Shown here in pieces: positions 1 to 64,000 of a stretch of DNA of 64,000 nucleotides (the first letter of the stretch is position 1; each line of letters begins with the position of its first letter). The DNA lies in contig JAJTWZ010000017.1 of NCBI GenBank assembly GCA_021463145.1, positions 1-64,000 of the forward strand, written 5' to 3'. The notes beneath the pieces were generated by a model, which saw nothing but the letters and a program-made list of their open reading frames with translations, did not search any database and was not told the DNA's origin. Source of the stretch: Blastocatellia bacterium. Its GTDB lineage: Bacteria > Acidobacteriota > Blastocatellia > UBA7656 > JADIYM01. The position numbers were made by a program, and so were the translations under genes.

Positions 1-117
1 ATCCTGTAAATCCTGTAATCCTGTAATCCTGTCAACTCTTCATGCTAGGCGGGCGCGCACCGCGGCATTCACCGCCTTCCCGTCCACGGTCCTTCCCGCA
101 AGGCGCTTCATCGCTGA
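1..117. repeat. Duplicated yqeY 3' end with ACAGGATT-type repeat arm
   Basis: Bases 1-40 are head-to-tail ATCCTGTA words. Bases 41-117 repeat, almost base for base, the last ~75 bp of the yqeY gene at 269-345, with one synonymous difference near the stop codon (CTA instead of CTC for Leu). Similarity stops abruptly after 116. It cannot encode the protein because only the 3' end is present. The copy sits on the same side of an identical repeat arm as the real gene end, so repeat and gene tail were copied together. Confidence 0.8.
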
Positions 118-164
118 CGAGGTGCCCGTCGCCGGGCGTGAGGCGGTCGCGTCGAGAACAAAGG

Positions 165-268
165 AGAGTAAACAGGATTACAGGATTATTCAGGATTACA
201 GGATTCTGATCATTCATGCCCAAGACAATCCTGTAAATCCTGAAAAATCCTGTAATCCTGTCAACTCT
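165..268. repeat. ACAGGATT/AATCCTGT inverted-repeat element
   Basis: The left arm is built from ACAGGATT words and the right arm from AATCCTGT words, around a short centre near 205-228. The right arm ends in CTGTCAACTCTTCA, and its last bases are the yqeY stop codon (read on the minus strand). The same element type is at 3276-3366. It could fold as a long hairpin downstream of yqeY. Confidence 0.75.
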
Positions 269-718
269 TCATGCGAGGCGGGCGCGCACCGCGGCATTCA
301 CCGCCTTCCCGTCCACGGTCCTTCCCGCAAGGCGCTTCATCGCTGCCGGCATAACCTTCCCGATGTCGCGGGCCGATGTCGCACCGGTCTCGGCGATGGC
401 TTCGTCGACGGCGGCCGCGATGTCGGCCTCGGACGCCGATGCGGGGAGGTATTCCTCTATCACCGCGAGCTCGGCCTCTTCCTTGACCGCCGAGTCTTCC
501 CGGCCGGCCGCGCGGAATGCATCCGCCGACTCGCGGCGCTGCTTCGCGAGCGTCTGCAGCGCCTTGATGCCGTCGGCCTCGGTGAAACCCTCGCGATTCT
601 CGATCCGCTTGTTCGCAAGCGCGGTCTTCATCATTCGCAATGCAGACAGACGCGCCGCGTCGCGCGCCTTCATTGCGTCGCGGATCTCGGATTCGACGCG
701 ATCGAAGAGTTCGGACAT
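269..718 (-). CDS. yqeY: GatB/YqeY domain-containing protein
   Basis: This 149-residue protein matches the free-standing YqeY family in length and pattern. It has an N-terminal helical half with LxxLR and a conserved KQRRESADAFRAAGR segment around residues 58-72, then EEYLP and a C-terminal GKVMPAAMKRLAGR-like helix (about 118-132) as in the tRNA-binding tail of GatB. In GatB this domain helps tRNA-dependent amidation; the role of the stand-alone protein is not settled. It lies just downstream of mqnD on the same strand, 4 bp away, so it is probably the last gene of the mqnE-mqnD-yqeY operon. A dispersed repeat begins at its stop codon, and its 3' end is duplicated at 41-117. Confidence 0.9.
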   Translation of the reverse strand: MSELFDRVESEIRDAMKARDAARLSALRMMKTALANKRIENREGFTEADGIKALQTLAKQRRESADAFRAAGREDSAVKEEAELAVIEEYLPASASEADIAAAVDEAIAETGATSARDIGKVMPAAMKRLAGRTVDGKAVNAAVRARLA

Positions 719-722
719 GCCG

Positions 723-1568
723 CTACCCGACGAACTCGGCTTCGACGCGGTCAGGAATCAGGCCCGCCTCGAATGCCCGATCGAGCAGCAGTTGCACCGC
801 GCGGCGTCCGTCCGCACCGTAGTCTAGCGTCACGTCGTTCACGTACATCCCGACGAAACGGTCAGCGAGGTCCGTCGGCAGGTCGCGCGCGAACTGCATC
901 GCGTAGCCGAGCGCCTCCTCGCGATTTTCGAGCGCGTACTTGATCGACTCGTGGAGCAGCCGCGAGACCTTCGCGGTAAGTTCGGGCCCGAGGTCCTTGC
1001 GGATCGCATTGCCGCCGAGCGGCAGCTGCAGGCCTGTTTCCGCGTGCCACCATTCGCCGAGGTCGAGCACCTTGTGCAGGCCCTCGCCCGCGTACGTGAG
1101 CTGGCCTTCGTGGATGAGGAGCCCGGCGTCGACGTCGCCCGCCTTCACGCGATCGATTATCGTGTCGAAATCCATCTCGACCGGCTCGAAGTCCGGCGCC
1201 GCGAGCATCATCGCCAGATACGCCGTCGTTAGCTTGCCCGGAATGCCGATGCGCTTCCCGCGCAGGTCTTCGATCGTGAGCGACTCGCGCGCGACGACGA
1301 TCGGGCCGTACTTGTTGCCCATCGAAGCGCCGTGCGGCAGGAGCGCGTATTTGTCGGCGAGCAGCGCGTAGGCGTGGATCGATACGGCCGAGACTTCGTG
1401 GCGGCCCTCCATGGCCCAGTGGTTGAGCGTCTCGATGTCCTTGAGCAGGTGCTTGAACTCGAGGCCTTCGGCGTCGATCTTGTGCTCGGCGAGGGCGTAG
1501 TGCATGAACGCGTCGTCCGAGTCGGGACTGTGCGCCACCGTGATGGTTCGTGTGTCGGTCGTGTTCAT
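723..1568 (-). CDS. mqnD: 1,4-dihydroxy-6-naphthoate synthase
   Basis: The 281-residue product has the MqnD pattern: [14 protein letters not shown] near residue 13, SVSIHAYA, the GPIVVA strand, and the [11 protein letters not shown] loop, all in a periplasmic-binding-protein-like fold. MqnD converts cyclic dehypoxanthinylfutalosine to 1,4-dihydroxy-6-naphthoate in the futalosine route to menaquinone, in the cytoplasm. The chosen ATG overlaps the mqnE stop codon by 4 bp (ATGA), indicating translational coupling. A longer reading frame upstream is only the antisense-frame shadow of mqnE. MqnA, MqnB and MqnC are not in this window. Confidence 0.93.
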
Positions 1569-2701
1569 AGATTCGCTTCCGAGGATGCTGCCGCACCGTC
1601 GGGAATGGGATGGATCGGGTTGTAGAGCGTGTCGCGCTCGACGGGCTCGAGGCCGGCGTCGCGGATCATGCGGACGAGCTCGACACGCGAGAGCGTGGCT
1701 TCGTCCTTGCCGTCGGCCGAGTAGGTCGAGACGAGCTCGCCGCCCTCGATTATCGTGCCGTCGAGGTCGTTGGCGCCGTAATGGAGCGCGATCTGAGCAA
1801 GGCTGCGGCCGAGCATCACCCAGTACGCCTTGATGTGATCGAAGTTGTCGAGCATGAGCCGCGACACGGCGATCGTCCGCAGACTGTCGATGCCCGACGG
1901 TCCAGGCAGGTGCGCGAGCTCGGTCTCCTTCGGCCAGAAGGCGAGCGGAATGAAGCACTGGAAGCCACCAGTGCGGTCCTGCAGGTCGCGAAGCCGGATC
2001 ATGTGGTCGACGCGGTGCTCGGGCCGCTCGATGTGGCCGTAGAGCATGGTTGCGTTGGAGCGCAGCCCGGCGTTGTGAACCTTCTCTGTGACGGCCAGCC
2101 AGGTATTCGACCCGCACTTGTGGCGGCAGACCTCCTTGCGCACCGTCTCGTCGAAGATCTCGGCGCCGCCGCCCGGACAACTGTCGAGGCCGGCGGTCTT
2201 TAGCCGCTCGATGATCTCCTCGTGCGAGACGTGGAACATGCGCTTCAAGTGGTCGATCTCGACCATCGTGAAGGCCTTGAGGTGAACGTGCGGCAGTTCG
2301 CGCTTGAGCGTGCGCAGCAGATCTTCGTAGTACTCGATCGGAAGCTTTGGATGGAGCCCCCCGACGATGTGCAGTTCGGTCGCGCCCTGAGCTGCCGCGG
2401 CGCGCGCCCGCGCGAGGCAATCGTCGATCGAATGCGTGTAGGCCTCGGGCGAGTCCTTCTTGCGGTAGAAGCTGCAGAAGGTGCAGTCCCAATAACAGAC
2501 GTTCGTGTAGTTGAGGTGACGGTTGACGTTGAAGTACGTCGCGCTGCCGTGCCGGCGGCGCCGGACGTCGTCGGCCAACCGGCCAAGGCCGACCAGATCG
2601 CCGGTTTCGAAAAGCCGAACGCCCTCGTCAAAACTCAACCGCTCCCCTGCGTCGACCTTGCCGGCGACATCTGCGAGAAACGGATCACGGAACGCGTTCA
2701 A
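1565..2701 (-). CDS. mqnE: Aminodeoxyfutalosine synthase (radical SAM)
   Basis: This 378-residue protein carries the radical-SAM triad C69-x3-C73-x2-C76, preceded by [12 protein letters not shown]. It then has [18 protein letters not shown] and CPGGGAEIF, which fit MqnE better than its relative MqnC. MqnE joins 3-[(1-carboxyvinyl)oxy]benzoate to SAM-derived adenosyl radical to give 6-amino-6-deoxyfutalosine, the entry step after MqnA. It is the first gene of the mqnE-mqnD-yqeY unit, divergent from the bacilliredoxin gene. The 154-bp gap to that gene should hold both promoters. Confidence 0.92.
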
Positions 2702-2855
2702 TGGCTGGTCTCCTTCGTCGCGCCCGCTGCCGCGCCGGCGCTGCCTGCAAAATCCGTGTGAACCTTAGCACAAGTGGCATGCCTTGTCGTCGTGGCGACC
2801 ACTGTGGAACAATCCCAAGTCCGACACTTGTCATTCACGGAGGAACGTACGCCAC

Positions 2856-3272
2856 ATGGCCTACTCAGAACTGATGATTCGACCGTTTCGCGAGGAATTG
2901 ACGCGAATCGGAGTTGAAGAAACGCGGACGCCCGATGCTGTCGAGGCCGCACTCGCGACCGACGGAACCGTGATGGTCGTCGTGAATTCGGTCTGCGGGT
3001 GTGCGGCCGGCAACGCCCGTCCTGGAATCGCAAAGGCGCTACGGAACGCGACGCTGCCGAGCAAAGTGGTTACGGTATTCGCGGGCGCCGACATCGAAGC
3101 GACGGAGCGGGCGCGCAGTTACTTCGCGCCGTTTCCGCCGTCTTCACCGCAGATCGCCATCATGAAGGACAAGAAGGTGCTGTTCATGCTCGAGCGCCAT
3201 CAGATCCAGAATCGCACCGCCGACCAGGTCGCGTCGGATCTGACCGCCGCGTTCAACGAGCACTGTGCGTAG
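2856..3272 (+). CDS. BrxA/BrxB (YphP/YqiW) family bacilliredoxin
   Basis: The 138-residue protein has the family signature SVCGCAAG with a CGC active site at residues 47-49, followed by ARPGI and the VFAGADIEATERAR stretch. Bacilliredoxins remove bacillithiol from mixed disulfides in Firmicutes. In Gram-negative bacteria that lack bacillithiol, members probably act on other low-molecular-weight thiols or as disulfide isomerases; that part is inference. The ATG at 2856 is chosen because GGAGG lies 10 bp upstream; an in-frame ATG further upstream lacks this. The stop codon is followed after 4 bp by a dispersed inverted repeat. Confidence 0.9.
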   Translation: MAYSELMIRPFREELTRIGVEETRTPDAVEAALATDGTVMVVVNSVCGCAAGNARPGIAKALRNATLPSKVVTVFAGADIEATERARSYFAPFPPSSPQIAIMKDKKVLFMLERHQIQNRTADQVASDLTAAFNEHCA

Positions 3273-3275
3273 AGC

Positions 3276-3366
3276 GAAGAGTTGACAGGATTACAGGATT
3301 ACAGGATTCACAAGATTCAAAGAATCTATGAAAATCCTGTTAATCCTGTAATCCTGTCAACTCTTC
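3276..3366. repeat. ACAGGATT inverted-repeat element between convergent genes
   Basis: Left arm 3276-3308 (GAAGAGTTGACAGG then ACAGGATT words) and right arm 3333-3366 (AATCCTGT words then CAACTCTTC) are near-perfect reverse complements around a ~24-bp centre. The element fills the whole gap between two convergent genes. Its right tip abuts the stop codon of the pseudokinase gene and its left tip is 3 bp past the bacilliredoxin stop. It may act as a bidirectional terminator, although no clear U tract is present. Confidence 0.8.
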
Positions 3367-5482
3367 ATCCGCTCAACGGCACGACACCCCAGTTCCAGAC
3401 GGTTCGGCGATATTTCGACCAGGGAATGTCGCCCCACTCGCACGGTCCGGCGACGATGCACATGAGGTCGCCAGCGTCCGTACCGACGACGATCTCGAGC
3501 CAGCCATCGAGGTCGATGTCTCCGACGACCGCCGGCCCGGGCCTGCCAGACACGTCGCGCTCGTCGATGAGGTTGCCGTCGCCGTCGAATACGAGCAGCT
3601 TGTCCTGGGATCCGGTCAGGATCTCGAGTTTCCCGTCGCCGTTCAGGTCCACCACGACGGGTTCCGCCACCCATTGTCCCTGGATCTCGACTTCCCAACG
3701 CTTCTGACCGCGATCGTCGAGGCAGAGTAACGACCCGTGCTGCGCGCGGACTGCGACGAGGATCTCGTAGCGGCCGTCGCCGTCGATGTCCGCGCCGACC
3801 GGTGCCGATGCCCCGAAGCCCCACGGCGGAATCGTCATCGAGTCGTCGCCGAGAACGATCTCGGTTTCCCACGCGAACTCCTCCTCGCGCGTGAACGCCA
3901 ACAGATGAAAGGAGTACTGTGTCGCGGCCTCGCGCCGCGCCATGTATCGCGGCCGCACGATCAGCCAGGAATCGCTGGATCGCGGCAGCACGAGCGGCAT
4001 TTCGTCGCCATCGACCGCGCGCCATCTGCCGCGTTGGTTGAAGATGATGAACGGACCCGGCCGCGGCAGGTCGCGAGCGCCGCTCTCCGCGGTCGGATCG
4101 CCGTTTGGACCGGCTGGCGGTTCGAGCGGGATGAGGTGGCCGTCCTTCCGGAAGTTCCCGCGCCCGTCGATCTGCGAATCGAGCGACAGCAGAAACTCCG
4201 GTTCGCCGTCGCGGTTCAGGTCGCCGACCGCCGGGGCCGGCCAACGGGGGGGACTGCTGCCAGAAAACGCCGGAGCGGACCACAGAAGTGTTCCGTCCTC
4301 GCTGGAAAACGCGTAAAGCGTGCCCTTCTTGTCCATCGAGAGCACTTCGGCGCTGCCCTCGGATGAAAACTCGATGGAGGACGGGGGCATCAGCATCTGC
4401 CGGATGACGCCGGCGTCGGTCTTGAGCGCGCGCCGCCATCGCAATTCGCCCGTCGCGGTGTAGCAATAGACCCATCCGGTCTCGTAACCGGCGATGATCT
4501 CGTAGTGGTGATCGCGGTCGATGTCGACGAGCAACGGCGAGCCGACCACTCCAGCCGGCGCTTCGACGCGCCAGAGCAACTCGCCGAGCACACCCGTGCC
4601 TCCGCGCGTGCGTCCCGCCCGGCGATAGGCGCGATCCAGGCCGTCGGCGAGCGCGACCGGCGTTGGCCAGAGCGCTTCGGCGCCGCGAGCAAGTGCGTAC
4701 CGCAGCGCGGATTCCAGTTCGTGCGGCGTCGACTTCGGCAGCGGCGGCAGGTTCTGGTTGCCGCTGGTGACGAATAGGTGAAGCGGGCCAGGCGCCTCGG
4801 CCGGGGGGAAGAGCCGCGCGCCGGAGAGCATCTCCCACGCCAGGGCGCCAAGCGCGTGGATGTCGGAAGCGATGCCCGAGATTGGCGCGATAGCCGCCTG
4901 GTTGGGAGTCGCGATCTCGCCGACTCCAAAGTCGACGAGGACTCCGCGTTCCTGCGCTCCCTCGCTGACGACCCAGACGGATTCGGGCGACAGAATGCCG
5001 TGGACGACCCCGCGTTCGTGGAGCACCTGAAGACCGCGCGCAACGTCGGCAACCAGCGAGAGCACGCGCGTCGGCTCCATCGTGCCTTGCAGATCGAGCA
5101 ACGAACGCAGCGGGACCCCGGCCGGGCGGGTCGTGATCAGGCAGACGGTGCCGTCAGCGGCGCCGGCATATCCGGATACCGTGACCATATGAGGTTGCTG
5201 CAGCGCCGAGAAGTTCCGGTAAATCCGCGAGAGCCGGTCCATCTGGCCGAGAGGCTCGTCCCAGTCGACCCGGAAGATGTGCACGAGCGTCGTCGTCTTG
5301 TCGGCCGGGCTCTGGGCCTCGAAGAGCGACCGCATCGGATGAGACGCGAGCAGCCGGTTCAGTTGCAGGTGGCCGAGCCCCGACTCGGACGGCAGCGTCG
5401 GCAGCAACTGGCTTTGGCACGTCGGACACGCTGAAGTATCCGACGCGACGACGGGACCACACGTGAGGCAAAACCGCGTCAT
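3365..5482 (-). CDS. Zinc-ribbon pseudokinase fused to FG-GAP/VCBS propeller
   Basis: This 705-residue protein starts with a zinc ribbon (C5, C8, C19, C22), followed by a Hanks-kinase-like domain at about 45-290. The kinase is probably inactive. There is no glycine loop or VAIK lysine, and the catalytic HRDLKPEN loop reads HGILSPES (161-168), without the Asp; the DFG is kept (184-186). Residues ~310-705 hold repeated D-x-D/N-G-D-G calcium loops (for example DLNRDGEPE, DIDGDGRYE, DLNGDGKLE, DIDLDGWLE) typical of FG-GAP/VCBS beta-propellers. No signal peptide or membrane segment is apparent. A sensing or scaffold role is possible but not shown. Confidence 0.85.
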   Translation of the reverse strand: MTRFCLTCGPVVASDTSACPTCQSQLLPTLPSESGLGHLQLNRLLASHPMRSLFEAQSPADKTTTLVHIFRVDWDEPLGQMDRLSRIYRNFSALQQPHMVTVSGYAGAADGTVCLITTRPAGVPLRSLLDLQGTMEPTRVLSLVADVARGLQVLHERGVVHGILSPESVWVVSEGAQERGVLVDFGVGEIATPNQAAIAPISGIASDIHALGALAWEMLSGARLFPPAEAPGPLHLFVTSGNQNLPPLPKSTPHELESALRYALARGAEALWPTPVALADGLDRAYRRAGRTRGGTGVLGELLWRVEAPAGVVGSPLLVDIDRDHHYEIIAGYETGWVYCYTATGELRWRRALKTDAGVIRQMLMPPSSIEFSSEGSAEVLSMDKKGTLYAFSSEDGTLLWSAPAFSGSSPPRWPAPAVGDLNRDGEPEFLLSLDSQIDGRGNFRKDGHLIPLEPPAGPNGDPTAESGARDLPRPGPFIIFNQRGRWRAVDGDEMPLVLPRSSDSWLIVRPRYMARREAATQYSFHLLAFTREEEFAWETEIVLGDDSMTIPPWGFGASAPVGADIDGDGRYEILVAVRAQHGSLLCLDDRGQKRWEVEIQGQWVAEPVVVDLNGDGKLEILTGSQDKLLVFDGDGNLIDERDVSGRPGPAVVGDIDLDGWLEIVVGTDAGDLMCIVAGPCEWGDIPWSKYRRTVWNWGVVPLSG

Positions 5483-5554
5483 TGAGTTGCTCCGGAAAGT
5501 TCAGGAGGGGCGCAGAGACAACGGTTTATAGCCGTTCGGCGCCCGGCGGCGCAA

Positions 5555-5640
5555 CCGAAGAGGACCACGGATCACAGAGATCGGAACGGAATCCACAGAT
5601 CCGAACCCGGCAGGCCGGATCCGTGGAATCCGGCAAAATC
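5555..5640. repeat. Degenerate ATCCACAGATCCG-type intergenic repeat
   Basis: The gap downstream of the permease contains CACGGATCACAGAGATC and ATCCACAGATCCG words and an imperfect inverted pair CCGGATCCGTGG / CCACAGATCCG. These resemble the CACAGATG/CATCTGTG element at 35852-35910 and the ATCTGTGG word at 23861. It looks like a decayed member of that family. Confidence 0.4.
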
Positions 5641-7252
5641 AGTGGCCGTCCTTTTCGTCGTCCAGGCGGCCATCGACGGGTTCCTCTGGAAACATCGGAG
5701 GGGCCATGGGATCGATCGTGGGCGAGCCGGCCGGAGAAACTCCGTGAGACTGTATTTCGTGAGCGAGCTGGCCTCGAAGGTGGCTGTGCTTCTTTCCGTA
5801 AAAGAAGTAGATCGCGATTCCCACGGCGAGCCAGATGATGAGCCGGTACCAGTTCTCCACCGGCAGCGAGAACATCAACAGCATGCAGATTGCGATGCCG
5901 GCGATCGGAACGAAGGGGCTCAGCGGCACCCGGAACGGACGGTGCGCGTCAGGGTGCGTCTTGCGCATCACTAGCACCGCCGCGCAAACGATGACGAAGG
6001 CGAGAAGCGTTCCGATGTTCACGAGCTCGGCAAGTATGCGGAGGGGAAGGAACGCCGACATGATGCCGACGGCGCAGCCGGTCAGAATCGTAGACTTCCA
6101 GGGCGTCCTGAACTTGTCGTGGATCGCGCCGAAGAACGACTGCGGAACGAGGCCGTCGCGAGCCATTGCAAGCATGACGCGAGGCTGGCTGAGCATCATC
6201 ACGAGCAGCACCGACGTGATGCCGGTCAGTGCGCCGAGCGAGATGACGAACTGCGCCCAAGGCAGGCCTTTCGCCTCGAAGGCCTTCGACACAGGCGCGT
6301 TGATGTCGATCTGATTGTACGGAACCATTCCCGTCAGCACCGCGGAGACCAGGATATAGAGGAGGGTGCAGACGATCAGGCTGACGATGATGCCGATCGG
6401 CACATCGCGCTGCGGATTGCGCGCCTCCTCGGAGTGTGTCGAAACCGAGTCGAAGCCGATGTAGGCGAAAAAGATTGTCGCGGCGCCGGCCATCATGCCC
6501 AGCGGCGCTCCACCGGCGTCGGTCATTCCCGCGATCGAATGGCCAAAGAAGCTGAGGCCCGTGTAGCCATACGGTGCGAAGTCACGCGTCCAGTTCGCCG
6601 GATCGATGTAGAAGGCCCCGACGATGATGACGAAGAACACGACCGCCAGCTTCACTATGACCATCGCCGCGTTGATGGACGCGCTTTCCTGGATGCCTTT
6701 CACGAGGACGACCGTCAGCACGAACGTGATGACGAGCGCCGGAAGGTTCATGAAAGTGTCCGTCGCTACGAGATGGCCCAGTTTCGGATCGTAGTCGAAC
6801 GGCGCGTTAGCGAGAACTTCCGGAATCTTGAACCCGAAGAGACCTATGAAGTCCTGGAAGTAGTGGGACCACCCGTTCGCGACGGTCGCCGAACCGACGG
6901 CGTATTCGAGGACCAGATCCCAGCCGATGATCCACGCGAAGAGCTCGCCGAGCGTTGCATACGCGTAGGTGTAGGCGGAGCCGGCGACGGGCACCATCGC
7001 GGCGAACTCGGCGTAGCAGAGTGCCGCGAAAATGCAGGCTATGCCGGCGACGACGAACGAGAGCATCAGCGCGGGGCCGGTCTTGTCGTGGGCTGCGACG
7101 CCCGTCAGGACGAAGATGCCCGTGCCGATGATCGCACCGACGCCGAGGCTGGTGAGCTGGACCGGGCCAAGGATGCGACGCAGGCGATGTTCGCCCTTCA
7201 GCTCACCCAACAGGACATCGAGCGGCTTCTTCGAAAAGAGCTGATTCGGCAT
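5639..7252 (-). CDS. APC-family amino-acid permease
   Basis: The 537-residue integral membrane protein has the start typical of cationic amino-acid transporter-like APC permeases: GVGAIIGTGIF in TM1 (about residues 36-46), AALCYAEFAAMVPVAGSAYTYAY around 75-100, and FFAYIGFDSVSTHSEEARNPQRD near 265, followed by about 12 membrane spans in total and a hydrophilic tail. Substrate is probably an amino acid taken up with protons; which one cannot be told. GGAGG lies 5 bp upstream of the ATG. It is monocistronic by orientation. Confidence 0.92.
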   Translation of the reverse strand: MPNQLFSKKPLDVLLGELKGEHRLRRILGPVQLTSLGVGAIIGTGIFVLTGVAAHDKTGPALMLSFVVAGIACIFAALCYAEFAAMVPVAGSAYTYAYATLGELFAWIIGWDLVLEYAVGSATVANGWSHYFQDFIGLFGFKIPEVLANAPFDYDPKLGHLVATDTFMNLPALVITFVLTVVLVKGIQESASINAAMVIVKLAVVFFVIIVGAFYIDPANWTRDFAPYGYTGLSFFGHSIAGMTDAGGAPLGMMAGAATIFFAYIGFDSVSTHSEEARNPQRDVPIGIIVSLIVCTLLYILVSAVLTGMVPYNQIDINAPVSKAFEAKGLPWAQFVISLGALTGITSVLLVMMLSQPRVMLAMARDGLVPQSFFGAIHDKFRTPWKSTILTGCAVGIMSAFLPLRILAELVNIGTLLAFVIVCAAVLVMRKTHPDAHRPFRVPLSPFVPIAGIAICMLLMFSLPVENWYRLIIWLAVGIAIYFFYGKKHSHLRGQLAHEIQSHGVSPAGSPTIDPMAPPMFPEEPVDGRLDDEKDGH

Positions 7253-7435
7253 GGAGACCTCCGCGTGTATTGGGGAAAAGCGCGCCGATCATTACCGAAA
7301 CAGCCCGTCCGTTCAAGCAAAACTGTTGTGAGACACGCCGCCCGGTTCATCCCACGGGAGCCCTGTGGGAGGTGGGGGGACTGTTCTATCCAGCGGTCCG
7401 TAGTCGATCCCACCATCGCTGACCGGCAGGGTCTC

Positions 7436-7611
7436 GTTGGATCGATATGACAGTGCTGGATCGGTACGAGTGCGCTGGATGAAAACGACCGCATCTGATC
7501 GACGGGGCCACACTGGATCGGTACGACCGACCTGGATCGCCGGGGCCGCTCCGGATGGGTACGACAGCTCTGGATCGGTATGACCGCTCTGGATCGGTAT
7601 GACCGCGAAGC
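7436..7611. repeat. Degenerate 19-bp tandem repeat
   Basis: About nine units of CTGGATCGGTAYGACCGCT follow head to tail with a 19-bp period. The last two (7570-7607) are almost identical, while the inner ones carry substitutions (for example GCCGGGGCC in place of GGTATGACC). There is no spacer between units, so it is not a CRISPR array. Confidence 0.8.
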
Positions 7612-7625
7612 GGTAACAGACGATA

Positions 7626-7672
7626 GCCGGGGGGTACGGCGGTGAGCGAAGCGATCCGCCGTAACCCCCGGC
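7626..7672. repeat. Large GC-rich hairpin
   Basis: Two 17-base arms (GCCGGGGGGTACGGCGG and CCGCCGTAACCCCCGGC) pair with a single mismatch around a 13-base loop. It sits right after the 19-bp tandem repeat. It resembles a REP-type element more than a terminator, since no U tract follows on either strand. Confidence 0.75.
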
Positions 7673-7853
7673 ACGCCCCCACCCGAATTCCGACCGCGGA
7701 GCGGTCGCACCCGATCCCTGGACGACGCGGATTCCGCCGGGCTCATACCGGCAGCGACCACGCGACTGGCGCCAGCGCACTCACCGATGCAACCTGACGC
7801 ATTCCCTTCGGACAATTGCATTCCAGCCCGCGATCGCCGATGCTCTCGCCTTC

Positions 7854-9134
7854 GTGGATTCGACCGAGCCAAACGTTGCCGGCCAACCGCCCGTCACACG
7901 GAGCGAAATCTTTGGCTGGTGCATGTACGACGTCGCGGACTCTGCCTTCACGACAGTCATAGTCACGGTTATTTTCGCGCCGTACTTCACGGGCGTCGTC
8001 GCTGGCGGCACCGGCTATGGCGACACGCTGTGGGCACTTGCAAACTCCGTCTCCGGCGTTGCGGTCGCACTGCTGGCGCCGATCCTTGGCGCCATCGCCG
8101 ACTTCTCGGGCGCTAGAAAGAAGCTCCTTGCGCTCTCGGGAGCCATCATCGTGATCTTCACGGCCGCGCTCGGTCTGGTGCAGCCAGGAATGGTCGTGCT
8201 CGGCATCGTCCTCTACATCGTCGCGAACGTCGGGTTCACGGCGGGCGGGATCTTCATCGACAGCTTCCTTCCTGGGATCTCCAACGAGCAGAACGTCGGA
8301 AGGATATCCGGGACGAAGTGGGCCCTGGGCTATGCGAGCGGTCTCGTGGCTCTTGCTCTCTGTCTGCCAGTCGTCGGCGAGAACGGACCAGGGGTCCGCT
8401 GGGTGCCGGTGCTCGTGGCCGTTTACTACGCGGTAATGGTGACGCCGACGTTAATGCTGTTGCGTGAACGCAGCGAGCCGAGGCCCCTTCCTGCAGGCAG
8501 GAATTACGTCACGTTTGCGTTCTCGCAACTTGGCGACACGCTGCGGCATTTGGGGCGGTATCGCGAACTTCTGAAGCTCTTCGCTTCGTTCCTGATCTAC
8601 AACGAGGGAATCAACACGATCATCGCGTTCGCGGCCGTCTACGCGATAAAGACAGTGGGGTTCACTCAGGATCAGGTCATCATTCTTTTCATCGTTCTCA
8701 ACGTCATCGCCGTATTGGGGGCTTTCGGCTTCGGATGGCTAGGGGACCGGATCGGGCAGAAGACGACGATTTTCATCACGCTTGCGATCTGGACGATGGC
8801 GGTAGTGGTAGCGTTCCTCACGTACTCGGTCGGAATGTTCTGGGCGGTTGCCGCGCTTGCCGGTATCGGAATTGGGTCGACGCAGTCGGTGACGCGCAGT
8901 CTGGTGGCTCAGTTCGTGCCCAAGGCGAGGTCGGCGGAGTTCTTCGGGTTCCTTGGGATATCGGGCAAGGCGATCAGCTTCGTTGGCGTGAACGTGTTTG
9001 CGTGGATATCCGATTTGTCCGGCAGTCAGAGGCCGGCAATGCTGACGACCGGGATCTTCTTCGTGCTGGGAGCACTCATGCTTGCTACGGTGGACGAGGC
9101 TCGTGGCAAGGCTGCGGCGACAGTTGAGGAGTAA
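7854..9134 (+). CDS. UMF1-family (Atg22-like) MFS transporter
   Basis: The 426-residue protein opens with EIFGWCMYDVADSAFTTVIVTVIFAPYF-like sequence (about residues 18-45), the hallmark of the UMF1/Atg22 branch of the major facilitator superfamily. It has 12 predicted spans and the GWLGDRIGQK loop near 298 as the second MFS motif A. Members are loosely linked to amino-acid or metabolite efflux; the substrate here is unknown. The start is a GTG with no good Shine-Dalgarno, so the exact N-terminus is uncertain. No partner gene follows. Confidence 0.85.
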   Translation: MDSTEPNVAGQPPVTRSEIFGWCMYDVADSAFTTVIVTVIFAPYFTGVVAGGTGYGDTLWALANSVSGVAVALLAPILGAIADFSGARKKLLALSGAIIVIFTAALGLVQPGMVVLGIVLYIVANVGFTAGGIFIDSFLPGISNEQNVGRISGTKWALGYASGLVALALCLPVVGENGPGVRWVPVLVAVYYAVMVTPTLMLLRERSEPRPLPAGRNYVTFAFSQLGDTLRHLGRYRELLKLFASFLIYNEGINTIIAFAAVYAIKTVGFTQDQVIILFIVLNVIAVLGAFGFGWLGDRIGQKTTIFITLAIWTMAVVVAFLTYSVGMFWAVAALAGIGIGSTQSVTRSLVAQFVPKARSAEFFGFLGISGKAISFVGVNVFAWISDLSGSQRPAMLTTGIFFVLGALMLATVDEARGKAAATVEE

Positions 9135-9199
9135 GCGCTGAGCGTGACAGAAAGCGGGTGCTGCGCGGGTCCTCCGCACGATCGCCCGAGTCGTACTGG

Positions 9200-9231
9200 C
9201 CCGCTCGCTGTCGCTCGCGGTACTGATCCCG
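9200..9231 (-). repeat. GATCAGTACCGCGAGCG-type dispersed repeat
   Basis: Reverse complement of the element found at 54518-54549 and 59138-59170: GATCAGTACCGCGAGCG, two variable bases, then AGCGAGCGGG. A shorter degenerate copy (CCCACTCGCTGTGCTGATCCC) follows at about 9260-9290. It lies in the gap between convergent genes. Confidence 0.75.
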
Positions 9232-9321
9232 TAGCCGTCCTCGCGGCCGGTTGTCGTGCCGACCCACTCGCTGTGCTGATCCCGCTGGCAACACCGGCAG
9301 GGCCGTCGTCGAGTCACGTCC

Positions 9322-9882
9322 TCAAAGCCGCTCGTTCATTACCGGTCCCACGATCAGCAGCACGCATCCGTCAACAGTCCACAACGGCGTGTGATCGGAC
9401 GACGTCTCGTACCGTACGTAGTCCCCGGCACCAACCTGCATCGCGTCGTCGCGCACGGTTCCGGTCAGGATGAAGCACTCCTCGACGCCGACGTGGCGGT
9501 GCGGCGGATATTTCGCGCCAGGGTCCATCTTGATAAGGAAACTCGCGCGCTGCGTGCTCTCGTCGACGAACAGATTCCGCCTCCGCACACCGGGAATACC
9601 GGTCTCGTCCCAGGGCGAATCGTCGTTGCGAAGCACGAACGGCACGGCGGGAGTCGAAACCGGCGCCTCGGCGGCAACCTGAGCAAGCAACCGGTCCCGC
9701 AGCGATGCGGGCGGCGTCGCAAGGTCGGCAAATGCCATCTCCCCGATCAGCAATTCGGCCGCGAGCAGCTCTTCAATGCCGCTTGCGTCAGGCGCCACGT
9801 TGCCCTCCCCAGCGTCGTCAACGCCGAGCGCCCGCATCCAGGTGTCCTCCGAAAGGACGTTCGCGGAGTCCTTACGCGACAT
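9322..9882 (-). CDS. ChrR-like cupin anti-sigma factor
   Basis: The 186-residue protein has an N-terminal helical part (about 1-80) and a C-terminal cupin with likely metal ligands H128, H130, E134 and H164 (PPHRHVGVEECFILTG). The ECF sigma gene directly upstream overlaps it by 11 bp, the usual arrangement of a sigma factor and its anti-sigma. In ChrR the N-terminal zinc-binding H/C cluster grips the sigma factor; no such cluster is visible here, so binding would have to be zinc-independent. The ATG at 9882 is preferred to an upstream in-frame start that lies inside the sigma gene. Confidence 0.82.
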   Translation of the reverse strand: MSRKDSANVLSEDTWMRALGVDDAGEGNVAPDASGIEELLAAELLIGEMAFADLATPPASLRDRLLAQVAAEAPVSTPAVPFVLRNDDSPWDETGIPGVRRRNLFVDESTQRASFLIKMDPGAKYPPHRHVGVEECFILTGTVRDDAMQVGAGDYVRYETSSDHTPLWTVDGCVLLIVGPVMNERL

Positions 9883-10525
9883 CGTCGTCCTCCTCGGCGT
9901 CCGAAAGCGGGGCGAGGTACTCGCGCAGCTTCTCCATCCCCAGCCTGATTCGAGTCTTGACCGTACCGAGCGGCAGTTGAAGCTTTTCGGCAATCTCGCT
10001 GTGGCTCAGGCCCGAGAAGTAAGCAACCTCGATGACCTCTCGCTGTTCGGGCGACAGTCTCTCTAGCGCGGCACGAACGATTCGCTGACGCTCTGTTGCG
10101 AGCGTCGATTCTTCGGGATTGTCGGTTGCCACCGCGCGCTCTATCGGAGAATCCTCGAGCGCGGTTTCGGAGTTCCGGGCGGAAGCGCTCGAGCGAAGCC
10201 GGTCGAGCGATCTCGTGCGAGCCATGCAAAGCAGCCAGGCCGACGGATTTCCACGACTGACGTCGTACGTCGCCGCCTTTCTCCAGACCTGCATGTACAC
10301 GTCGAGAGTTGCTTCTTCCGCAGCGCCCGGATCGCGAAGAATTCGAAGCGCGAGACCGTAGACGACTCGATTCGTCTGGTCGTACAGCGCGGCCATTGCG
10401 GCCTGGTCTCCGCGCGCAATGCTCGCGACTAGCACGCCAAGTTCACGCTCGGCCGCCCGCACATTGGCCGTCGCACTCACTCTGGCAACTCCATGCTCAT
10501 CGGGAAATCCGGCACCCGAGGGCAA
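9872..10525 (-). CDS. ECF RNA polymerase sigma factor
   Basis: The 217-residue protein shows sigma region 2 (about 30-100, with DPGAAEEATLDVYMQVWRKA-like helix and SWLLCMARTRSLDRLR) and region 4 (about 145-200, LSPEQREVIEVAYFSGLSHSEIA then GTVKTRIRLGMEKLR). This is a typical RpoE-like ECF factor. It is followed, with an 11-bp overlap, by a cupin anti-sigma gene. The pairing suggests control by an oxidative or singlet-oxygen type signal as in RpoE-ChrR, but target promoters are not visible here. Confidence 0.92.
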   Translation of the reverse strand: MPSGAGFPDEHGVARVSATANVRAAERELGVLVASIARGDQAAMAALYDQTNRVVYGLALRILRDPGAAEEATLDVYMQVWRKAATYDVSRGNPSAWLLCMARTRSLDRLRSSASARNSETALEDSPIERAVATDNPEESTLATERQRIVRAALERLSPEQREVIEVAYFSGLSHSEIAEKLQLPLGTVKTRIRLGMEKLREYLAPLSDAEEDDDVA

Positions 10526-10723
10526 AAGCCCCGGAAACCGTGGCGAGAATAGGCTGTGAAACAGGTGCCGTCAAGACTCTGGCCAATGCAAACGCCCATC
10601 CAGCGCAGCGTGCCTTCAAGAGCTACCAGGGGCCTCGACCCGTCGCGCCGGAGTCAAGGTGCGAAAGCCTGGCGCCCTGAAGGCGCCATCGACGAGTTTA
10701 GCGGCTGCGGCGCTTCAAGAATG

Positions 10724-10766
10724 CAAGGCTCCGGCACGCCAGAAAACAGCGCGTGCCGGAGCCTTG
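10724..10766 (-). terminator. Hairpin downstream of the Spy-like gene
   Basis: CAAGGCTCCGGCACGC and GCGTGCCGGAGCCTTG form a perfect 16-bp stem around an 11-base loop. It lies 29 bp past the stop codon of the Spy-like gene and upstream of the sigma gene, so it probably ends transcription of the former. The downstream strand is only weakly T-rich. Confidence 0.6.
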
Positions 10767-10794
10767 AAGTCCACGACTCGATCCAGGGCTCGAC

Positions 10795-11316
10795 CTAGGG
10801 CTTGAAGCGTGACCGATGCTGTTCGCGGGCCTCGCGGAGCTTCGTTCGCTGCTCCGGAGTCAGCACTTGCAGCACCTTCAGCCGCGTGCCGGTCGACACA
10901 CGAGTAACCTCCGTCTGCGCAGCTGAAAGCTCATTGATGAGCGAGTCGATTGCCGCCTGGTTTGCCGGCTCGGCATTGATCGCTTCCTCGAGAGACCGGC
11001 GCTTTTCGGCCATTGCCGTGTGCGCGGCTTCGAGCGCCGCAGCGTCGGCCTTCCTGATCTCTTCGATTCGCGTGCGTTGCTCGTCGGTCAAACCGATCAG
11101 CTCGGCAGCTCGGCCGTATGCGAAGTCGTGTCCGCGTCCGTGGCGCATCCGGCCCTTTCCGGCGCGTCCAAAGCGTCCGTCGCGGTCGAGCCGCTCTCCC
11201 TGCTGGGGACTGTCGGCGGGCGGCTTCGCGGCATCCTGTGCGAGAACCGATCCGCCGGCGAAAACGATCCCTGCCAGGGCGGCGACAGCGAGCGGAGTTC
11301 TGTATATCGAATTCAT
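10795..11316 (-). CDS. Spy/CpxP-like periplasmic LTxxQ protein
   Basis: The 173-residue precursor has a signal peptide (MNSIYRTPLAVAALAG... cleaved near SVLAQ, residue ~26). Two LTxxQ motifs follow, LTDEQRTRIEEI and LTPEQRTKLRE, with long charged helices between them, as in Spy and CpxP. Those proteins are periplasmic chaperones or inhibitors of envelope-stress signalling. The ATG at 11316 is chosen because it begins the signal peptide; the frame extends 30 codons further upstream without features. Its position upstream of an ECF sigma/anti-sigma pair is suggestive of envelope or redox stress, but co-regulation is inference. Confidence 0.82.
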   Translation of the reverse strand: MNSIYRTPLAVAALAGIVFAGGSVLAQDAAKPPADSPQQGERLDRDGRFGRAGKGRMRHGRGHDFAYGRAAELIGLTDEQRTRIEEIRKADAAALEAAHTAMAEKRRSLEEAINAEPANQAAIDSLINELSAAQTEVTRVSTGTRLKVLQVLTPEQRTKLREAREQHRSRFKP

Positions 11317-11513
11317 ATGAGTATCGTGACCTCCCGAAATGTTCGTCTCTTGGAAACGCGGGTAGGATGGACCCGCTTCCCGGAAAGTTTGCCGAAGTGC
11401 CGGCACGTGCCGCGCGGCCCCCTGGCCCCGCCACCGGCGGGCGCGATCGCCGTCGTTGCCCGTTCGCGTTTGCTACACTGCCAACCCGACCCGGTATCCC
11501 CACGGAGGCGCGA

Positions 11514-12857
11514 ATGCGACGACTACTCCTCACGCTCTGCGCCGCGGTTCTTGTGACCGCCGCGCTCCCGGCGCCAACAGCGGCGCAGAAACTGACCGTC
11601 GAGCGGCACACGCTCGACAACGGAATGACCGTCCTCACCCACGAAGACCATTCCATCCCGATGATCAGCCTGTACGTGTTCTACCGCGTCGGCTCGCGTA
11701 ACGAACGCCCGGGCATCACCGGCGTCTCGCACCTCTTCGAGCACATGATGTTCAACGGTTCGGCAAAGTACGGGCCGAAGCAGTTCGACCTCGTGCTCGA
11801 AAACGCCGGCAGCGGCGGCAACGGATACACGAACAACGACTTCACGGCGTACCTCGAAACGTTCCCGAAGGAGGCGCTCGCCGCCGTGCTCGACCTCGAA
11901 GCCGATCGCATGCGCAGCCTCACGATCTCCCCGAAGAACCTCGAGCAGGAGCGCGGCATCGTCAAGGAAGAGCGGCGCGTGAGCACCGACAACAGCCCCT
12001 CGTCGCGCATGTTCGAAGAGATGATGGCCGCAGCGTTCGTCGCGCATCCGTACCAATGGCCTGTCGTCGGATGGATGGGCGACCTCGACGCAATCAAGCT
12101 CGAGGAAGCGCAGCGCTACTTCGACACCTATTACGGTCCGAACAACGCAACGCTCGTCCTGACGGGAGACTTCAAGACCGCCGACGTGCTCAAGGAAGTC
12201 CAGTCCTCGTTCGGCAGCGTGGCTAAGCGAGGCGCGCCGCAGCCGGTTCCGAACTCCGAGCCCGTGCAGCAGGGCGAGCGTCGCGTGTCGCTCGTCTACG
12301 ACGCGGCATTGCCGGCCGTAATGCTTGGTTACAAGACGCCGGCGGCGCGCCACGTGGATGCGCCCGCGCTCGAAGTGCTTTCGGCGATCCTGAGTACGGG
12401 CGAGTCGTCGCGGCTGTACCGCAAGCTCGTCTACGGTCAGGTCGCCACCGAGGCGAACGCGAGCTTCCTCGCGATGGCGGATCCCGCGCTTTTCACGTTT
12501 TACGCGCAGGCAGGAGAGAAGACGACCGCCGCGCAATGCGAAGCGGCGATCGCCGACGTCGTGCGCGAAGTGAAGGCGAACGGCGTCACGACCAGCGAGT
12601 TGCAGAAGGCCAAGAACCTCCTGCGCGCAGGAATGATCGACCAGCTCCAGACGATCGCAAACAAGGCCAACCTCATCGGCGCCTTCGAGGTGCAATACGG
12701 AGATTGGAACGCGCTCACGGGCATTCTCGACCGCTACGACGCGGTGACGAGCGAAGACATCAAGCGCGTTGCGGCCCTGTACCTCAACGACGATCGGAAG
12801 ACGGTGGTGACACTTGTACTGCCGGAGAAGGCGAAGGAGGTGGCCGATGCGAAGTAA
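11514..12857 (+). CDS. M16 zinc metallopeptidase, catalytic subunit
   Basis: The 447-residue protein has a signal peptide (to about residue 25, APTAAQ) and the inverted zinc motif H73-LF-E76-H77, with E153 in GIVKEERR at the expected distance as third ligand. The N-terminal M16 domain spans about 30-180 and the C-terminal M16C domain about 190-430. It is expected to degrade peptides in the periplasm as a heterodimer with the product of the next gene, which lacks the zinc site. CGGAGG stands 7 bp before the chosen ATG. Confidence 0.92.
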   Translation: MRRLLLTLCAAVLVTAALPAPTAAQKLTVERHTLDNGMTVLTHEDHSIPMISLYVFYRVGSRNERPGITGVSHLFEHMMFNGSAKYGPKQFDLVLENAGSGGNGYTNNDFTAYLETFPKEALAAVLDLEADRMRSLTISPKNLEQERGIVKEERRVSTDNSPSSRMFEEMMAAAFVAHPYQWPVVGWMGDLDAIKLEEAQRYFDTYYGPNNATLVLTGDFKTADVLKEVQSSFGSVAKRGAPQPVPNSEPVQQGERRVSLVYDAALPAVMLGYKTPAARHVDAPALEVLSAILSTGESSRLYRKLVYGQVATEANASFLAMADPALFTFYAQAGEKTTAAQCEAAIADVVREVKANGVTTSELQKAKNLLRAGMIDQLQTIANKANLIGAFEVQYGDWNALTGILDRYDAVTSEDIKRVAALYLNDDRKTVVTLVLPEKAKEVADAK

Positions 12858-12867
12858 GGGAGATCCG

Positions 12868-14307
12868 ATGCATCGAGTTTCCTGGAGGGCTTTTCGTCGA
12901 ACGACGACCCGGTCGCTTCAGCTCCCGGCTCTGATCGTACTCTTGACGACGTCGGTGTTTGGGCAGTCCACGCAGACGGTCGACGTGCCGGCGCCCGTTG
13001 GCGGTGTCGACGTGCCCGCATGGACACGCACGGTGCTGCCGAACGGACTCGTCGTGATCCTGATGCGGCAGGACGAGAACCCGCTTGTCCACGCGCGGCT
13101 CACGCTGCGCGTCGGATCCTCGTCGGATCCAAAGGGCAAGGAGGGCCTCGCTTCGCTCACTGCCGAACTGCTCACGGCCGGAACCGCGAAGCGTTCTGCC
13201 GAGCAGATCGCGACAGACACGGATTTCGTCGGCGGACAACTTTCCGCGACCTCCGATGCCGAGACGACGACCGTGACGTCGCAGTTCCTCTCCCGCGACA
13301 CGGCGCGCCAATTCGACCTGCTCTCGGACGTCGTCCTGAGGCCGGCGTTCGCTGCGGCCGAAGTCGACCGCGTGCGCCAACAGCGGCTCGGCGAGATTGC
13401 CGCTCTTCCCGAGAACTCGGGCCGCTACGCCGACATCCAGTACGAGTCGGTGCTCATGGCGGGTACGCCTTACGCACATCCGTCAGTCGGCTTGAAGTCG
13501 TCGGTCTCGACGATCACGCGCGACGACGTCGTGGCGTTCCACACCGCGGCTTATGTACCGAACAACGGTGTGCTCGCGATCGTCGGCGCGTTCGATCCGG
13601 CCGCGATGATGAAAGTGGCCGAGTCGTCGTTCGGCGCGTGGGCGAAGCGCGCGGTCACGCCGCCGGCGACCTGCGCGCCCGGCAGGATCGCGGGCCGTCG
13701 CGTGGTCGTCGTCGACTATCCGAACCTGAACCAGGCGCAGGTGCGCATTGGCGACATCGGGATAGCTCGCAACGACCCGGACTACGCCGCGATCCAGGTG
13801 GCGAACGCCGTTCTGTCGTTCGGGTTCTCGTCGCGGCTCACGGAAGAGATTCGCGTGAACCGGTCCTTGACGTACCGGATCGCGAGCCGGTTCAGCGCCG
13901 GAGTCAATCCGGGGACGTTCGCGATCACCACGTTCACCAAGAACTCGACGACGCGCGAGATCATCGACGCGACGCTTGCCGAAGTGAAGAAATTTCGGGA
14001 CGGGCCGCTCACCGATGCCGAAGTCGATCGGGCGAAGAACATCATCCTGGCGCGGCTGACGCAGCAACTCGAGACGCCTTCGGGACTCGCCGGAATGCTC
14101 ACGCAGATCGAGATATTCGGGCTGCCGAAGGACTACGTCGAGACGCTCGGACCGTCGATCCGTGGGATCACGCCCGCCAGTCTGCAACCGATCGTACGGA
14201 AGAACTTTCCGCTCGACGACATCGTGATCGTCGTTTTCACGACGGCAAGCGAGACGAAAACACAGCTCGAGGGGCTCGCCCCGATCGAGGTGCGAAAGGC
14301 GGAGTAG
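12868..14307 (+). CDS. M16 peptidase-like partner without zinc site
   Basis: The 479-residue exported protein aligns with M16 peptidases throughout, but the HxxEH position reads LASLTAELL (about residues 94-102), so it cannot bind zinc. In two-component M16 enzymes the partner subunit instead supplies Arg/Tyr residues that hold the substrate. It starts 10 bp after the stop of the catalytic subunit, with AAGGGAG before the ATG at 12868; an earlier in-frame ATG at 12847 overlaps the previous gene and lacks a ribosome site. Together the two genes form one operon. Confidence 0.9.
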   Translation: MHRVSWRAFRRTTTRSLQLPALIVLLTTSVFGQSTQTVDVPAPVGGVDVPAWTRTVLPNGLVVILMRQDENPLVHARLTLRVGSSSDPKGKEGLASLTAELLTAGTAKRSAEQIATDTDFVGGQLSATSDAETTTVTSQFLSRDTARQFDLLSDVVLRPAFAAAEVDRVRQQRLGEIAALPENSGRYADIQYESVLMAGTPYAHPSVGLKSSVSTITRDDVVAFHTAAYVPNNGVLAIVGAFDPAAMMKVAESSFGAWAKRAVTPPATCAPGRIAGRRVVVVDYPNLNQAQVRIGDIGIARNDPDYAAIQVANAVLSFGFSSRLTEEIRVNRSLTYRIASRFSAGVNPGTFAITTFTKNSTTREIIDATLAEVKKFRDGPLTDAEVDRAKNIILARLTQQLETPSGLAGMLTQIEIFGLPKDYVETLGPSIRGITPASLQPIVRKNFPLDDIVIVVFTTASETKTQLEGLAPIEVRKAE

Positions 14308-14472
14308 CGAGATAGGACGGACGTAAGTCTCGACCGTGGCAACAGAACGCGGCCGGCTCGTGGGAGGGCCGCGCGATGTCGTTCGAGGAAGCGATCGCGG
14401 AGGCGGCTGGGCGATCGAATCCGTGAAACTGACGACGCCGGACCGGAACGGGAAGAGCCCGCGACCCTGTCG

Positions 14473-14877
14473 CTACCGTTTCACGTTCCGATCCGGCACT
14501 GCGAGATCGGCGCTCTCGTCCAGGGTCTTGATCCGCAGGATGATCGCCGATACACCGAAGCCGATGACGGTCAGCAAGGTCCGGATTCCGGCGTGATCGA
14601 GGCGGTATCCAGAGTAGATCAGCGATCCCCAGAGGATTACGAGCGTGACGACCTTCGCGCGCACGGGCATTCCGCGCTTCTCCCGGAAATTCCGGATGTA
14701 CGTGCCAAGCACCCGGTTTCCCATCAGCCAGGAATGCAACCGGTCCGAGCCTCTTACGTAGCAGGCGGACGCGAGCAGCAGAAACGGCGTCGCCGGCAGC
14801 AGCGGGAGGATTACTCCCAGAATCCCGATGCCGAGCAGCAACGTGCCGAGAATGTTGAAGAGGATCTTTGTGGGCAC
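14473..14877 (-). CDS. DUF454 (YbaN-like) inner-membrane protein
   Basis: The 134-residue protein has the DUF454 pattern: an N-terminal span with LGxxLPLLPATPFLLLASACYVRGSDRLHSWL (about residues 15-55), the NRVLGTYIRNFREKRGMPVRAK loop, and two more spans. Its function is unknown. The proposed start is a GTG at 14877 with GGAG 5 bp upstream; the open frame continues to 15021 but that extension looks unlike the family. The start is therefore uncertain. Confidence 0.8.
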   Translation of the reverse strand: MPTKILFNILGTLLLGIGILGVILPLLPATPFLLLASACYVRGSDRLHSWLMGNRVLGTYIRNFREKRGMPVRAKVVTLVILWGSLIYSGYRLDHAGIRTLLTVIGFGVSAIILRIKTLDESADLAVPDRNVKR

Positions 14878-15029
14878 GATCGCTCCGGAAAAGCCCTTTC
14901 CGTGAAGAAAAAACAAGGGTACACCGCGACGCTCCGGCGAGGGAACCAGGTTCGGCGGGTTTACGGGCGTGCAGGCCCCCCGCGTAGATCCGGCCGGCCC
15001 GCAAACGGTCGAGCCCGTCACGGGCAGGC

Positions 15030-15686
15030 TTACGAGGATCTCGGATTCGCCTTGCGGTATGCCTTGGCGAATTTCTTCACGAAATCGCGAACCGAATGGA
15101 CGGCCTCGCCTTCGACTCGGCGGACGTAGGAGAGCGCTTCTGTGAAGCGTTTCGCAGCCGTCGGTTTGAGCACCGAGCCGATGGCATAACGGGATTCGCG
15201 CGGCGTTTCCTCCGGATCGGGACGGAGCACGTCGAAGGTCTCCGATCTGCTGCGTCCGGTTTCGATCTGGTCGGGCCGGACCGTCACGGGCGTTCGCGGA
15301 TCGGCGCGGCCAACACCGCCGGAGCGATCGCCAGGATTCGCAGGTGGAGGCGGCGGCACGGGACGGACGGTCGAACTGCGTTGAGAGGCGATAGCGCGTC
15401 TGTCGGCGTCCTCCTGTTCGAGGTCCGGCCCGCGCGGCGCGACGGTGGTCTGGAAGCGGATGACCAGGTGGGCTTCATCGATCGACCCGGCGATTGTGAC
15501 CTCGGGGAGCTCCTTTCTGATGTTGGCGATGATGGCGTCACGCAGGTCGGTTCGGACTCCGGTATCGACGAAGACGGTCATCGAGCCGCGCATGTCCTCC
15601 GGCGTTCCCTTGTCGATCTGGGCTACCTGGGCGAACGCGGCCGGCGCAAGCAGGCAGGCAATCACAAAGACGCAGAGACGTGACAC
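15030..15686 (-). CDS. Secreted protein of unknown function, paralogue A
   Basis: The 218-residue precursor has a signal peptide (SRLCVFVIACLLAPAAFA). The mature start KGTPEDMRGSMTVFVDTGVR and the C-terminal RDFVKKFAKAYRKAN recur, with substitutions, in the protein at 23859-24461 (KGSPDDLRGATTICVDAGIR and RDFVRKFAKTYRKAN). The middle (about 95-165) is proline/arginine-rich and not conserved. No known family is recognised. The start is a GTG preceded by GGAGG; the frame extends further upstream. The two copies are unlinked by more than 8 kb. Confidence 0.75.
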   Translation of the reverse strand: MSRLCVFVIACLLAPAAFAQVAQIDKGTPEDMRGSMTVFVDTGVRTDLRDAIIANIRKELPEVTIAGSIDEAHLVIRFQTTVAPRGPDLEQEDADRRAIASQRSSTVRPVPPPPPANPGDRSGGVGRADPRTPVTVRPDQIETGRSRSETFDVLRPDPEETPRESRYAIGSVLKPTAAKRFTEALSYVRRVEGEAVHSVRDFVKKFAKAYRKANPRSS

Positions 15687-15940
15687 GGAACCTCCAGGTC
15701 GTTCGGCGCGTGTTGTCGGGGACAACGGGAATCCTACTCCCATGTTGCAAGTCCTGCAGCGATCACGCCGTGGTGATCGTGCGCGACTTGTTCAGGATCG
15801 GTACCAATAGCGACTCGGATCTGGCAGGGTGACGCCATCTTTATCGGTGTCGCGTTGTCGATCGGGGCGTTCGCCATTCGACGTCCACATGGAACGGCAC
15901 TCTGGTCCGTTCCGACATTACTGAATTGGAGCACATCCAC

Positions 15941-16372
15941 ATGCGCGTTATGGTGATCATCAAGGCATCGAAGGAATCCGAGGCAGGCGAAATGCCGGGC
16001 GAGCAGCTGCTCGTCGAAATGGGGAAGTACAACGAGGATCTCATCAAGGCCGGGGTCATGCTTGCCGGCGAGGGATTGCAGGCGAGCTCGAAGGGCAAGC
16101 GCGTGCGCTTTTCGGGCGCGAACCGCACGGTCATCGACGGACCTTTCGCCGAGACAAAGGAACTCGTCGCCGGCTTCTGGCTCTGGCAGGTGAAATCGAT
16201 GGACGAGGCCGTCGAATGGCTGAAGCGGTGTCCGAACCCGATGCCCGGCGAATGCGAAGTCGAGCTTCGGCAGGTCTTCGAAGCCGAAGATTTCGAGCCG
16301 ATGATCTCGACCGACGAGGGTCGCGCCGTGCTCGAGGCCGAAAAGGCCTATCGCGACGCCGCGAAGTCGTAG
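15941..16372 (+). CDS. YCII-related (DGPF domain) protein
   Basis: The 143-residue protein carries VIDGPFAETKELVAGFW, with DGPF at residues 66-69, in a ferredoxin-like YCII fold. Such proteins are the standard neighbours of ECF42 sigma factors and are thought to be part of that regulatory module, although their reaction is unknown. The ATG at 15941 is chosen because GGAG stands 9 bp upstream. It is separated by 47 bp from the sigma gene and runs in the same direction. Confidence 0.85.
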   Translation: MRVMVIIKASKESEAGEMPGEQLLVEMGKYNEDLIKAGVMLAGEGLQASSKGKRVRFSGANRTVIDGPFAETKELVAGFWLWQVKSMDEAVEWLKRCPNPMPGECEVELRQVFEAEDFEPMISTDEGRAVLEAEKAYRDAAKS

Positions 16373-16419
16373 CGACTCGCCGCCCGGCTTGCGGCCGGAT
16401 TGGCGCGGTGGTCTGATCG

Positions 16420-17682
16420 ATGTCCGTGGCGGACACCGAAACGCATCGCACGATCGAAGCGGTCTGGCGGATCGAGTCCGCTCGCATCGTCGCCGGCGTC
16501 GCGCGCATCGTGCGCGACGTCGGCATGGCGGAAGAGCTCGCACACGACGCGCTGGTCGCGGCGCTCGAGCAGTGGCCGAAAACGGGCGTTCCGGACAAGC
16601 CGGGAGCGTGGCTCGCCGCGACGGCGCGCAACCGCGCGATCGACCGCGTCCGGAGGCGACCGATGCTCGACCGGACGCACGCGGAGATCGGCCGGGATCT
16701 CGACGAACGGCAGCAGGACGAAGTGGCGCGAATGGAAGCCGCGATCGACGACGACATAGGTGACGACCTCCTGCGCCTCGTATTCGTTGCGTGTCACCCC
16801 GTGCTCGGGCCGGAAGCACGAGTCGCGTTGACGCTGCGGTTGCTTGGGGGACTCACGACAGACGAAATCGCGCGTGCTTTTCTCGTCTCCGAGTCGACGA
16901 TTGCGCAAAGGATCGTTCGAGCGAAGAAGAAACTCACGGAGGCGCGAGTGCCCTTCGAAGTCCCGCGAGGTGCGGATCGCGAGCGGCGCCTCGCATCGGT
17001 GCTAGAGGTGATCTATCTCGTGTACAACGAAGGCTACTCCGCGACCGCCGGCGACGACTGGATGCGGCCGGCGCTCTGCGAGGAGGCGCTGCGGCTGGGC
17101 CGCATCCTCGCGGAACTCGTTCCGCAGGAAGCCGAAGTGCACGGCCTTGTCGCGCTGATGGAAATCCAGGCGTCGCGCGCGAAGGCGCGGACGTCGCCGG
17201 CGGGCGAGCCGATCCTCCTCAACGACCAGAACCGCGCGCGGTGGGACCAGTTGCTCATCCGTCGGGGACTCGCGGCGCTCGAGCGGGCGGGTGCGCTGGG
17301 GGGAGCGCGGGGGCCGTACGCGCTGCAGGCGGCGATCGCGGCGTGCCACGCGCGCGCTACGGACGCGGCGGAGACGGACTGGTCGCGGATCTCGGCGCTC
17401 TACGGCGAACTCGCGCGGGTGGCGCCGTCACCCATCGTCGAGTTGAACCGTGCGGTGGCGATCGGGATGGCGGATGGACCGGCAGCCGGGCTCGCCGCGG
17501 CGGATGCGGTCGCCGGCGAGCCGGTGCTTGCGACGTATCATCTGCTGCCGGCGGTGCGCGGGGAATTTCTCGAGCGGTTGGGACGGATCGAGGAAGCGCG
17601 GGAGTCCTTCGCGCGCGCGGCGTCGCTCACACGCAACGAGCGCGAGCGCGAGGTGCTGCTGGGAAGGGCCGGGCGGCGGTAA
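16420..17682 (+). CDS. ECF42-type sigma factor with C-terminal TPR extension
   Basis: The 420-residue protein has sigma regions 2 and 4 within about residues 10-175 (KPGAWLAATARNRAIDRVRRR; LTTDEIARAFLVSESTIAQRI). A ~240-residue helical, TPR-like extension follows, with the signature YLVYNEGY at 200-206. This is the build of the ECF42 group, in which the extension controls the sigma factor in place of an anti-sigma. The DGPF gene just upstream is the expected genomic partner and probable target. Confidence 0.9.
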   Translation: MSVADTETHRTIEAVWRIESARIVAGVARIVRDVGMAEELAHDALVAALEQWPKTGVPDKPGAWLAATARNRAIDRVRRRPMLDRTHAEIGRDLDERQQDEVARMEAAIDDDIGDDLLRLVFVACHPVLGPEARVALTLRLLGGLTTDEIARAFLVSESTIAQRIVRAKKKLTEARVPFEVPRGADRERRLASVLEVIYLVYNEGYSATAGDDWMRPALCEEALRLGRILAELVPQEAEVHGLVALMEIQASRAKARTSPAGEPILLNDQNRARWDQLLIRRGLAALERAGALGGARGPYALQAAIAACHARATDAAETDWSRISALYGELARVAPSPIVELNRAVAIGMADGPAAGLAAADAVAGEPVLATYHLLPAVRGEFLERLGRIEEARESFARAASLTRNEREREVLLGRAGRR

Positions 17683-17698
17683 CGTTCCGCACGATCAA

Positions 17699-19129
17699 CT
17701 ACGGCGCCGGCTTCGACGCCTTCTCGACGGCGTCGAGAATCCCCGCGATCCCGTCCTTCGTCGTCAACCGCCCTGCGGCAATCACCGCCTCGATCCGCCG
17801 CGTGTTGCCGATCGCCACGGTCGGATTCGCCTCGAGCAGTACGAGATCCGCGATCTTTCCCTTCGCGACCGTCCCGTGGTCCTTCTCCCGTTCGAGCATC
17901 CGCGCCGGATTCCAAGTCGCGGCCTGCAGCGCCTCCATCGGCGTCAGCCCCGCGCTCACGAGCAGTTCGAGCTCGTCGTGCAGACTGAACCCCGGGAAGC
18001 AGTACGGATTGAGCACGTCGGTCCCCGCGACGATCCCGACACCGGCCTTGCGCATCGCGCCCACCACCTCGAGCTGCCTCCGGTACGCGAGCTTGCCGAG
18101 CTCCGCGTCTTCCGCCGTCCGCGACTTGAAGCGGAAGTCGTTCGCCGGATCCCACATCTTCTGCATCGCCGGGTGCATGTACTTGAGGCGCGGGTCCGTC
18201 GTGATTTTCGGATCGTCGAGGTGCGCGATGTTGCGCAGGACGACGAGCGTCGGACACATCCAGACCCTCGCTTTCACGAGGCGGCCGAAGAACGCGTCGG
18301 CCTTTGTCGCGTCGTAGTGTTCGATCGCGGTCCGGTTCGCGCGCCGTCGCGCCGCGCGCGCTTCCTCGCTCGACGGATCGACGCCCGGAGCCGCGGGCTT
18401 CCGAAGCTCGGCTTCGTGCGACGAGCATTCGGTGAGCACGCCGGTCAGGTGTTCGACGCAGCGCATGCCGGCGCCGGCGGCATCGGTGACCGAGACGGAA
18501 CCCGGTACGTGACCGTCGACGGGAAGGCCCGCGCGATGGGCTTCGTCGGCGATGGCGAAGAAGACGTCGCGGGGCAGCAGGCTGTAGACCTTGATGAAGT
18601 CGGCGCCGTCGCGCTTCGCCTTGCGGACGGCTTCGCGGCCGTCGTCCATCGTGGCGCAGGCGGTAGAGTTGGGCCAGATGGGCTTCGGTCCGCCGAGGAT
18701 CGAGCTCGCGATGACCATGCGCGGACCGGTGAGGGTGCCGGCGGCGATGTCCTGCCGCCACTGATGGTGGAGCGGCGAGCCCCACATGACGCGGATGCCG
18801 GTGACGCCGTTCGCGATGAAGAGCGGGACGTGCGTGGAGTCGTACCAGTGGACGTGCATGTCCCAGAGGCCAGGTATGAGGAATTTGCCGGTGCCGTCGA
18901 GGACCTTCGCGCCGGGCGGGACGGCGACCTTGCCGGTATTCCCGACCTCGGAGATGCGGTCGCCGGTGACGACGACGGTCATGTCGGAGGACGCCGGCCC
19001 ACCGGTGGTGTCGATGACGGTGACGTGGGTGATGGCGATGGCAGTCTGCTTTGCAGCTTCGACCGCTTGACCGGCCATCGATGCCACCGGCGCCAGAACG
19101 AGCAACACGAGTACGCACAGACTCTTCAT
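17699..19129 (-). CDS. Secreted metal-dependent amidohydrolase
   Basis: The 476-residue protein has a signal peptide (MKSLCVLVLLVLAPVASMA), then the amidohydrolase frame: PGLWDMHVHW with H92 and H94, FIKVYS with K180 as probable carbamylated bridge, H207 and H227 as further ligands, and AGTDVLNP late in the barrel. The C-terminal ARMLERE..GTVAKGKIADLVLLE strand is typical of the imidazolonepropionase/prolidase-like branch. The substrate is unknown. The ATG at 19129 begins the signal peptide; the reading frame runs on upstream into the propeller gene and is not used. Confidence 0.88.
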   Translation of the reverse strand: MKSLCVLVLLVLAPVASMAGQAVEAAKQTAIAITHVTVIDTTGGPASSDMTVVVTGDRISEVGNTGKVAVPPGAKVLDGTGKFLIPGLWDMHVHWYDSTHVPLFIANGVTGIRVMWGSPLHHQWRQDIAAGTLTGPRMVIASSILGGPKPIWPNSTACATMDDGREAVRKAKRDGADFIKVYSLLPRDVFFAIADEAHRAGLPVDGHVPGSVSVTDAAGAGMRCVEHLTGVLTECSSHEAELRKPAAPGVDPSSEEARAARRRANRTAIEHYDATKADAFFGRLVKARVWMCPTLVVLRNIAHLDDPKITTDPRLKYMHPAMQKMWDPANDFRFKSRTAEDAELGKLAYRRQLEVVGAMRKAGVGIVAGTDVLNPYCFPGFSLHDELELLVSAGLTPMEALQAATWNPARMLEREKDHGTVAKGKIADLVLLEANPTVAIGNTRRIEAVIAAGRLTTKDGIAGILDAVEKASKPAP

Positions 19130-19172
19130 GGCTTCACCTACGGCACGCCTGGTCTCCAAGCGCTCCACGACA

Positions 19173-22100
19173 CTATTTCGCATCCCAGTTCCCAACGATT
19201 GGCCTTGCGTTCGGAGGACCATAGATGAAGACGACATCGGCGTTCCCAGGCGAGTTGACGTTTCGAAGGAACCAGGCGCCAGTCGCCGGCACGTAGATCC
19301 CGACCGTGTCCGTGCCGTCGCCCTGCCAGTCACCGGTGACCGGAGTCGCTCCTGATGGACCGTAGCTGAACGCCAGGTCCGCAGCACCGGACGAATTACT
19401 GTTCCGCAAGAAGAACGTCGCTGTTCCAGTCGAGTAAAGGCCAATCGTATCGACGCCGTCACCGTTCCAATCGCCAACGACCGGCACCATACCAGCGCCT
19501 CCAACGTCAAAGGAAAAGACGACATCGGCAGGTCCATTCGAGTTCTCGTTGCGGAGAAAGAACACGCCCGTGCCGACGACGTAGAGCCCGATCGTGTCGA
19601 TGCCGTCGCCATTCCAATCGCCAGCAAGTCCAAGCACGCCGGCCCCACCCGCTCCGAAGGTGAACACGAGATCCGCTACGCCATTCCCGTTCGTGTTTCG
19701 AAGGAAATATGCTCCGGATGTCGGATCGTAGATGCCGGCCGAATCGTCGCCGTCACCGTCCCAGTCACCAACCACAGGCGCAAATGCCCCGCCCGGTCCG
19801 TACGAGAACGTCACATCGGCAACACCGGGCGAGTTAGAATTCCGCAGGAACCAGGCACCGGACGATCCGATGTAGACGGCAGGCGTCGTGGACCCGCGTG
19901 TATTGCCCGTCCGGAATCTCATCACGAAGACATTGAAGTCGTCCGCTCGCCCGAATCCGCCGCCGAGAAATGCCGTCGTTGAAGACTCGCCAGTAATCAC
20001 GACCGATCCGTCCGGATCGAAACACGCTCCCGTTCCTTGATCGGGGCCAACCGTACCAAGAAACGTCCCGTAAATCCGTGTGCTGAGATCGGCGCTCAAT
20101 AGCATGAAGAAGCCGTCTGTACCCTGGATTGAGTCCGGCGACGCGTCGAGCACGGAATCGAAGGCGTCCTGCGAGATCGGGAATCCGGAAGAACTCGTAT
20201 AGCCGACGACGGCCACTCGACCGATTTGATCGGTATCCATACCGATGAGCTCGTCGAGTCCGGTGTCGCCGACGAATGTCGACGCAAGAAGTGCGGTACC
20301 TGTCGAATTCAGCTTCGAAACGAATCCGTCGCGCGGACTGGCGTCCGTGGACACACCAAAGGACTCATCGAACGCACCTGGCGTAGTCGGAAAGTCAGTG
20401 GAGTACGTATAGCCAGCGGCGTAGATCGCGCCCTGCGAGTCAACGGAAAGCGATACGAGAACGTCGTGAAGGCAGCCCCCGAGAAACGTCGAAAACACGA
20501 GTGACGAGCAGTCAGCATTGAACTTCGAGACGAACCCGTCCAGAAAAGAAGAGATGCATATGCTTTGATCATATGCCCCCGGCGTAACGGGGAAGCCTTC
20601 CGAAGAGGTGTTCCCTCCCACGAGGATCTCGGCACCCGCATACTGGACCGAATTGACAATCTCGCCCGCAGCGCCACCGATGAACGTCGATCGAATCAAG
20701 CCAGTTCCGTCCTTCGAGAACAGGGAGAGGAAGCCATCGCCGAAGCCTCCAGCGTACGAGGTGTCGTAAGCCCCAACCGTCGTTGGATACTCTGGAGACA
20801 TCGTTCGACCGACGACGGCGAGAGTTCCGTCGGGAGCGATGGCGGTGTCCGTGACGAACTCTTCGCCGGCCCCGCCGAAATACGTTCCGAAGACGAGCGA
20901 TGACCCAGTGGGGCTGAGCTGGGCGAGGATTCCATCGGAGCCGCCTGCATACGTGTCCGAGTAAGCTCCCGGCGTGGTCGGAAAGTCGGACGAACTTGAG
21001 ATCGCTGCAATGACGACGGTTCCGTCTGCCGCGACTTCGACGGATGCAAGTTCTTCGCCGTCGGAGCCACCCAGATACGTTGAATACTGCAATGCACTGC
21101 CATCGGACGTGAGTTTCGTCACGAAGAGATCGTTCGGAGAATTCACTCCATTCGGAAATGTCGTGTCATAGGCGCCCGGTGTGGTCGGAAACGAGGCGAT
21201 AGAACAGAACCCGGCCAGGAAGATCGAGTGCCCGGCGTCAACCTGGATCTCTTCCGAATGTTCCGCGCCATAAGGAAACGAAGAGCGCGTACCGCTGAGA
21301 AACGTCGAGTACTCGATCGACGTTGCATCCGCGTCAAGTCGGAGCAGGAAGCCGTCAACCTGACCTCCGAAGTTTGGGTGGACAGCGGAAGCGGTCGTGG
21401 CAAAGTCCGTCGAAAGCGTCATCCCGCAGACGCTCAGCTGCCCGGTTGGACGAACGTCACAGCTCGAAACCCAGTCCGAGGCCGAACCGCCGACATACGA
21501 GGCATACTCGAGGGTCGCGCCGTCGGATGCGAGCTTGGCGACAAGCCCGTCGACTGGCCCTCCAATCTCCGTATCGAGCGAGTTTGAAGGAAAGGGGAAT
21601 ACCGTTGACTGGCACTTCCCGACAACGTACACATTGCCGATCGAATCAGCGGCCATGTCCGTGATCACGTCGGCTGCGTTGCCTCCGATGATTGCCGAGT
21701 AGGTGAGTTCCTCGCCGTCTGGATCAAGCCGGCACGCGAAAATCTCGTACTCCGTCGCCGCGGGTGAAACATAGGATCCGGGCACCGCGGGAAAGCCCGC
21801 GAGTCCGTCCACCTGCCCCGCGGCGATGCAGGACCCGTCGCTCGTCACGGCAACGGTATCGATCGCCTGGTTGCCGGTCCCCCCGAGGAAGGTGGAGTAG
21901 ATCAGCGAAGATCCTGACGCATTCACTCGAGAAATGAACCCATTCACGCTTCCTCCCGGCACCGTCTGAAAGCTCCCAGGCGTCACCGGAAAGCTGGTGA
22001 CGGATTCTGTAAAACCACCGACGAACGCTTCTCCATTGCGCACTGCGACGCTCATTCCCGCGTCTTGGTGGGTACCCCCAAGGAACGTCGCGTAGGAAAG

Positions 22101-23558
22101 AGCCGAACACACCGGATTCAGCTTCATCAGGAACGCATCGGACGAGACACCATCATTGAACGTCGGATCGAACGCCGAGGGTGTGCTTGGAAAGTCCGGA
22201 GACTCAGTAGACCCTGCTGCGTAGATCGAACCATCGGAATCAAGCGCAACGGCTTCAATGACGTCATTGAGTTCGCCACCCAGAAACGTCGATCCCAGGA
22301 GCCCGGTGCCGGTGGGATTCAGTCGGGTGACGAACGCATCGCAGCTCCCATTGAGATGCGGGACGGTGTCGAAAGCCGTCGGCGTCGTCGGAAAGTCTGG
22401 CGAGGTCGTCTTGCCAACTACCACGACACCCCCGTCCGGCCGGACGGCAATGTCCGTCGGGACATCGATAGCAGATCCATCGAGATAGGTCGAAAACAGC
22501 AGATCCGAACCGGACGCACTGATCTTCATGATGAAGATGGCGCGACTCTCGTATTGCGAGCTTCCAGGAAAAATCGTTGAGAACGCGCCCGGAGTCGTTG
22601 GGAAGTCCCAGGCATTGGTGATTCCACAAATGGCGGTGTTTCCACTGCCATCGAGTGCGACAGCGACCGCCTCGTCATAGCTGTCGGAACCCCCGAGAAA
22701 ACGGGACCATTCGATAGCTGGATCGATGACGAGCGGCTGCGAACGATCGTACTCTCCGATCGCGAATCGGACCGCTCCGTCGCTGTCGATCCTGTAGGTC
22801 GCTGACACCGGGCGCTTTTCGCCAGCTGTCGACTGGAAGACAGAAGGGCGCACATGTCGAAGCTCCCCGCAGCCCGTTTTCAGGACCAGATCGCCGTCCG
22901 GCGTGACCTCGATCGAATCGTGCCCTTCGAACCGGACCCGCACGGCCGATGCGTCTACGCCTGGCCGAACGACGACGTCGTACTCGAGTCGTTCTTGCGT
23001 TCCGTAAAAGACCGCGTCGATTCCTTCGTAGATGCTCTCGAATCTGACCCGCGAATATGTGGGAACGTCGTGATGCCACTTCTCAGGGTCGTTACCGCGC
23101 AGATAGTTCATGACACCCGGAAGCTCGTTCTCCGCAACGGCCCGGGCGACAGGGCTGGCGCCATCGAAGCGCATCCGAATGGCGTTGACCCCCGCTGATT
23201 CCGTTTGCCGCGATGCACGATCCAGACTCTTGGAGAACGGTGACGACAAGGCTTCCTGGGCCAACGGCCGTGAGGTTGGAAGCGACAGCATTGCCCCGGT
23301 ATCGGTCAGAAAGACGCCGTAGCTGCGATTTCTCGTCACGAATCGCGCTCTCGAATCGGCCTGTCCGACGTTCGGCTCGAAACTCATCGGTCTGGCCGGA
23401 GCGAGTTCCGCAACCGTTGATGCTGATTGATCGGCGCCAGAGCTGGTAACTGTGGTGGCTTCCGAGACGCGAGCCGATGTCGGGAGAGTCCCGAACAAGA
23501 GAAGGCAAAGACAGCACATTGCAAGCCCTGCTTGAGCGGATCGCAGTCGGAACGTCAT
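19173..23558 (-). CDS. Giant secreted SBBP beta-propeller protein
   Basis: This 1461-residue protein has a signal peptide. A conserved N-terminal module (about 55-290; SFEPNVGQADSRARFVTRN and later NDPEKWHHDVPTYSRVRFESIYEGID) typically precedes SBBP repeats. About 17 SBBP repeats follow, recurring as YSTFLGG...D..A.D..G..Y..G.T.S..FP.TPGAF. The last ~230 residues hold five repeats of GDWDGDG.D..GIY....G.FFLRN.NS.G.AD..F..G, ending in GNWDAK. It is presumably an extracellular or surface protein; the ligand is unknown. The ATG at 23558 is used rather than a TTG 18 bp upstream. Confidence 0.88.
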   Translation of the reverse strand: MTFRLRSAQAGLAMCCLCLLLFGTLPTSARVSEATTVTSSGADQSASTVAELAPARPMSFEPNVGQADSRARFVTRNRSYGVFLTDTGAMLSLPTSRPLAQEALSSPFSKSLDRASRQTESAGVNAIRMRFDGASPVARAVAENELPGVMNYLRGNDPEKWHHDVPTYSRVRFESIYEGIDAVFYGTQERLEYDVVVRPGVDASAVRVRFEGHDSIEVTPDGDLVLKTGCGELRHVRPSVFQSTAGEKRPVSATYRIDSDGAVRFAIGEYDRSQPLVIDPAIEWSRFLGGSDSYDEAVAVALDGSGNTAICGITNAWDFPTTPGAFSTIFPGSSQYESRAIFIMKISASGSDLLFSTYLDGSAIDVPTDIAVRPDGGVVVVGKTTSPDFPTTPTAFDTVPHLNGSCDAFVTRLNPTGTGLLGSTFLGGELNDVIEAVALDSDGSIYAAGSTESPDFPSTPSAFDPTFNDGVSSDAFLMKLNPVCSALSYATFLGGTHQDAGMSVAVRNGEAFVGGFTESVTSFPVTPGSFQTVPGGSVNGFISRVNASGSSLIYSTFLGGTGNQAIDTVAVTSDGSCIAAGQVDGLAGFPAVPGSYVSPAATEYEIFACRLDPDGEELTYSAIIGGNAADVITDMAADSIGNVYVVGKCQSTVFPFPSNSLDTEIGGPVDGLVAKLASDGATLEYASYVGGSASDWVSSCDVRPTGQLSVCGMTLSTDFATTASAVHPNFGGQVDGFLLRLDADATSIEYSTFLSGTRSSFPYGAEHSEEIQVDAGHSIFLAGFCSIASFPTTPGAYDTTFPNGVNSPNDLFVTKLTSDGSALQYSTYLGGSDGEELASVEVAADGTVVIAAISSSSDFPTTPGAYSDTYAGGSDGILAQLSPTGSSLVFGTYFGGAGEEFVTDTAIAPDGTLAVVGRTMSPEYPTTVGAYDTSYAGGFGDGFLSLFSKDGTGLIRSTFIGGAAGEIVNSVQYAGAEILVGGNTSSEGFPVTPGAYDQSICISSFLDGFVSKFNADCSSLVFSTFLGGCLHDVLVSLSVDSQGAIYAAGYTYSTDFPTTPGAFDESFGVSTDASPRDGFVSKLNSTGTALLASTFVGDTGLDELIGMDTDQIGRVAVVGYTSSSGFPISQDAFDSVLDASPDSIQGTDGFFMLLSADLSTRIYGTFLGTVGPDQGTGACFDPDGSVVITGESSTTAFLGGGFGRADDFNVFVMRFRTGNTRGSTTPAVYIGSSGAWFLRNSNSPGVADVTFSYGPGGAFAPVVGDWDGDGDDSAGIYDPTSGAYFLRNTNGNGVADLVFTFGAGGAGVLGLAGDWNGDGIDTIGLYVVGTGVFFLRNENSNGPADVVFSFDVGGAGMVPVVGDWNGDGVDTIGLYSTGTATFFLRNSNSSGAADLAFSYGPSGATPVTGDWQGDGTDTVGIYVPATGAWFLRNVNSPGNADVVFIYGPPNARPIVGNWDAK

Positions 23559-23576
23559 CGTGGTTCTCTCAACCAA

Positions 23577-23858
23577 TGTCGTGTCTCCGTTCGAATTCTA
23601 CTTCGTGTCGCAGAAACTCGCCTACGTTCGCGAACGCTCCTCTGATGACAGTTTGCGAGTGGCGTGAGAGAACCGTAACACGATGTTGCCCCGACCAGTC
23701 GAGGCGCGCCGCCGGTTCGCGCCATACCCGACGGCGATCGAGGCACTTCGGCTTCAAAGGCCTCGAGCAACGGTTCGAACGCAGCAATCGGTCAGTACTT
23801 GCTTCGCCGGGCTATCAACGCCGTCAGATGTTAACAGACCCGGTCAGCCGATCTGCGT
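23577..23858. other. Intergenic region upstream of the SBBP gene
   Basis: No gene is visible. The region carries the promoter side of the SBBP gene and, at its far end next to the stop codon of paralogue B, the words ATCTGCGTTCATCTGTGG, which belong to the CACAGATG/CATCTGTG repeat family seen at 35852-35910. Confidence 0.5.
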
Positions 23859-24461
23859 TCATCTGTGGTCGTTCGCCTTCCGATACGTCTTCGCGAATTT
23901 CCGCACGAAATCCCGCACCGCGCGGTCGACCTTGTCGCCGATCTTCCGCTTGAACGTGACGGGCTCGACGAAGCGGTCGGGGCCGGCGGGCTTGAGGATC
24001 GAGCCGATGGCGTAGCGATACGTGCGCAGGAGCGACGATTCGGCGTCCATCGAGTCGAGGTCTCGGGGCAGTTCGCGTGACGGATCGACCGTGCCGGGAC
24101 GATCCGACGGCGGCGTGCGCATGCGGGGCTTCGGCGCGCCGTCGGTCTGCGCGATGTCGTTGAGTCCCGTCGAATCGGAGCGGCCACGATTCTCACCGAG
24201 CGTGTCGTTGCCGATCGTCGTCGAGAAGCGCAGGACGAGGGCGGCGTCTTCGGGCCGTTCGACGACCGTGAGCCGCGGAAGTTCCGTGCGAAGGTTTGCG
24301 AGGATGGCGTCGCGGAGTTCGCCGCGAATGCCGGCATCGACGCAGATCGTCGTGGCGCCGCGCAGATCGTCCGGCGAGCCTTTCTCGACGGCCACCGCCT
24401 GGGCGAATGCTGTCGTCGCAAACGCGATCATCATGCTGATCGAAAGGAGACGAAGAGGCAC
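23859..24461 (-). CDS. Secreted protein of unknown function, paralogue B
   Basis: The 200-residue precursor has a signal peptide (SISMMIAFATTAFAQA) and is a clear paralogue of the protein at 15030-15686: the N-terminal KGSPDDLRGATTICVDAGIRGELRDAI block, an RYAIGSILKP motif, and the C-terminal RDFVRKFAKTYRKAN block are shared. The middle is variable and rich in Pro, Arg and Ser. The start is a GTG at 24461 with AAGGAG 7 bp upstream. The last residues (DHR) and the stop codon fall inside a CATCTGTGG repeat word, so the C-terminus may have been altered by the repeat. Confidence 0.75.
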   Translation of the reverse strand: MPLRLLSISMMIAFATTAFAQAVAVEKGSPDDLRGATTICVDAGIRGELRDAILANLRTELPRLTVVERPEDAALVLRFSTTIGNDTLGENRGRSDSTGLNDIAQTDGAPKPRMRTPPSDRPGTVDPSRELPRDLDSMDAESSLLRTYRYAIGSILKPAGPDRFVEPVTFKRKIGDKVDRAVRDFVRKFAKTYRKANDHR

Positions 24462-24557
24462 GAAGACACTCCTTCCGGACCGGTTGCGGGGGGACGCCGG
24501 AATCGTACTCCTGATTGCCGCGCCGCGCCTCCGGAACTCTGGGCTACACTCCCCGAC

Positions 24558-25427
24558 ATGCACAGACGCGATTTCCTGTTGACTTCCGCCGCGACCGCCG
24601 TACTGCCGGCGGCTCTCACCGTCCACGCCATGCAGTCCCCCGCGTTGTCGAAGCCGACATTCGCCGACGTCAACGGCCAACACATCTTCTATAGCGTCCG
24701 CGGCGCCGGGAAGCCGCTCGTCCTCCTGCACGGAGGTATCGACCCGGACAGCTACGGAAACAACCTGGCCGAACTCGCAAAGTCCCGGCAGGTGATCGCC
24801 GTTCACCTCCAAGGGCACGGGCGCACGCCGGACACCGACCGGCCATTGCGCGGGGAAACGCTTGGCGACGATATTGCCGCGCTGATCGGTCATCTGAAGC
24901 TCGGCAAGGCCGACGTCATGGGCTATTCGTTCGGCGCCGGCGTCGCGTTGCAGACGGCCGTCCGCCATCCGGACGTGGTCGACCGGCTCGTGGTCGTCTC
25001 GACGACGATGCGGAAGGACGGCTGGTATCCGGAGGGCATTGCGGCCTTCGACCAGCTCGAGGCGAACGCGGCCTCGTACGGCCCTGCCGTCAAGGCGTCC
25101 CCGCTCGGCCAGGCCTACCCAGATGTCGATTGGACGAACCTGTTCCGAAAGATCGGCGAGCTGTCCAGACGTCCGTTCGACGTCAGCGCCGACGTCGCGA
25201 AGGTGAAGGCTCGAACGCTGCTCGTCTTTGCCGACGCGGACGGCATTCGGCCCGAACATATGGTCGAGTTCTGGAAGGCGCTCGGGGGTGGCCAGCGCGA
25301 CGCCGGGCTCGACGGCTCGCTACGGCCCGCACACCAGCTCGCGATCGTGCCGAACACCACGCACTACTCGCTCGCCACCGACCCGATGCTGCCGCCGATC
25401 GTCGAGCGCTTCCTCACAGCGAAGTAG
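24558..25427 (+). CDS. Tat-exported alpha/beta hydrolase
   Basis: The 289-residue protein begins with a twin-arginine signal (RRDFLLTSAATA, residues 3-14). It has the alpha/beta-hydrolase elements: oxyanion-loop HGG at 58-60, nucleophile elbow G-Y-S124-F-G, acid in FADADG (about 224-229) and H268 in NTTHYS. The substrate is not evident. It stands alone, divergent from the paralogue B gene with about 95 bp between them. Confidence 0.88.
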   Translation: MHRRDFLLTSAATAVLPAALTVHAMQSPALSKPTFADVNGQHIFYSVRGAGKPLVLLHGGIDPDSYGNNLAELAKSRQVIAVHLQGHGRTPDTDRPLRGETLGDDIAALIGHLKLGKADVMGYSFGAGVALQTAVRHPDVVDRLVVVSTTMRKDGWYPEGIAAFDQLEANAASYGPAVKASPLGQAYPDVDWTNLFRKIGELSRRPFDVSADVAKVKARTLLVFADADGIRPEHMVEFWKALGGGQRDAGLDGSLRPAHQLAIVPNTTHYSLATDPMLPPIVERFLTAK

Positions 25428-25747
25428 CTGGCAATCTGCATCCGCGACCGTGGCGCGGTCGACAGCGTGACACCGGCGGCGACCGGGTTCGCGACCGCTC
25501 CGCGGTCGCAGACTCCGCCGTAGAACAAGAAGCGACGTTCCGTGGTCGTGGAGCGGTCGGACTCCGGCACTTCAGTCGTGAAGCGTATGGGCGTGTCTGA
25601 CGGGGCGCCGATTCGGGCGGGAAGCGGTGAAACCGATGGAAACCATTGTCAGACAATGCGATGTGGGTTGGAGCCGGCCGGTGACGACCCGTCAGCTATC
25701 AGGAAAATACGGCTTGTGATGCGGGATTTTCGTGGCACAATCTCGTC
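25428..25747. other. Intergenic region with palindromic GACCGC repeats
   Basis: There is no gene. At 25445-25461 and 25491-25509 are palindromes of the CGACCGCGGAGCGGTCG type, and a third variant (GTGGTCGTGGAGCGGTC) lies near 25540; the same palindrome occurs at 7691-7707. At 25701-25738 is the operator-like sequence described separately. The left edge of the accessory island falls in this stretch. Confidence 0.6.
25701..25738 (+). promoter_or_regulatory. Operator-like imperfect palindrome before the DUF4143 ATPase
   Basis: GGAAAATACGGC and GCGGGATTTTCG are imperfect inverted arms (9 of 12 positions) separated by 7 bases and followed by TGGCAC. The 37-base sequence recurs with a single mismatch at 29179-29215 near the start of the second Fic gene. 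Its position 10 bp before the GTG start of the ATPase fits an operator or promoter element. The same bases can also be read as codons, so a coding remnant is an alternative. Confidence 0.5.
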
Positions 25748-26896
25748 GTGAAGATCGCACGCGCCGCATTGGTGGAGACAATTCGAGCAGCGCTCGAGCG
25801 CAACCCCGTGGCCGTGCTCATCGGGCCCCGGCAGTGCGGCAAGACGACCCTCGCGCGCGAGTTCCTGTCAGAGAACTCAACCAACTATTTCGATCTAGAG
25901 GACCCGCTGAGCCTTGCTCGTCTCGACGAGCCTAAAACCGCCCTCGAGCCGCTGCAGGGACTGGTGGTGATCGACGAAGTCCAGCGCCGGCCCGATCTTT
26001 TTCCGTTGCTGCGGGTGCTCGCGGATCGTCGCGAGCGTCCGGCGCACTTCCTGATTCTTGGCAGTGCTTCAGGCGATCTGTTGCGCCAGAGTTCGGAGAG
26101 CCTGGCCGGTCGCATGGAGCGAATCGAGATCGGCGGATTCACGCTGGCGGAGCTCGGGGAGCAGTCGGCGGCGAAGCTGTGGCGGCGCGGCGGCTTCCCG
26201 CTCGCGTATCTCGCGCGCTCTGAGACGGACAGCGTCGGCTGGCGAAGGCAGTTCATTCGGACGCTGCTCGAGCGCGACCTTCCGCAGTGGGGCACGCGTG
26301 TCCCGGCGACGGCGCTACTGCGTTTCTGGACCATGGTCGCGCACCATCACGGTCAGATCTGGAACGCTGCCGAGCCTGCGCGCGCGATGGGCGTCAACCC
26401 ATCGACGAGCCGTCGCTACCTCGACCTGCTCACCGACGCGCTCGTGGTCCGCCAGCTTCAACCCTGGTATGCCAACCTCGGAAAACGCCAGGTCAAGTCG
26501 CCGAAGGTGTACGTGCGCGACAGCGGGCTGCTGCACCAGCTCCTTGGTCTCGAAACCGAGAGGGCGCTGCTGTCGCATCCGAAGGTCGGCGCGTCGTGGG
26601 AGGGCTTCGCGATCGAGCAGGTGCTTGCCGCGGTGCCGCACGACGAGGTCTTCTTCTGGGCGACGCATCAGGGTGCGGAGATCGACCTCCTTCTCCGCCG
26701 TGGAGACCGGATGGTTGGAGTCGAGTGCAAACGCGCCGACGCGGCGCGCGTGACGCCGTCCATCCGGATCGCGCTGGAGGACCTGAATCTGGAGCGGGTC
26801 GTGGTGATCTATCCGGGGTCGAAGCGCTTCCGTCTGACGGATCGGGTGGAGGTCATTCCGCTCGAAGCGCTTGCGGAATCGGCGTCGCCATTCTGA
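25748..26896 (+). CDS. AAA ATPase with DUF4143 domain
   Basis: The 382-residue protein has Walker A GPRQCGKTT (26-34), Walker B VVIDEVQ (73-79), then LILGSASG as sensor. A C-terminal DUF4143 part has GAEIDLLLRR...GVECKRA (about 310-330), which resembles a PD-(D/E)xK nuclease core. This family is widespread, mobile and of unclear function; it is often found among toxin-antitoxin and defence genes, as here. The start is GTG. A copy of its last 38 codons lies at 31448-31562. The gene end overlaps the opposing frame at 26853-27656 by 44 bp. Confidence 0.88.
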   Translation: MKIARAALVETIRAALERNPVAVLIGPRQCGKTTLAREFLSENSTNYFDLEDPLSLARLDEPKTALEPLQGLVVIDEVQRRPDLFPLLRVLADRRERPAHFLILGSASGDLLRQSSESLAGRMERIEIGGFTLAELGEQSAAKLWRRGGFPLAYLARSETDSVGWRRQFIRTLLERDLPQWGTRVPATALLRFWTMVAHHHGQIWNAAEPARAMGVNPSTSRRYLDLLTDALVVRQLQPWYANLGKRQVKSPKVYVRDSGLLHQLLGLETERALLSHPKVGASWEGFAIEQVLAAVPHDEVFFWATHQGAEIDLLLRRGDRMVGVECKRADAARVTPSIRIALEDLNLERVVVIYPGSKRFRLTDRVEVIPLEALAESASPF

Positions 26897-27656
26897 GAAA
26901 GAGGCCTCCTGACGACCGTGCGCTCGTCGTCCGTCGCCGAACGGCTCGAGTTCCTGCGGTTGCAGTTGCCCCGGATAACGCGCGGATACCGCCCCCTGCG
27001 ACGACACGGTGATCCCTCCGCGCCGTCCACGCGGTCGCAAAGGACGCGTACGTTCGCCGGGCGAGATCGGCGGGCTTCGCCTTCGGATCGGCCTCGAGCG
27101 CGGCCCAGACGTCCGCCCGGTACGACGGCCCGATGATGACGCGCCAGCGATAGGCGTCGTGCCGCGCGGCCAACTCGTCCGGGGTCATCACGTCGGCGAC
27201 ACGGTCCCGCAGCGTGCCCGCCGGAACGACGACCGGACCGGCCGCGAATCGGGTATCCGCTCCCTTCCGCCGCAGTTGAGTATCGTTCCCGACCCGGAGC
27301 AGCTCCAGTCGCGGTCCGGTGTACGCGACGGCAAGTCGCCGGAATCGACGGTCGGCCGGTCGCCCGGCGGCTACGCTGCTCCAGTAGGCCCGCACGCGCG
27401 GCGACGCGCCAGCCACGATCTTCGTCAGCCGGTCGACGTTGACGTACGGAGCGTGGATGCCGATCCAGGTGGTCAGGACGGAGAGGACGCGGAGATCTCC
27501 ACGGTCCATGCCCTCGACCGACGTCGCCAGGATGGTGTCCTCGATGTTCGGCGACGGCAGCGGGGTGCCTCCGAACAGCATTCCGATTCCGATCATTGCG
27601 GCCGTCAGGTCGGAACGGGCCGGAATCGCCGGCTCGGTGCTACGACGAAAGGCCAT
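26853..27656 (-). CDS. Hypothetical protein of a nucleotidyltransferase-linked family
   Basis: This 267-residue frame looks genuine over its first ~215 residues: [47 protein letters not shown], and [20 protein letters not shown]...[13 protein letters not shown]...[13 protein letters not shown] recall such proteins as partners of DUF6036-type nucleotidyltransferases, but no function is known to me. The final ~50 residues are Arg/Thr-rich and run antisense into the ATPase gene, so the natural end was probably lost. Upstream, with a 17-bp overlap, is the remnant of the partner gene. Confidence 0.55.
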
Positions 27657-27750
27657 CGCGCAGCGCCCTGTCGATCACGATGGCACGCAGCCGCAGCCCG
27701 CGCACCGCGAGGTACTCGTCGAACTGCATGACGATCGTCCGTGGATCCAT
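27640..27750 (-). pseudogene. Remnant of a DUF6036-like nucleotidyltransferase/antitoxin gene
   Basis: Only 36 codons remain. The start [21 protein letters not shown] and the following AIVI match, from memory, the N-terminus of nucleotidyltransferase-like proteins that go on with a GGAAL motif; here the sequence diverges right at that point and stops. It overlaps the next gene by 17 bp, as intact pairs often do. Loss of the catalytic GG...D-x-D part makes it non-functional. Confidence 0.5.
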
Positions 27751-27751
27751 G

Positions 27752-27772
27752 AGTATCGCTATAACAGATACT
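27752..27772 (-). promoter_or_regulatory. AGTATC-N9-GATACT inverted repeat
   Basis: A perfect 6-bp inverted repeat with a 9-base AT-rich centre lies immediately before the ATG of the remnant at 27750. The centre reads TGTTATAGC on the minus strand, so the site overlaps a possible -10 region. Autoregulated antitoxin promoters have this build. Confidence 0.45.
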
Positions 27773-27780
27773 TTCGTCGA

Positions 27781-27830
27781 TTCCGATTTCGCCGCCAACA
27801 CCGCGCGATCGGTACGAAACTTGCAGTTCC
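27781..27830. repeat. Copied upstream segment, copy 1
   Basis: TTCCGATTTC at 27781 and CCGCGCGATCGGTACGAAAC plus TTGCAGTTCC at 27801-27830 recur at 31605-31644 (one mismatch in 30, with a 10-bp deletion between the two parts). Here it lies between the divergent antitoxin remnant and Fic genes. Confidence 0.65.
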
Positions 27831-27979
27831 ATAATATGGCTGCGAACTCTGCGAACCCTCCGCGTCCTCTGCGAGAAGCCCCGTCGTGCAAACGACCCCC
27901 TCCGGGCGTACACTGCTTCCGTCCCGAACGCGCGCCCGCCCGGGCACTCCTTGAACCGACGTTCACATCTGCTCTTGCC

Positions 27980-29029
27980 ATGTCTTTCGCCCCGCGATTC
28001 ACGATCACAAACCCGATCACCGCCGCGCTCACGGCGATCGAACGAGCACGGGGGTTTCTCGAAGCGGCACAGCTCTCCAACGCCTGGATCGAGCGCATGA
28101 GCCAGCGGGCGCTTCTGCTCGAAGCGCACCACACCACGCACATCGAGGGGACGCAGCTTACCCTCGACGAGGCGGCGCGCCTGTGGGCTGGCGAGCACGT
28201 GCCAGGCGCTGACCGCGACGACGTGCGCGAACTGCTCAACTACCGCGACGCCTTCAACCTCGTGGCGGAGTACCTCGAGAGCGGCGACCCAATCACCGAG
28301 GCCCTGATCCGCGAGATCCACCGGCGCCTGGTGAGCGGCGTGCGTGGCAGTTCCGCGCAACCCGGGCAGTACCGCTTGATCCAGAACTACGTCGCCAACA
28401 GCCGGACGCGCGAGATCATCTACACGCCGCCGGCACCCGAGCAAGTCCCGCCGTTGATGCGCGAGCTTGTGGACTGGCTTTGCGAGGACACGGCCGTCCA
28501 TCCCGTGCTCGTCGCTGGCATCGCGCAGTTCCAGCTCGTGCACGTTCATCCCTTCGTGGACGGCAACGGCCGAACCTCGCGGCTGCTCTCGACGCTGTGT
28601 CTGTATCGGTCGGGCTACGACTTCAAGCGGCTCTTCACGTTGAGCGAGTTCTACGATCGCGATCGTCTCGCGTTCTACCGAGCCCTTCAGCTCGTGCGCG
28701 AGCACGACCTGGATTTGACTGGGTGGCTGGAGTACTTCGTCGAAGGGCTTGCGACACAGATGGCCGAGGTCCGGCAGCGCGGAGTGCGCGTGATCCGTCG
28801 CGATGTCGCCGTTCGCGAGTTCGGGCTGAACGCGCGACAGGCGATGGTAATCGACCTGCTCGCGGAGGGGGGCTCGCTCGGCATTGACGAGGCCACGGTC
28901 GGGCTTCCGGACATTCCCCGGCGAACCCTCCAGCGCGACCTTCAGCTTCTCGTCGAGAAGGGCATTGCCGTGGCCGACGGAACCGCTCGGGCGAGGCGAT
29001 ATCGCCTTCAGGACAAAGACTTCCGCTGA
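27980..29029 (+). CDS. Fic-family adenylyltransferase, self-inhibited class II
   Basis: The 349-residue protein has the complete Fic core H190[11 protein letters not shown]201 and the inhibitory-helix motif T52-T-H-I-E56-G57 N-terminal to it. It is therefore a class II Fic whose own glutamate should block ATP until relieved. A C-terminal winged-helix part (about 270-345, [16 protein letters not shown]) follows. Fic enzymes usually transfer AMP to a hydroxyl of a target protein. The ATG at 27980 is chosen because it starts the conserved N-terminal helix; the open frame upstream crosses the repeat region. Confidence 0.88.
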
Positions 29030-29144
29030 ATCGCGCCAGAATCGCGCCACGAATCGCGCCAAGCGCGCGCCATAGATCGCGCCGCCTCGCTTTGAGTTCG
29101 GTCTCGCGGCGGCGAATTCGCTCGAGACCATTTCGATCGACGAG

Positions 29145-30077
29145 ATGGCCTCGGATGAGGGCGACCCCCGACATACCGGGAAAATACGGCTCGTGATGCG
29201 GGATTTTCGTGGCACGTGGTTCTTCTCGGCGCCGATGTCGGATGCGTTCCTCGTGCTCGCGGTCGCGGACGGCGGCCTGACGTGCTTCCTCCTCGCGCGC
29301 TTCATGCGGCTGGCGTGTGGCATGCACGAGGTGCTGATGTCGCATCCCCGCGGTCTCGGGAAGACGCCGGGCGAAGTGCGGCGCTCGAAGGTATGGATCG
29401 GCGGCACGCGGCCGGGCAGTGCGGTGTTCGTGCCGCCCCCGGCAGGCGCCCTCGCGGACTGTCTCACGCACTTCGAACGGTTCCTGAACGACGTGCCCGA
29501 GCCGACGCCTCCGCTCATCAAGGCGGCACTCGCACACGTCCAGTTCGAGACGATCCATCCGTTCTTGGACGGAAACGGTCGCCTCGGTCGGCTGCTCAGC
29601 GTGCTGCAGCTGGTCGCGGACGGAGTGCTGCGCGCGCCGATGCTCTACCCGAGCCTGTTCTTCAAGACGCACCGCGCGTTGTACTACGACCTGCTCGACG
29701 GCGTGCGCCGCCGTGGCGACTGGGAGCGCTGGCTGGATTTCTTCGCCGAGGGCGTGCGGATCAGCGCCACACAGGCAGCGGCGACGGCGAATGCGCTTCT
29801 GGCGCTCGTGACCGCCGATCGTGAGCGCATCGCGGGGCTTGGCCGGGCCGCGCCGTCTGCACACGCGGTGCATCGGGCCATGCAGCGGCAGCCGCTGGCG
29901 ACCTCGGCGACCCTCGTGAAGGCGACGCGGCTGACTCCCGCGACCGTGAACAAGTCGCTCGCCCATCTGGAGCGCCTCGGCATCGTCACCGAGTTGACGA
30001 ACCGGCGACGTGATCGCGTGTTCGGTTATCGACGGTATGTGGACGAGCTGACGGCGGAGCTGGCGGGCACGCCGTGA
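29145..30077 (+). CDS. N-terminally truncated Fic-family protein
   Basis: From about residue 55 the 310-residue frame matches Fic proteins: MHEVLMSHPRG.GKTPGEVRR, WIGGTRPG.AVFVPPP, core H138-PFLDGNGRLG-R149, and a C-terminal winged helix (about 245-300). The usual first ~90 residues, with the inhibitory (S/T)xxxE(G/N) helix, are missing. In their place is a stretch encoded by the 37-base sequence copied from upstream of the ATPase (residues ~13-24). The true start could be this ATG or an internal one at codon 31 or 60. It is either a de-repressed Fic or a decaying gene. Confidence 0.6.
   Translation: MASDEGDPRHTGKIRLVMRDFRGTWFFSAPMSDAFLVLAVADGGLTCFLLARFMRLACGMHEVLMSHPRGLGKTPGEVRRSKVWIGGTRPGSAVFVPPPAGALADCLTHFERFLNDVPEPTPPLIKAALAHVQFETIHPFLDGNGRLGRLLSVLQLVADGVLRAPMLYPSLFFKTHRALYYDLLDGVRRRGDWERWLDFFAEGVRISATQAAATANALLALVTADRERIAGLGRAAPSAHAVHRAMQRQPLATSATLVKATRLTPATVNKSLAHLERLGIVTELTNRRRDRVFGYRRYVDELTAELAGTP
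29178..29215 (+). promoter_or_regulatory. Second copy of the operator-like palindrome
   Basis: This differs from 25701-25738 by one base in 37 (TCGTGAT in place of TTGTGAT). It falls at the junction where the Fic homology has lost its N-terminus, so it either drives a shortened Fic from an internal ATG or marks a recombination joint. Confidence 0.5.
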
Positions 30078-30114
30078 GCCAGTCCTCGACCGCCTGCGCC
30101 CGTGTCACGCGCCA

Positions 30115-30159
30115 GCGCGAAGCGCCTTGGAGTGCGGCGTGAAGCGCCGCTTTGGATCG
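30115..30159 (+). repeat. GCGAAGCGCCTTGGAGTGC dispersed repeat (single)
   Basis: The repeat has GCGCGAAGCGCCTTGGAGTG, CGGCGTGAAGCGCCGC and TTTGGATCG. Related copies are at 31755-31803, 31821-31841 (inverted), 41675-41715 and 41809-41851 (inverted). The gap 30078-30348 around it has no gene. Confidence 0.8.
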
Positions 30160-30348
30160 TTCGAAAGCACCGCTCCGTAACTCACTGTAGAGCGCTTCGC
30201 GCGATCAGCCGTTCGTTGCGCTCTGCTGGACAATGCCATCGCTGGCAAGCGATTCGCCGTTCCGCCTACACTGCCCGGGTGACTGCGTCGCGCTGGCGAA
30301 GCTGCCGGGTGCCCGACGCCGTTCGATCCGGAGGCCGATTCGAACCAA

Positions 30349-31389
30349 ATGACCGACCAGAACCCGCAGGAAGGCGAGTTGATCCTCTACCGCACCTCGG
30401 ATGACGCCGTGCGGGTCGAGGTGCTCTATGAATCCGAGACTTTCTGGCTCGATCAGCGACGCATGGCTGAGCTGTTCGGCGTAGAGCTCCCAACGATCAG
30501 CTACCACCTGAAGGAAATCTACGGCAGCGGCGAGCTGCTGCGCGAGGCAACTCTTCGAAGAATTCTAAGAGTTCAACGCGAGGGCCGCCGTGACGTCCGC
30601 CGCGAGATCGAGTTCTACAACCTCGACGCGGTCATCTCGGTCGGATACCGGGTCAACAGCGCGCAAGCCACCCAGTTTCGCATCTGGGCGACACAGACCC
30701 TCCGCGAGTTCGTCATCAAGGGCTTCGTCCTCGACGACGAGCGGCTGAAGCTGAACAGGCGCTTCGGAAGGGACTACTTCGACGAGCTGCTCGAGCGGAT
30801 CCGTGAGATCCGCGCAAGCGAGCGACGGTTCTACCTGAAGATCACCGACATCTACGAGCAGTGCAGCATCGACTACGATCGGCAGGCCGAGACGACGCAG
30901 ACGTTCTTCAAGACCGTGCAGAACAAGCTGCACTGGGCGGTCACGGGCAAGACGGCGGCGGAGCTGATCGCAGGGCGCGCCGACGCCGGGAAGCCGTCGA
31001 TGGGGCTCACGACGTGGAAGCATGCTCCCAAGGGGAAGATCCTTAAGAGCGACGTCAGCGTCGCGAAGAGCTACCTGATCGAAGGGGAGATCAAGGAACT
31101 CGAACGCATCGTGTCGATGTATCTCGACTACGCGGAGAACCAGGCGGCGCGGCAGATCCCGATGAAGATGGCGGACTGGGTTGCGAAGCTCGACGCGTTC
31201 CTGCAGTTCAACGAGTACGAGGTGCTCGCGAACGCCGGGAAGGTGTCGGCCGAGGTCGCCAGGCGCCTCGCCGAGGAGGAGTACGACAAGTTCCGCGTGC
31301 GCCAGGATCGCCAGTTCGAGAGCGACTTCGAAGCCGAGGTCAAACGCATCGCGACGACGCGTCCGCGCAAGCGAAAGGAAATGGGGTGA
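30349..31389 (+). CDS. rhuM: RhuM-family protein
   Basis: The 346-residue protein is a full-length RhuM: EVLYESETFWLDQRRMAELFGV (about 24-45), then the Y-N-L-D-A-V-I-S-V-G-Y-R-V block near 90 and TQFRIWATQTLREFVIKGFVLDDERLK. RhuM was named from a Salmonella pathogenicity island and has a KilA/Bro-like DNA-binding N-terminal part; its activity is unknown. It is commonly found among accessory TA-type genes, as here. The C-terminus is Lys/Arg-rich. Confidence 0.9.
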   Translation: MTDQNPQEGELILYRTSDDAVRVEVLYESETFWLDQRRMAELFGVELPTISYHLKEIYGSGELLREATLRRILRVQREGRRDVRREIEFYNLDAVISVGYRVNSAQATQFRIWATQTLREFVIKGFVLDDERLKLNRRFGRDYFDELLERIREIRASERRFYLKITDIYEQCSIDYDRQAETTQTFFKTVQNKLHWAVTGKTAAELIAGRADAGKPSMGLTTWKHAPKGKILKSDVSVAKSYLIEGEIKELERIVSMYLDYAENQAARQIPMKMADWVAKLDAFLQFNEYEVLANAGKVSAEVARRLAEEEYDKFRVRQDRQFESDFEAEVKRIATTRPRKRKEMG

Positions 31390-31447
31390 TGAGTGCGTGC
31401 GGCTTGTCCAAAGGCTAGAGCTCGTGGACTTCGCCGGCATCGCCGGT

Positions 31448-31562
31448 GGACCTGAATCTGGAGCGGGTCGTGGTGATCTACCCCGGGACGAGGCGCTTCA
31501 GTCTGACGGATCGGGTGGAGGTCGTTCCGCTCGAAGCGCTTGCAGGATCGGAGCTCTTCTGA
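31448..31562 (+). pseudogene. 3' remnant of a second DUF4143 ATPase gene
   Basis: Reading from 31449, the frame gives DLNLERVVVIYPGTRRFSLT and DRVEVVPLEALAG, then SELF and a stop. It matches the last 38 codons of the ATPase gene ending at 26896 with only a few substitutions. Nothing upstream matches the rest of the gene, so only the tail is left next to rhuM. Confidence 0.85.
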
Positions 31563-31604
31563 GTGGCTTGGCGATCGATCAGTTCGAAGGCTGCCCGCGA
31601 GACC

Positions 31605-31644
31605 ATTCCGATTTCCGCGCGATCGGTACGAAACTTGCAATTCC
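31605..31644. repeat. Copied upstream segment, copy 2
   Basis: CCGCGCGATCGGTACGAAAC plus TTGCAATTCC, preceded by TTCCGATTTC, corresponds to 27781-27830. It is followed by an AT-rich stretch TTATATACAT, unlike the surrounding GC-rich DNA, that could hold a promoter. Confidence 0.6.
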
Positions 31645-31754
31645 TTATATACATCTGCAATCTCGGCGCGCCTTCCGCGCCCTTTGCGCCAAACCTCATC
31701 CTGCAAGCCGACGATCCTCGATCGGCACCCTTCGCACTGCCATAGATAGCTCAG

Positions 31755-31841
31755 GCGCGAAGCGCCATGGAGTGCGGAGCGCAGCGCCGCTTTGGATCGA
31801 TCCACAACTGCACTTCACATCGCACTCCAAGGCGCTTCGCT
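31755..31841. repeat. GCGAAGCGCC repeat, inverted pair
   Basis: Left copy 31755-31803 (GCGCGAAGCGCCATGGAGTG...) and right inverted copy 31821-31841 (CGCACTCCAAGGCGCTTCGC) face each other across 17 bp. The right copy provides the last codons of the zinc-finger gene at 31815. Confidence 0.8.
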
Positions 31842-32057
31842 CAAGTGGACGTCCGACCCGTCCTCGTCGCCAGCAAGCAGTAACTCAGCCATCTCGAAGG
31901 CTCGCTCGGTAGTTTCGGCATTCGTCGAGCCGTGTCCGCAACGCTCGCAAACTTCTGCTGGCACGCCACGGATGACGACCACTCGGCCGCCGCGTTCCAG
32001 TGTCACCGTCGTAGCGCCTGAAACCGTCTCATCGTTTCTGCAGACCGTACACTTCAT
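31815..32057 (-). CDS. YgiT-type zinc-finger protein (MqsA-like antitoxin), altered C-terminus
   Basis: The 80-residue protein has two CxxC pairs (C3/C6 and C37/C40) around TVTLERGGRVVVIRGVPAEVCERCG, the mark of YgiT/MqsA-type antitoxins without an HTH half. The last residues, SEAPWSAM, are encoded by the dispersed repeat at 31821-31841, so the original C-terminus was replaced. No intact toxin is seen upstream; the frame ending at its ATG (ATGA overlap) is not recognisable. It is probably an orphan. Confidence 0.65.
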   Translation of the reverse strand: MKCTVCRNDETVSGATTVTLERGGRVVVIRGVPAEVCERCGHGSTNAETTERAFEMAELLLAGDEDGSDVHLSEAPWSAM

Positions 32058-32143
32058 CGCACTCGTGCCGGGATCGTTGCCAGTTTTCTTCGCAACTGAA
32101 ATGGTCGACCATCCTCAGCCGAACGTCCGGACTGATGTGAGCG

Positions 32144-32392
32144 ATGTATCGGCGGTCGTGCTTGAGCAACGGCGCGAATTACACGAAAGAGCGGATGGAA
32201 CTCTCTCCTCGCTTCGTACCAAAATCGGCGAACGTCCCAGGGCTTCAGATCGCGGACCTTGTCGCGCGCCCCATTGGCCGACATGTTCTGGACTCCACGC
32301 AGCCGAATCGAGCATTTGACGTAATCGTGGAGAAGCTCGACTGGAGCAAGGCCGGTAGGATCGAAGGCTGTGGTCTGAAGATCTTCCCGTAA
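32144..32392 (+). pseudogene. 3' remnant of a DUF3800 gene
   Basis: The tail of this frame, SANVPGLQIADLVARPIGRH, then QPNRAFDVI and GCGLKIFP-stop, matches the C-terminus of DUF3800 proteins, which have an RNase-H-like fold. The N-terminal two thirds, including the first catalytic Asp, are missing. The opposite strand carries the zinc-finger gene's upstream frame. Confidence 0.65.
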
Positions 32393-32576
32393 AGAACAAA
32401 TGACCCCGGCGCTTCCGCCGAGGCCATCTGCCGACCGGGAATCCCCAATCCGTTGAAGAACTGTGCACGGTCCTACGCGAGATCGTCAAACAGATTCGCT
32501 CTGCCGGATCGCCGCCGCGGCCGGCCTGGAGGAGCTTGCCGTGCTCTTGCAGCTGCGCTGGGCAGCCGCGTTCCGT

Positions 32577-32608
32577 TTTTACGTTCTTTTCTTGCAAATA
32601 ACGTAAAA
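32577..32608 (+). promoter_or_regulatory. Operator-like inverted repeat upstream of abiEi
   Basis: TTTTACGTT and AACGTAAAA are perfect 9-bp inverted arms with a 14-base AT-rich spacer, ending 21 bp before the abiEi ATG. The right arm contains TAAAAT as a possible -10. AbiEi antitoxins are known to bind inverted repeats at their own promoter and repress the operon, so this is the expected operator. Confidence 0.65.
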
Positions 32609-32629
32609 TTGGAACAAGCTCTTAGAGCG

Positions 32630-33232
32630 ATGGCCAACGACGGAAACAACGAACGCCTCTTTCGGCTGATGTCCAAGTCGGGAGTGGTACGCGCAAGCGA
32701 CCTCCGGGAGTCGGGAATCCCGCGCGTCTATCTCACTCGGGCCGCTGCGGCGGGAAGAATCGAGCGCACCGCCCGCGGGCTCTATCGACTGGCCACCGGC
32801 CAGCCTTCCGAACAGGAGAGCCTGATGATTGTCGCCTCGAAAGTGCCCAAGGCCGTCTTCTGTCTCCTGACCGCACTCCAGTTTCACGAACTCACGACGC
32901 AACTCCCGCGTGCCGTCTGGATCGCGATGCCGCGAGGCAGCCACACGCCAAGGATGTTGTATCCACCGCTTCGGATGGTCCAGTACTCCGGCCAAGCCTA
33001 CTCGAGCGGGATCGAAACGCACGTTTGCGACCGGGTCGAACTTCGCGTCTACAGCGTTGCCAAGACCGTTGCCGATTGCTTCAAACACCGAAACAAGATC
33101 GGGCTGGACGTTGCCATCGAAGCGCTTCGGGACGCCCGTTTTCACAAGAAGGCGACCGCCGACGAGATATGGCAATTCGCGAAAATCTGCCGCGTCACGA
33201 ATGTGATGCGACCCTACCTTGAAGTTCTGTAA
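32630..33232 (+). CDS. abiEi: AbiEi-type antitoxin/transcriptional repressor
   Basis: The 200-residue protein has an N-terminal winged helix (LFRLMSKSGVVRASDLRESGIPRVYLTRAAAAGRI, about 8-45) followed by GLYRL and the AbiEi body (VFCLLTALQFHELTTQLP; VYSVAKTVADCFKHRNKIGLDVAIEALRD). AbiEi neutralises AbiEii without binding it (type IV toxin-antitoxin) and represses the operon. The ATG at 32630 is used because the conserved winged helix begins there and the operator palindrome lies just upstream. It overlaps the toxin start by one base (TAATG). Confidence 0.9.
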   Translation: MANDGNNERLFRLMSKSGVVRASDLRESGIPRVYLTRAAAAGRIERTARGLYRLATGQPSEQESLMIVASKVPKAVFCLLTALQFHELTTQLPRAVWIAMPRGSHTPRMLYPPLRMVQYSGQAYSSGIETHVCDRVELRVYSVAKTVADCFKHRNKIGLDVAIEALRDARFHKKATADEIWQFAKICRVTNVMRPYLEVL

Positions 33233-34128
33233 TGAAAAAGAACTTCGCAGCGTCCGTGCGAACCCGCCTCGTAAATCTCGCGAAGACGCAGAATACCGAC
33301 TTCAATCAGATTCTCGTGCGGTTCACCCTCGAGCGGATCCTCTATCGACTGAGCCGGTCGGAACACGCCGACCGGTTCATCCTCAAAGGCGCATTGCTCT
33401 TCAACCTGTGGTTCGAACTCCCACACCGACCGACGAGAGACGCCGATCTCCTTGGACGCGGCTCGGTCGATCTGGAGTCCATGCGTAGGGCTTTCGGAGA
33501 CGTTGCGCGTGTCGACGGCGAGGACGGGATGACGTTCGACCCCAAATCCGTGCGCGTCGTGGAGATCCGCAAGAACGCAGGCTATGCTGGCGCCAGAGTC
33601 CACATCGACGGCGAGTTGCGCGGTGCCCGCTGTCGAACCCAGATCGACATCGGATTTGGAGACGCAGTCGTCCCCGGCCCCGTTGAGTCGACCTATCCTG
33701 TCCTGCTCGACGACTTGCCCGCGCCACGACTCCGAGCCTATCCCGTCTACACCGTGATTTCCGAGAAGCTTCACGCGATCGTGCTGTTCGGAATGACGAA
33801 CAGCCGTCTCAAGGACTACTTCGATGTGTCGGTAGTCCTCGAGCGAGAGACTCTCGATGACAGGATCCTCGCTGCTGCCATCGCCGCGACGTTTGCCCGA
33901 CGAGAGACCGACATTCCCGATGCGGTTCCACTCGGACTCACCGACGAGTTTGCGTCGGACGCCTCCCGGCAATCCTTGTGGAGGGCGTTCCTGAAGAAGA
34001 ACGACTTGCATGAGGAACCGTTGGAGGACGTCGTGCGGCGGCTGCGCGACGCGTTGGTGCCTGCACTCCAGGAGGCCCGTGAGGACGTCGTGCGGCGGCT
34101 GCGCGACGCGTTGGTGCCTGCACTCTAG
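33232..34128 (+). CDS. abiEii: AbiEii-type nucleotidyltransferase toxin with duplicated C-terminus
   Basis: The 298-residue protein has the nucleotidyltransferase elements FILKGALLFNLW (49-60) and TRDADLLG with D70/D72, then RTQIDIGFGD and the YPVYTVISEKLHAIVLFGMTNSRLKDYFDV segment with the conserved K and D. AbiEii enzymes block growth by adding nucleotides to RNA (tRNA in MenT relatives). The last 57 bp of the coding region are exactly duplicated in frame (34024-34080 and 34081-34137). A single C-to-T change turns CAG in copy one into TAG in copy two, so 19 residues were added. Confidence 0.9.
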   Translation: MKKNFAASVRTRLVNLAKTQNTDFNQILVRFTLERILYRLSRSEHADRFILKGALLFNLWFELPHRPTRDADLLGRGSVDLESMRRAFGDVARVDGEDGMTFDPKSVRVVEIRKNAGYAGARVHIDGELRGARCRTQIDIGFGDAVVPGPVESTYPVLLDDLPAPRLRAYPVYTVISEKLHAIVLFGMTNSRLKDYFDVSVVLERETLDDRILAAAIAATFARRETDIPDAVPLGLTDEFASDASRQSLWRAFLKKNDLHEEPLEDVVRRLRDALVPALQEAREDVVRRLRDALVPAL

Positions 34129-34137
34129 GAGGCCCGT
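34024..34137 (+). repeat. 57-bp in-frame tandem duplication
   Basis: Two 57-bp units lie head to tail without spacer and differ at one position only (CTCCAG versus CTCTAG). Each encodes EDVVRRLRDALVPAL followed by Q-E-A-R or stop. The near-identity points to a recent event. Confidence 0.95.
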
Positions 34138-34254
34138 TTGGCTTCGGCAGCATCTGGCGAAGACCAGCCGTAGCTCTCGTGGATTGGCGGTAAGTCCGTT
34201 GGACTGTCCGTGGGACGGCTCGCCACCGCTCGCGGCTCCGAAAGCGGGGAGGGC

Positions 34255-35841
34255 CTACCCCCAGAGCTTCTCGAGCAACGGGCCGTAGCCCTGGACGGCC
34301 GTTCGCTGCATGAAGTGGGTGATGCCGCGGAGGCCGCCGAGTTCTTCGCCGCCGCCGGCTCGGCCGGGGCCGCCGTGGATCATCATCGGGAGGACGGCGC
34401 CGGGGCCGGGGGAGTGTTCCGCGACCTTTGCGCCGCCGATCGTCAGGCGGCCGTGGTACGGGCCGGCCCCGGTGACGAAGGCGCGTGCGATTTCGATGTC
34501 GTCCGTGTAGATCGATGAGACGAGGCCGCCGCCGCCCAGGCGGATGGCGTCGATGAGTGACGAGACGCCGGCGACGTTCGAAGCGTCCGGCGAATACGGA
34601 AGGATCGTCGCGACGGGACCGAAGACTTCGAAGCCATGGACCTCGGCGCAGTCGAGACTCGGCGCGACGAGGAGCGTCGGCGAGAGGAAGAAGCCCTTGT
34701 CGTTGTCGACGCCGGTGAGCATGCCGCGGCCGTTGCCGGCAATGTCGACGTCACCGAGCACCACTTCGCACACCGACCGCAGCCGATCAACCCCAGCCCG
34801 CACATCCTTCAACTGCCGCGCGGTCGCGAGCGGGCCCATCCGCACCTCGGCAAGATTCGGGTCGCCAACCTTCACTTCACGCATCCGGTCCGCGAGGTCC
34901 TCACGCACCTGCGCCACCATCGCTTCCGGCACGAACACCCGACGGATCGCCGTACACTTCTGCCCCGCCTTCTGTGTGACGTCCTTCGCCACCTCGCGCA
35001 GGAACATCTCGTACGTGTCGCTGCCGTGCTCCACGTCCGCCCCGAGCACCGCTGCGTTCAGACTGTCCGCCTCCACGTTCACCCGCGTGTTGTGCCGTAC
35101 CACCGACGCGTGGCTCCGTATCGTCGCGCCCGTGTCGCTCGAGCCCGTGAACGCCACGACATCCTGAGACGTCAGGTGGTCGAGCAGGTCACCCGCCCCG
35201 CCGCACAGCAGCGTCAGCGAGCCCTTCGGCATCAGGCACGCGTCGACGAGGATCTCAGCGATGCGCCAGGCGACGACCGCCGTGCTCGTCGCGGGCTTCG
35301 TCACGACAGGCATGCCGGCGAGGATCGCCGTCGCCGCCTTCTCGCCGAATCCCCACGCCGGGAAGTTGAATGCGTTGATGAAGACCGCCGCGCCCGTGAG
35401 TGGCTGGTAGATGTGCTGGCCCACGAGCTTCGGACTGCGTGTGAGCTGTTCCGAATCGCCGTCGACGAGGATCCGCCGGTTGCCGAGCTTCTCGCCGAGC
35501 GATGCGTACCAGTGCAGCGTTCCCGTCGCGCCGTCGATGTCGAACTTCGCATCGCCTCGAGTGTTCCCGCCGTTCGCAATCGCCAGGTCGACGAGCTCTT
35601 CGCGGAACTTGTGGATCTCGGAGGCCATCGCCTGGAGGAGCTTGCCGCGTTCGGCGAACGTCATGTCGCGAAGGGCCGGGCCGCCGACGTCGCGCGCGTG
35701 CGCGAGTGCGGCCCCGAAGTCGATGCCGGCGGTCGTCGTTTCGGCGAGGGCCTCTTCAGTCGTCGGGTTGACGAGCTGGGCTAGGTCGCCTTCGCCGTCT
35801 ACCCAGTTGTCGCGAACGTAGCTACGAAGTCTCTGTGTCAT
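34255..35841 (-). CDS. boxD: 3,4-dehydroadipyl-CoA semialdehyde dehydrogenase
   Basis: The 528-residue aldehyde dehydrogenase has catalytic C296 (KAGQKCTAIRRVFVP), general base E257 (NVEADSLN) and the NAD(P)-site K182. Its overall pattern is of the PaaZ-N/BoxD branch (MFLREVAKDVTQKAGQKCT; HPxPGAVLPMMIHGGPGRAGGGEELGG-like end). BoxD oxidises 3,4-dehydroadipyl-CoA semialdehyde to the acid, the step after BoxC ring cleavage in aerobic benzoate breakdown. The ATG at 35841 is chosen; 8 further codons upstream lie in a repeat. It is the third gene of boxC-boxB-boxD, separated from boxB by 69 bp of repeat DNA. Confidence 0.9.
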   Translation of the reverse strand: MTQRLRSYVRDNWVDGEGDLAQLVNPTTEEALAETTTAGIDFGAALAHARDVGGPALRDMTFAERGKLLQAMASEIHKFREELVDLAIANGGNTRGDAKFDIDGATGTLHWYASLGEKLGNRRILVDGDSEQLTRSPKLVGQHIYQPLTGAAVFINAFNFPAWGFGEKAATAILAGMPVVTKPATSTAVVAWRIAEILVDACLMPKGSLTLLCGGAGDLLDHLTSQDVVAFTGSSDTGATIRSHASVVRHNTRVNVEADSLNAAVLGADVEHGSDTYEMFLREVAKDVTQKAGQKCTAIRRVFVPEAMVAQVREDLADRMREVKVGDPNLAEVRMGPLATARQLKDVRAGVDRLRSVCEVVLGDVDIAGNGRGMLTGVDNDKGFFLSPTLLVAPSLDCAEVHGFEVFGPVATILPYSPDASNVAGVSSLIDAIRLGGGGLVSSIYTDDIEIARAFVTGAGPYHGRLTIGGAKVAEHSPGPGAVLPMMIHGGPGRAGGGEELGGLRGITHFMQRTAVQGYGPLLEKLWG

Positions 35842-35851
35842 AGAAAAATGT

Positions 35852-35910
35852 CCACAGATGAACACAGATGAAGAAGGATCTGATCTGTGTCCATCTGTGT
35901 GGATCTGTGG
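35852..35910. repeat. CACAGATG/CATCTGTG inverted-repeat element
   Basis: CCACAGATGAACACAGATG pairs with CATCTGTGTGGATCTGTGG around a 21-base centre. It starts directly after the boxB stop codon (35911-35913) and fills the boxB-boxD gap. It could attenuate transcription into boxD or protect the upstream message from 3' decay. Confidence 0.75.
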
Positions 35911-37347
35911 TTAGTTCCTTATGAACTTCACGTACTCGAAATCGAGCGGCTGGCCGTTGATGCCGCGGCGGGGCGGCGCGATCCAGTTCGCGAACTCGCC
36001 AGGTTTCGTGCACGACACCATCAGCGACTTCACGTACGCGAGATCGGCCCTGGTCGGCAGGAAGGAATCACGCCGTCGGTCGTACTCCGCCGGCTCCAGA
36101 AGCTCGCCCGACGGGTCGAATGGCATGTTCGCGTAGATCCCCACCGCCCGGTTGAAACGCTGCGACGGCAGCGCCAGGCGCTCCGCGAGCCCTGCCTCCG
36201 CCAGCGACTTGTTCCACCGCTCCACCGCACGCTCGCAGTCCTGCGAGTACGAATCGCGCAGCACCAGATTCATCGCGCGGCGCATCGGGATCTCTTCCGT
36301 CGCAAGCTTTCCGCCACCAACCGGCGCGTCGATCTCGTATACGCCCTCGAGCGCCAGATGGTCCGGCCACTTCTTGTCGTCCGACTCCTGGAAGCGGCCC
36401 TTCAGACTCGCCGCGAAGTAAGTCGCCGCGTTCGACGAGTCTTCCCCGCCGAACAGGTCCATCGATGCCGTGTACCACTCGTTGATGTACTTCTGGATGA
36501 TCTCGAGCGGAACACCACCCGCCTTCGTCACATCTCCTTCCGGCGCCTCCTTCATCAAGTGGGCAGTGCGCTCGACGACGCGACCCACGCCCGTCTCGCC
36601 GACGAACAGGTGGTGCGCTTCTTCGGTGAGCATGAACTGCGTGGAGCGCGCGAGCGGGTCGAAGGCCGACTCCGCGAGCGCCGCCAGCTGGAACTTGCCG
36701 TCGCGGTCCGTGAACATCGTGAAACAGAAGAACGCGAGCCAGTCCTCGATCGGCTTGTTGAACGCACCCAGGATGCGCGGCGAGTCCGGATTGCCCGATC
36801 GCCGTACGAGCATGTCCTCGGCCTCCTCACGGCCGTCCTTTCCGAAGTACTGGTGCAGCAGGTAGACCATCGCCCAGAGGTGGCGGCCTTCCTCGACGTT
36901 AACCTGGAAGAGGTTCCGCAGGTCGTAGAGCGACGGCGCGCACTGCCCGAGCAGTCGCTGCTGCTCGACCGACGCCGGCTCGGTGTCGCCCTGCGTGACG
37001 ATGATGCGGCGCAGTTCCTTTCGAAACTCACCAGGCACTTCCGTCCAGGCCGACTTGCCGATGTTGTCTCCGAAGGAGATCAGCTTCTCCTCCTCTCGCG
37101 GCGTCAGGAAGATGCCCCACCGGTAGTCCGGCATCTTCACGTAGTCGAAGTGCGCCCAGCCGCCCTTGTCCACGCCGACCGCCGTGCGGAGGTAGACCTG
37201 GTCCTGCTGGAAGCCCTCCGGCCCCATGTCCATCCACCACTGGAGGAAATTCGGCTGCCACTCCTCGAGCGCACGCTGCAGCTTGCGGTCGCCCGCGAGG
37301 TTCACGTTGTTCGGGATCTTCTCGGTGTAATCGATCGATGTGGACAT
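35911..37347 (-). CDS. boxB: Benzoyl-CoA 2,3-epoxidase, oxygenase component
   Basis: The 478-residue protein is a full-length BoxB. Diiron ligands are recognisable in VEEGRHLW (E153, H156) and TEEAHHLFVGE (E243, H246), with FGKDGREEAEDMLVRRSG and the C-terminal LAYVKSLM..C.KPGEFANWIAPP block. BoxB, fed electrons by the reductase BoxA, forms 2,3-epoxybenzoyl-CoA from benzoyl-CoA and O2. It begins 3 bp after boxC stops, with AGGAGG inside the boxC end, so the two are co-translated. No boxA lies in this window. Confidence 0.95.
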   Translation of the reverse strand: MSTSIDYTEKIPNNVNLAGDRKLQRALEEWQPNFLQWWMDMGPEGFQQDQVYLRTAVGVDKGGWAHFDYVKMPDYRWGIFLTPREEEKLISFGDNIGKSAWTEVPGEFRKELRRIIVTQGDTEPASVEQQRLLGQCAPSLYDLRNLFQVNVEEGRHLWAMVYLLHQYFGKDGREEAEDMLVRRSGNPDSPRILGAFNKPIEDWLAFFCFTMFTDRDGKFQLAALAESAFDPLARSTQFMLTEEAHHLFVGETGVGRVVERTAHLMKEAPEGDVTKAGGVPLEIIQKYINEWYTASMDLFGGEDSSNAATYFAASLKGRFQESDDKKWPDHLALEGVYEIDAPVGGGKLATEEIPMRRAMNLVLRDSYSQDCERAVERWNKSLAEAGLAERLALPSQRFNRAVGIYANMPFDPSGELLEPAEYDRRRDSFLPTRADLAYVKSLMVSCTKPGEFANWIAPPRRGINGQPLDFEYVKFIRN

Positions 37348-37350
37348 GAC

Positions 37351-39003
37351 TCAGGTCCTCCTCCAGTCGAACTCGGGGCTCTCGGGCTTGCCGTAGAGCG
37401 TCAGGGCGCCGCGGTCGCCGACCGCGTTCGGGCGCTGGAAAATCCAGTTCTGCCACGCGGACAGGCGGCCGAAAATCTTCGTTTCGAGCGTCTCGGGACC
37501 GGCGAAGCGCAGGTTCGCTTCGAGGCCGGTGAGCGAGTCGGGCGACAGGCTCGCGCGCTCTTCGATCGCGAGCCGGATCTCGTCGTCCCAGTCGAGGTCT
37601 TCGACGACGAAGGTCACGAGGCCGGCGTCGTTCGCGTCGTCCGGCGTCAGCGGCTCGGTTAGACCCGCGACGAGGACGGCCTGGTCGGGGTTCCCGAGGA
37701 AGCGCGTCGCGAGCCGTGAAAGCCCGTTCGACATTGAGAGCCGCCCGGAATTCATCGGCGAGATCGCGATCTGCACCGCGTCGCTCTCGAGCATGTAGGT
37801 GCGGTCGGCAGCGAGCGCGAGCTCGAAGAGGCTGCCCGCGAAGCACGAGCCCTCGTCGACAAGCGCGAAGAAGCTCTTCGCCGTCAGGTCGAGCCGCTTG
37901 AGCACGCGCTTCATGTGGTGCGTGACTTCGGCGACGAACCAGTCGTCCGCGCGGGCGGCGAGCTGCGTATCCATGGCAAGAACTTCCGGGATTGCCCCGC
38001 GCGTTGCCAGGATCACGAGGCCGACGTCCGGATGGTTGAAGCGAAGGCGCAACAGCGCGTCGTCGAGCTCGCGGAACATCCGCAGGACGTACCAGTCCGC
38101 GCCGAGGTCCGAGGCGTTCGCAGGGATCGCCGGCAGGTTCGACGGTCCGTCGATCTCGAGCCGGGCGACGCGCGCCTGCGAGCCGAACGTGAGCCGGACG
38201 TGGCGATACGTGATCGCGTCGTCGGTAATCTCGGGCTCGATACTGTCGAGCGTGATGCCCTTGCGCTCGGGATGGCCTTCGCCGGCGATGGCGGCGGCGC
38301 GGGCTTCGACGCCTTCGGTGAACTTCGACGGCGGGAAGATCCCGTCGACGAGTCCCCACTCGAGAGCGCGCTTGCCCTTCACTCCTTCCGCAAGCGTCGT
38401 GAAGACGTCGGCGAGGTCGCGGCGGACCTTCCGCTTGTCGACCACGCGCGTGAGCCCGCCCGTGCCCGGGAGCACGCCGAGGTACGGCACTTCGGGTAGC
38501 GCGACGGCGGAGCGGCGGTCGTCGACGAGGTAGATCTCCTCGCAAGCGAGCGGCAACTCGTAGCCGCCGCCGGACGCGATGCCGTTCAGGCCGGCGATGT
38601 AGCGCTGGCCGCTGTGCATCGAAGCGTCCTCGATCGAAAGCCGCGTCTCGTTCGTGTACTTGCAGAAGTTCACTTTGAAGGCGTGGGTGGAGGTCCCGAG
38701 CATGAAGATGTTCGCGCCGGACGAGAACACGCCGTCGAGCGCGCTCGTCACGATCACGCACGCGACTTCTGGGTGCTCGAAGCGGAGGCGGCTGACGGCG
38801 TCCGCGAGCTCGACGTCCACGCTCATGTCGTAGGAGTTCAGCTTGAGCTGGTAACCGGGCTTCAGGCCCTCGTTCTCCTGGATGTCGAGCTTGATGCGCG
38901 CGACCGCGCCGTCGACCTCGAGCTTGATGTGGCGGTAGCGGTCCGGCGACGTCTGGAACGTCAGCGGATCCGGCGCCTGCTTGGTTTGTTCTGCGCTAGC
39001 CAT
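37351..39003 (-). CDS. boxC: 2,3-epoxybenzoyl-CoA dihydrolase
   Basis: The 550-residue protein consists of two crotonase-like halves. The N-terminal half has SGANIFMLG and NGIASGGGYELPLACEEIYLVDDR, and the C-terminal half EGSCFAGSLFELALAADRTYML and the MSNGLSRLATRFLG segment. BoxC hydrolyses 2,3-epoxybenzoyl-CoA to 3,4-dehydroadipyl-CoA semialdehyde and formate. It is first in the box operon. The ATG at 39003 is only about one base downstream of the predicted transcription start, suggesting a leaderless message. Confidence 0.95.
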   Translation of the reverse strand: MASAEQTKQAPDPLTFQTSPDRYRHIKLEVDGAVARIKLDIQENEGLKPGYQLKLNSYDMSVDVELADAVSRLRFEHPEVACVIVTSALDGVFSSGANIFMLGTSTHAFKVNFCKYTNETRLSIEDASMHSGQRYIAGLNGIASGGGYELPLACEEIYLVDDRRSAVALPEVPYLGVLPGTGGLTRVVDKRKVRRDLADVFTTLAEGVKGKRALEWGLVDGIFPPSKFTEGVEARAAAIAGEGHPERKGITLDSIEPEITDDAITYRHVRLTFGSQARVARLEIDGPSNLPAIPANASDLGADWYVLRMFRELDDALLRLRFNHPDVGLVILATRGAIPEVLAMDTQLAARADDWFVAEVTHHMKRVLKRLDLTAKSFFALVDEGSCFAGSLFELALAADRTYMLESDAVQIAISPMNSGRLSMSNGLSRLATRFLGNPDQAVLVAGLTEPLTPDDANDAGLVTFVVEDLDWDDEIRLAIEERASLSPDSLTGLEANLRFAGPETLETKIFGRLSAWQNWIFQRPNAVGDRGALTLYGKPESPEFDWRRT

Positions 39004-39010
39004 GACGCGG

Positions 39011-39039
39011 AGTATATGTGACGCGCAACACACAGGCAA
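39011..39039 (-). promoter_or_regulatory. Predicted boxC promoter
   Basis: On the minus strand, TTGCCT (39034-39039) and TATACT (39011-39016) are separated by exactly 17 bp, a good sigma-70-type match. Transcription would begin about 7 bases after the -10 box, at or next to the boxC ATG (39003), giving a leaderless or nearly leaderless mRNA. Confidence 0.6.
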
Positions 39040-39047
39040 GATACTGC

Positions 39048-39076
39048 TTGGAGAAATATTGAGCAGGCACTATAGT
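39048..39076 (+). promoter_or_regulatory. Predicted boxR promoter
   Basis: TTGGAG (39048-39053) and TATAGT (39071-39076) are separated by 17 bp. The start point would fall around 39082-39083, immediately before the ATG at 39084. The -10 box lies inside the palindrome at 39067-39078, so binding there would shut off boxR. Confidence 0.5.
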
Positions 39077-39078
39077 GC
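39067..39078. promoter_or_regulatory. GCACTATAGTGC palindrome, candidate BoxR operator
   Basis: A perfect 12-bp palindrome lies in the divergent boxC-boxR gap, over the boxR -10 and 28 bp upstream of the boxC -35. BoxR/BzdR-type repressors bind near their own and the target promoter and release on benzoyl-CoA. Assignment of this site to BoxR is inference from position and symmetry. Confidence 0.5.
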
Positions 39079-39083
39079 GCCTC

Positions 39084-39845
39084 ATGAGTCACGATGAAGA
39101 GAGGCCGGAGGCAGGGGAAGCCATTCAGCGTGTCGGGGCTCGAGTAAGGAGGGCGCGGGCGCGGCGGCGGATGACGATGCGGTTGCTGGCCGACGCGTCG
39201 GGCGTGAGTCTGCGGTTTCTGTCACAACTCGAAGCGGGAGAGGCGAACATCTCCATCGGCCGGCTCGCGTCGGTGGCCAGGGCGCTCGACGTTTCCATCG
39301 TCGAGCTCGTGGCCGAGAATCCGCGATGGGGGCAGAAGGGCGATTCGGTGGCGCTGCTTGGGCTGCGCGGCGCGGGGAAAAGCACGATCGGGCCGCGCGT
39401 GGCCGGGCAATTGGGCCTCGAGTTCTTCGAGCTCGACGAGCGGATCGAGGAGGCGGCGGGCATGCCGCTTGCCGAGATCTTCTCGATGCACGGGGAGGGT
39501 TACTACCGCCGGCTCGAAGTCGAGTGCCTCGAGGCATTGCTGGCCCGGCAGCGACCTTCGGTAATCGCCTTGTCCGGCGGAATAGTGCACAACGAGGAAG
39601 CGTTCGCCGCCGCGAGGCGCGGGTGTACGACGGTATGGCTGCGTGCAAAACCGGCGGATCACATGCAGCGGGTGATCGACCAGGGCGATCGCCGGCCGGT
39701 AGCGAATCGTCCCGACGCCATGGAGGAATTGCGGGCGATCCTCGCGGCGCGCGAACCGCTCTACGCACTGGCCGACGTGTCGATAGACACATCGAAGGCG
39801 CCGGTCGACGAGGCGGTTGCGCAGTTGGTGGTTGAGCTTGGCTAG
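39084..39845 (+). CDS. boxR: BoxR-type regulator (XRE HTH fused to shikimate-kinase-like domain)
   Basis: The 253-residue protein has an XRE-type helix-turn-helix at about 18-75 (MRLLADASGVSLRFLSQLEAGEANISIGRLASVARAL) fused to a shikimate-kinase-like domain with P-loop LRGAGKST (94-101), ELDERIEEAAG and ALSGGIV. In BoxR and BzdR the second half binds benzoyl-CoA instead of phosphorylating shikimate, and ligand binding lifts repression of the box/bzd genes. It is divergent from boxC. The ATG at 39084 is preferred to a GTG 9 bp upstream, which lies in the promoter palindrome. Confidence 0.92.
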   Translation: MSHDEERPEAGEAIQRVGARVRRARARRRMTMRLLADASGVSLRFLSQLEAGEANISIGRLASVARALDVSIVELVAENPRWGQKGDSVALLGLRGAGKSTIGPRVAGQLGLEFFELDERIEEAAGMPLAEIFSMHGEGYYRRLEVECLEALLARQRPSVIALSGGIVHNEEAFAAARRGCTTVWLRAKPADHMQRVIDQGDRRPVANRPDAMEELRAILAAREPLYALADVSIDTSKAPVDEAVAQLVVELG

Positions 39846-39963
39846 AGCGCGTCCGTTCGGCGCGCTCCGGTTCAATCGCACCCGCAGATTTTTTCTGAGC
39901 CGATTTTCGTCCGTTCGTCGCATGCCCGGTTGAGATCGATTTGATCGACAAATGGAGGCAATC

Positions 39964-41628
39964 ATGAACGCACGAATCCTCACCGCTACCGTCGCCGCGG
40001 CCCTTGTCGCTGCCAACCTGTTCACAGTTTCGCCGGCGGCCGCCAACCCGTCCGACAACGCAATGACATTCCCTCACGGTTCTTTCGACGCGGACCGATT
40101 CTCGGACCTCGTAGTCGGCGCGCCGGACGAAGACATAGACGGACGCGCGAATGCCGGTGCAATCCACATTCTTCGCGGCAGCGAGTCGCCCGGCCTGACG
40201 GCCGCCGGCTCCAGTTTCATCACCCAGGCCATGGTCGAGTCCGACGCCTCGCTGGTCACCGCCGACGCGCGGTTCGGCGCCGCGTTCGCCAAGGGACAGT
40301 TCAACGACGACCCGTACTGGGATCTGGCAGTTGGCGCCCCGGGCGCAAGCAATGGCGCCGGCCTCGTCTACGTCATCTACGGCACGGACGCAGGGTTCGA
40401 CGACCCGATCGTTTCCCGGATCTCGCAGAACACCCCGGGAGTGGCCGGCGTGTCGGAGCCGGGCGACCACTTCGGCGCCGCGCTCGCGGCGGGCGATTTC
40501 GACAACCTCGGAGGGATGGACCTCGCGATCGGCGTCCCGGACGAGGACATCGATGGCGCGGCCGACTGCGGGATGGTCAACATCGTGTACTCGACGCCAG
40601 GCGGGCTTCTCGGCTCGGCCGGCCCCTCGGCTCGCGAGGTCTACCAGGGACTCAACGACATAGACGGGACGCGCGAGTCCGGTGACCACTTCGGAGCGAC
40701 CCTTACCGCCGGCGATTTCGGCAACCCCACTTCGCCGGGCGACGACCTCGCGATTGCTGTCCCCGGCGAGAACCTCGCCGTCACCGGAGGCTCGGCCACG
40801 AACGCCGGAATGGTGCACGTCGTGTTCGGTTCCAACAGTGGCGTCGACACGGTGAGCGACAGCGACCTGGCTCTCACGTCCGACATCATGTTCGCTGGAA
40901 CCGTCGAGGCGCTTCGAAACCACGAGTTCGGCTTCGCGATGACGGCCGGGCGCGTGCGCGGGAGTCTCGTGGGCGACGACTTCGACGATCTGGCGGTCGG
41001 GATTCCCGGATTCGACGGGAACCGCGGCGCCGTCGCCGTCTTCTACTCGGACCCGGAGGACGGGCTCGATCCTGCCAACTGGACGTACTCGCAGGCGATG
41101 GACATCGACGGCGACGACTACGTGCGATACGGGGCGGCGCTCGCGGCGTGGGATTTCGACTCCGACGGCTGGGACGACATCGCGATCGGCGCGCCGTACC
41201 AGAACATCGCGGGCAGGCGGGATTCCGGGGCCGTGTACATCAAGAGAGGGAGCTTCGATGGAGTGGGAACATCCAGCTGGATGGCCGGACAGTTGTTTGT
41301 GCAGGGTGGCGGCGTGGTGCCGGGCGCGAACGAAGACGACGATCGGTTCGGCAGCTCGCTTGCGGTAGGCAATTTCGGGGGGCCGTGGGTGCACACGCGG
41401 CTGCAGGCGAACGCCGATCTCGCAATTGGCACGCCGGGCGAACGGATTCCGGTGCGTCGCGGGCTCGTGACGAGGCAGGTGCTCGCCGGGGCGGTGGTGA
41501 CTCTCTACGGCGGGATGGACGGCACCGCGCCGTTCGCTTCCGGCACCGGCCAGATCTGGACGCAGAATTCGGATGGAGTGGCGGACGCAGCCGAAAGCTT
41601 CGACGGATTCGGCGCGGCAGTGAACTGA
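39964..41628 (+). CDS. Secreted FG-GAP (integrin-alpha-like) repeat protein
   Basis: The 554-residue protein has a signal peptide (to about residue 31, SPAAA). It then has seven or so FG-GAP repeats of the form DRFGSSLAVGNF.....DLAIGTPGE, each with a DxDxDG-like calcium loop (for example DFDSDGWDD). It should fold as an integrin-type seven-bladed propeller outside the cell; ligand unknown. GGAGG stands before the ATG at 39964; a start 12 bp upstream is less likely. It has no evident tie to the neighbouring box genes. Confidence 0.88.
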   Translation: MNARILTATVAAALVAANLFTVSPAAANPSDNAMTFPHGSFDADRFSDLVVGAPDEDIDGRANAGAIHILRGSESPGLTAAGSSFITQAMVESDASLVTADARFGAAFAKGQFNDDPYWDLAVGAPGASNGAGLVYVIYGTDAGFDDPIVSRISQNTPGVAGVSEPGDHFGAALAAGDFDNLGGMDLAIGVPDEDIDGAADCGMVNIVYSTPGGLLGSAGPSAREVYQGLNDIDGTRESGDHFGATLTAGDFGNPTSPGDDLAIAVPGENLAVTGGSATNAGMVHVVFGSNSGVDTVSDSDLALTSDIMFAGTVEALRNHEFGFAMTAGRVRGSLVGDDFDDLAVGIPGFDGNRGAVAVFYSDPEDGLDPANWTYSQAMDIDGDDYVRYGAALAAWDFDSDGWDDIAIGAPYQNIAGRRDSGAVYIKRGSFDGVGTSSWMAGQLFVQGGGVVPGANEDDDRFGSSLAVGNFGGPWVHTRLQANADLAIGTPGERIPVRRGLVTRQVLAGAVVTLYGGMDGTAPFASGTGQIWTQNSDGVADAAESFDGFGAAVN

Positions 41629-41992
41629 CGAGCACTGCAGTGTGCCGAGGCACGCGGCCGTCAGTGTAGCCGACTGCGCGAAGCGCCTTGGAGTGCGGCG
41701 TGAAGCGCCGCTTTCGGGGAGCGGGGAGGGGGAGACGATCGAGGTCGCGAGAGACGTTCGAGGCCGCGAGGGGTTCGAGGTCTCGCAACTCGTTCGATTC
41801 AGCAACGACCAAAGCGCCGCTTCACGCCGCACTCCAAGGCGCTTCGCGCAGAGGCCCGATGCGGAAGTAGCTGTTCGTTGTCGGATGAGCAGGCGAGAAC
41901 TCTCGAGCGAAGCTGCCCGCCGCGAGTCGCCCGCCGCCGGCCGTGCGTGCACCGCATTGGTCCTGACCGTTCAGCCGGCGCCCACCCGCGAA
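41629..41992. other. 364-bp intergenic region containing a paired repeat
   Basis: No gene is seen. Most of the stretch is the inverted-pair element at 41675-41851; the rest (41852-41992) is GC-rich sequence without recognisable signals between two convergent genes. Confidence 0.6.
41675..41851. repeat. GCGAAGCGCC repeat, complete inverted pair
   Basis: Left copy 41675-41715 and right inverted copy 41809-41851 are nearly perfect reverse complements (TGCGCGAAGCGCCTTGGAGT...GCCGCTTT). They bound a 93-bp core rich in GGTCGCGAGAG/GAGGCCGCGAG words. This is the best-preserved member of the family in the window and resembles a small non-autonomous mobile element. Confidence 0.85.
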
Positions 41993-44900
41993 TTACTCGA
42001 TCGACTCGCCGAGCGCGCGCTGGATGGCCTCGCCAATGGCAAGCGCTTCGCCCTTGCCCGCCGCCGCCGCGATCCGGTCATCGCCGAGAGCATCGCGCGC
42101 GGCCTCGAGCCGCTGGTCCAGAATTGACTGTTCGTGCGCCGAAAGCGGCTGGTCCCTGACCAGCCTCTCGGCCAGCGCCGCTCCGGCGAGCATCGCACTA
42201 CGTTCAGCAAGAGCAACTGCCCGGTCGGGTGCCCCGGATTCTCCGGCCGCGATCGCGAGCGCCGTCGCAATTCCCTCAACCGCGTAAATGCTGGCAGCGT
42301 CGTCGTCGACCGACTGCAGAAGCTCGAGCGCCCGCTTGAATGCCTCGAGAGACGCAACCGCATCACGTCGCGCGGCCGCCACCCAACCCGATGCGTGCGT
42401 CGCATACGCGAGCGTCTGAGTGTCGCCTAGGCGCCCGGCTATTTCGACCGACTCCGCCGCGTATCGCTCGGCGCATTCGAATTCGCCGAGCCCCGCAAGC
42501 GTCTCCGCCAGACCGTAACAGTCGATGGCAAGGCTGCGCATGTCGCCGAGCTTCCGGTGGAACGCTTCCGTGCTCTCGAGAAGCGGCCTCGCCGTGCCGT
42601 AGTCTCCGCGCCCGAGCGCCACGGTCGCCATCAGGTGCGTGGAAGCGATCTCGCCGACCGTGTCACCGATCTCGCGGTACTCGGCCGCGGCCTCCGTCGC
42701 CAGTTCCACGGCGCGGCTTTCTTCGTTTCGCCGCATCGCCAGGTATGCCAACGCCCTGAGCGAGCGCGCCGTTCCGGCTGGATCGCTGCGCTCGCGGCAG
42801 TGCGCGAGCGCCGACTCGAGCCGATCTCCGCCCGTGGCATAGTCGCCCTGGTCTATTGCAAGCACTCCAGACCAGTAGAGCGCGAGCCCACGTCCCGGCT
42901 GCGACGTGCCTGCCTCGATCCCGCCATCCAGCCAGTGCCTGCCCTCCGTCAGCATCCCGACCGACTCGAAGAATGCCCCGAGCGAACCCGCTGCGCGCAA
43001 GAGCGCCTCGCCGCCGTCGCCTCGCCGTGCGAGTCGATCGAACGACTGCCTGACGGTGTCGAGCTCGGCGAGCATTCGCTCCTGCATTGCGGATTGATCC
43101 GGCGTCAGGCGCGATTCTCCAACGGCGCCGGCCAGGTCCAGCACCCACTCGTCGACGGCCGCCTCGGTCCTGGCGCGTTCTCCCGACGCGTCGAGTTCCT
43201 CGAGCGCGAACGCGCGAATCGACTCGAGCATCCGGTAGCGCACCGGTTCGCGCTCGAGGTCGGCAACAACGAGCGACTTCGCAACCAGACTCTCCAACCG
43301 GTCACCCACGGCCGCACGATCGCCGCCGCGTTCTCCTCCAACTTCGGAGCAGACCCGCTCGAGCGCATCGAGCGCGGCGCCCGACGCAAATACGGACAAC
43401 CGTTGGAGCAGCGCCCTCTCGGCGTCGCCCAGCATTCTCACGCTCCAGCCGATAGTCGCGTGCAACGTCCTCTGGCGCGACTCCCTGCCGCGTTCAGATA
43501 CGGAAAGCAGCCGAAAGCGGTCGTCTAGCCGTCGCAGTACCTCGCCCAGACCGAATGCGCGGACGCGCGCGGCGGCCAGCTCGATGGCGAGCGGCAGACC
43601 GTCCAGCCTGCGGCAGATCGCGGCGACGGATGCGAGATCCTCCGCCGATGGCGCGAACGCGGGTGTCGAGGCCCGTGCCCGATCGAGAAACAACTGGACG
43701 GCGGCCGATGCGCGCAATTCGCTCTCGCTGGCGTTCTCGGCAGGAATGGCCAGTGGTTCGACAGCGATCACGTGTTCACCCGGAATGGCCAGCGCCTCGC
43801 GGCTTGTCGCAAGCACCGCTGCGCGCGGACACGCCCTGAGCAGGTCGCTGGCAATTTCCGCGACTGCGTCCACGACGTGTTCGCAATTGTCGAGAACCAC
43901 CAGCAGCCTGGAATGTCCTATGCACTCGTGAATCGAGGCCGAAAGCGGCTCGCCTGGCCGCTCCCGCGCGCCAAGCGTGCTTGCGACGCACCGCACGGCG
44001 AGCGAAGGATCGGCAATCGCCGACAGCTCGACGAACCAGGACCCTCCCTGGAACAGTTCGTCCAGTCTGGCGGCCGCTTCGAGCGACAGTCGCGTTTTGC
44101 CGACACCACCGGGACCGGTCAGCGTGACGGCGCGTGCCGTGGCGAAGGCCTGCGCCACCCGGTCCACCGCGCCGGCCGGCGCGACGAAACTCGTGGCCTG
44201 CGCCGGCAGGTTTCCCGGCGTCCGCTCGGACTCTCCGGTGACGGCCGCGCTGTCGTTGAGCGTCCGAGCCCCCGCGTCCGCGTAACCGATTGCCGTCTCG
44301 GCGCCTGCAAGCGTGCGGCGCGAGGCGTCGTCGGCCACGTCGGTCAGAGCATTTTCGAGCGCGGCGACGAACACGCCGGCGGTTGCGAATCGGTCGCCGG
44401 GTTTCTTGGCCATCGCTCGCGCCACCGCGTCGGCGAAGGCGGTTGACACGCCGGCGACGGCGGCGTCCAGGCGGCGGGCGCGCGCCTCGAGGTGAAGCGT
44501 CCGGAGCGTTCCGATGTCGCCCAGGAAGGGCGTGGTTCCGGCCACGAGCTGGTAGACGACGACCGCGAGCGCGTACACGTCCGCCCGTCCGTCGAGTCCC
44601 GATTCCGTCGAAGCGTTCCATTGCTCCGGCGACATGTAGAGCGGTGTGCCGATCCAGTAGCCTTGCCGGGTCAGCCTCGTGTCGGCGGCGTGCTCCGCGG
44701 TTGCGCGGCTTATCGCGATGCCAAGGTCGAGCAGTTTCGTTCGCGGCGACGCTGCCGCGTCGCGGACCATGATGTTCTCGGGCTTGAGGTCGCGATGGAC
44801 GATGCCTCGGGCGTGGGCCGCATCGAGCGCTTCGGCGATCGGCCGCACGAGGTCGACGGCGTCGCCGGGCGGCATCTGTCCGCGTTCGGCGAGCAGGGCG

Positions 44901-45562
44901 CCGAGCGTCCGTCCCTCGACGTATTCGAGCACGAGGTAGACGGGCCCGGTGTCGCCGCACACGAGGTCGTGAATCCCCACGACAGCGGGATGGTGGAACC
45001 GGCGCGCTATCTGGCCCTCGCGCACGAAGCGGCGGAGTGCGCTCGGGTCTGACGCGTGCCGGTCGTCGAGCAGCTTGATCGCCACGACGTCGTCGAGACT
45101 CGAGTGACGGGCGCGAAGGACGATCCCCATTCCCCCGCGGCCGAGCACGGCCTCGATCAGGTACCTGCCGTCCAGGGTCGTGCCGACGAGAGACTCGACG
45201 TCTTCCTCGAGCACGGAGCCGTCCGCCGCGCAGATCCGGCGACGGGCGTCGTATCTGGCAGCGCACAACGGGCATCGTCGTGGAAGGGTGCGGCCACGTG
45301 CGTCGTCGCTGGCGCCGTCATTGCTCGCGACCGTTTCGCGGCCGCCGGCGGCGGTTGGCAGCGCCACAGAAACCGGGATCGACGGACCGGACTCGAGGAA
45401 GGCGCTGTCGTCCGGTGCCGCGTCGAGCAGCGACTCGACTTCGGCGCGCAATTCGTCGTCCCCGGCGCATTCAGCGTCGAGCAACGCTTCGCGAAGGCGG
45501 CCGCTCCGATCGAGCGCCGCCTCGAATATTTCCTTGACGCGCTGCCAGCGATCGTCGGACAC
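41993..45562 (-). CDS. Ser/Thr kinase fused to STAND ATPase and TPR repeats
   Basis: The 1189-residue protein has a short helical N-terminus and a CPLC...C zinc-ribbon-like piece (97-111). A Hanks kinase (about 130-405) follows, with GRGGMG 141-146, K163, HRDLKPEN 256-263 and DLG (279-281) in place of DFG. Then comes an AP/STAND-type ATPase (P-loop GPGGVGKT 483-490, LLVVLDNCEHV) as in AfsR/LuxR-family regulators, and TPR repeats to the end. No DNA-binding domain is present. The start is a GTG with GGGGAG 5 bp upstream. It is divergent from an ECF sigma gene, and the first ~50 residues are the type found in sigma-linked acidobacterial kinases. Confidence 0.9.
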   Translation of the reverse strand: MSDDRWQRVKEIFEAALDRSGRLREALLDAECAGDDELRAEVESLLDAAPDDSAFLESGPSIPVSVALPTAAGGRETVASNDGASDDARGRTLPRRCPLCAARYDARRRICAADGSVLEEDVESLVGTTLDGRYLIEAVLGRGGMGIVLRARHSSLDDVVAIKLLDDRHASDPSALRRFVREGQIARRFHHPAVVGIHDLVCGDTGPVYLVLEYVEGRTLGALLAERGQMPPGDAVDLVRPIAEALDAAHARGIVHRDLKPENIMVRDAAASPRTKLLDLGIAISRATAEHAADTRLTRQGYWIGTPLYMSPEQWNASTESGLDGRADVYALAVVVYQLVAGTTPFLGDIGTLRTLHLEARARRLDAAVAGVSTAFADAVARAMAKKPGDRFATAGVFVAALENALTDVADDASRRTLAGAETAIGYADAGARTLNDSAAVTGESERTPGNLPAQATSFVAPAGAVDRVAQAFATARAVTLTGPGGVGKTRLSLEAAARLDELFQGGSWFVELSAIADPSLAVRCVASTLGARERPGEPLSASIHECIGHSRLLVVLDNCEHVVDAVAEIASDLLRACPRAAVLATSREALAIPGEHVIAVEPLAIPAENASESELRASAAVQLFLDRARASTPAFAPSAEDLASVAAICRRLDGLPLAIELAAARVRAFGLGEVLRRLDDRFRLLSVSERGRESRQRTLHATIGWSVRMLGDAERALLQRLSVFASGAALDALERVCSEVGGERGGDRAAVGDRLESLVAKSLVVADLEREPVRYRMLESIRAFALEELDASGERARTEAAVDEWVLDLAGAVGESRLTPDQSAMQERMLAELDTVRQSFDRLARRGDGGEALLRAAGSLGAFFESVGMLTEGRHWLDGGIEAGTSQPGRGLALYWSGVLAIDQGDYATGGDRLESALAHCRERSDPAGTARSLRALAYLAMRRNEESRAVELATEAAAEYREIGDTVGEIASTHLMATVALGRGDYGTARPLLESTEAFHRKLGDMRSLAIDCYGLAETLAGLGEFECAERYAAESVEIAGRLGDTQTLAYATHASGWVAAARRDAVASLEAFKRALELLQSVDDDAASIYAVEGIATALAIAAGESGAPDRAVALAERSAMLAGAALAERLVRDQPLSAHEQSILDQRLEAARDALGDDRIAAAAGKGEALAIGEAIQRALGESIE

Positions 45563-45670
45563 GTCGGCTCCCCGCGTTCGGCAATTGGGGCTAGACTTAG
45601 GTCCCGGCCGCCGCGGCGCCGATTATGGCATCCGGCAGTCGCGGATTCCACGAGTAGCTGGAGCGAAAAG

Positions 45671-46234
45671 TTGGACAGTGGCCGTCGCGAAATCACCAGG
45701 CTGCTCGAGGAGCACGCCGCGGGCCGGGGCGAGGCGCTGGAGTTGCTCGTTCCGATCGTCTACGAAGAATTGAGGCGGATAGCGGCATCACGGATGCGCC
45801 GCGAGCGGCCGGACCACACGCTTCAGCCAACCGCTCTGGTCAACGAGGCGTGGATCAGACTTGCCGCGGCGCCCGGCGCGAAGTACGAAAGCCGGTCCCA
45901 CTTCTTCGGGATCGCGGCGCGGCTGATGCGGCAGATTCTGGTGGACCACGCGAGGGCGCGGTCCAGGGAGAAGCGTGGAGGAGACGGGTTGCGGGTAACG
46001 GTAGACGAAACGATCGCCGCGGTTGCCCCGGAGGTCGACGTGCTGGCGCTCGACGAGGCCCTGGATCGGCTGGAGGCCACTGACAGGACTGCGGCGACGG
46101 TCGTCGAATTGAGGTACTTCGGCGGACTGGGAATCGAGGAGGCCGCGGACGTGCTCGGGGTTTCGGCGGCGACGGTCAAGCGGGACTGGGCTGTAGCCAG
46201 GGCGTTCCTGCGCCGGGAAATGGGGGCAGAATGA
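45671..46234 (+). CDS. X6-type ECF sigma factor
   Basis: The 187-residue protein matches the Sig-70_X6 group common in planctomycetes and acidobacteria: ITRLLEEHAAGRGEALELLVPIVYEELRRIA, HTLQPTALVNEAWIRL, FFGIAARLMRQILVDHARAR, and region 4 GLGIEEAADVLGVSAATVKRDWAVARAFL. The start is taken as TTG at 45671 with GGAG 7 bp before it; no ATG fits. It is divergent from the kinase/STAND gene, 108 bp apart. Such pairs are thought to form a signalling unit in which the kinase modulates the sigma factor. Confidence 0.88.
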   Translation: MDSGRREITRLLEEHAAGRGEALELLVPIVYEELRRIAASRMRRERPDHTLQPTALVNEAWIRLAAAPGAKYESRSHFFGIAARLMRQILVDHARARSREKRGGDGLRVTVDETIAAVAPEVDVLALDEALDRLEATDRTAATVVELRYFGGLGIEEAADVLGVSAATVKRDWAVARAFLRREMGAE

Positions 46235-46454
46235 AACAGGCCGGCGGGAACGATTCGGCAAGCTGACCTGATGCGCGCGCGACCGTCGATGCGAGAGCCG
46301 CGTCCGGGAGAGCGTTGCATCGGCTGCCTGCCGGGCCGGCAGGGCGGTGCCGTGTCCCTTTGAATTCCAATCGCCGGATTCCGGCGTGACAATCCCACGC
46401 GACAGGGGTATGAATTCCGCGTCAGATCTCTTCCTCTCTAAGGAGTTTCAACGA

Positions 46455-46943
46455 ATGAAAGTACAGGTTATCGGTGGAGTGCTCTTCGGCGCGCTTGTCA
46501 TGACGGGCTGTGGCGGCGATGCGGGCACGGCCACCAATGCGGCGAAGAACGCCGCGACGAATGCTGCTACCAACGCCGGCAAGACGGCCGTCAACGCCGT
46601 CACCAACGCGGCGACGAACGCGATGCCGACAGGCGCCGTGGGATCGCTGCCTGCCGACTTCCCGAAGGACATCCCGGTATACACCGGAGCGACGGTCGTG
46701 GCCGGAGCAACCGGAGCCATGGGCAAGGGCGCTTCGTTCTCGACAGCGGACGGCGCGGACAAGGTCGCCGAGTATTACAAGGCCGAACTTCCCAAGCAGG
46801 GATGGGCGGACGTGAAATCAGTGGCGGCCGGTCCCGCTACCGCCATCACGGCTTCCAAGGAAAAGCGCATGCTCTCGATCGGCCTCACGAAGGGCCCCGA
46901 CGGCAAGACCGTAATCGCGGTTGGAGAGACGGCGAAGCCGTAA
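46455..46943 (+). CDS. Lipoprotein with Ala/Asn/Thr-rich repeat region
   Basis: The 162-residue precursor has a lipobox ending at C19 (ALVMTGC). A low-complexity region of (T/K)NAA words (about 27-60) follows, then a compact domain (PADFPKDIPVYTGATVV...YYKAELPKQGW..V) like those of small bacterial lipoproteins with a DUF-type alpha/beta fold. Function is unknown. AAGGAG lies about 10 bp upstream of the ATG. It follows the ECF sigma gene after 220 bp and is probably separately transcribed. Confidence 0.8.
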   Translation: MKVQVIGGVLFGALVMTGCGGDAGTATNAAKNAATNAATNAGKTAVNAVTNAATNAMPTGAVGSLPADFPKDIPVYTGATVVAGATGAMGKGASFSTADGADKVAEYYKAELPKQGWADVKSVAAGPATAITASKEKRMLSIGLTKGPDGKTVIAVGETAKP

Positions 46944-47273
46944 CTCCACAATTCAGAACTCCGAGCGACAGCGAGGGGCCGGCCGTACGATCCGATACGC
47001 GCGTCCGGCCCCTTCTCTCTGCCCGCATCTACTGCCCGTCCCAGTTCCCCACCACAGGCAGTTCACCGACGTTGCCGAACGCAACCGACAGCGCCTCCAG
47101 TCCCGCCACGTTCGCATTCGTAAGCAGGAATCGCAGCAGCCGGCCATCCGCCGGATCGACGATCGCGACGCGGGCGCTCGCCCCCGGCCATCACGACTGG
47201 CCGATGAACGGTCCGCGCCCCCGGCGCCTCAGAAAGACGATACCTGTCGGTGGTGGAGAATCGACAACAAGCA
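46944..47273. other. 330-bp intergenic region with a gene remnant
   Basis: There is no intact gene. The minus strand carries a recognisable remnant at 47029-47206 (separate entry). The rest shows no features. Confidence 0.6.
47029..47206 (-). pseudogene. C-terminal remnant of an FG-GAP-like repeat protein
   Basis: Read on the minus strand, the sequence gives ARVAIVDPADGRLLRFLLTN followed by NVAGLEALSVAFGNVG and ELPVVGNWDGQ-stop. This is the same repeat unit (Y/VDP..G..FLRN.N..G.AD..F..G...PVVGNWD) that ends the giant protein at 19173-23558. Upstream the reading frame is broken, so only the last unit survives. Confidence 0.6.
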
Positions 47274-47738
47274 CTATGTTCCGATCGCCGCCAGCACCGC
47301 TTCCGCGTGTCCGTCGACTTTTACCTTCGGCCAGACCGCGGCGATCTTTCCAGACTCGTCGATGAGGTAGGTCACGCGGTTGGTTCCCATGTATTTTCGG
47401 CCGTAGAGAGACTTCTCTCCCCAGACCCCGAAGGACTCGACGATCTTTCTGTCGTCGTCGGCCAGTAGCCGGAACGGAAGCTCGTACTTCGCAATGAACT
47501 TACGATGGGAGGCTTCGCCGTCGGTGCTCACACCGAGAACCTCGACTCCCAGCTTCGCAAACTTCGGGAAGTTGTCGCGGAACGCGCACGCTTCCTTCGT
47601 GCAGCCCGAGGTGTCGTCCTTCGGGTAGAAATAGAGGACGACCTTGCGGCCCTTGAAGTCGGAGAGCTTCACAGTCGCTCCGTCCTGATCCCGTGCAGTG
47701 AACTTCGGCGCCCTGGCGCCAACTTCGAGCAATGCCAC
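47274..47738 (-). CDS. bcp: Thioredoxin-dependent peroxiredoxin, BCP/PrxQ type
   Basis: The 154-residue protein has the PrxQ active site [11 protein letters not shown]46TKEAC51AF, with both peroxidatic and resolving cysteines five residues apart, plus [21 protein letters not shown] and the C-terminal VDGHAEAVL. It reduces peroxides with electrons from thioredoxin in the cytoplasm. It lies 32 bp downstream of a second peroxiredoxin gene on the same strand and is probably co-transcribed. Confidence 0.93.
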
Positions 47739-47770
47739 GTTGACTCCTTTGATAGAGAGGAAGACGAGCC

Positions 47771-48427
47771 CTAGATCGACTTCTTCGAGAAGTACCAGTC
47801 CGTCGTCTCGTACCCGGCATTCATCCGCTCCTCGGCGGCGGCGGCGGTCTGCGGCGGCGGCACGATGACGTCCTCGCCGGGCTTCCAGTTCACCGGCGTC
47901 GCGACGCCGTTTTTGTCCGACGTCTGCAGCGCCTCGACGACTCGCAGGATCTCGTCGATGTTCCGTCCGTTCGTCATCGGGTAGTAGACCATCGCGCGGA
48001 CGATTCCCTTGTCGTCGATCATGAACACCGCCCGAACCGTCGCCGTCGACGACGCCCCCGGATGCAGCATTCCGTAGGCCGTCGCGACCTTCATGTCGAG
48101 GTCCGCGATGATCGGGTACGGGATCTTCACGCCGAACTTCTCTTCCATGTTGCGGGTCCAGCCGAGGTGCGCGTAGATCGAGTCGATCGACAGGCCCACG
48201 AGCTTCGTGTTGAGCGCAGCGAAGTCGTCGGCGCGCCGCGCGAATTCGGTCAGTTCCGTCGTGCAGACCGGCGTGAAATCCGCGGGATGCGAGAAGAGGA
48301 CGAGCCAGCTTCCCTTGAAGTCGCCCAGTGAGATTGGACCGTGCGTGGAGTTCGCCGAAAAGTCTGGCGCCGGCTCGTTGAGTCGCGGCAGCGAGGGCGC
48401 GGCAGCCGTCGCGGTTTCGTGTGACAT
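47771..48427 (-). CDS. 1-Cys/Prx6-type peroxiredoxin
   Basis: The 218-residue protein has the peroxidatic motif [10 protein letters not shown]55TTE, then [14 protein letters not shown] and a C-terminal extension ([15 protein letters not shown]) typical of the Prx6/AhpC-like group. That extension forms the dimer interface. No obvious resolving cysteine is seen. It heads the two-gene peroxiredoxin unit. Confidence 0.92.
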
Positions 48428-48530
48428 GGTTGGTCTTCCTCCTTCAGATTCGCCGAAAGCGTCCTGGGCGCCGGTTGTGGGTTCCGGCGGCCGGACAGGG
48501 GCGAATCATAACGACGGAAGCAATGGGCCG

Positions 48531-50099
48531 CTACCGCAGAACGATCGTCCAGGACTCGAAGTCGATCGTCACCGCGTAGGGGCTTAGAACGGCGAAACCG
48601 ATGAGCCCCTCGATCTCCGTTTCGCTCACGAGGCCGCTCTCTCCGTTGCGACGGTCGGCACGGGCTGGACTGATCCGCTGGACGATCGCATCGAGCTTCG
48701 TTCCAGGCAGGCCTCCCCACTCGAAACGGACGCCGGCGTGAATGAGCGTGTCCTGGGTGCCCGCTGCGCCCTGTCCGCGCCCCTTCTTGACGCCGGGCGC
48801 GTTGTCGACCAGACCCACGGCCGCGGCCACCGCATCGTCGACCGGGATGCCAGGCGAGGCAGCGCCCGTATCCAGCTCGAAGTTGAACGGTCCTTTGCCG
48901 TTGACGGTAGCCTCGACGAACAGCCCCTGGCCAACGAGGCGGAATGGGGTGGATGCCTTAGCGGCCTTTGACGGCGCCGGCGACCCCGGTTTCTCCAAAC
49001 GGAGTGTCGACGACGGATAGTCGAAGGTCGTCCGGAACCGTCGCAGGACCGGCATCCCGAGGATTCCGCCGATTGCCGGCAATTCCCAATCGATCCGAAT
49101 CATCGGCACGGCGTCGACGGTGATCGCGCCCAGGCCGATCCGGTCCGCAAGGCCGTAGCGGAACGACACACGGCCGTCGCCACCCACGCCGCCGGCGTAG
49201 GCGGGCTCGTCGCGAGCGACGAAGCCCGCCTGCTTCGCGTACTTCGCGAAGACGACGCTGATGCCGGCGCCCGTGTCCACGATGAACGGAACCGCAGGTG
49301 CGCCGTTTATCGACATCATCACGATGGGGAGGCCATCGGCGAACTTGATGGGCAACTCAACCGTCGTAGCGGGCTCGCGAACGGAGTAGAGCCTGCGATC
49401 GACGAGTGGGCGGCGGAATGCAAGCTGTGCCGTGAGATTCTCGAGCAGGAGTGTGTTCGTGCGGGGCGAGGCCGCGAGTGCAGCATCCAGCGACGCTATC
49501 GCATCGCTCGATCTGCCGAGTTCGTCGAGTGCATCTGCCCTGACCGTTAGCGCATCGGGACGCAGGGCCTGAGAGAGAACGCATGTGCCCGAGACTGCCT
49601 TGTCGACGGCGACGAGTGCGTCAGCCGCCCTTCCCTCCGAGAGTGCGAGCCGCGCGAATACGAGGTTCGCGACGGGATGGCCCGGTTCACTGGCTGAACG
49701 TACTCGGTCGAGGTCATCCTTCGCCGCGCGGAACCTGCCGGCGCGAAACCGGACCAGGGCGCGCACGGAGAGGGATTCGGCATTGCCCGCGGCGCTGACG
49801 GCCTGTTCGGCGGCTTCGAGTGCCGCCGGCACGTCGTCGCGCTTCGCGAATGCGACTGCGCGCCGCGAATGGAGTCCTGCCGTCCGTTCTCGCGGAGGTT
49901 GGGCGTCATTTGAAGGCGCTGCTGCGAGCAGGCCGGCGTAGGCTTCGGCCGCCGCTTTGAACTCTCCCTCGAGCAGAAGGCGGTCGGCCGCTTCGATGCC
50001 GAGCGGTTCGCGCCCGGGCGAGCCCGCCTGCGCGCGTGAGACCGTGGCGGACGCACAAAGGGCGGCCAGGGATAGCAGTGCGATCGTTCTATTTAGCAT
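48531..50099 (-). CDS. Secreted TPR protein with two retropepsin-like aspartyl-protease domains
   Basis: The 522-residue precursor has a signal peptide (MLNRTIALLSLAALCASATVSRA) and TPR-like helices at about 35-215. Two aspartyl-protease-like halves follow, with active-site motifs VDTGAG (D275) and LDTGAA (D410). Each has a downstream GILGMP or GLIGF strand. Two motifs in one chain would allow an intramolecular pepsin-like dimer. The ATG at 50099 begins the signal peptide; the frame continues upstream across the tRNA promoter region without support. Confidence 0.85.
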   Translation of the reverse strand: MLNRTIALLSLAALCASATVSRAQAGSPGREPLGIEAADRLLLEGEFKAAAEAYAGLLAAAPSNDAQPPRERTAGLHSRRAVAFAKRDDVPAALEAAEQAVSAAGNAESLSVRALVRFRAGRFRAAKDDLDRVRSASEPGHPVANLVFARLALSEGRAADALVAVDKAVSGTCVLSQALRPDALTVRADALDELGRSSDAIASLDAALAASPRTNTLLLENLTAQLAFRRPLVDRRLYSVREPATTVELPIKFADGLPIVMMSINGAPAVPFIVDTGAGISVVFAKYAKQAGFVARDEPAYAGGVGGDGRVSFRYGLADRIGLGAITVDAVPMIRIDWELPAIGGILGMPVLRRFRTTFDYPSSTLRLEKPGSPAPSKAAKASTPFRLVGQGLFVEATVNGKGPFNFELDTGAASPGIPVDDAVAAAVGLVDNAPGVKKGRGQGAAGTQDTLIHAGVRFEWGGLPGTKLDAIVQRISPARADRRNGESGLVSETEIEGLIGFAVLSPYAVTIDFESWTIVLR

Positions 50100-50243
50100 G
50101 GCCGTGAAAACGGAACGTGGTGGCGAATTGTTACACGGCGGGAATCGGAGCCGGAAGCGGCAGCGAACGGGTCCGATCGTGCATCGGGAGTACCCCTGCG
50201 TTGACACGTCGCGGAACCGTTCGCTATACATAACGTCGCCTGT

Positions 50244-50321
50244 GGCGGGCATAGCTCAGCTGGTTAGAGCGCCTGACTGTGGATCAGGAGGTCACCGGTT
50301 CAAACCCGGTTGCCCGCCCCA
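50244..50321 (+). tRNA. tRNA-His (GTG)
   Basis: The cloverleaf is complete: acceptor GCGGGCA/TGCCCGC, D arm GCTC...GAGC, anticodon stem CCTGA/TCAGG with loop CTGTGGA (anticodon GTG), and T arm ACCGG-TTCAAAC-CCGGT. G at 50244 can pair with the C73 discriminator as the histidine-specific G-1. CCA is encoded. Confidence 0.97.
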
Positions 50322-50335
50322 TCAAGATCGAATTC

Positions 50336-50369
50336 GGCGAAGAGGCTGCCCGGGGGTAGCCTCTTCGCC
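50336..50369 (+). terminator. Hairpin downstream of tRNA-His
   Basis: GGCGAAGAGGCT and AGCCTCTTCGCC form a perfect 12-bp stem with a 10-base loop, 14 bp past the tRNA and 20 bp before the rsgA stop codon on the other strand. It can serve both convergent transcripts; no U tract is evident. Confidence 0.6.
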
Positions 50370-50389
50370 ATTCCGGGCGCCGGTGGGCC

Positions 50390-51457
50390 CTACTTCCGTT
50401 TGTCGACGTTGCGCATCGCCTTGTGGATCGCCTTCCACTTCCGCTTCTGTGCAAGCTGGGCATTGGCGTCGCGCCGCGTCTCGAGAAACGCCGCCTCCTT
50501 TTCGAGCGCCCGGAAGTTCGCGAAGCGGTCCGCGTCCATGCGGCCCTCCGCGATGGCGTCGACCACTGCGCAGCCGGGCTCGCCCTCGTGCCGGCAGTCG
50601 TTGAACCGGCAGCCAGACGCGACCTCCGTCACGTCGTCGAACGCCGCCCGGATGCTCTCCTCGTCCGACCAGACCGACAGCTCGCGCATGCCGGGCGTGT
50701 CGATGAGCAGCGCGCCGCCGGGTAGCACGACGAGCTCACGACGTGTCGTCGTGTGCATCCCGCGCTGGTCGTGCTCGCGCACGGCGCCCGTCTTCAGCGC
50801 TTCGCTCCCGAGCAGCCGGTTCGCGATCGTCGACTTGCCGACGCCCGACGAACCGATGAGCGCCACCGTCTCTCCCGCGACTAGCCATGGCGCGAGCAGC
50901 GCGACCGGATCGTCCTCGCGCGCGCTCATCGCGACGGTCTCGGCGCCGCCTGATCGCGAACGCACGGACGCGACGACGCCTTCGAGGTCGTCGCAGACGT
51001 CCGCCTTGTTGAGGACGATCACCGGCCGCGCGCCGCTCGCTCGCGCAACCGCCACGTATCGCTCGATCCGGCGGATGTTGAAGTCGCCGTCGAGGCCGGT
51101 GACGAGGAAGACCGTGTCGACGTTCGCCGCCACGACCTGCGGTTCGGCACGGTTGCCGGCTGCCTTGCGCACGAACGCCGTCTCGCGCGGCAGGACCGCG
51201 ACGATCGACCACCCGTCGCCCGCTGGCTGTACCGCGACCCAGTCGCCGACGGCCGGCAGCGCGGTGCGATCCATCGCGTTTCGCCGGAGGCCCGCGGCGA
51301 CCGACGCCGCGATCTCACCCCGCTGCGTAACGAGCCGCTGGACGCCGCGATCCTGCGCGACGACCCGGCCCGGAATGTTGCCCTGCAATGCGTGCGCCGA
51401 AATCGCGTCGCGAAAACACGCACGCCAACCGATCAGTTCTAACTCCACGTCCGTCAT
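50390..51457 (-). CDS. rsgA: Ribosome small-subunit-dependent GTPase A
   Basis: The 355-residue protein shows the circularly permuted GTPase order: NKAD (G4, 150-153), SAR (G5), then GSSGVGKST (G1, 202-210) and DTPG (G3, 253-256). It has an OB-fold N-terminal domain and the C-terminal zinc site C283/C288/H290/C296. RsgA checks late 30S ribosome assembly. The ATG at 51457 is chosen as it fits family length; the frame extends 43 codons upstream. Confidence 0.95.
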   Translation of the reverse strand: MTDVELELIGWRACFRDAISAHALQGNIPGRVVAQDRGVQRLVTQRGEIAASVAAGLRRNAMDRTALPAVGDWVAVQPAGDGWSIVAVLPRETAFVRKAAGNRAEPQVVAANVDTVFLVTGLDGDFNIRRIERYVAVARASGARPVIVLNKADVCDDLEGVVASVRSRSGGAETVAMSAREDDPVALLAPWLVAGETVALIGSSGVGKSTIANRLLGSEALKTGAVREHDQRGMHTTTRRELVVLPGGALLIDTPGMRELSVWSDEESIRAAFDDVTEVASGCRFNDCRHEGEPGCAVVDAIAEGRMDADRFANFRALEKEAAFLETRRDANAQLAQKRKWKAIHKAMRNVDKRK

Positions 51458-51596
51458 CTCCTTGTCGAAGGGACCAGCCGGTCCCGAGACACACGTCTCC
51501 CGCTCTGGCAGCGGAACGGAGTGCGACGGAGTCAGGCAATCATAGGCTCGGCCCGGAACGTACCAGAAGCGCCGGCGCGCCGGCAATCCGGAGCGG

Positions 51597-52250
51597 CTAT
51601 CGCCGCGGCAGCAGGTCCCGCTCGAGGGTATCGAGGACGGCGGCAGCCGCCTTGAGTCCGGTCTCGGTCGGGGAAAGCGCCTGTCCGCCGCGCGCGCCGA
51701 TCGTTGGCCCGCGGCTGGAGTAACCGTCGTAGGAACGAAAGTAGATGCGAGCCTGCGTGCGGACCTTCGCCGTCACGGGTTCGAAGAGCACGTAGTGCGC
51801 GACGAGCAGCGAGTTGTCCGAATTCGGCAACGCCGCGGGGTCGTTCGAGTCGATGTCGAACGAGAACTCGAACCATAGAACGTATCCATTCGTCGAGGCT
51901 TTGGCCTTATCGATTGCCGCCTTGCGAGAGAGTTCGCCACCGGGCATCGTCGTCGCGAAACTCGACTCGCCGATCTCGCGTGCGCACGCGGCGACGACCG
52001 CATCGCAGACGTCCTGCCGTATGCCGAAGCTGGCCCGGTATTGGGCGGCGAGGATCTCGATTTTCTCTCCGTCTGGGGTTGGAACCGGAACCGGCGCTTC
52101 GGGCGCAGCCGACGGTGCGGTTGCAGGTTCGGACGCCGGTGGAGAAGTAGACGGCCGCGTTCTGGGAATCCGCCGGCCGGATTGCGCGGCCATAGTCGTG
52201 GACTGCCACGCGAGCAGCAGGACGACGCAGACGGCCAGGGCCGAGCGCAC
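51597..52250 (-). CDS. Secreted Pro-rich protein of unknown function
   Basis: The 217-residue precursor has a signal peptide (MRSALAVCVVLLLAWQSTTMAA) and a Pro/Ala/Thr/Ser-rich linker (about 30-58). A compact C-terminal domain follows with two cysteines (DVCDAVVAACARE), which may form a disulfide, and the strand YVLWFEFSFDID. No family is recognised. It starts 4 bp after the stop codon of the upstream gene, so the two form an operon. Confidence 0.7.
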   Translation of the reverse strand: MRSALAVCVVLLLAWQSTTMAAQSGRRIPRTRPSTSPPASEPATAPSAAPEAPVPVPTPDGEKIEILAAQYRASFGIRQDVCDAVVAACAREIGESSFATTMPGGELSRKAAIDKAKASTNGYVLWFEFSFDIDSNDPAALPNSDNSLLVAHYVLFEPVTAKVRTQARIYFRSYDGYSSRGPTIGARGGQALSPTETGLKAAAAVLDTLERDLLPRR

Positions 52251-52254
52251 GCGC

Positions 52255-52584
52255 TTATGCCGCGCCCGCGCGACGCACGCTGATGCGCACGAGCGGCGAT
52301 GTGATGACCTGGCTGAATCCCGACACGTCGGTTGGCACGGTCAGAAAGAACGCGGCGCGGGCGCCGAGCCTTACGCCGGCCTCCCAGATGTCACGGGTGG
52401 GCAGCAGCGAACCTGAAAAGACCGCGTCGCGCGGATGAGGCACGTTGCCTCCCGTCAGGCTGCCGCGTCGATTCGCCCGGTCGACGACGGTGAAGGTGTA
52501 CACGCTCCGGCCTGTCTCCATCACGAGCATGTCGCTCTGGAGCAAGTCGGAAAAGAGGACCTCCTGGACAGAGTCACTCGACAT
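52255..52584 (-). CDS. Small conserved-looking protein of unknown function
   Basis: The 109-residue protein (MSSDSVQEVLFSDLLQSDML..., with a MVMETGRSVYTFTVVD core, RRGSLTGG and a beta-rich end) has no signal peptide, membrane span or known motif that I recognise. GAGGG lies close before the ATG. It is first in a two-gene unit with the secreted protein at 51597 and divergent from the glycosyltransferase. Confidence 0.65.
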   Translation of the reverse strand: MSSDSVQEVLFSDLLQSDMLVMETGRSVYTFTVVDRANRRGSLTGGNVPHPRDAVFSGSLLPTRDIWEAGVRLGARAAFFLTVPTDVSGFSQVITSPLVRISVRRAGAA

Positions 52585-52760
52585 GGTCCCTCGTACGTGA
52601 TGCCTGGTCCGCGCAATGTCCGCCGATTCGCGCGCATTCTAATGCGACTTACCGGAAAAAGGGAACAACGCCGTCCGCGTGCGCGTGGGGTTTGCACGCA
52701 CCCCGAACCTCATGCAAAGGTGTGCGGGCCGCGGCGAGAATTCCATCGACCGGATGCCCG

Positions 52761-54431
52761 ATGACCGATCGCTATCGCGTTCGTCCCAGCTCGTTTTACG
52801 TTGCGCTCACCCTGGTCGTCATCGCAGGGTTTGCGCTCCGCGTCTGGGGCAATCGATTCGGGCTGCCTTTCCTTTACCACGAGGACGAAGCCGAGATCGT
52901 CCAGCGGGCGTTACGAATGCCTGTCGACGGACCCGGTCCAGGCTGGTTTCGTTACCCTACGCTCTACCTGTACGTGCAGGCCGTCGTCTACGTCATCGTC
53001 TGGGGCGCTGAGCGAGTCCTGGGATCGGCTCGGGAGTACGCTGCGTTCGCCGACGCCGTGTCGGTCGACCCGACGATCGTTTATACAGCGGGGCGCACCG
53101 TTACAGCCGCATTCGGCGCTGCAACCATCGCGGCAGCAGGAATCGCAGCGCGACGATTCGCCTCTTTCGGACCTCGATCACGGGATCTCGCGGGCCTGGC
53201 GGCCGCGTCTCTCGTATGCATCGAGTTGCTGCAGGTCGGGCACTCGCACTTCATCACGGCGGACATCCCGATGACCTTCGTGGCTGTCGCGGCGTTGGGC
53301 GCGGCCGGTTGGTGCGCATCGTCTCGAGAGGCGGGCTCGGTAACCGCCTACGCGGTAGCGGGGGCGCTCGTAGGCATTGCCGCGTCCATCAAGTACCCGG
53401 CGGCTCTCTCCGCGGTCGGGGTCGTGGCGGTGTACATCCAGCAGGTCGACTGGCGATCGGGCGCGGTCGTTCGAAGATTGACGAGAGACCTCCGTCTGCC
53501 CGCGGCAGGGGTGTCGGCGCTGGTCGCGTTCGTTCTCGGATCGCCCTACGTGATCCTCGACTGGCGGACTTTCCTGCGCGACCTTGGCGCGGAAGCGGCG
53601 CACATGCGTGCCGGGCATCTCGGGTTCGAAATCGTTCAGAATCACTGGGCGGAGGTACTGGCCAACTTTGCGGAGTCGGGCAATCTCGCCCTCGTCGTGC
53701 TTGCGGTGGCCGGCGCAGTGACGGCGTTCCGTGCGCGCGACGTCTTCGGCCGCGCGCTGGCCGTGACCCTCGCGGTATGGTTCGCAGCCGCTGTGACATC
53801 GAACGTGTTCTTCGCGCGATACTGCATTCCCATGCTGCCGATCGCGGCTGTGCTCGGAGCCCACGCAATCACGACCGCGTCGCTCTGGCCGCGAAGCCGG
53901 GCCGCTTCCGAGGCCGTCGCTTGCGCCGGACTGGTGCTTGCGCTGGCTCTGCCGTCCTGGCTCGTCGCGCACAGGCTGGCCCTGTTCACGGCTGCCGACA
54001 CGAGAACTCAGGCGCGTACCTGGGTCGACGAGAACCTGGGCGAAACCGGCGCGCTTGTCGCACTCGAGTGGAAGTCGATTCCGCGGCGTCCAGCCGGATT
54101 CGACGTTGCCGAAACCACGCCGCTGGTCTACGACGCCGGCACGCTGCGAAATGCCGGTGTTTCCTACGTTGCCATTACGGACCGGCTCTATCGCCGGCTG
54201 TTGCGCGCGCCGGGCATCTACCCGAGTCAGTATGCGTTCTACAAAGAACTGCTCGCGACCGGTACGCTGGTCGCCACTTTTACGCCGTACGCCGACGAAC
54301 ACAACCTTCTGGTTGCGGACGAGTACGGCGCGCCGTCCGTTTTGAAGGTGCGGGAAGCGGCGCCGTGGTCGGACCTGGTGCGTCGCGAGCGGTCTGGTCC
54401 GGTGATCCTGGTGTTCCGGATCGCCGGCTGA
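52761..54431 (+). CDS. ArnT/PMT-like membrane glycosyltransferase
   Basis: The 556-residue protein has about 10-12 membrane spans and the GT-C signature in the first periplasmic loop, LPFLYHEDEAEIVQRAL with D42 as likely catalytic acid, as in protein mannosyl- and ArnT-like transferases that use polyprenyl-phosphate sugars. FVLGSPYVILDW is seen mid-protein. Acceptor and sugar are unknown. The ATG at 52761 fits the start of the first span. Confidence 0.85.
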   Translation: MTDRYRVRPSSFYVALTLVVIAGFALRVWGNRFGLPFLYHEDEAEIVQRALRMPVDGPGPGWFRYPTLYLYVQAVVYVIVWGAERVLGSAREYAAFADAVSVDPTIVYTAGRTVTAAFGAATIAAAGIAARRFASFGPRSRDLAGLAAASLVCIELLQVGHSHFITADIPMTFVAVAALGAAGWCASSREAGSVTAYAVAGALVGIAASIKYPAALSAVGVVAVYIQQVDWRSGAVVRRLTRDLRLPAAGVSALVAFVLGSPYVILDWRTFLRDLGAEAAHMRAGHLGFEIVQNHWAEVLANFAESGNLALVVLAVAGAVTAFRARDVFGRALAVTLAVWFAAAVTSNVFFARYCIPMLPIAAVLGAHAITTASLWPRSRAASEAVACAGLVLALALPSWLVAHRLALFTAADTRTQARTWVDENLGETGALVALEWKSIPRRPAGFDVAETTPLVYDAGTLRNAGVSYVAITDRLYRRLLRAPGIYPSQYAFYKELLATGTLVATFTPYADEHNLLVADEYGAPSVLKVREAAPWSDLVRRERSGPVILVFRIAG

Positions 54432-54517
54432 GCGAGGACATCCGCTGCGGGACGAGACTGTCCACGGATCGTCCCGGCTACCGATGAGCTACAGATGCAG
54501 CAGGTCCACGTGCGCAT

Positions 54518-54549
54518 GATCAGTACCGCGAGCGCCAGCGAGCGGGTCC
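54518..54549 (+). repeat. GATCAGTACCGCGAGCG-type dispersed repeat
   Basis: GATCAGTACCGCGAGCGCCA followed by GCGAGCGGGTCC, as at 59138-59170 and inverted at 9200-9231. The CGCGAGCG/GCGAGCGG halves can form a small stem. It marks the outer edge of the duplicated RRM segment. Confidence 0.75.
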
Positions 54550-54691
54550 GCTCGCCTGTTTGGGCTGTGCCTTGCACCCTCGATCTCCGCAGGATCGGTA
54601 TCGCGAGCGCAGGCGAGTGGCAGCGAGATCGTCTTGTCAGTCCCAACTTTGCCCGGTACATCCAGAGCAGGGCGCTCCAGGTTCACCTCTG

Positions 54692-54732
54692 AAAAAGCGA
54701 GAGCCCCGGATGAGGATTCCTCACCGGGGCTC
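54692..54732 (-). terminator. Duplicated RRM terminator
   Basis: GAGCCCCGGTGAGG and CCTCATCCGGGGCTC on the minus strand form the same hairpin as at 59867-59906, followed by TCGCTTTTTC. It stands behind the truncated RRM copy and would be used only if that copy were transcribed. Confidence 0.8.
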
Positions 54733-54764
54733 GTTTGCAGCGCGTCTACGAAGCTGTTACCAGC

Positions 54765-54991
54765 GGCCGCGGCCGCCACCACCGCCACGACCGCCGCCAC
54801 CGCGGTTGCGCGGTTCCATCGGCTTGGCCTCGTTGACGGTCAAAGCGCGGCCGTCAATCTCCTTGCCGGAGAACTGCGCGGTAGCGGCTTCACCCTCGGA
54901 CTTCGAGCTCATCTCGACGAAGCCGAACCCACGGGACTGGCCCGTGTCACGGTCCGTGATAATGCGGCAGCTATCGACGGTTCCAGTTCGC
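54765..54991 (-). pseudogene. 5'-truncated RRM RNA-binding protein gene
   Basis: On the minus strand this encodes GTVDSCRIITDRDTGQSRGF, then GFVEMSSKSEGEA and a tail ending RGGGGGRGRW-stop. It is more than 90% identical to codons ~26-97 of the intact gene at 59549-59842. The first ~25 codons, with the RNP2 strand, are absent and replaced by the terminator of the TonB gene; no start codon precedes it in frame. It is silent as it stands but intact from the break to the stop. Confidence 0.9.
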
Positions 54992-55001
54992 AGAAATGAA
55001 A

Positions 55002-55046
55002 AGAGCCGGGAGAAGTAGCGACCGGATCGCCACTTCTCCCGGCTCT
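55002..55046 (-). terminator. Rho-independent terminator of the TonB receptor gene
   Basis: AGAGCCGGGAGAAGT and ACTTCTCCCGGCTCT form a perfect 15-bp stem with a 15-base loop, followed on the minus strand by TTTTC. It begins 12 bp after the receptor stop codon and abuts the truncated RRM copy. Confidence 0.9.
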
Positions 55047-55057
55047 GATCTGCCGCG

Positions 55058-58000
55058 CTAGAACGAGTACTTCAGCGCGAACTGAATGACCCTGGCCGGC
55101 GTGGACGTCTCGACCGCGGATCCGAACCCAGGGTTGAAGAGAGTCCGGATCGGGATGCCGTAGTTCGTGCGATTCAGGAGGTTGAAGACCTCGGTTCGGA
55201 ACTCGAGGTTGTGGTCGTCACTGAACCGGAAGCTCTTCGTAACCGCCGCGTCCCAGTTGAGCTGGCCGTCGGCACGCACCGTATTGCGGCCGACTGCGCC
55301 GTTCTGCCCGTCGATCAGCAGGATGCCGTTCGGCGTGAAGGCGAAGGCGTACGAGACGTAGTCAGTCAGCCTGTAGTTTGCGGGCAGGGACACCCGCTGC
55401 GGTCCGTGGCTGTCGATGAAGGTAAGGCCGTTCGTCGTAAGCGGGCGGTCCGTCAGGTTTCCGTCGAGGTTGGAATCGAACGGCACGTTGAGCGTGAACG
55501 GCTGGCCGGTTGCCCCCTGGGCGATCGACGAGACCTGCCATCCGCCGAGCCAGAACGCGGCGTCGTCGAAATCCGAAGTCGTGACGTCACGATAAATCGG
55601 CAGATCCCAGATGAACGACGCCGCGAATCGATGCCTCACGTCGAAGCCCGCCGACGCTCGCTCTGCCGCCAGGTTGAACGAGTCCTGGGCGATTACCGGT
55701 GCGCCCGCGATCGGGAACACGTCGGAGACCTCGTCGATCGCGTGCGAATACGTGTACGAGAACGTGTACATGTAGCCGTTCGAGTAACGCTTCTTCGCCT
55801 CGATCTGCAGGGCGTGGTAATTCGAGTTGGCAGAGTTCTCGAATCGTTGAATCGCACCGAGGAATGGATTCGGCCGCGACTGGAGCAGCGTCTGAACCAG
55901 GTCGGCGACGACGAGCGGCGGGCCCTGCTCGTATGGCGTACCCGGAGCTGCCACGACAGTCGGAAGGAACGGAGTGACGTTCGGCCCGAGGTTCGGTGTC
56001 GTGAGACGCGTGAGCTTGTTGCCCTTCGTTCCGACGTAGGCCGCCGAGATCGTGTAGTCGTTGAGGAACTGATGCTCGAGCGTCAGGTGCCACTGCTGCA
56101 CGTATGGAGTTGCGATGTCGGCCTCCGGAAGAGTGATCGCCAGGCCGCCGACTCCGAGGCTCTGCGCCACGAGCGTGCCGATGAGCGCGCCGAAGTCCGC
56201 CTGCCTCCCGCCGAACTGGTTGAGCGTTCCGGGAAGGATGAGCGGAACCTGGGCACGGTTACGGGTCAGTACGAGCGTGGAAGGCGCCGGAAGGTTGAAC
56301 ACGTTCGTTCCGAGGAAAGAAGGGTCGACGTTGATCGGCACTTCGTCGGGAAAGACGTTTCTGGACTGGCTGACGACGGCGCCGAGGATCGAGTCGAAAT
56401 AGACGCCATATCCGCCGCGCACGACCGTTCGTCCGTCGGACCAGGGATCCCACGCGAATCCGAGATGCGGACCGAAGTTGTTCGGATCGTTCTCGTAGAT
56501 CTTTTCGCGCCCGCCGTATAGACCCGCGACGGCATCGACCGCCTGGTTGTAGAAGAAGGTCGAACCGGGACTGTCGACTTCGGAACCGCCCGTTGCCGGC
56601 ACGTTGCTGAGCGAGAGCGAATCCTCGATCAGGTTGTCTGCCTCGGTCGGGACGGTGTTGTACTCGTAGCGCACGCCGTAATCGAGCACGAAATTAGGCG
56701 CGACCTTCCACGAGTCGTTAAAGAAGAAGTTAAGTTCCGCGAATCGCAGCTTGATGCTGGAATCGGACTGTTCTCGCGAGATGACCTGGAAAACCGACGA
56801 GGGAACACCGACAGTAGCCAGTTGGGTGCCCGTGAGCGCGAGAATGCTCGACCGCGCATCGAACCCGAAAGGAATCGTCTGGTTGCCGGTCGCCGTGAGA
56901 AATCCGAAGGCTTGGATACCGTTTCCGTAGACTACCTGCGGCCGGTAGTTGCGGTCGACGAAGCTGTCGAGTCTCTGCAGACGGACATCGCCGCCGAACT
57001 TCATCGAGTGGCTTCCAACCGTCCACGACATCGAGTCGGCGAATTGGAACGTGTTGTTCGTCCGGCCCTGCGGGAACGTGAAGACGTCGACGCCGACGGG
57101 ACTGAACGGCTCGATGATGAGTTGGCCGATCGGAGTCGTCGATGAAGGGAAGACGAGCGGCCCATTGGGGGTGTTGACCAGGACGTTGGAGCTGGCCTCG
57201 AATGTGAATGGGCCGAGGGGGTGTTCGGGGAATGCGAGCTCGGTCCGGCCGTACGAGAAGCGCGCCTGGTTGAAGAGCGTGTCGGAGAGGGCCGTGTCGA
57301 GAATGAGCGACAGGTTGTGGGTCTGGGTCTCGGAATTGATCGTGGAGTTGATCGCACGATTGACGGAAGGCAGCACGCGGTCGTCGTCCGTGAAGTTGTA
57401 GCGGACGTTGAGGTCGTTACTGTCGTTGAACTTGTGCGTGACCTTGAACGACACGATGTTGCCGTTGCCACTCGAAGGCAGCTGCTGCGTGTAGGTGTTC
57501 TCGCCGTACGGGCCGCCGGGGTTGTTCGGCAGCGGATAAAGGCTCAGAACATTGGCGCCGAGCGGCGTGGAACCCGATTCGGTGGAGTAGGCGATCGTCG
57601 CGAAATCGGCGAACGGGAGGGGCCGGAGCACCCCGAACGACGGGAGGTTGAGGAAGCGCCGGGCGCCAAGTGTGGGCGTCGAGAAATGTTGCTCGACGGA
57701 CGAATTGATGTCCTGTCTTTCGTAGCTCGCGAAGAACTGCGTACGGTCCCGGACGATCGGGCCGCCGATGACGAATCCGGCCTGTACACGGGTGTACGGA
57801 CTTTCTCCGCCCGACGCGCCGCCTGTGAAGTCGTAGGCGTTCCGGGCGTTAAGGCTCGAGTCCGTGAAGAAGCCGTAAAGCGTGCCGTGGAATTCGTTGG
57901 CACCGGTCCGCGACACGGCGTTCACCTGAGAACCGACGTTGCGGCCGGACTCCGCGTCCCAGAGGAGCGTGGAGAGCTGGAATTCCTGGACCGACTCGAT

Positions 58001-58798
58001 CGACTGCGGGATCAGCGACACGAAGCCCTGTCGTCGAACGCCGACGTCGGGGTCGTTGTTGTCTGAACCGTCTACTGTGAAGTTGTTGGCGCGGGCGCGA
58101 GCGCCATTGACCGAAAACTGTCCGGCCGTGCCGATGCCGAAGCCGACGCCAGGACCTCGAACGCCAGGGACGTAAGGAGCCGCCGCAACGCCGGGCACGA
58201 GAAGCGCAAGCTCGTCGAACGAGCGCGTTTCGGTCGTGCCGCCGAGCGGCAGGGAGTGAACCTGCTCGATCGCGAAGTTACCGCGGCGCGTCGGATCGTT
58301 CGTGTTGATAAGGCTCGCGCGTCCTTCACCCTCGGTGCGCGTGGACGGTGTGACGACCTGCCCGCCGGGACCCGTCACCGGCCCGGTCGTGGGTCCGGTC
58401 GTAGGCCCGGTCGTAGGTCCGGCCGTTCCGGCTGCGCCGAGCGTTATAGGCGGCACCAGGTTTGTCGTCGAGTTGAGCGGGATGGGGAACCCGGTTATCT
58501 GATTGTCAGTGAAGCCGGCGAACGATGCTCGAATCGTGTATCGGCCGGGAGGCATGAATGGAATCCTGTAGCTTCCATCGGCGGCCGTGAGCGTCGATCG
58601 CGAGTTTCCATTCAGCTCGTTGCTGGCCGTGACGCGGGCGCCACCGAGCGGTTCGCCGGTCGGCTTGTAGACGGTTCCGACGAGCGTTCCGGACGTCGTC
58701 TGTGCTGCCGCGCGCGGTGTCGCATAGATACCGAGCACGAAAACGATGGAAACGAGCGCAAGCGACTGCCTGGCGCGCAGGGAAAATGAGGACAACAT
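55058..58798 (-). CDS. Oar-type TonB-dependent receptor with carboxypeptidase-regulatory-like domain
   Basis: The 1246-residue protein has a signal peptide (to about 32, PRAAAQ). A carboxypeptidase-regulatory-like domain follows (about 35-115, GTLVGTVYKPTGEPLGGARVTAS...PGRYTIRASFAGF), then a (GPTT)n linker near 128-140, a plug domain (about 165-300, FSVNGARARANNFTVDG.DNNDPDVG) and a long barrel ending in aromatic F. Such Oar-like receptors import or export large substrates across the outer membrane with TonB energy; the ligand is unknown. AGGAGGAG precedes the ATG. It lies between inverted copies of the RRM gene. Confidence 0.92.
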   Translation of the reverse strand: MLSSFSLRARQSLALVSIVFVLGIYATPRAAAQTTSGTLVGTVYKPTGEPLGGARVTASNELNGNSRSTLTAADGSYRIPFMPPGRYTIRASFAGFTDNQITGFPIPLNSTTNLVPPITLGAAGTAGPTTGPTTGPTTGPVTGPGGQVVTPSTRTEGEGRASLINTNDPTRRGNFAIEQVHSLPLGGTTETRSFDELALLVPGVAAAPYVPGVRGPGVGFGIGTAGQFSVNGARARANNFTVDGSDNNDPDVGVRRQGFVSLIPQSIESVQEFQLSTLLWDAESGRNVGSQVNAVSRTGANEFHGTLYGFFTDSSLNARNAYDFTGGASGGESPYTRVQAGFVIGGPIVRDRTQFFASYERQDINSSVEQHFSTPTLGARRFLNLPSFGVLRPLPFADFATIAYSTESGSTPLGANVLSLYPLPNNPGGPYGENTYTQQLPSSGNGNIVSFKVTHKFNDSNDLNVRYNFTDDDRVLPSVNRAINSTINSETQTHNLSLILDTALSDTLFNQARFSYGRTELAFPEHPLGPFTFEASSNVLVNTPNGPLVFPSSTTPIGQLIIEPFSPVGVDVFTFPQGRTNNTFQFADSMSWTVGSHSMKFGGDVRLQRLDSFVDRNYRPQVVYGNGIQAFGFLTATGNQTIPFGFDARSSILALTGTQLATVGVPSSVFQVISREQSDSSIKLRFAELNFFFNDSWKVAPNFVLDYGVRYEYNTVPTEADNLIEDSLSLSNVPATGGSEVDSPGSTFFYNQAVDAVAGLYGGREKIYENDPNNFGPHLGFAWDPWSDGRTVVRGGYGVYFDSILGAVVSQSRNVFPDEVPINVDPSFLGTNVFNLPAPSTLVLTRNRAQVPLILPGTLNQFGGRQADFGALIGTLVAQSLGVGGLAITLPEADIATPYVQQWHLTLEHQFLNDYTISAAYVGTKGNKLTRLTTPNLGPNVTPFLPTVVAAPGTPYEQGPPLVVADLVQTLLQSRPNPFLGAIQRFENSANSNYHALQIEAKKRYSNGYMYTFSYTYSHAIDEVSDVFPIAGAPVIAQDSFNLAAERASAGFDVRHRFAASFIWDLPIYRDVTTSDFDDAAFWLGGWQVSSIAQGATGQPFTLNVPFDSNLDGNLTDRPLTTNGLTFIDSHGPQRVSLPANYRLTDYVSYAFAFTPNGILLIDGQNGAVGRNTVRADGQLNWDAAVTKSFRFSDDHNLEFRTEVFNLLNRTNYGIPIRTLFNPGFGSAVETSTPARVIQFALKYSF

Positions 58799-59137
58799 GT
58801 CTCCTCCTAGCTGATATCTGTGTTGAAATCTCGCTGGGCGCAGCGCCCGGCCGGTTGACGCGGGAAGGACCCCGCACGTGTTCGTAACTTCAATGGTTTC
58901 TACTCCCTGGCGAGCAGAGGTGTCAAGTTGCGGGGAGCGGGAAAGTCGATGGCATCGGCGGCGGTTTCAGGGGCTGGCGGGGCAAGGGAATAGCCCGGGC
59001 AGGAGAGCGGCTTGGACCCTGTCCTCAGTCGTCCGCATTGGCATCCGGGTGAGCCTCGAGAACCGCACGTAATGCGAGCTGGTGCGTTCACAGGTCAGCG
59101 CCCTGCACTCTCGGCATGGCACTCGTTGCGTGAGCAG

Positions 59138-59170
59138 GGATCAGTACCGCGAGCGAAAGCGAGCGGGTCC
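59138..59170 (+). repeat. GATCAGTACCGCGAGCG-type dispersed repeat
   Basis: GGATCAGTACCGCGAGCGAA then AGCGAGCGGGTCC, the third good copy in the window. It lies in the divergent gap upstream of the RRM gene. Confidence 0.75.
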
Positions 59171-59374
59171 GCGCGCGAGTCCGAGCCCTGATTGGCGCCC
59201 TCGCCGTACGCTGGATCCATGCGGCGGGGTGCGCAGGACCAGCACTTAGCACGCCGTGACCGGGGCGATGACTCGAGTCCGAGGCCCGCCCGGCAGCCTA
59301 CAGTATCCGTAATCCCCGTAAAGAATTAGTTTCGGCTTTCCCAGCGAGCCATGGTACGGTGAGTACGCGTCAAT

Positions 59375-59394
59375 GCCACGCAACGTTGCGTGGC
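59375..59394. promoter_or_regulatory. 20-bp perfect palindrome
   Basis: GCCACGCAACGTTGCGTGGC is fully self-complementary. It lies 155 bp upstream of the RRM start. It could be an operator for a dimeric regulator, or a hairpin in a long RRM leader. Confidence 0.7.
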
Positions 59395-59523
59395 TGTCCT
59401 CTCCGCCGAACCTCGGGGCAGCAGGAACCCATTGAAGACGTCAGTGTTCACCGTGGATTTGCTTGCGCCCGTGCCCTGAAAGTTCTCTCGCAGACTCCAG
59501 CCGCTCGAGTTCCTCAGCCGATC

Positions 59524-59537
59524 CCTTTTCGAAAAGG
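59524..59537 (+). promoter_or_regulatory. Palindrome overlapping the RRM ribosome-binding site
   Basis: CCTTTTCGAAAAGG is a perfect 14-bp palindrome, and its right half contains the only Shine-Dalgarno-like bases (AAAAGGA) before the ATG at 59549. Folding would sequester the ribosome site, so translation may depend on temperature or on RNA-binding factors. This is inference from sequence symmetry. Confidence 0.5.
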
Positions 59538-59548
59538 ATTACCGATTC

Positions 59549-59842
59549 ATGAAGCTCTATGTTGGAAACCTGTCGTTTCGTACGACGGATACCGAACTGC
59601 AGGAACTGTTTTCGCAGGCTGGAACCGTCGATAGCTGCCGTATTATCACCGACCGTGACACGGGCCAGTCCCGTGGGTTCGGCTTCGTAGAGATGAGCTC
59701 GAAGTCCGAGGGTGAAGCCGCTATCGCGCAGTTCTCCGGCAAGGAGGTTGACGGCCGCGCTTTGACCGTCAACGAGGCCAAGCCGATGGAACCGCGCAAC
59801 GGCGGCGGTCGTGGCGGCGGTGGCGGTCGCGGCCGCTGGTAA
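59549..59842 (+). CDS. RRM-domain RNA-binding protein
   Basis: The 97-residue protein is a single RRM: RNP2 KLYVGNLSF (2-10), RNP1 RGFGFVEM (42-49), with a Gly/Arg-rich tail (about 84-97, ending RGRW). Small bacterial RRM proteins of this type (cyanobacterial Rbp family) bind RNA and are often cold-induced. The two palindromes and long leader upstream fit regulated expression. A truncated copy of codons ~26-97 with the terminator lies inverted at 54765-54991. Confidence 0.93.
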   Translation: MKLYVGNLSFRTTDTELQELFSQAGTVDSCRIITDRDTGQSRGFGFVEMSSKSEGEAAIAQFSGKEVDGRALTVNEAKPMEPRNGGGRGGGGGRGRW

Positions 59843-60192
59843 CGGCTTCGCAGACGCTCTGCAAACGAGCCCCGGTGAGGAATCCTCATCCGGGGCTCTC
59901 GCCTTTTCAGTGGTGAACCTGGAGCGCCAGGCACTGGATGTACCGGACAGAGTTGGGACTGACGAGGCGATCACGCTGCCACTCGCCTGCGCTCGCGATA
60001 GCGATCCTGCGGACGTCGAATGTGTCAGCCTGAGCGCCGACGCGCGATACGACCCGCTCGCTGGTGCTAGCGATACCGATCCGACGGAGATCGAGGGTGC
60101 CAGGCACAGCACGGACACGCGAGCGGTCCCGCACGGTCCCGCTTGGAACGCGTTGAAGAAAACTCTTCGACGGCCGAGGCGCCGCCGGCCAC
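59843..60192. other. 350-bp intergenic region downstream of the RRM gene
   Basis: It contains the RRM terminator at 59867-59906 and then, to about 60127, sequence also found inverted at 54548-54690. This includes a decayed GATACCGATC/GACCCGCTCGCTGG repeat near 60045-60085. There is no gene. Confidence 0.7.
59867..59906 (+). terminator. Rho-independent terminator of the RRM gene
   Basis: GAGCCCCGGTGAGG, AAT loop, CCTCATCCGGGGCTC, then TCGCCTTTTC: a strong stem with a short U tract 24 bp after the stop codon. Confidence 0.9.
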
Positions 60193-60438
60193 CTAGCCCC
60201 GAGTAAACAGCCGCAGTATCCCAATGAGGACGATTGCCCCGACGAGCGCCGTGACGATCGATCCGATCAACCCGGCCCCAGGCGCAAAGCCCAGCCAGCC
60301 AAAAAGCCACCCGCCGATGAACCCACCTATGACACCGACGACGATGTCACCAATGAGTCCGTAGCCACCGCCCTTCATTATCACTCCGGCCAGCCAGCCG
60401 GCGATCGCGCCGATGAGAAGGAACAGCAGAAAGCTCAT
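60193..60438 (-). CDS. GlsB/YeaQ/YmgE-family stress-response membrane protein
   Basis: The 81-residue protein has three membrane segments and the family pattern IGAIAGWLAGVIMKGGGYGLIGDIVVGVIGGFIGGWL. Members are small inner-membrane proteins induced by osmotic or acid stress (sometimes called transglycosylase-associated). It follows the PEGA gene by 18 bp on the same strand and may be co-transcribed. Confidence 0.9.
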   Translation of the reverse strand: MSFLLFLLIGAIAGWLAGVIMKGGGYGLIGDIVVGVIGGFIGGWLFGWLGFAPGAGLIGSIVTALVGAIVLIGILRLFTRG

Positions 60439-60456
60439 GTGATCTCCTTTGATCGG

Positions 60457-61890
60457 CTACTTCACCGGTTGCACGTACAGTTCGTCGATCGAGAACTGTT
60501 CGGGGCCGACCGAGCGGAATCCGATTCCGCCGTAGAGAAACGTCTTGTTGGGATCCTGGAAAACGCCGAGTGGTTCCGGCCGGCCCGTCTCGGTCGGCGT
60601 TATCGTGTGCTCGATTACGTCCTTGGCCCCGCGGATCTCGATCTGGTACTGGCCACCCACCGTCAGGTTCGTTATCACCGGCACCGACTGCACCGGATTC
60701 GTCGGATCGAACGCCCCATCTTTCACGATGTAGGTGCTGAAGCGATTCGGGAAAAGTCCCTTCGGCCCTGAAAGGTAGAACAGATAGTAGTTGTTCGCGT
60801 CCTTCGCCCGAACTGCCCACGCGGCTCCCCGGCCATCTTCCAGCTTGAGGTGGAACGCCATGACGAAGTCGCGGTATGTGATGCCCTTCGCCGAGCCCAG
60901 AGTCACACAGTTTCCGATGGCCAGGCGTCCTGTCGCGAGTTTCCATCCCGCCGGTTGCACCCACTTCGACAGATTCACATCGAAGTCGTCGCTGAACTCG
61001 GCCGAGGTCGGAAGCGGAACCAGGGTATGCAGCACCTCGACCGGCTTTCCGAAGTCAAACACCCGCGTTTCCTTGTACTCGACGTAACCGTCCTTGACGA
61101 GCTTCACCTCGTGCGAACCGATTCGGACGTCCTTGACCTCGAGAATACCGTTCTCGGTCGAATCTCCCTGGAAGTCGCCGTCCACGTATACCGAAGTCCC
61201 CGGATCCGTCGTGACCTTCATCGGCACGGTCGCGTACTCCGGCTTGAATACCCAGTAATACTCTTCGCCACCTCGAACTGCCGGCAGCGTCTTTTCGACA
61301 ATGACGTAGTCGGGATGGTCGACGCGCACCTTCCGCTTGCCGGGCAGCAGCCCATCGACGAGCATCAGTCCTTCTTCACGATCCTCGGTCACGTTCGTCC
61401 ACGGTGTCTTCGAGTCGTCGACGTATATCTTTGCCCCCTCGAGCATCGGTCCGATCTTGAGCAGGCCGAACTTGCCGGCGTTCACGTTCGCGAGCGGCGC
61501 GCGGAAGATCTCGGTCTTCCTGGCGGCCAGATGGATCGTTTCGGACACCGGCGTGTACTCGGCTCCGGCCGATACCTTCACGACGTATGCCTTCCCCGCG
61601 CGAAGCTCCTTCTGGAACTCGCCAGCGTCGTCGGACTTACCGGCAAGCGCGCCATCTATCGTCACGCTGGCGCCAGGAGGATCCGTCAGCACCACGAGGA
61701 CCCCATTCGTTGCCGTCTGGGCGGTAGCCACTCGCGACGGGCCTCGCGTGATTTTCTTGGTCGTGCGCGACGCGACACGCACCGAGCTCGTATCTTCGAC
61801 GATGCGGCGCTGCGCTGCTGCCGGAGATACGGCGACGAGGGAAACGGCGAGAACCGCCAGAGAAGTGGCGAGGAGGCGCTTCATGATCAT
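60457..61890 (-). CDS. Secreted PEGA-domain protein
   Basis: The 477-residue precursor has a signal peptide (MIMKRLLATSLAVLAVSLVAVSPAAA). PEGA-type repeats follow, for example VLTDPPGASVTIDGALAGKSDDAGEF (about 68-95) and KVTTDPGTSVYVDGDFQGDSTENGILEVKDVRIGSHEVKLVKDGY (about 235-280). A C-terminal beta-rich, glucanase/lectin-like domain (FSDDFD...W....W...GRLAIG) makes up the rest. It is probably anchored or acting in the periplasm; function unknown. The start at 61890 or the ATG two codons later (61884) cannot be separated. Confidence 0.82.
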   Translation of the reverse strand: MIMKRLLATSLAVLAVSLVAVSPAAAQRRIVEDTSSVRVASRTTKKITRGPSRVATAQTATNGVLVVLTDPPGASVTIDGALAGKSDDAGEFQKELRAGKAYVVKVSAGAEYTPVSETIHLAARKTEIFRAPLANVNAGKFGLLKIGPMLEGAKIYVDDSKTPWTNVTEDREEGLMLVDGLLPGKRKVRVDHPDYVIVEKTLPAVRGGEEYYWVFKPEYATVPMKVTTDPGTSVYVDGDFQGDSTENGILEVKDVRIGSHEVKLVKDGYVEYKETRVFDFGKPVEVLHTLVPLPTSAEFSDDFDVNLSKWVQPAGWKLATGRLAIGNCVTLGSAKGITYRDFVMAFHLKLEDGRGAAWAVRAKDANNYYLFYLSGPKGLFPNRFSTYIVKDGAFDPTNPVQSVPVITNLTVGGQYQIEIRGAKDVIEHTITPTETGRPEPLGVFQDPNKTFLYGGIGFRSVGPEQFSIDELYVQPVK

Positions 61891-62151
61891 GTGTAGTTGA
61901 CGTCCGAGCGGTGGTGCCGCGTTTGCCGGGAAAGAATAGTGCAGATCGCACCTGCATGACCACACGCAGCCGCTCTACGCCCTGGATCGTGTCGATGCAG
62001 CCAAAGTCCGGCGGATCTGTTGCGCCAGATCGGAGCCGCGAGCGGCGGCGACCGGGACGGCGCGCGAAGGCTCCGTGCACCTGGCCGATGTCCTTGCGCG
62101 CGGGGGGCGCGCATCCAGCCGGTCGCGACCGCTCCCGTCGCGAATCCAGTG

Positions 62152-64000
<1,849 letters not shown>

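Follow-up and report, generated by a model that had tools for sequence, protein, structure and literature searches.

What can a bacterial protein do when it has the shape of a kinase, has lost nearly all of the residues with which kinases act, and ends in a large beta-propeller? The question is raised by a gene at 3365-5482 on the reverse strand of the window (the whole stretch of 64,000 nucleotides analysed here), which encodes a 705-residue protein containing a zinc-ribbon motif, a kinase-like domain and an FG-GAP/VCBS propeller, and which we refer to as the pseudokinase-propeller protein. A genome with about seventy protein kinases contains one kinase-shaped protein stripped of nearly all its catalytic parts, most likely a non-enzymatic adaptor. 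On balance we lean towards its being a cytoplasmic, catalytically dead relative of the zinc-ribbon Ser/Thr kinases of its own genome, fused to a VCBS/FG-GAP propeller and acting as an adaptor. The features to which we refer, with their sources, are as follows, where "both alignments" are the two kinase alignments described below.

3365-5482, reverse strand: whole gene, 705 codons plus stop, encoding zinc ribbon, pseudokinase and FG-GAP propeller (open reading frame, synonymous-codon score)
5490-5493, reverse strand: GGAG, a ribosome-binding-site-like word 7 nt 5' of the ATG (sequence)
5417-5470, reverse strand: zinc-ribbon motif, residues 5-22, with C5, C8, C19 and C22 (sequence; a like motif in kinase-like ORFs of the same genome)
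4619-5371, reverse strand: kinase-like domain, residues 38-288 (Pfam, PDB phmmer, AlphaFold2, Foldseek)
5315-5350, reverse strand: degenerate glycine loop, residues 45-56, LASHPMRSLFEA (both alignments)
5279-5290, reverse strand: beta3 VAIK position, residues 65-68, TLVH, with Lys replaced by His68 (both alignments)
4979-5002, reverse strand: catalytic loop HGILSPES, residues 161-168, with Asp, Lys and Asn lost (both alignments)
4925-4933, reverse strand: DFG, kept, residues 184-186 (both alignments)
4862-4933, reverse strand: shortened activation segment, residues 184-207, with pLDDT below 50 at 190-199 (alignment, AlphaFold2 model)
3389-4585, reverse strand: FG-GAP/VCBS beta-propeller, residues 300-698, seven blades read from sequence (Pfam, AlphaFold2, Foldseek, VIA-align 2)
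4499-4525, reverse strand: metal-loop-like DIDRDHHYE, residues 320-328 (sequence, alignment)
4196-4222, reverse strand: putative metal loop DLNRDGEPE, residues 421-429 (sequence, alignment)
3764-3790, reverse strand: putative metal loop DIDGDGRYE, residues 565-573 (sequence, alignment)
3623-3649, reverse strand: putative metal loop DLNGDGKLE, residues 612-620 (sequence, alignment)
3494-3520, reverse strand: putative metal loop DIDLDGWLE, residues 655-663 (sequence, alignment)

Codon bias and the ribosome-binding site both fit a living gene. The synonymous-codon score of the reading frame is 0.300, inside the 0.075-0.425 spanned by 13 in-frame genes taken from the window for comparison; the codon table includes 138 out-of-frame codons of the comparison gene Brx (true start 2856), which was itself left out of that range. 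None of the five alternative frames across these nucleotides scores as high, although the test is a weak one because the runner-up, on the opposite strand, also reaches 0.259. The gene is flanked by a convergent gene of the PF06491 disulphide-isomerase type (2856-3272, forward strand) and, upstream on the same strand, by an amino-acid permease gene (5639-7252), and nothing in these neighbours suggests signalling. A gap of 156 nt separates it from the permease gene, and promoter- and terminator-like sites, which might have spoken for or against an operon of the two, were no commoner than in shuffled sequences.

Catalytic positions were read from two separately made alignments, one with nine other kinases from the window and from named contigs (the N-lobe being covered in eight), the other of 72 kinase-like ORFs of the same genome. 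Where the glycine loop should read LGxGGMG the protein has LASHPMRS (L45-A-S-H-P-M-R51), with all three GxGxxG glycines gone; VAIK has become T65-L-V-H68, and the alphaC Glu is Ile87 in both alignments. The catalytic loop is HRD-x-K-x-x-N in nine of the nine other kinases and H161-G-I163-L-S165-P-E-S168 here, placing Ile163 at the catalytic Asp, Ser165 at the catalytic-loop Lys and Ser168 at the Asn. The APE Glu is also gone and the activation segment is about 20 residues shorter than in the nine kinases, while the alphaF Asp (D207) is retained. The 72-row alignment agrees, with Ala, His and Arg at the three glycines, Lys to His, alphaC Glu to Ile, Asp to Ile, Asn to Ser, and DFG present. Among the residues expected of an active Hanks-type Ser/Thr kinase (glycine loop, beta3 Lys, alphaC Glu, HRD Asp, Asn and DFG Asp) only Asp184 of DFG is left, and the protein falls under the general description of a bacterial pseudokinase, a kinase fold with at least one canonical catalytic residue gone. 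Judged by its sequence, the kinase half fails each of the canonical tests of activity except DFG.

These readings bear out the initial annotation, which had described a catalytic loop HGILSPES without its Asp, a missing glycine loop and ATP-anchoring Lys, and a retained DFG. Its list of losses was correct as far as it went but too short, omitting the alphaC Glu, the Lys and Asn of the catalytic loop, the APE Glu and the shortening of the activation segment. It had also held that active-site residues at these positions in aligned homologues would overturn the claim. Paralogs and distant kinases do literally have them, but these are not orthologs; that they keep the residues indicates instead that the pseudokinase-propeller protein lost them and that the alignment did not slip.

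The kinase fold itself appears to be kept. Pfam reports PK_Tyr_Ser-Thr above its own cut-off (5.8e-7) and Pkinase at 9e-7 and 29.0 bits (below the cut-off of 31.7), and the nearest PDB sequences are PknB chains (phmmer, 7.7e-12). The two halves were modelled separately, as residues 1-295 and 290-705, because the full-length alignment misplaced the kinase C-lobe. The AlphaFold2 model of the first half (10-row alignment) has a pLDDT of 79.9 and a pTM of 0.79; most blocks of the C-lobe lie at 82-97, with 42-73 in the activation segment (below 50 at residues 190-199) and 53-71 around residues 221-240. Foldseek matches this model to PknB and PknA, the best match being PknB (E 4.5e-16, TM 0.64 by query). 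Among NCBIfam models the MAD6 defence kinase NF047741 scores best, at 46.3 bits against an equivalog cut-off of 460 (E 2.3e-12, residues 61-200 only), which amounts to generic kinase similarity.

Ahead of the kinase domain is CLTCGPVVASDTSACPTC, a CxxC-x10-CPTC motif of putative zinc ligands that fits the pattern CxxC-x10-C-x2-[CDG] found directly N-terminal of the kinase domain in zinc-ribbon kinases of the same genome. A like cysteine motif precedes the kinase in 18 of the 72 kinase-like ORFs, this one included, and its exact 18-residue spacing recurs in 17. The zinc ribbon named in the initial annotation therefore stands on its cysteine pattern and on this recurrence, while its Pfam match is weak (DZR_2, E 0.03).

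The second half had been annotated as an FG-GAP/VCBS propeller, and Pfam, the propeller model and five loops agree. Pfam matches FG-GAP_3 (4.9e-19, 69.1 bits, cut-off 26.9), FG-GAP (2.3e-15, 56.5 bits, cut-off 22.1) and PQQ_2 (2.8e-9), and the repeated blades carry five DxDxDG-type loops, beginning at residues 320, 421, 565, 612 and 655, that fit D-x-[DN]-x-D-[GH]-x-x-E. The AlphaFold2 model of residues 290-705 (19-row alignment) has a pLDDT of 71.0 and a pTM of 0.75; the loop at about 465-505 and the C-terminus are poorly modelled. Foldseek places BamB on top (5.8e-13), and BBS9, BBSome and KICSTOR chains lower. VIA-align 2 gives Z-scores of 28.4 for the designed propeller Cake8, 25.4 for Bap1 and 25.3 for a KICSTOR chain, and since scores of 24-26 are also reached by WD40 and BamB propellers, this comparison fixes the fold and not the family; the FG-GAP assignment rests on Pfam and the five loops. 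The statement that such propellers are normally extracellular was too strong, as BBS9 and KICSTOR chains are also among the matches of the model, and the BBS and KICSTOR complexes are cytosolic.

How widely does this architecture occur? Searched against 162 genomes of the class, among which there is no other genome of the same family, the whole protein found only itself (1e-20, scoring at most the best seven candidates of each genome). In 396 genomes of the phylum (1e-15, scoring the best two of each) there were three non-self matches, all to kinases with HRD intact and other C-termini, and within this sampling neither search yielded an ortholog. A plain whole-protein search of genome contigs and viral contigs gave no match. 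The propeller half matches in 41 of the 162 class genomes (1e-4) and, its own included, in 7 of the 396 phylum genomes (1e-8), as generic FG-GAP similarity; in the loci fetched from these matches a kinase profile detected no kinase fused to the propeller, the kinase at L045 being in a separate frame. Class matches to the kinase half (1e-13) occur in 34 of 162 genomes at 24-34% identity, and 19 of the 29 ORFs read from them show the HRD pattern, the rest being transmembrane pseudokinases or missed by the pattern. A scan of the named genomes with the propeller alignment yielded at least 80 loci, and in three of the 80 listed the profile places a kinase in one ORF with the propeller. Two of these, L077 and L087, are from Planctomycetota and the third, L116, is labelled Kuenenia; HRD is intact and a hydrophobic span present in each. 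Among the papers listed in literature searches, mostly outside subscription journals, titles and abstract openings gave nothing on a bacterial pseudokinase-propeller (FG-GAP) fusion.

Within its own genome Pfam Pkinase matches 73 places, and the pseudokinase-propeller gene is among the weakest. The whole protein has 53 other matches there, only two of which (C61 and C138) touch the propeller, neither at a place listed for Pkinase. In the 72-ORF alignment nine ORFs are missing one or more of the Lys, the Asp, the Asn and the DFG Asp; the ORFs were read from fetched stretches, some of them cut, and three of the nine (L180, L190 and L200) are incomplete or uncertain. Convincing candidates for clear pseudokinases number six: the pseudokinase-propeller protein, L064, L065_+859, L066, L067 and L201. 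Their partners vary, L065 having a zinc ribbon and PP2C, L066 a zinc ribbon and two FHA stretches and L067 the zinc motif alone, the Pfam zinc-ribbon matches in these three being below cut-off. In a tree of 71 kinase domains of the genome, from which L063 of the 72 (ABC1/UbiB-like by reading) was left out, no end branch is longer than that of the pseudokinase-propeller protein (4.56), and its position is unsupported (60/69, with the bootstrap not settled). In a mixed tree it falls beside a pair of active zinc-ribbon kinases from sister genomes (87/71), but on a branch of 3.8; a supported placement among zinc-ribbon kinases was found in neither tree, and no single paralog stands out as its source.

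The sister genomes also contain a membrane-anchored pseudokinase family. In the 30 best-matching members that were read, the HRD Asp is absent in 29, a hydrophobic span is present in 30, and the beta3 Lys is kept in 23. Membership of our protein in this family, suggested by the likeness of HGELSPDS in L229 to HGILSPES, is not supported by the mixed tree, and the beta3 Lys is lost here. Since this family is conserved, it allows selection acting on a dead kinase to be measured, as the orphan pseudokinase-propeller gene does not.

The initial annotation recognised neither a signal peptide nor a membrane span, and we agree. The N-terminus is the zinc ribbon, as judged by reading and hydropathy, and hydropathy, with which no membrane span was detected, peaks at 1.35 in 19-residue windows across the whole protein, at residues 196-214 in the predicted kinase C-lobe; for comparison, a span above 1.7 follows the kinase in 28 of the 72 kinase-like ORFs. 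The membrane segment that would have argued against a cytoplasmic pseudokinase joined to a propeller is thus not seen, and alignment, fold models and hydropathy together support that description; the protein is apparently cytoplasmic. A receptor whose propeller lies beyond the cytoplasmic membrane while its kinase half stays within the cell, on the plan of the kinase-transmembrane-FG-GAP proteins that L077, L087 and L116 look built to be, is very improbable, since no L077-like span separates kinase and propeller, the linker to the first blade is about 13 residues long and basic (RRAGRTRGG), and a zinc ribbon occupies the place of a signal peptide. The genome is in 173 contigs and the architecture appears in no other sampled genome, as would suit a fusion created by misassembly of two genes, yet a single unbroken frame crosses the junction and the ORF as a whole has an unremarkable codon score, so that such an artefact is hardly credible.

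The main rival to an adaptor is decay. An ancestral kinase-propeller protein may have lost its role, leaving a kinase that drifts towards a pseudogene in a frame that is still open; an isolated gene found only in its own genome among the samples searched, with the longest branch of 71 and about ten canonical positions lost, would look like this. Against such a relic are 705 open codons with ordinary codon bias and a good ribosome-binding site, predicted folds for both domains, five metal loops and the zinc cysteines kept, and losses that gather at catalytic positions as in a repurposed pseudokinase, and we regard it as rather unlikely. An enzyme of another kind, in which the kinase fold binds nucleotide otherwise and transfers something else through Asp184, is prompted by the retained DFG Asp and by SelO, an AMPylating enzyme that also has HG for HR ('Hgvmntdn', Table 1 of PMC12599244). 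The SelO rows of that table retain the Lys of VAIK and the Asn of the catalytic loop alongside HG, whereas here these are His68 and Ser168, the alphaC Glu, the catalytic Lys and all three loop glycines are gone as well, and no SelO family is among the Pfam matches to E 1; catalysis of this sort seems distinctly improbable.

A soluble adaptor is the most economical reading: the losses spare the fold, the metal loops persist in the propeller, and the zinc motif is that of active kinases in the same genome. The losses would remove nucleotide grip and catalysis and leave the fold, producing a pseudokinase lobe that does not bind ATP. This lobe may serve as a docking surface for a partner, probably one of the cell's many active kinases or another copy of the same protein (back-to-back dimers of such a lobe have been described for MviN, PMC12599244). 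The propeller would hold a client or substrate, and the protein would recruit or restrain signalling instead of phosphorylating. A scaffold role is plausible, and precedents for scaffolding pseudokinase domains support the adaptor: the MviN pseudokinase tail, once phosphorylated, recruits FhaA, and EssB/YukC is a scaffold of T7SSb (PMC12599244). Counting against the adaptor are neighbours that give no hint of signalling, the lack of an ortholog in the searches made, the unsupported tree placement, a long branch that fits decay as well as it fits a new role, the weakness of the codon test, and the retained DFG Asp, which makes metal or nucleotide binding conceivable. A more specific proposal, and an unlikely one as framed, is that a former kinase came into the cytoplasm together with a calcium-loop propeller whose type is usually exported, and that the metal- or client-bound states of the propeller switch one of about 60 active kinases through the dead lobe; were this so, the protein would be a bacterial counterpart of a propeller scaffold. 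A soluble pseudokinase with a large, well-kept binding domain is in any case a handy object for asking what a dead kinase fold does.

The protein resembles zinc-ribbon Hanks-type kinases of its own genome such as L001, L004 and L012 in having the same zinc motif before the kinase, with 22-25% identity in the kinase half; those three differ in keeping the catalytic motifs and having other C-terminal parts. It shares with L077, L087 and L116 a kinase and an FG-GAP/PQQ-like propeller in one ORF (34% identity in a propeller segment of L077), but their catalytic loops are intact (HRDVKPSN, HRDVKPGN and HRDIKPGN, respectively) and a hydrophobic span above the 1.6 threshold lies between their domains, barely so in L077 (1.65). 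The two of them scanned with Pfam, L077 and L087, also carry PEGA after the hydrophobic stretch. Kinase-propeller proteins with PQQ and WD repeats are known, and AfsK of Streptomyces similarly combines a kinase with C-terminal propeller-type repeats, although AfsK is an active, membrane-associated kinase with PQQ and not FG-GAP repeats (PMC1262709); the AfsK family NF053615 scores 22.9 bits here against a cut-off of 1300 (E 2.9e-5, best stretch residues 128-187).

The reviewed bacterial pseudokinases (ActPs3/MviN, GLW, CP1, DLHK, DYD and EssB/YukC) likewise have a kinase fold with catalytic motifs lost, and EssB/YukC shares the degraded glycine loop and shortened activation loop, but DFG is kept in our protein (PMC12599244). 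As these groups are described there, DLHK keeps the HRD Asp and loop Asn, here Ile163 and Ser168; CP1 has a linked COG3899 ATPase domain, and here the Pfam models, as distinct from COG3899, show no AAA/ATPase family to E 1; and ActPs3/MviN and GLW are marked by family constraint patterns, by GLW in place of HRD, and by a transmembrane segment after the kinase in GLW and many ActPs3, where our protein, compared in the last two traits, has HGI and no such segment by hydropathy. Nowhere does the main text of that review use the words propeller, zinc or FG-GAP. With VCBS/FG-GAP propellers (integrin-alpha type, Bap1, BBS9 and KICSTOR) the protein shares the DxDxDG loops, its Z-scores with Bap1 and the KICSTOR chain being tied with those of many propellers, and it differs from them in being joined to a pseudokinase and having no recognisable export signal. 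The initial annotation had called the combination unusual, which needs narrowing, because kinase-propeller proteins are a known kind and pseudokinases without any of the three motifs are described as relatively common in prokaryotes (PMC12599244). The pairing of kinase and propeller is thus already familiar, and what sets this gene apart, so far and within the genomes sampled, is the apparently dead and soluble form, seen in one genome only.

Other pseudokinase fusions are encoded in the genome that carries the zinc ribbon-pseudokinase-propeller gene (3365-5482, minus strand):

G000:C141, locus L065, ORF 859-2668 of the locus, plus strand: weak zinc ribbon, pseudokinase and PP2C phosphatase in one fusion
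G000:C113, locus L066, ORF 1234-3205 of the locus, plus strand: pseudokinase, then a weak zinc ribbon, then two FHA stretches

The pseudokinase part of the first has the catalytic loop HNGIEPGS and lacks DFG. Downstream of this fusion, also on the plus strand, there is a second kinase ORF with YRDLKPAN.

In sister genomes of the same class (loci L219 in G078:C157, L229, L231, L234, L236 and L248-L277), a family of membrane-anchored pseudokinases is conserved. Its members are about 450-560 aa long, and combine a kinase-like domain with a single hydrophobic span and a Pro-rich tail. Among the best 30 matches read, the HRD Asp is missing in 29 and the beta3 Lys in seven, and all 30 have the hydrophobic span. 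The family query matches 136 of the 162 class genomes at E 1e-50, a total that takes in intact kinases such as the own-genome zinc-ribbon kinase L004; the family proper is the subset of these matches spanning nearly the full query length.

Several further features of the window were recorded:

3276-3366: near-perfect hairpin abutting the stop codon of the propeller-fusion gene
1565-2701, minus strand: CofH/MqnC-type radical SAM gene (PF04055 and PF19288)
within 723-2701, minus strand: MqnA-like frame following the radical SAM gene, by eye
25700-34130: small mobile or defence-like genes in series (AAA/DUF4143, Fic, RhuM, AbiEi-like, AbiEii-like), all by eye
39952-41628, plus strand, and 19173-23576, minus strand: FG-GAP- or SBBP-like proteins

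The hairpin is composed of AATCCTGT/ACAGGATT units and has a predicted energy as RNA of -61 kcal/mol. This two-unit pattern occurs in 36 copies genome-wide, versus none for the reversed control, and stands as facing pairs at several sites. The radical SAM gene and MqnA-like frame point to a putative futalosine menaquinone route, and the series at 25700-34130 appears island-like. Both FG-GAP- or SBBP-like proteins have, by eye, an N-terminal hydrophobic signal-like stretch, whereas the propeller fusion at 3365-5482 has none.
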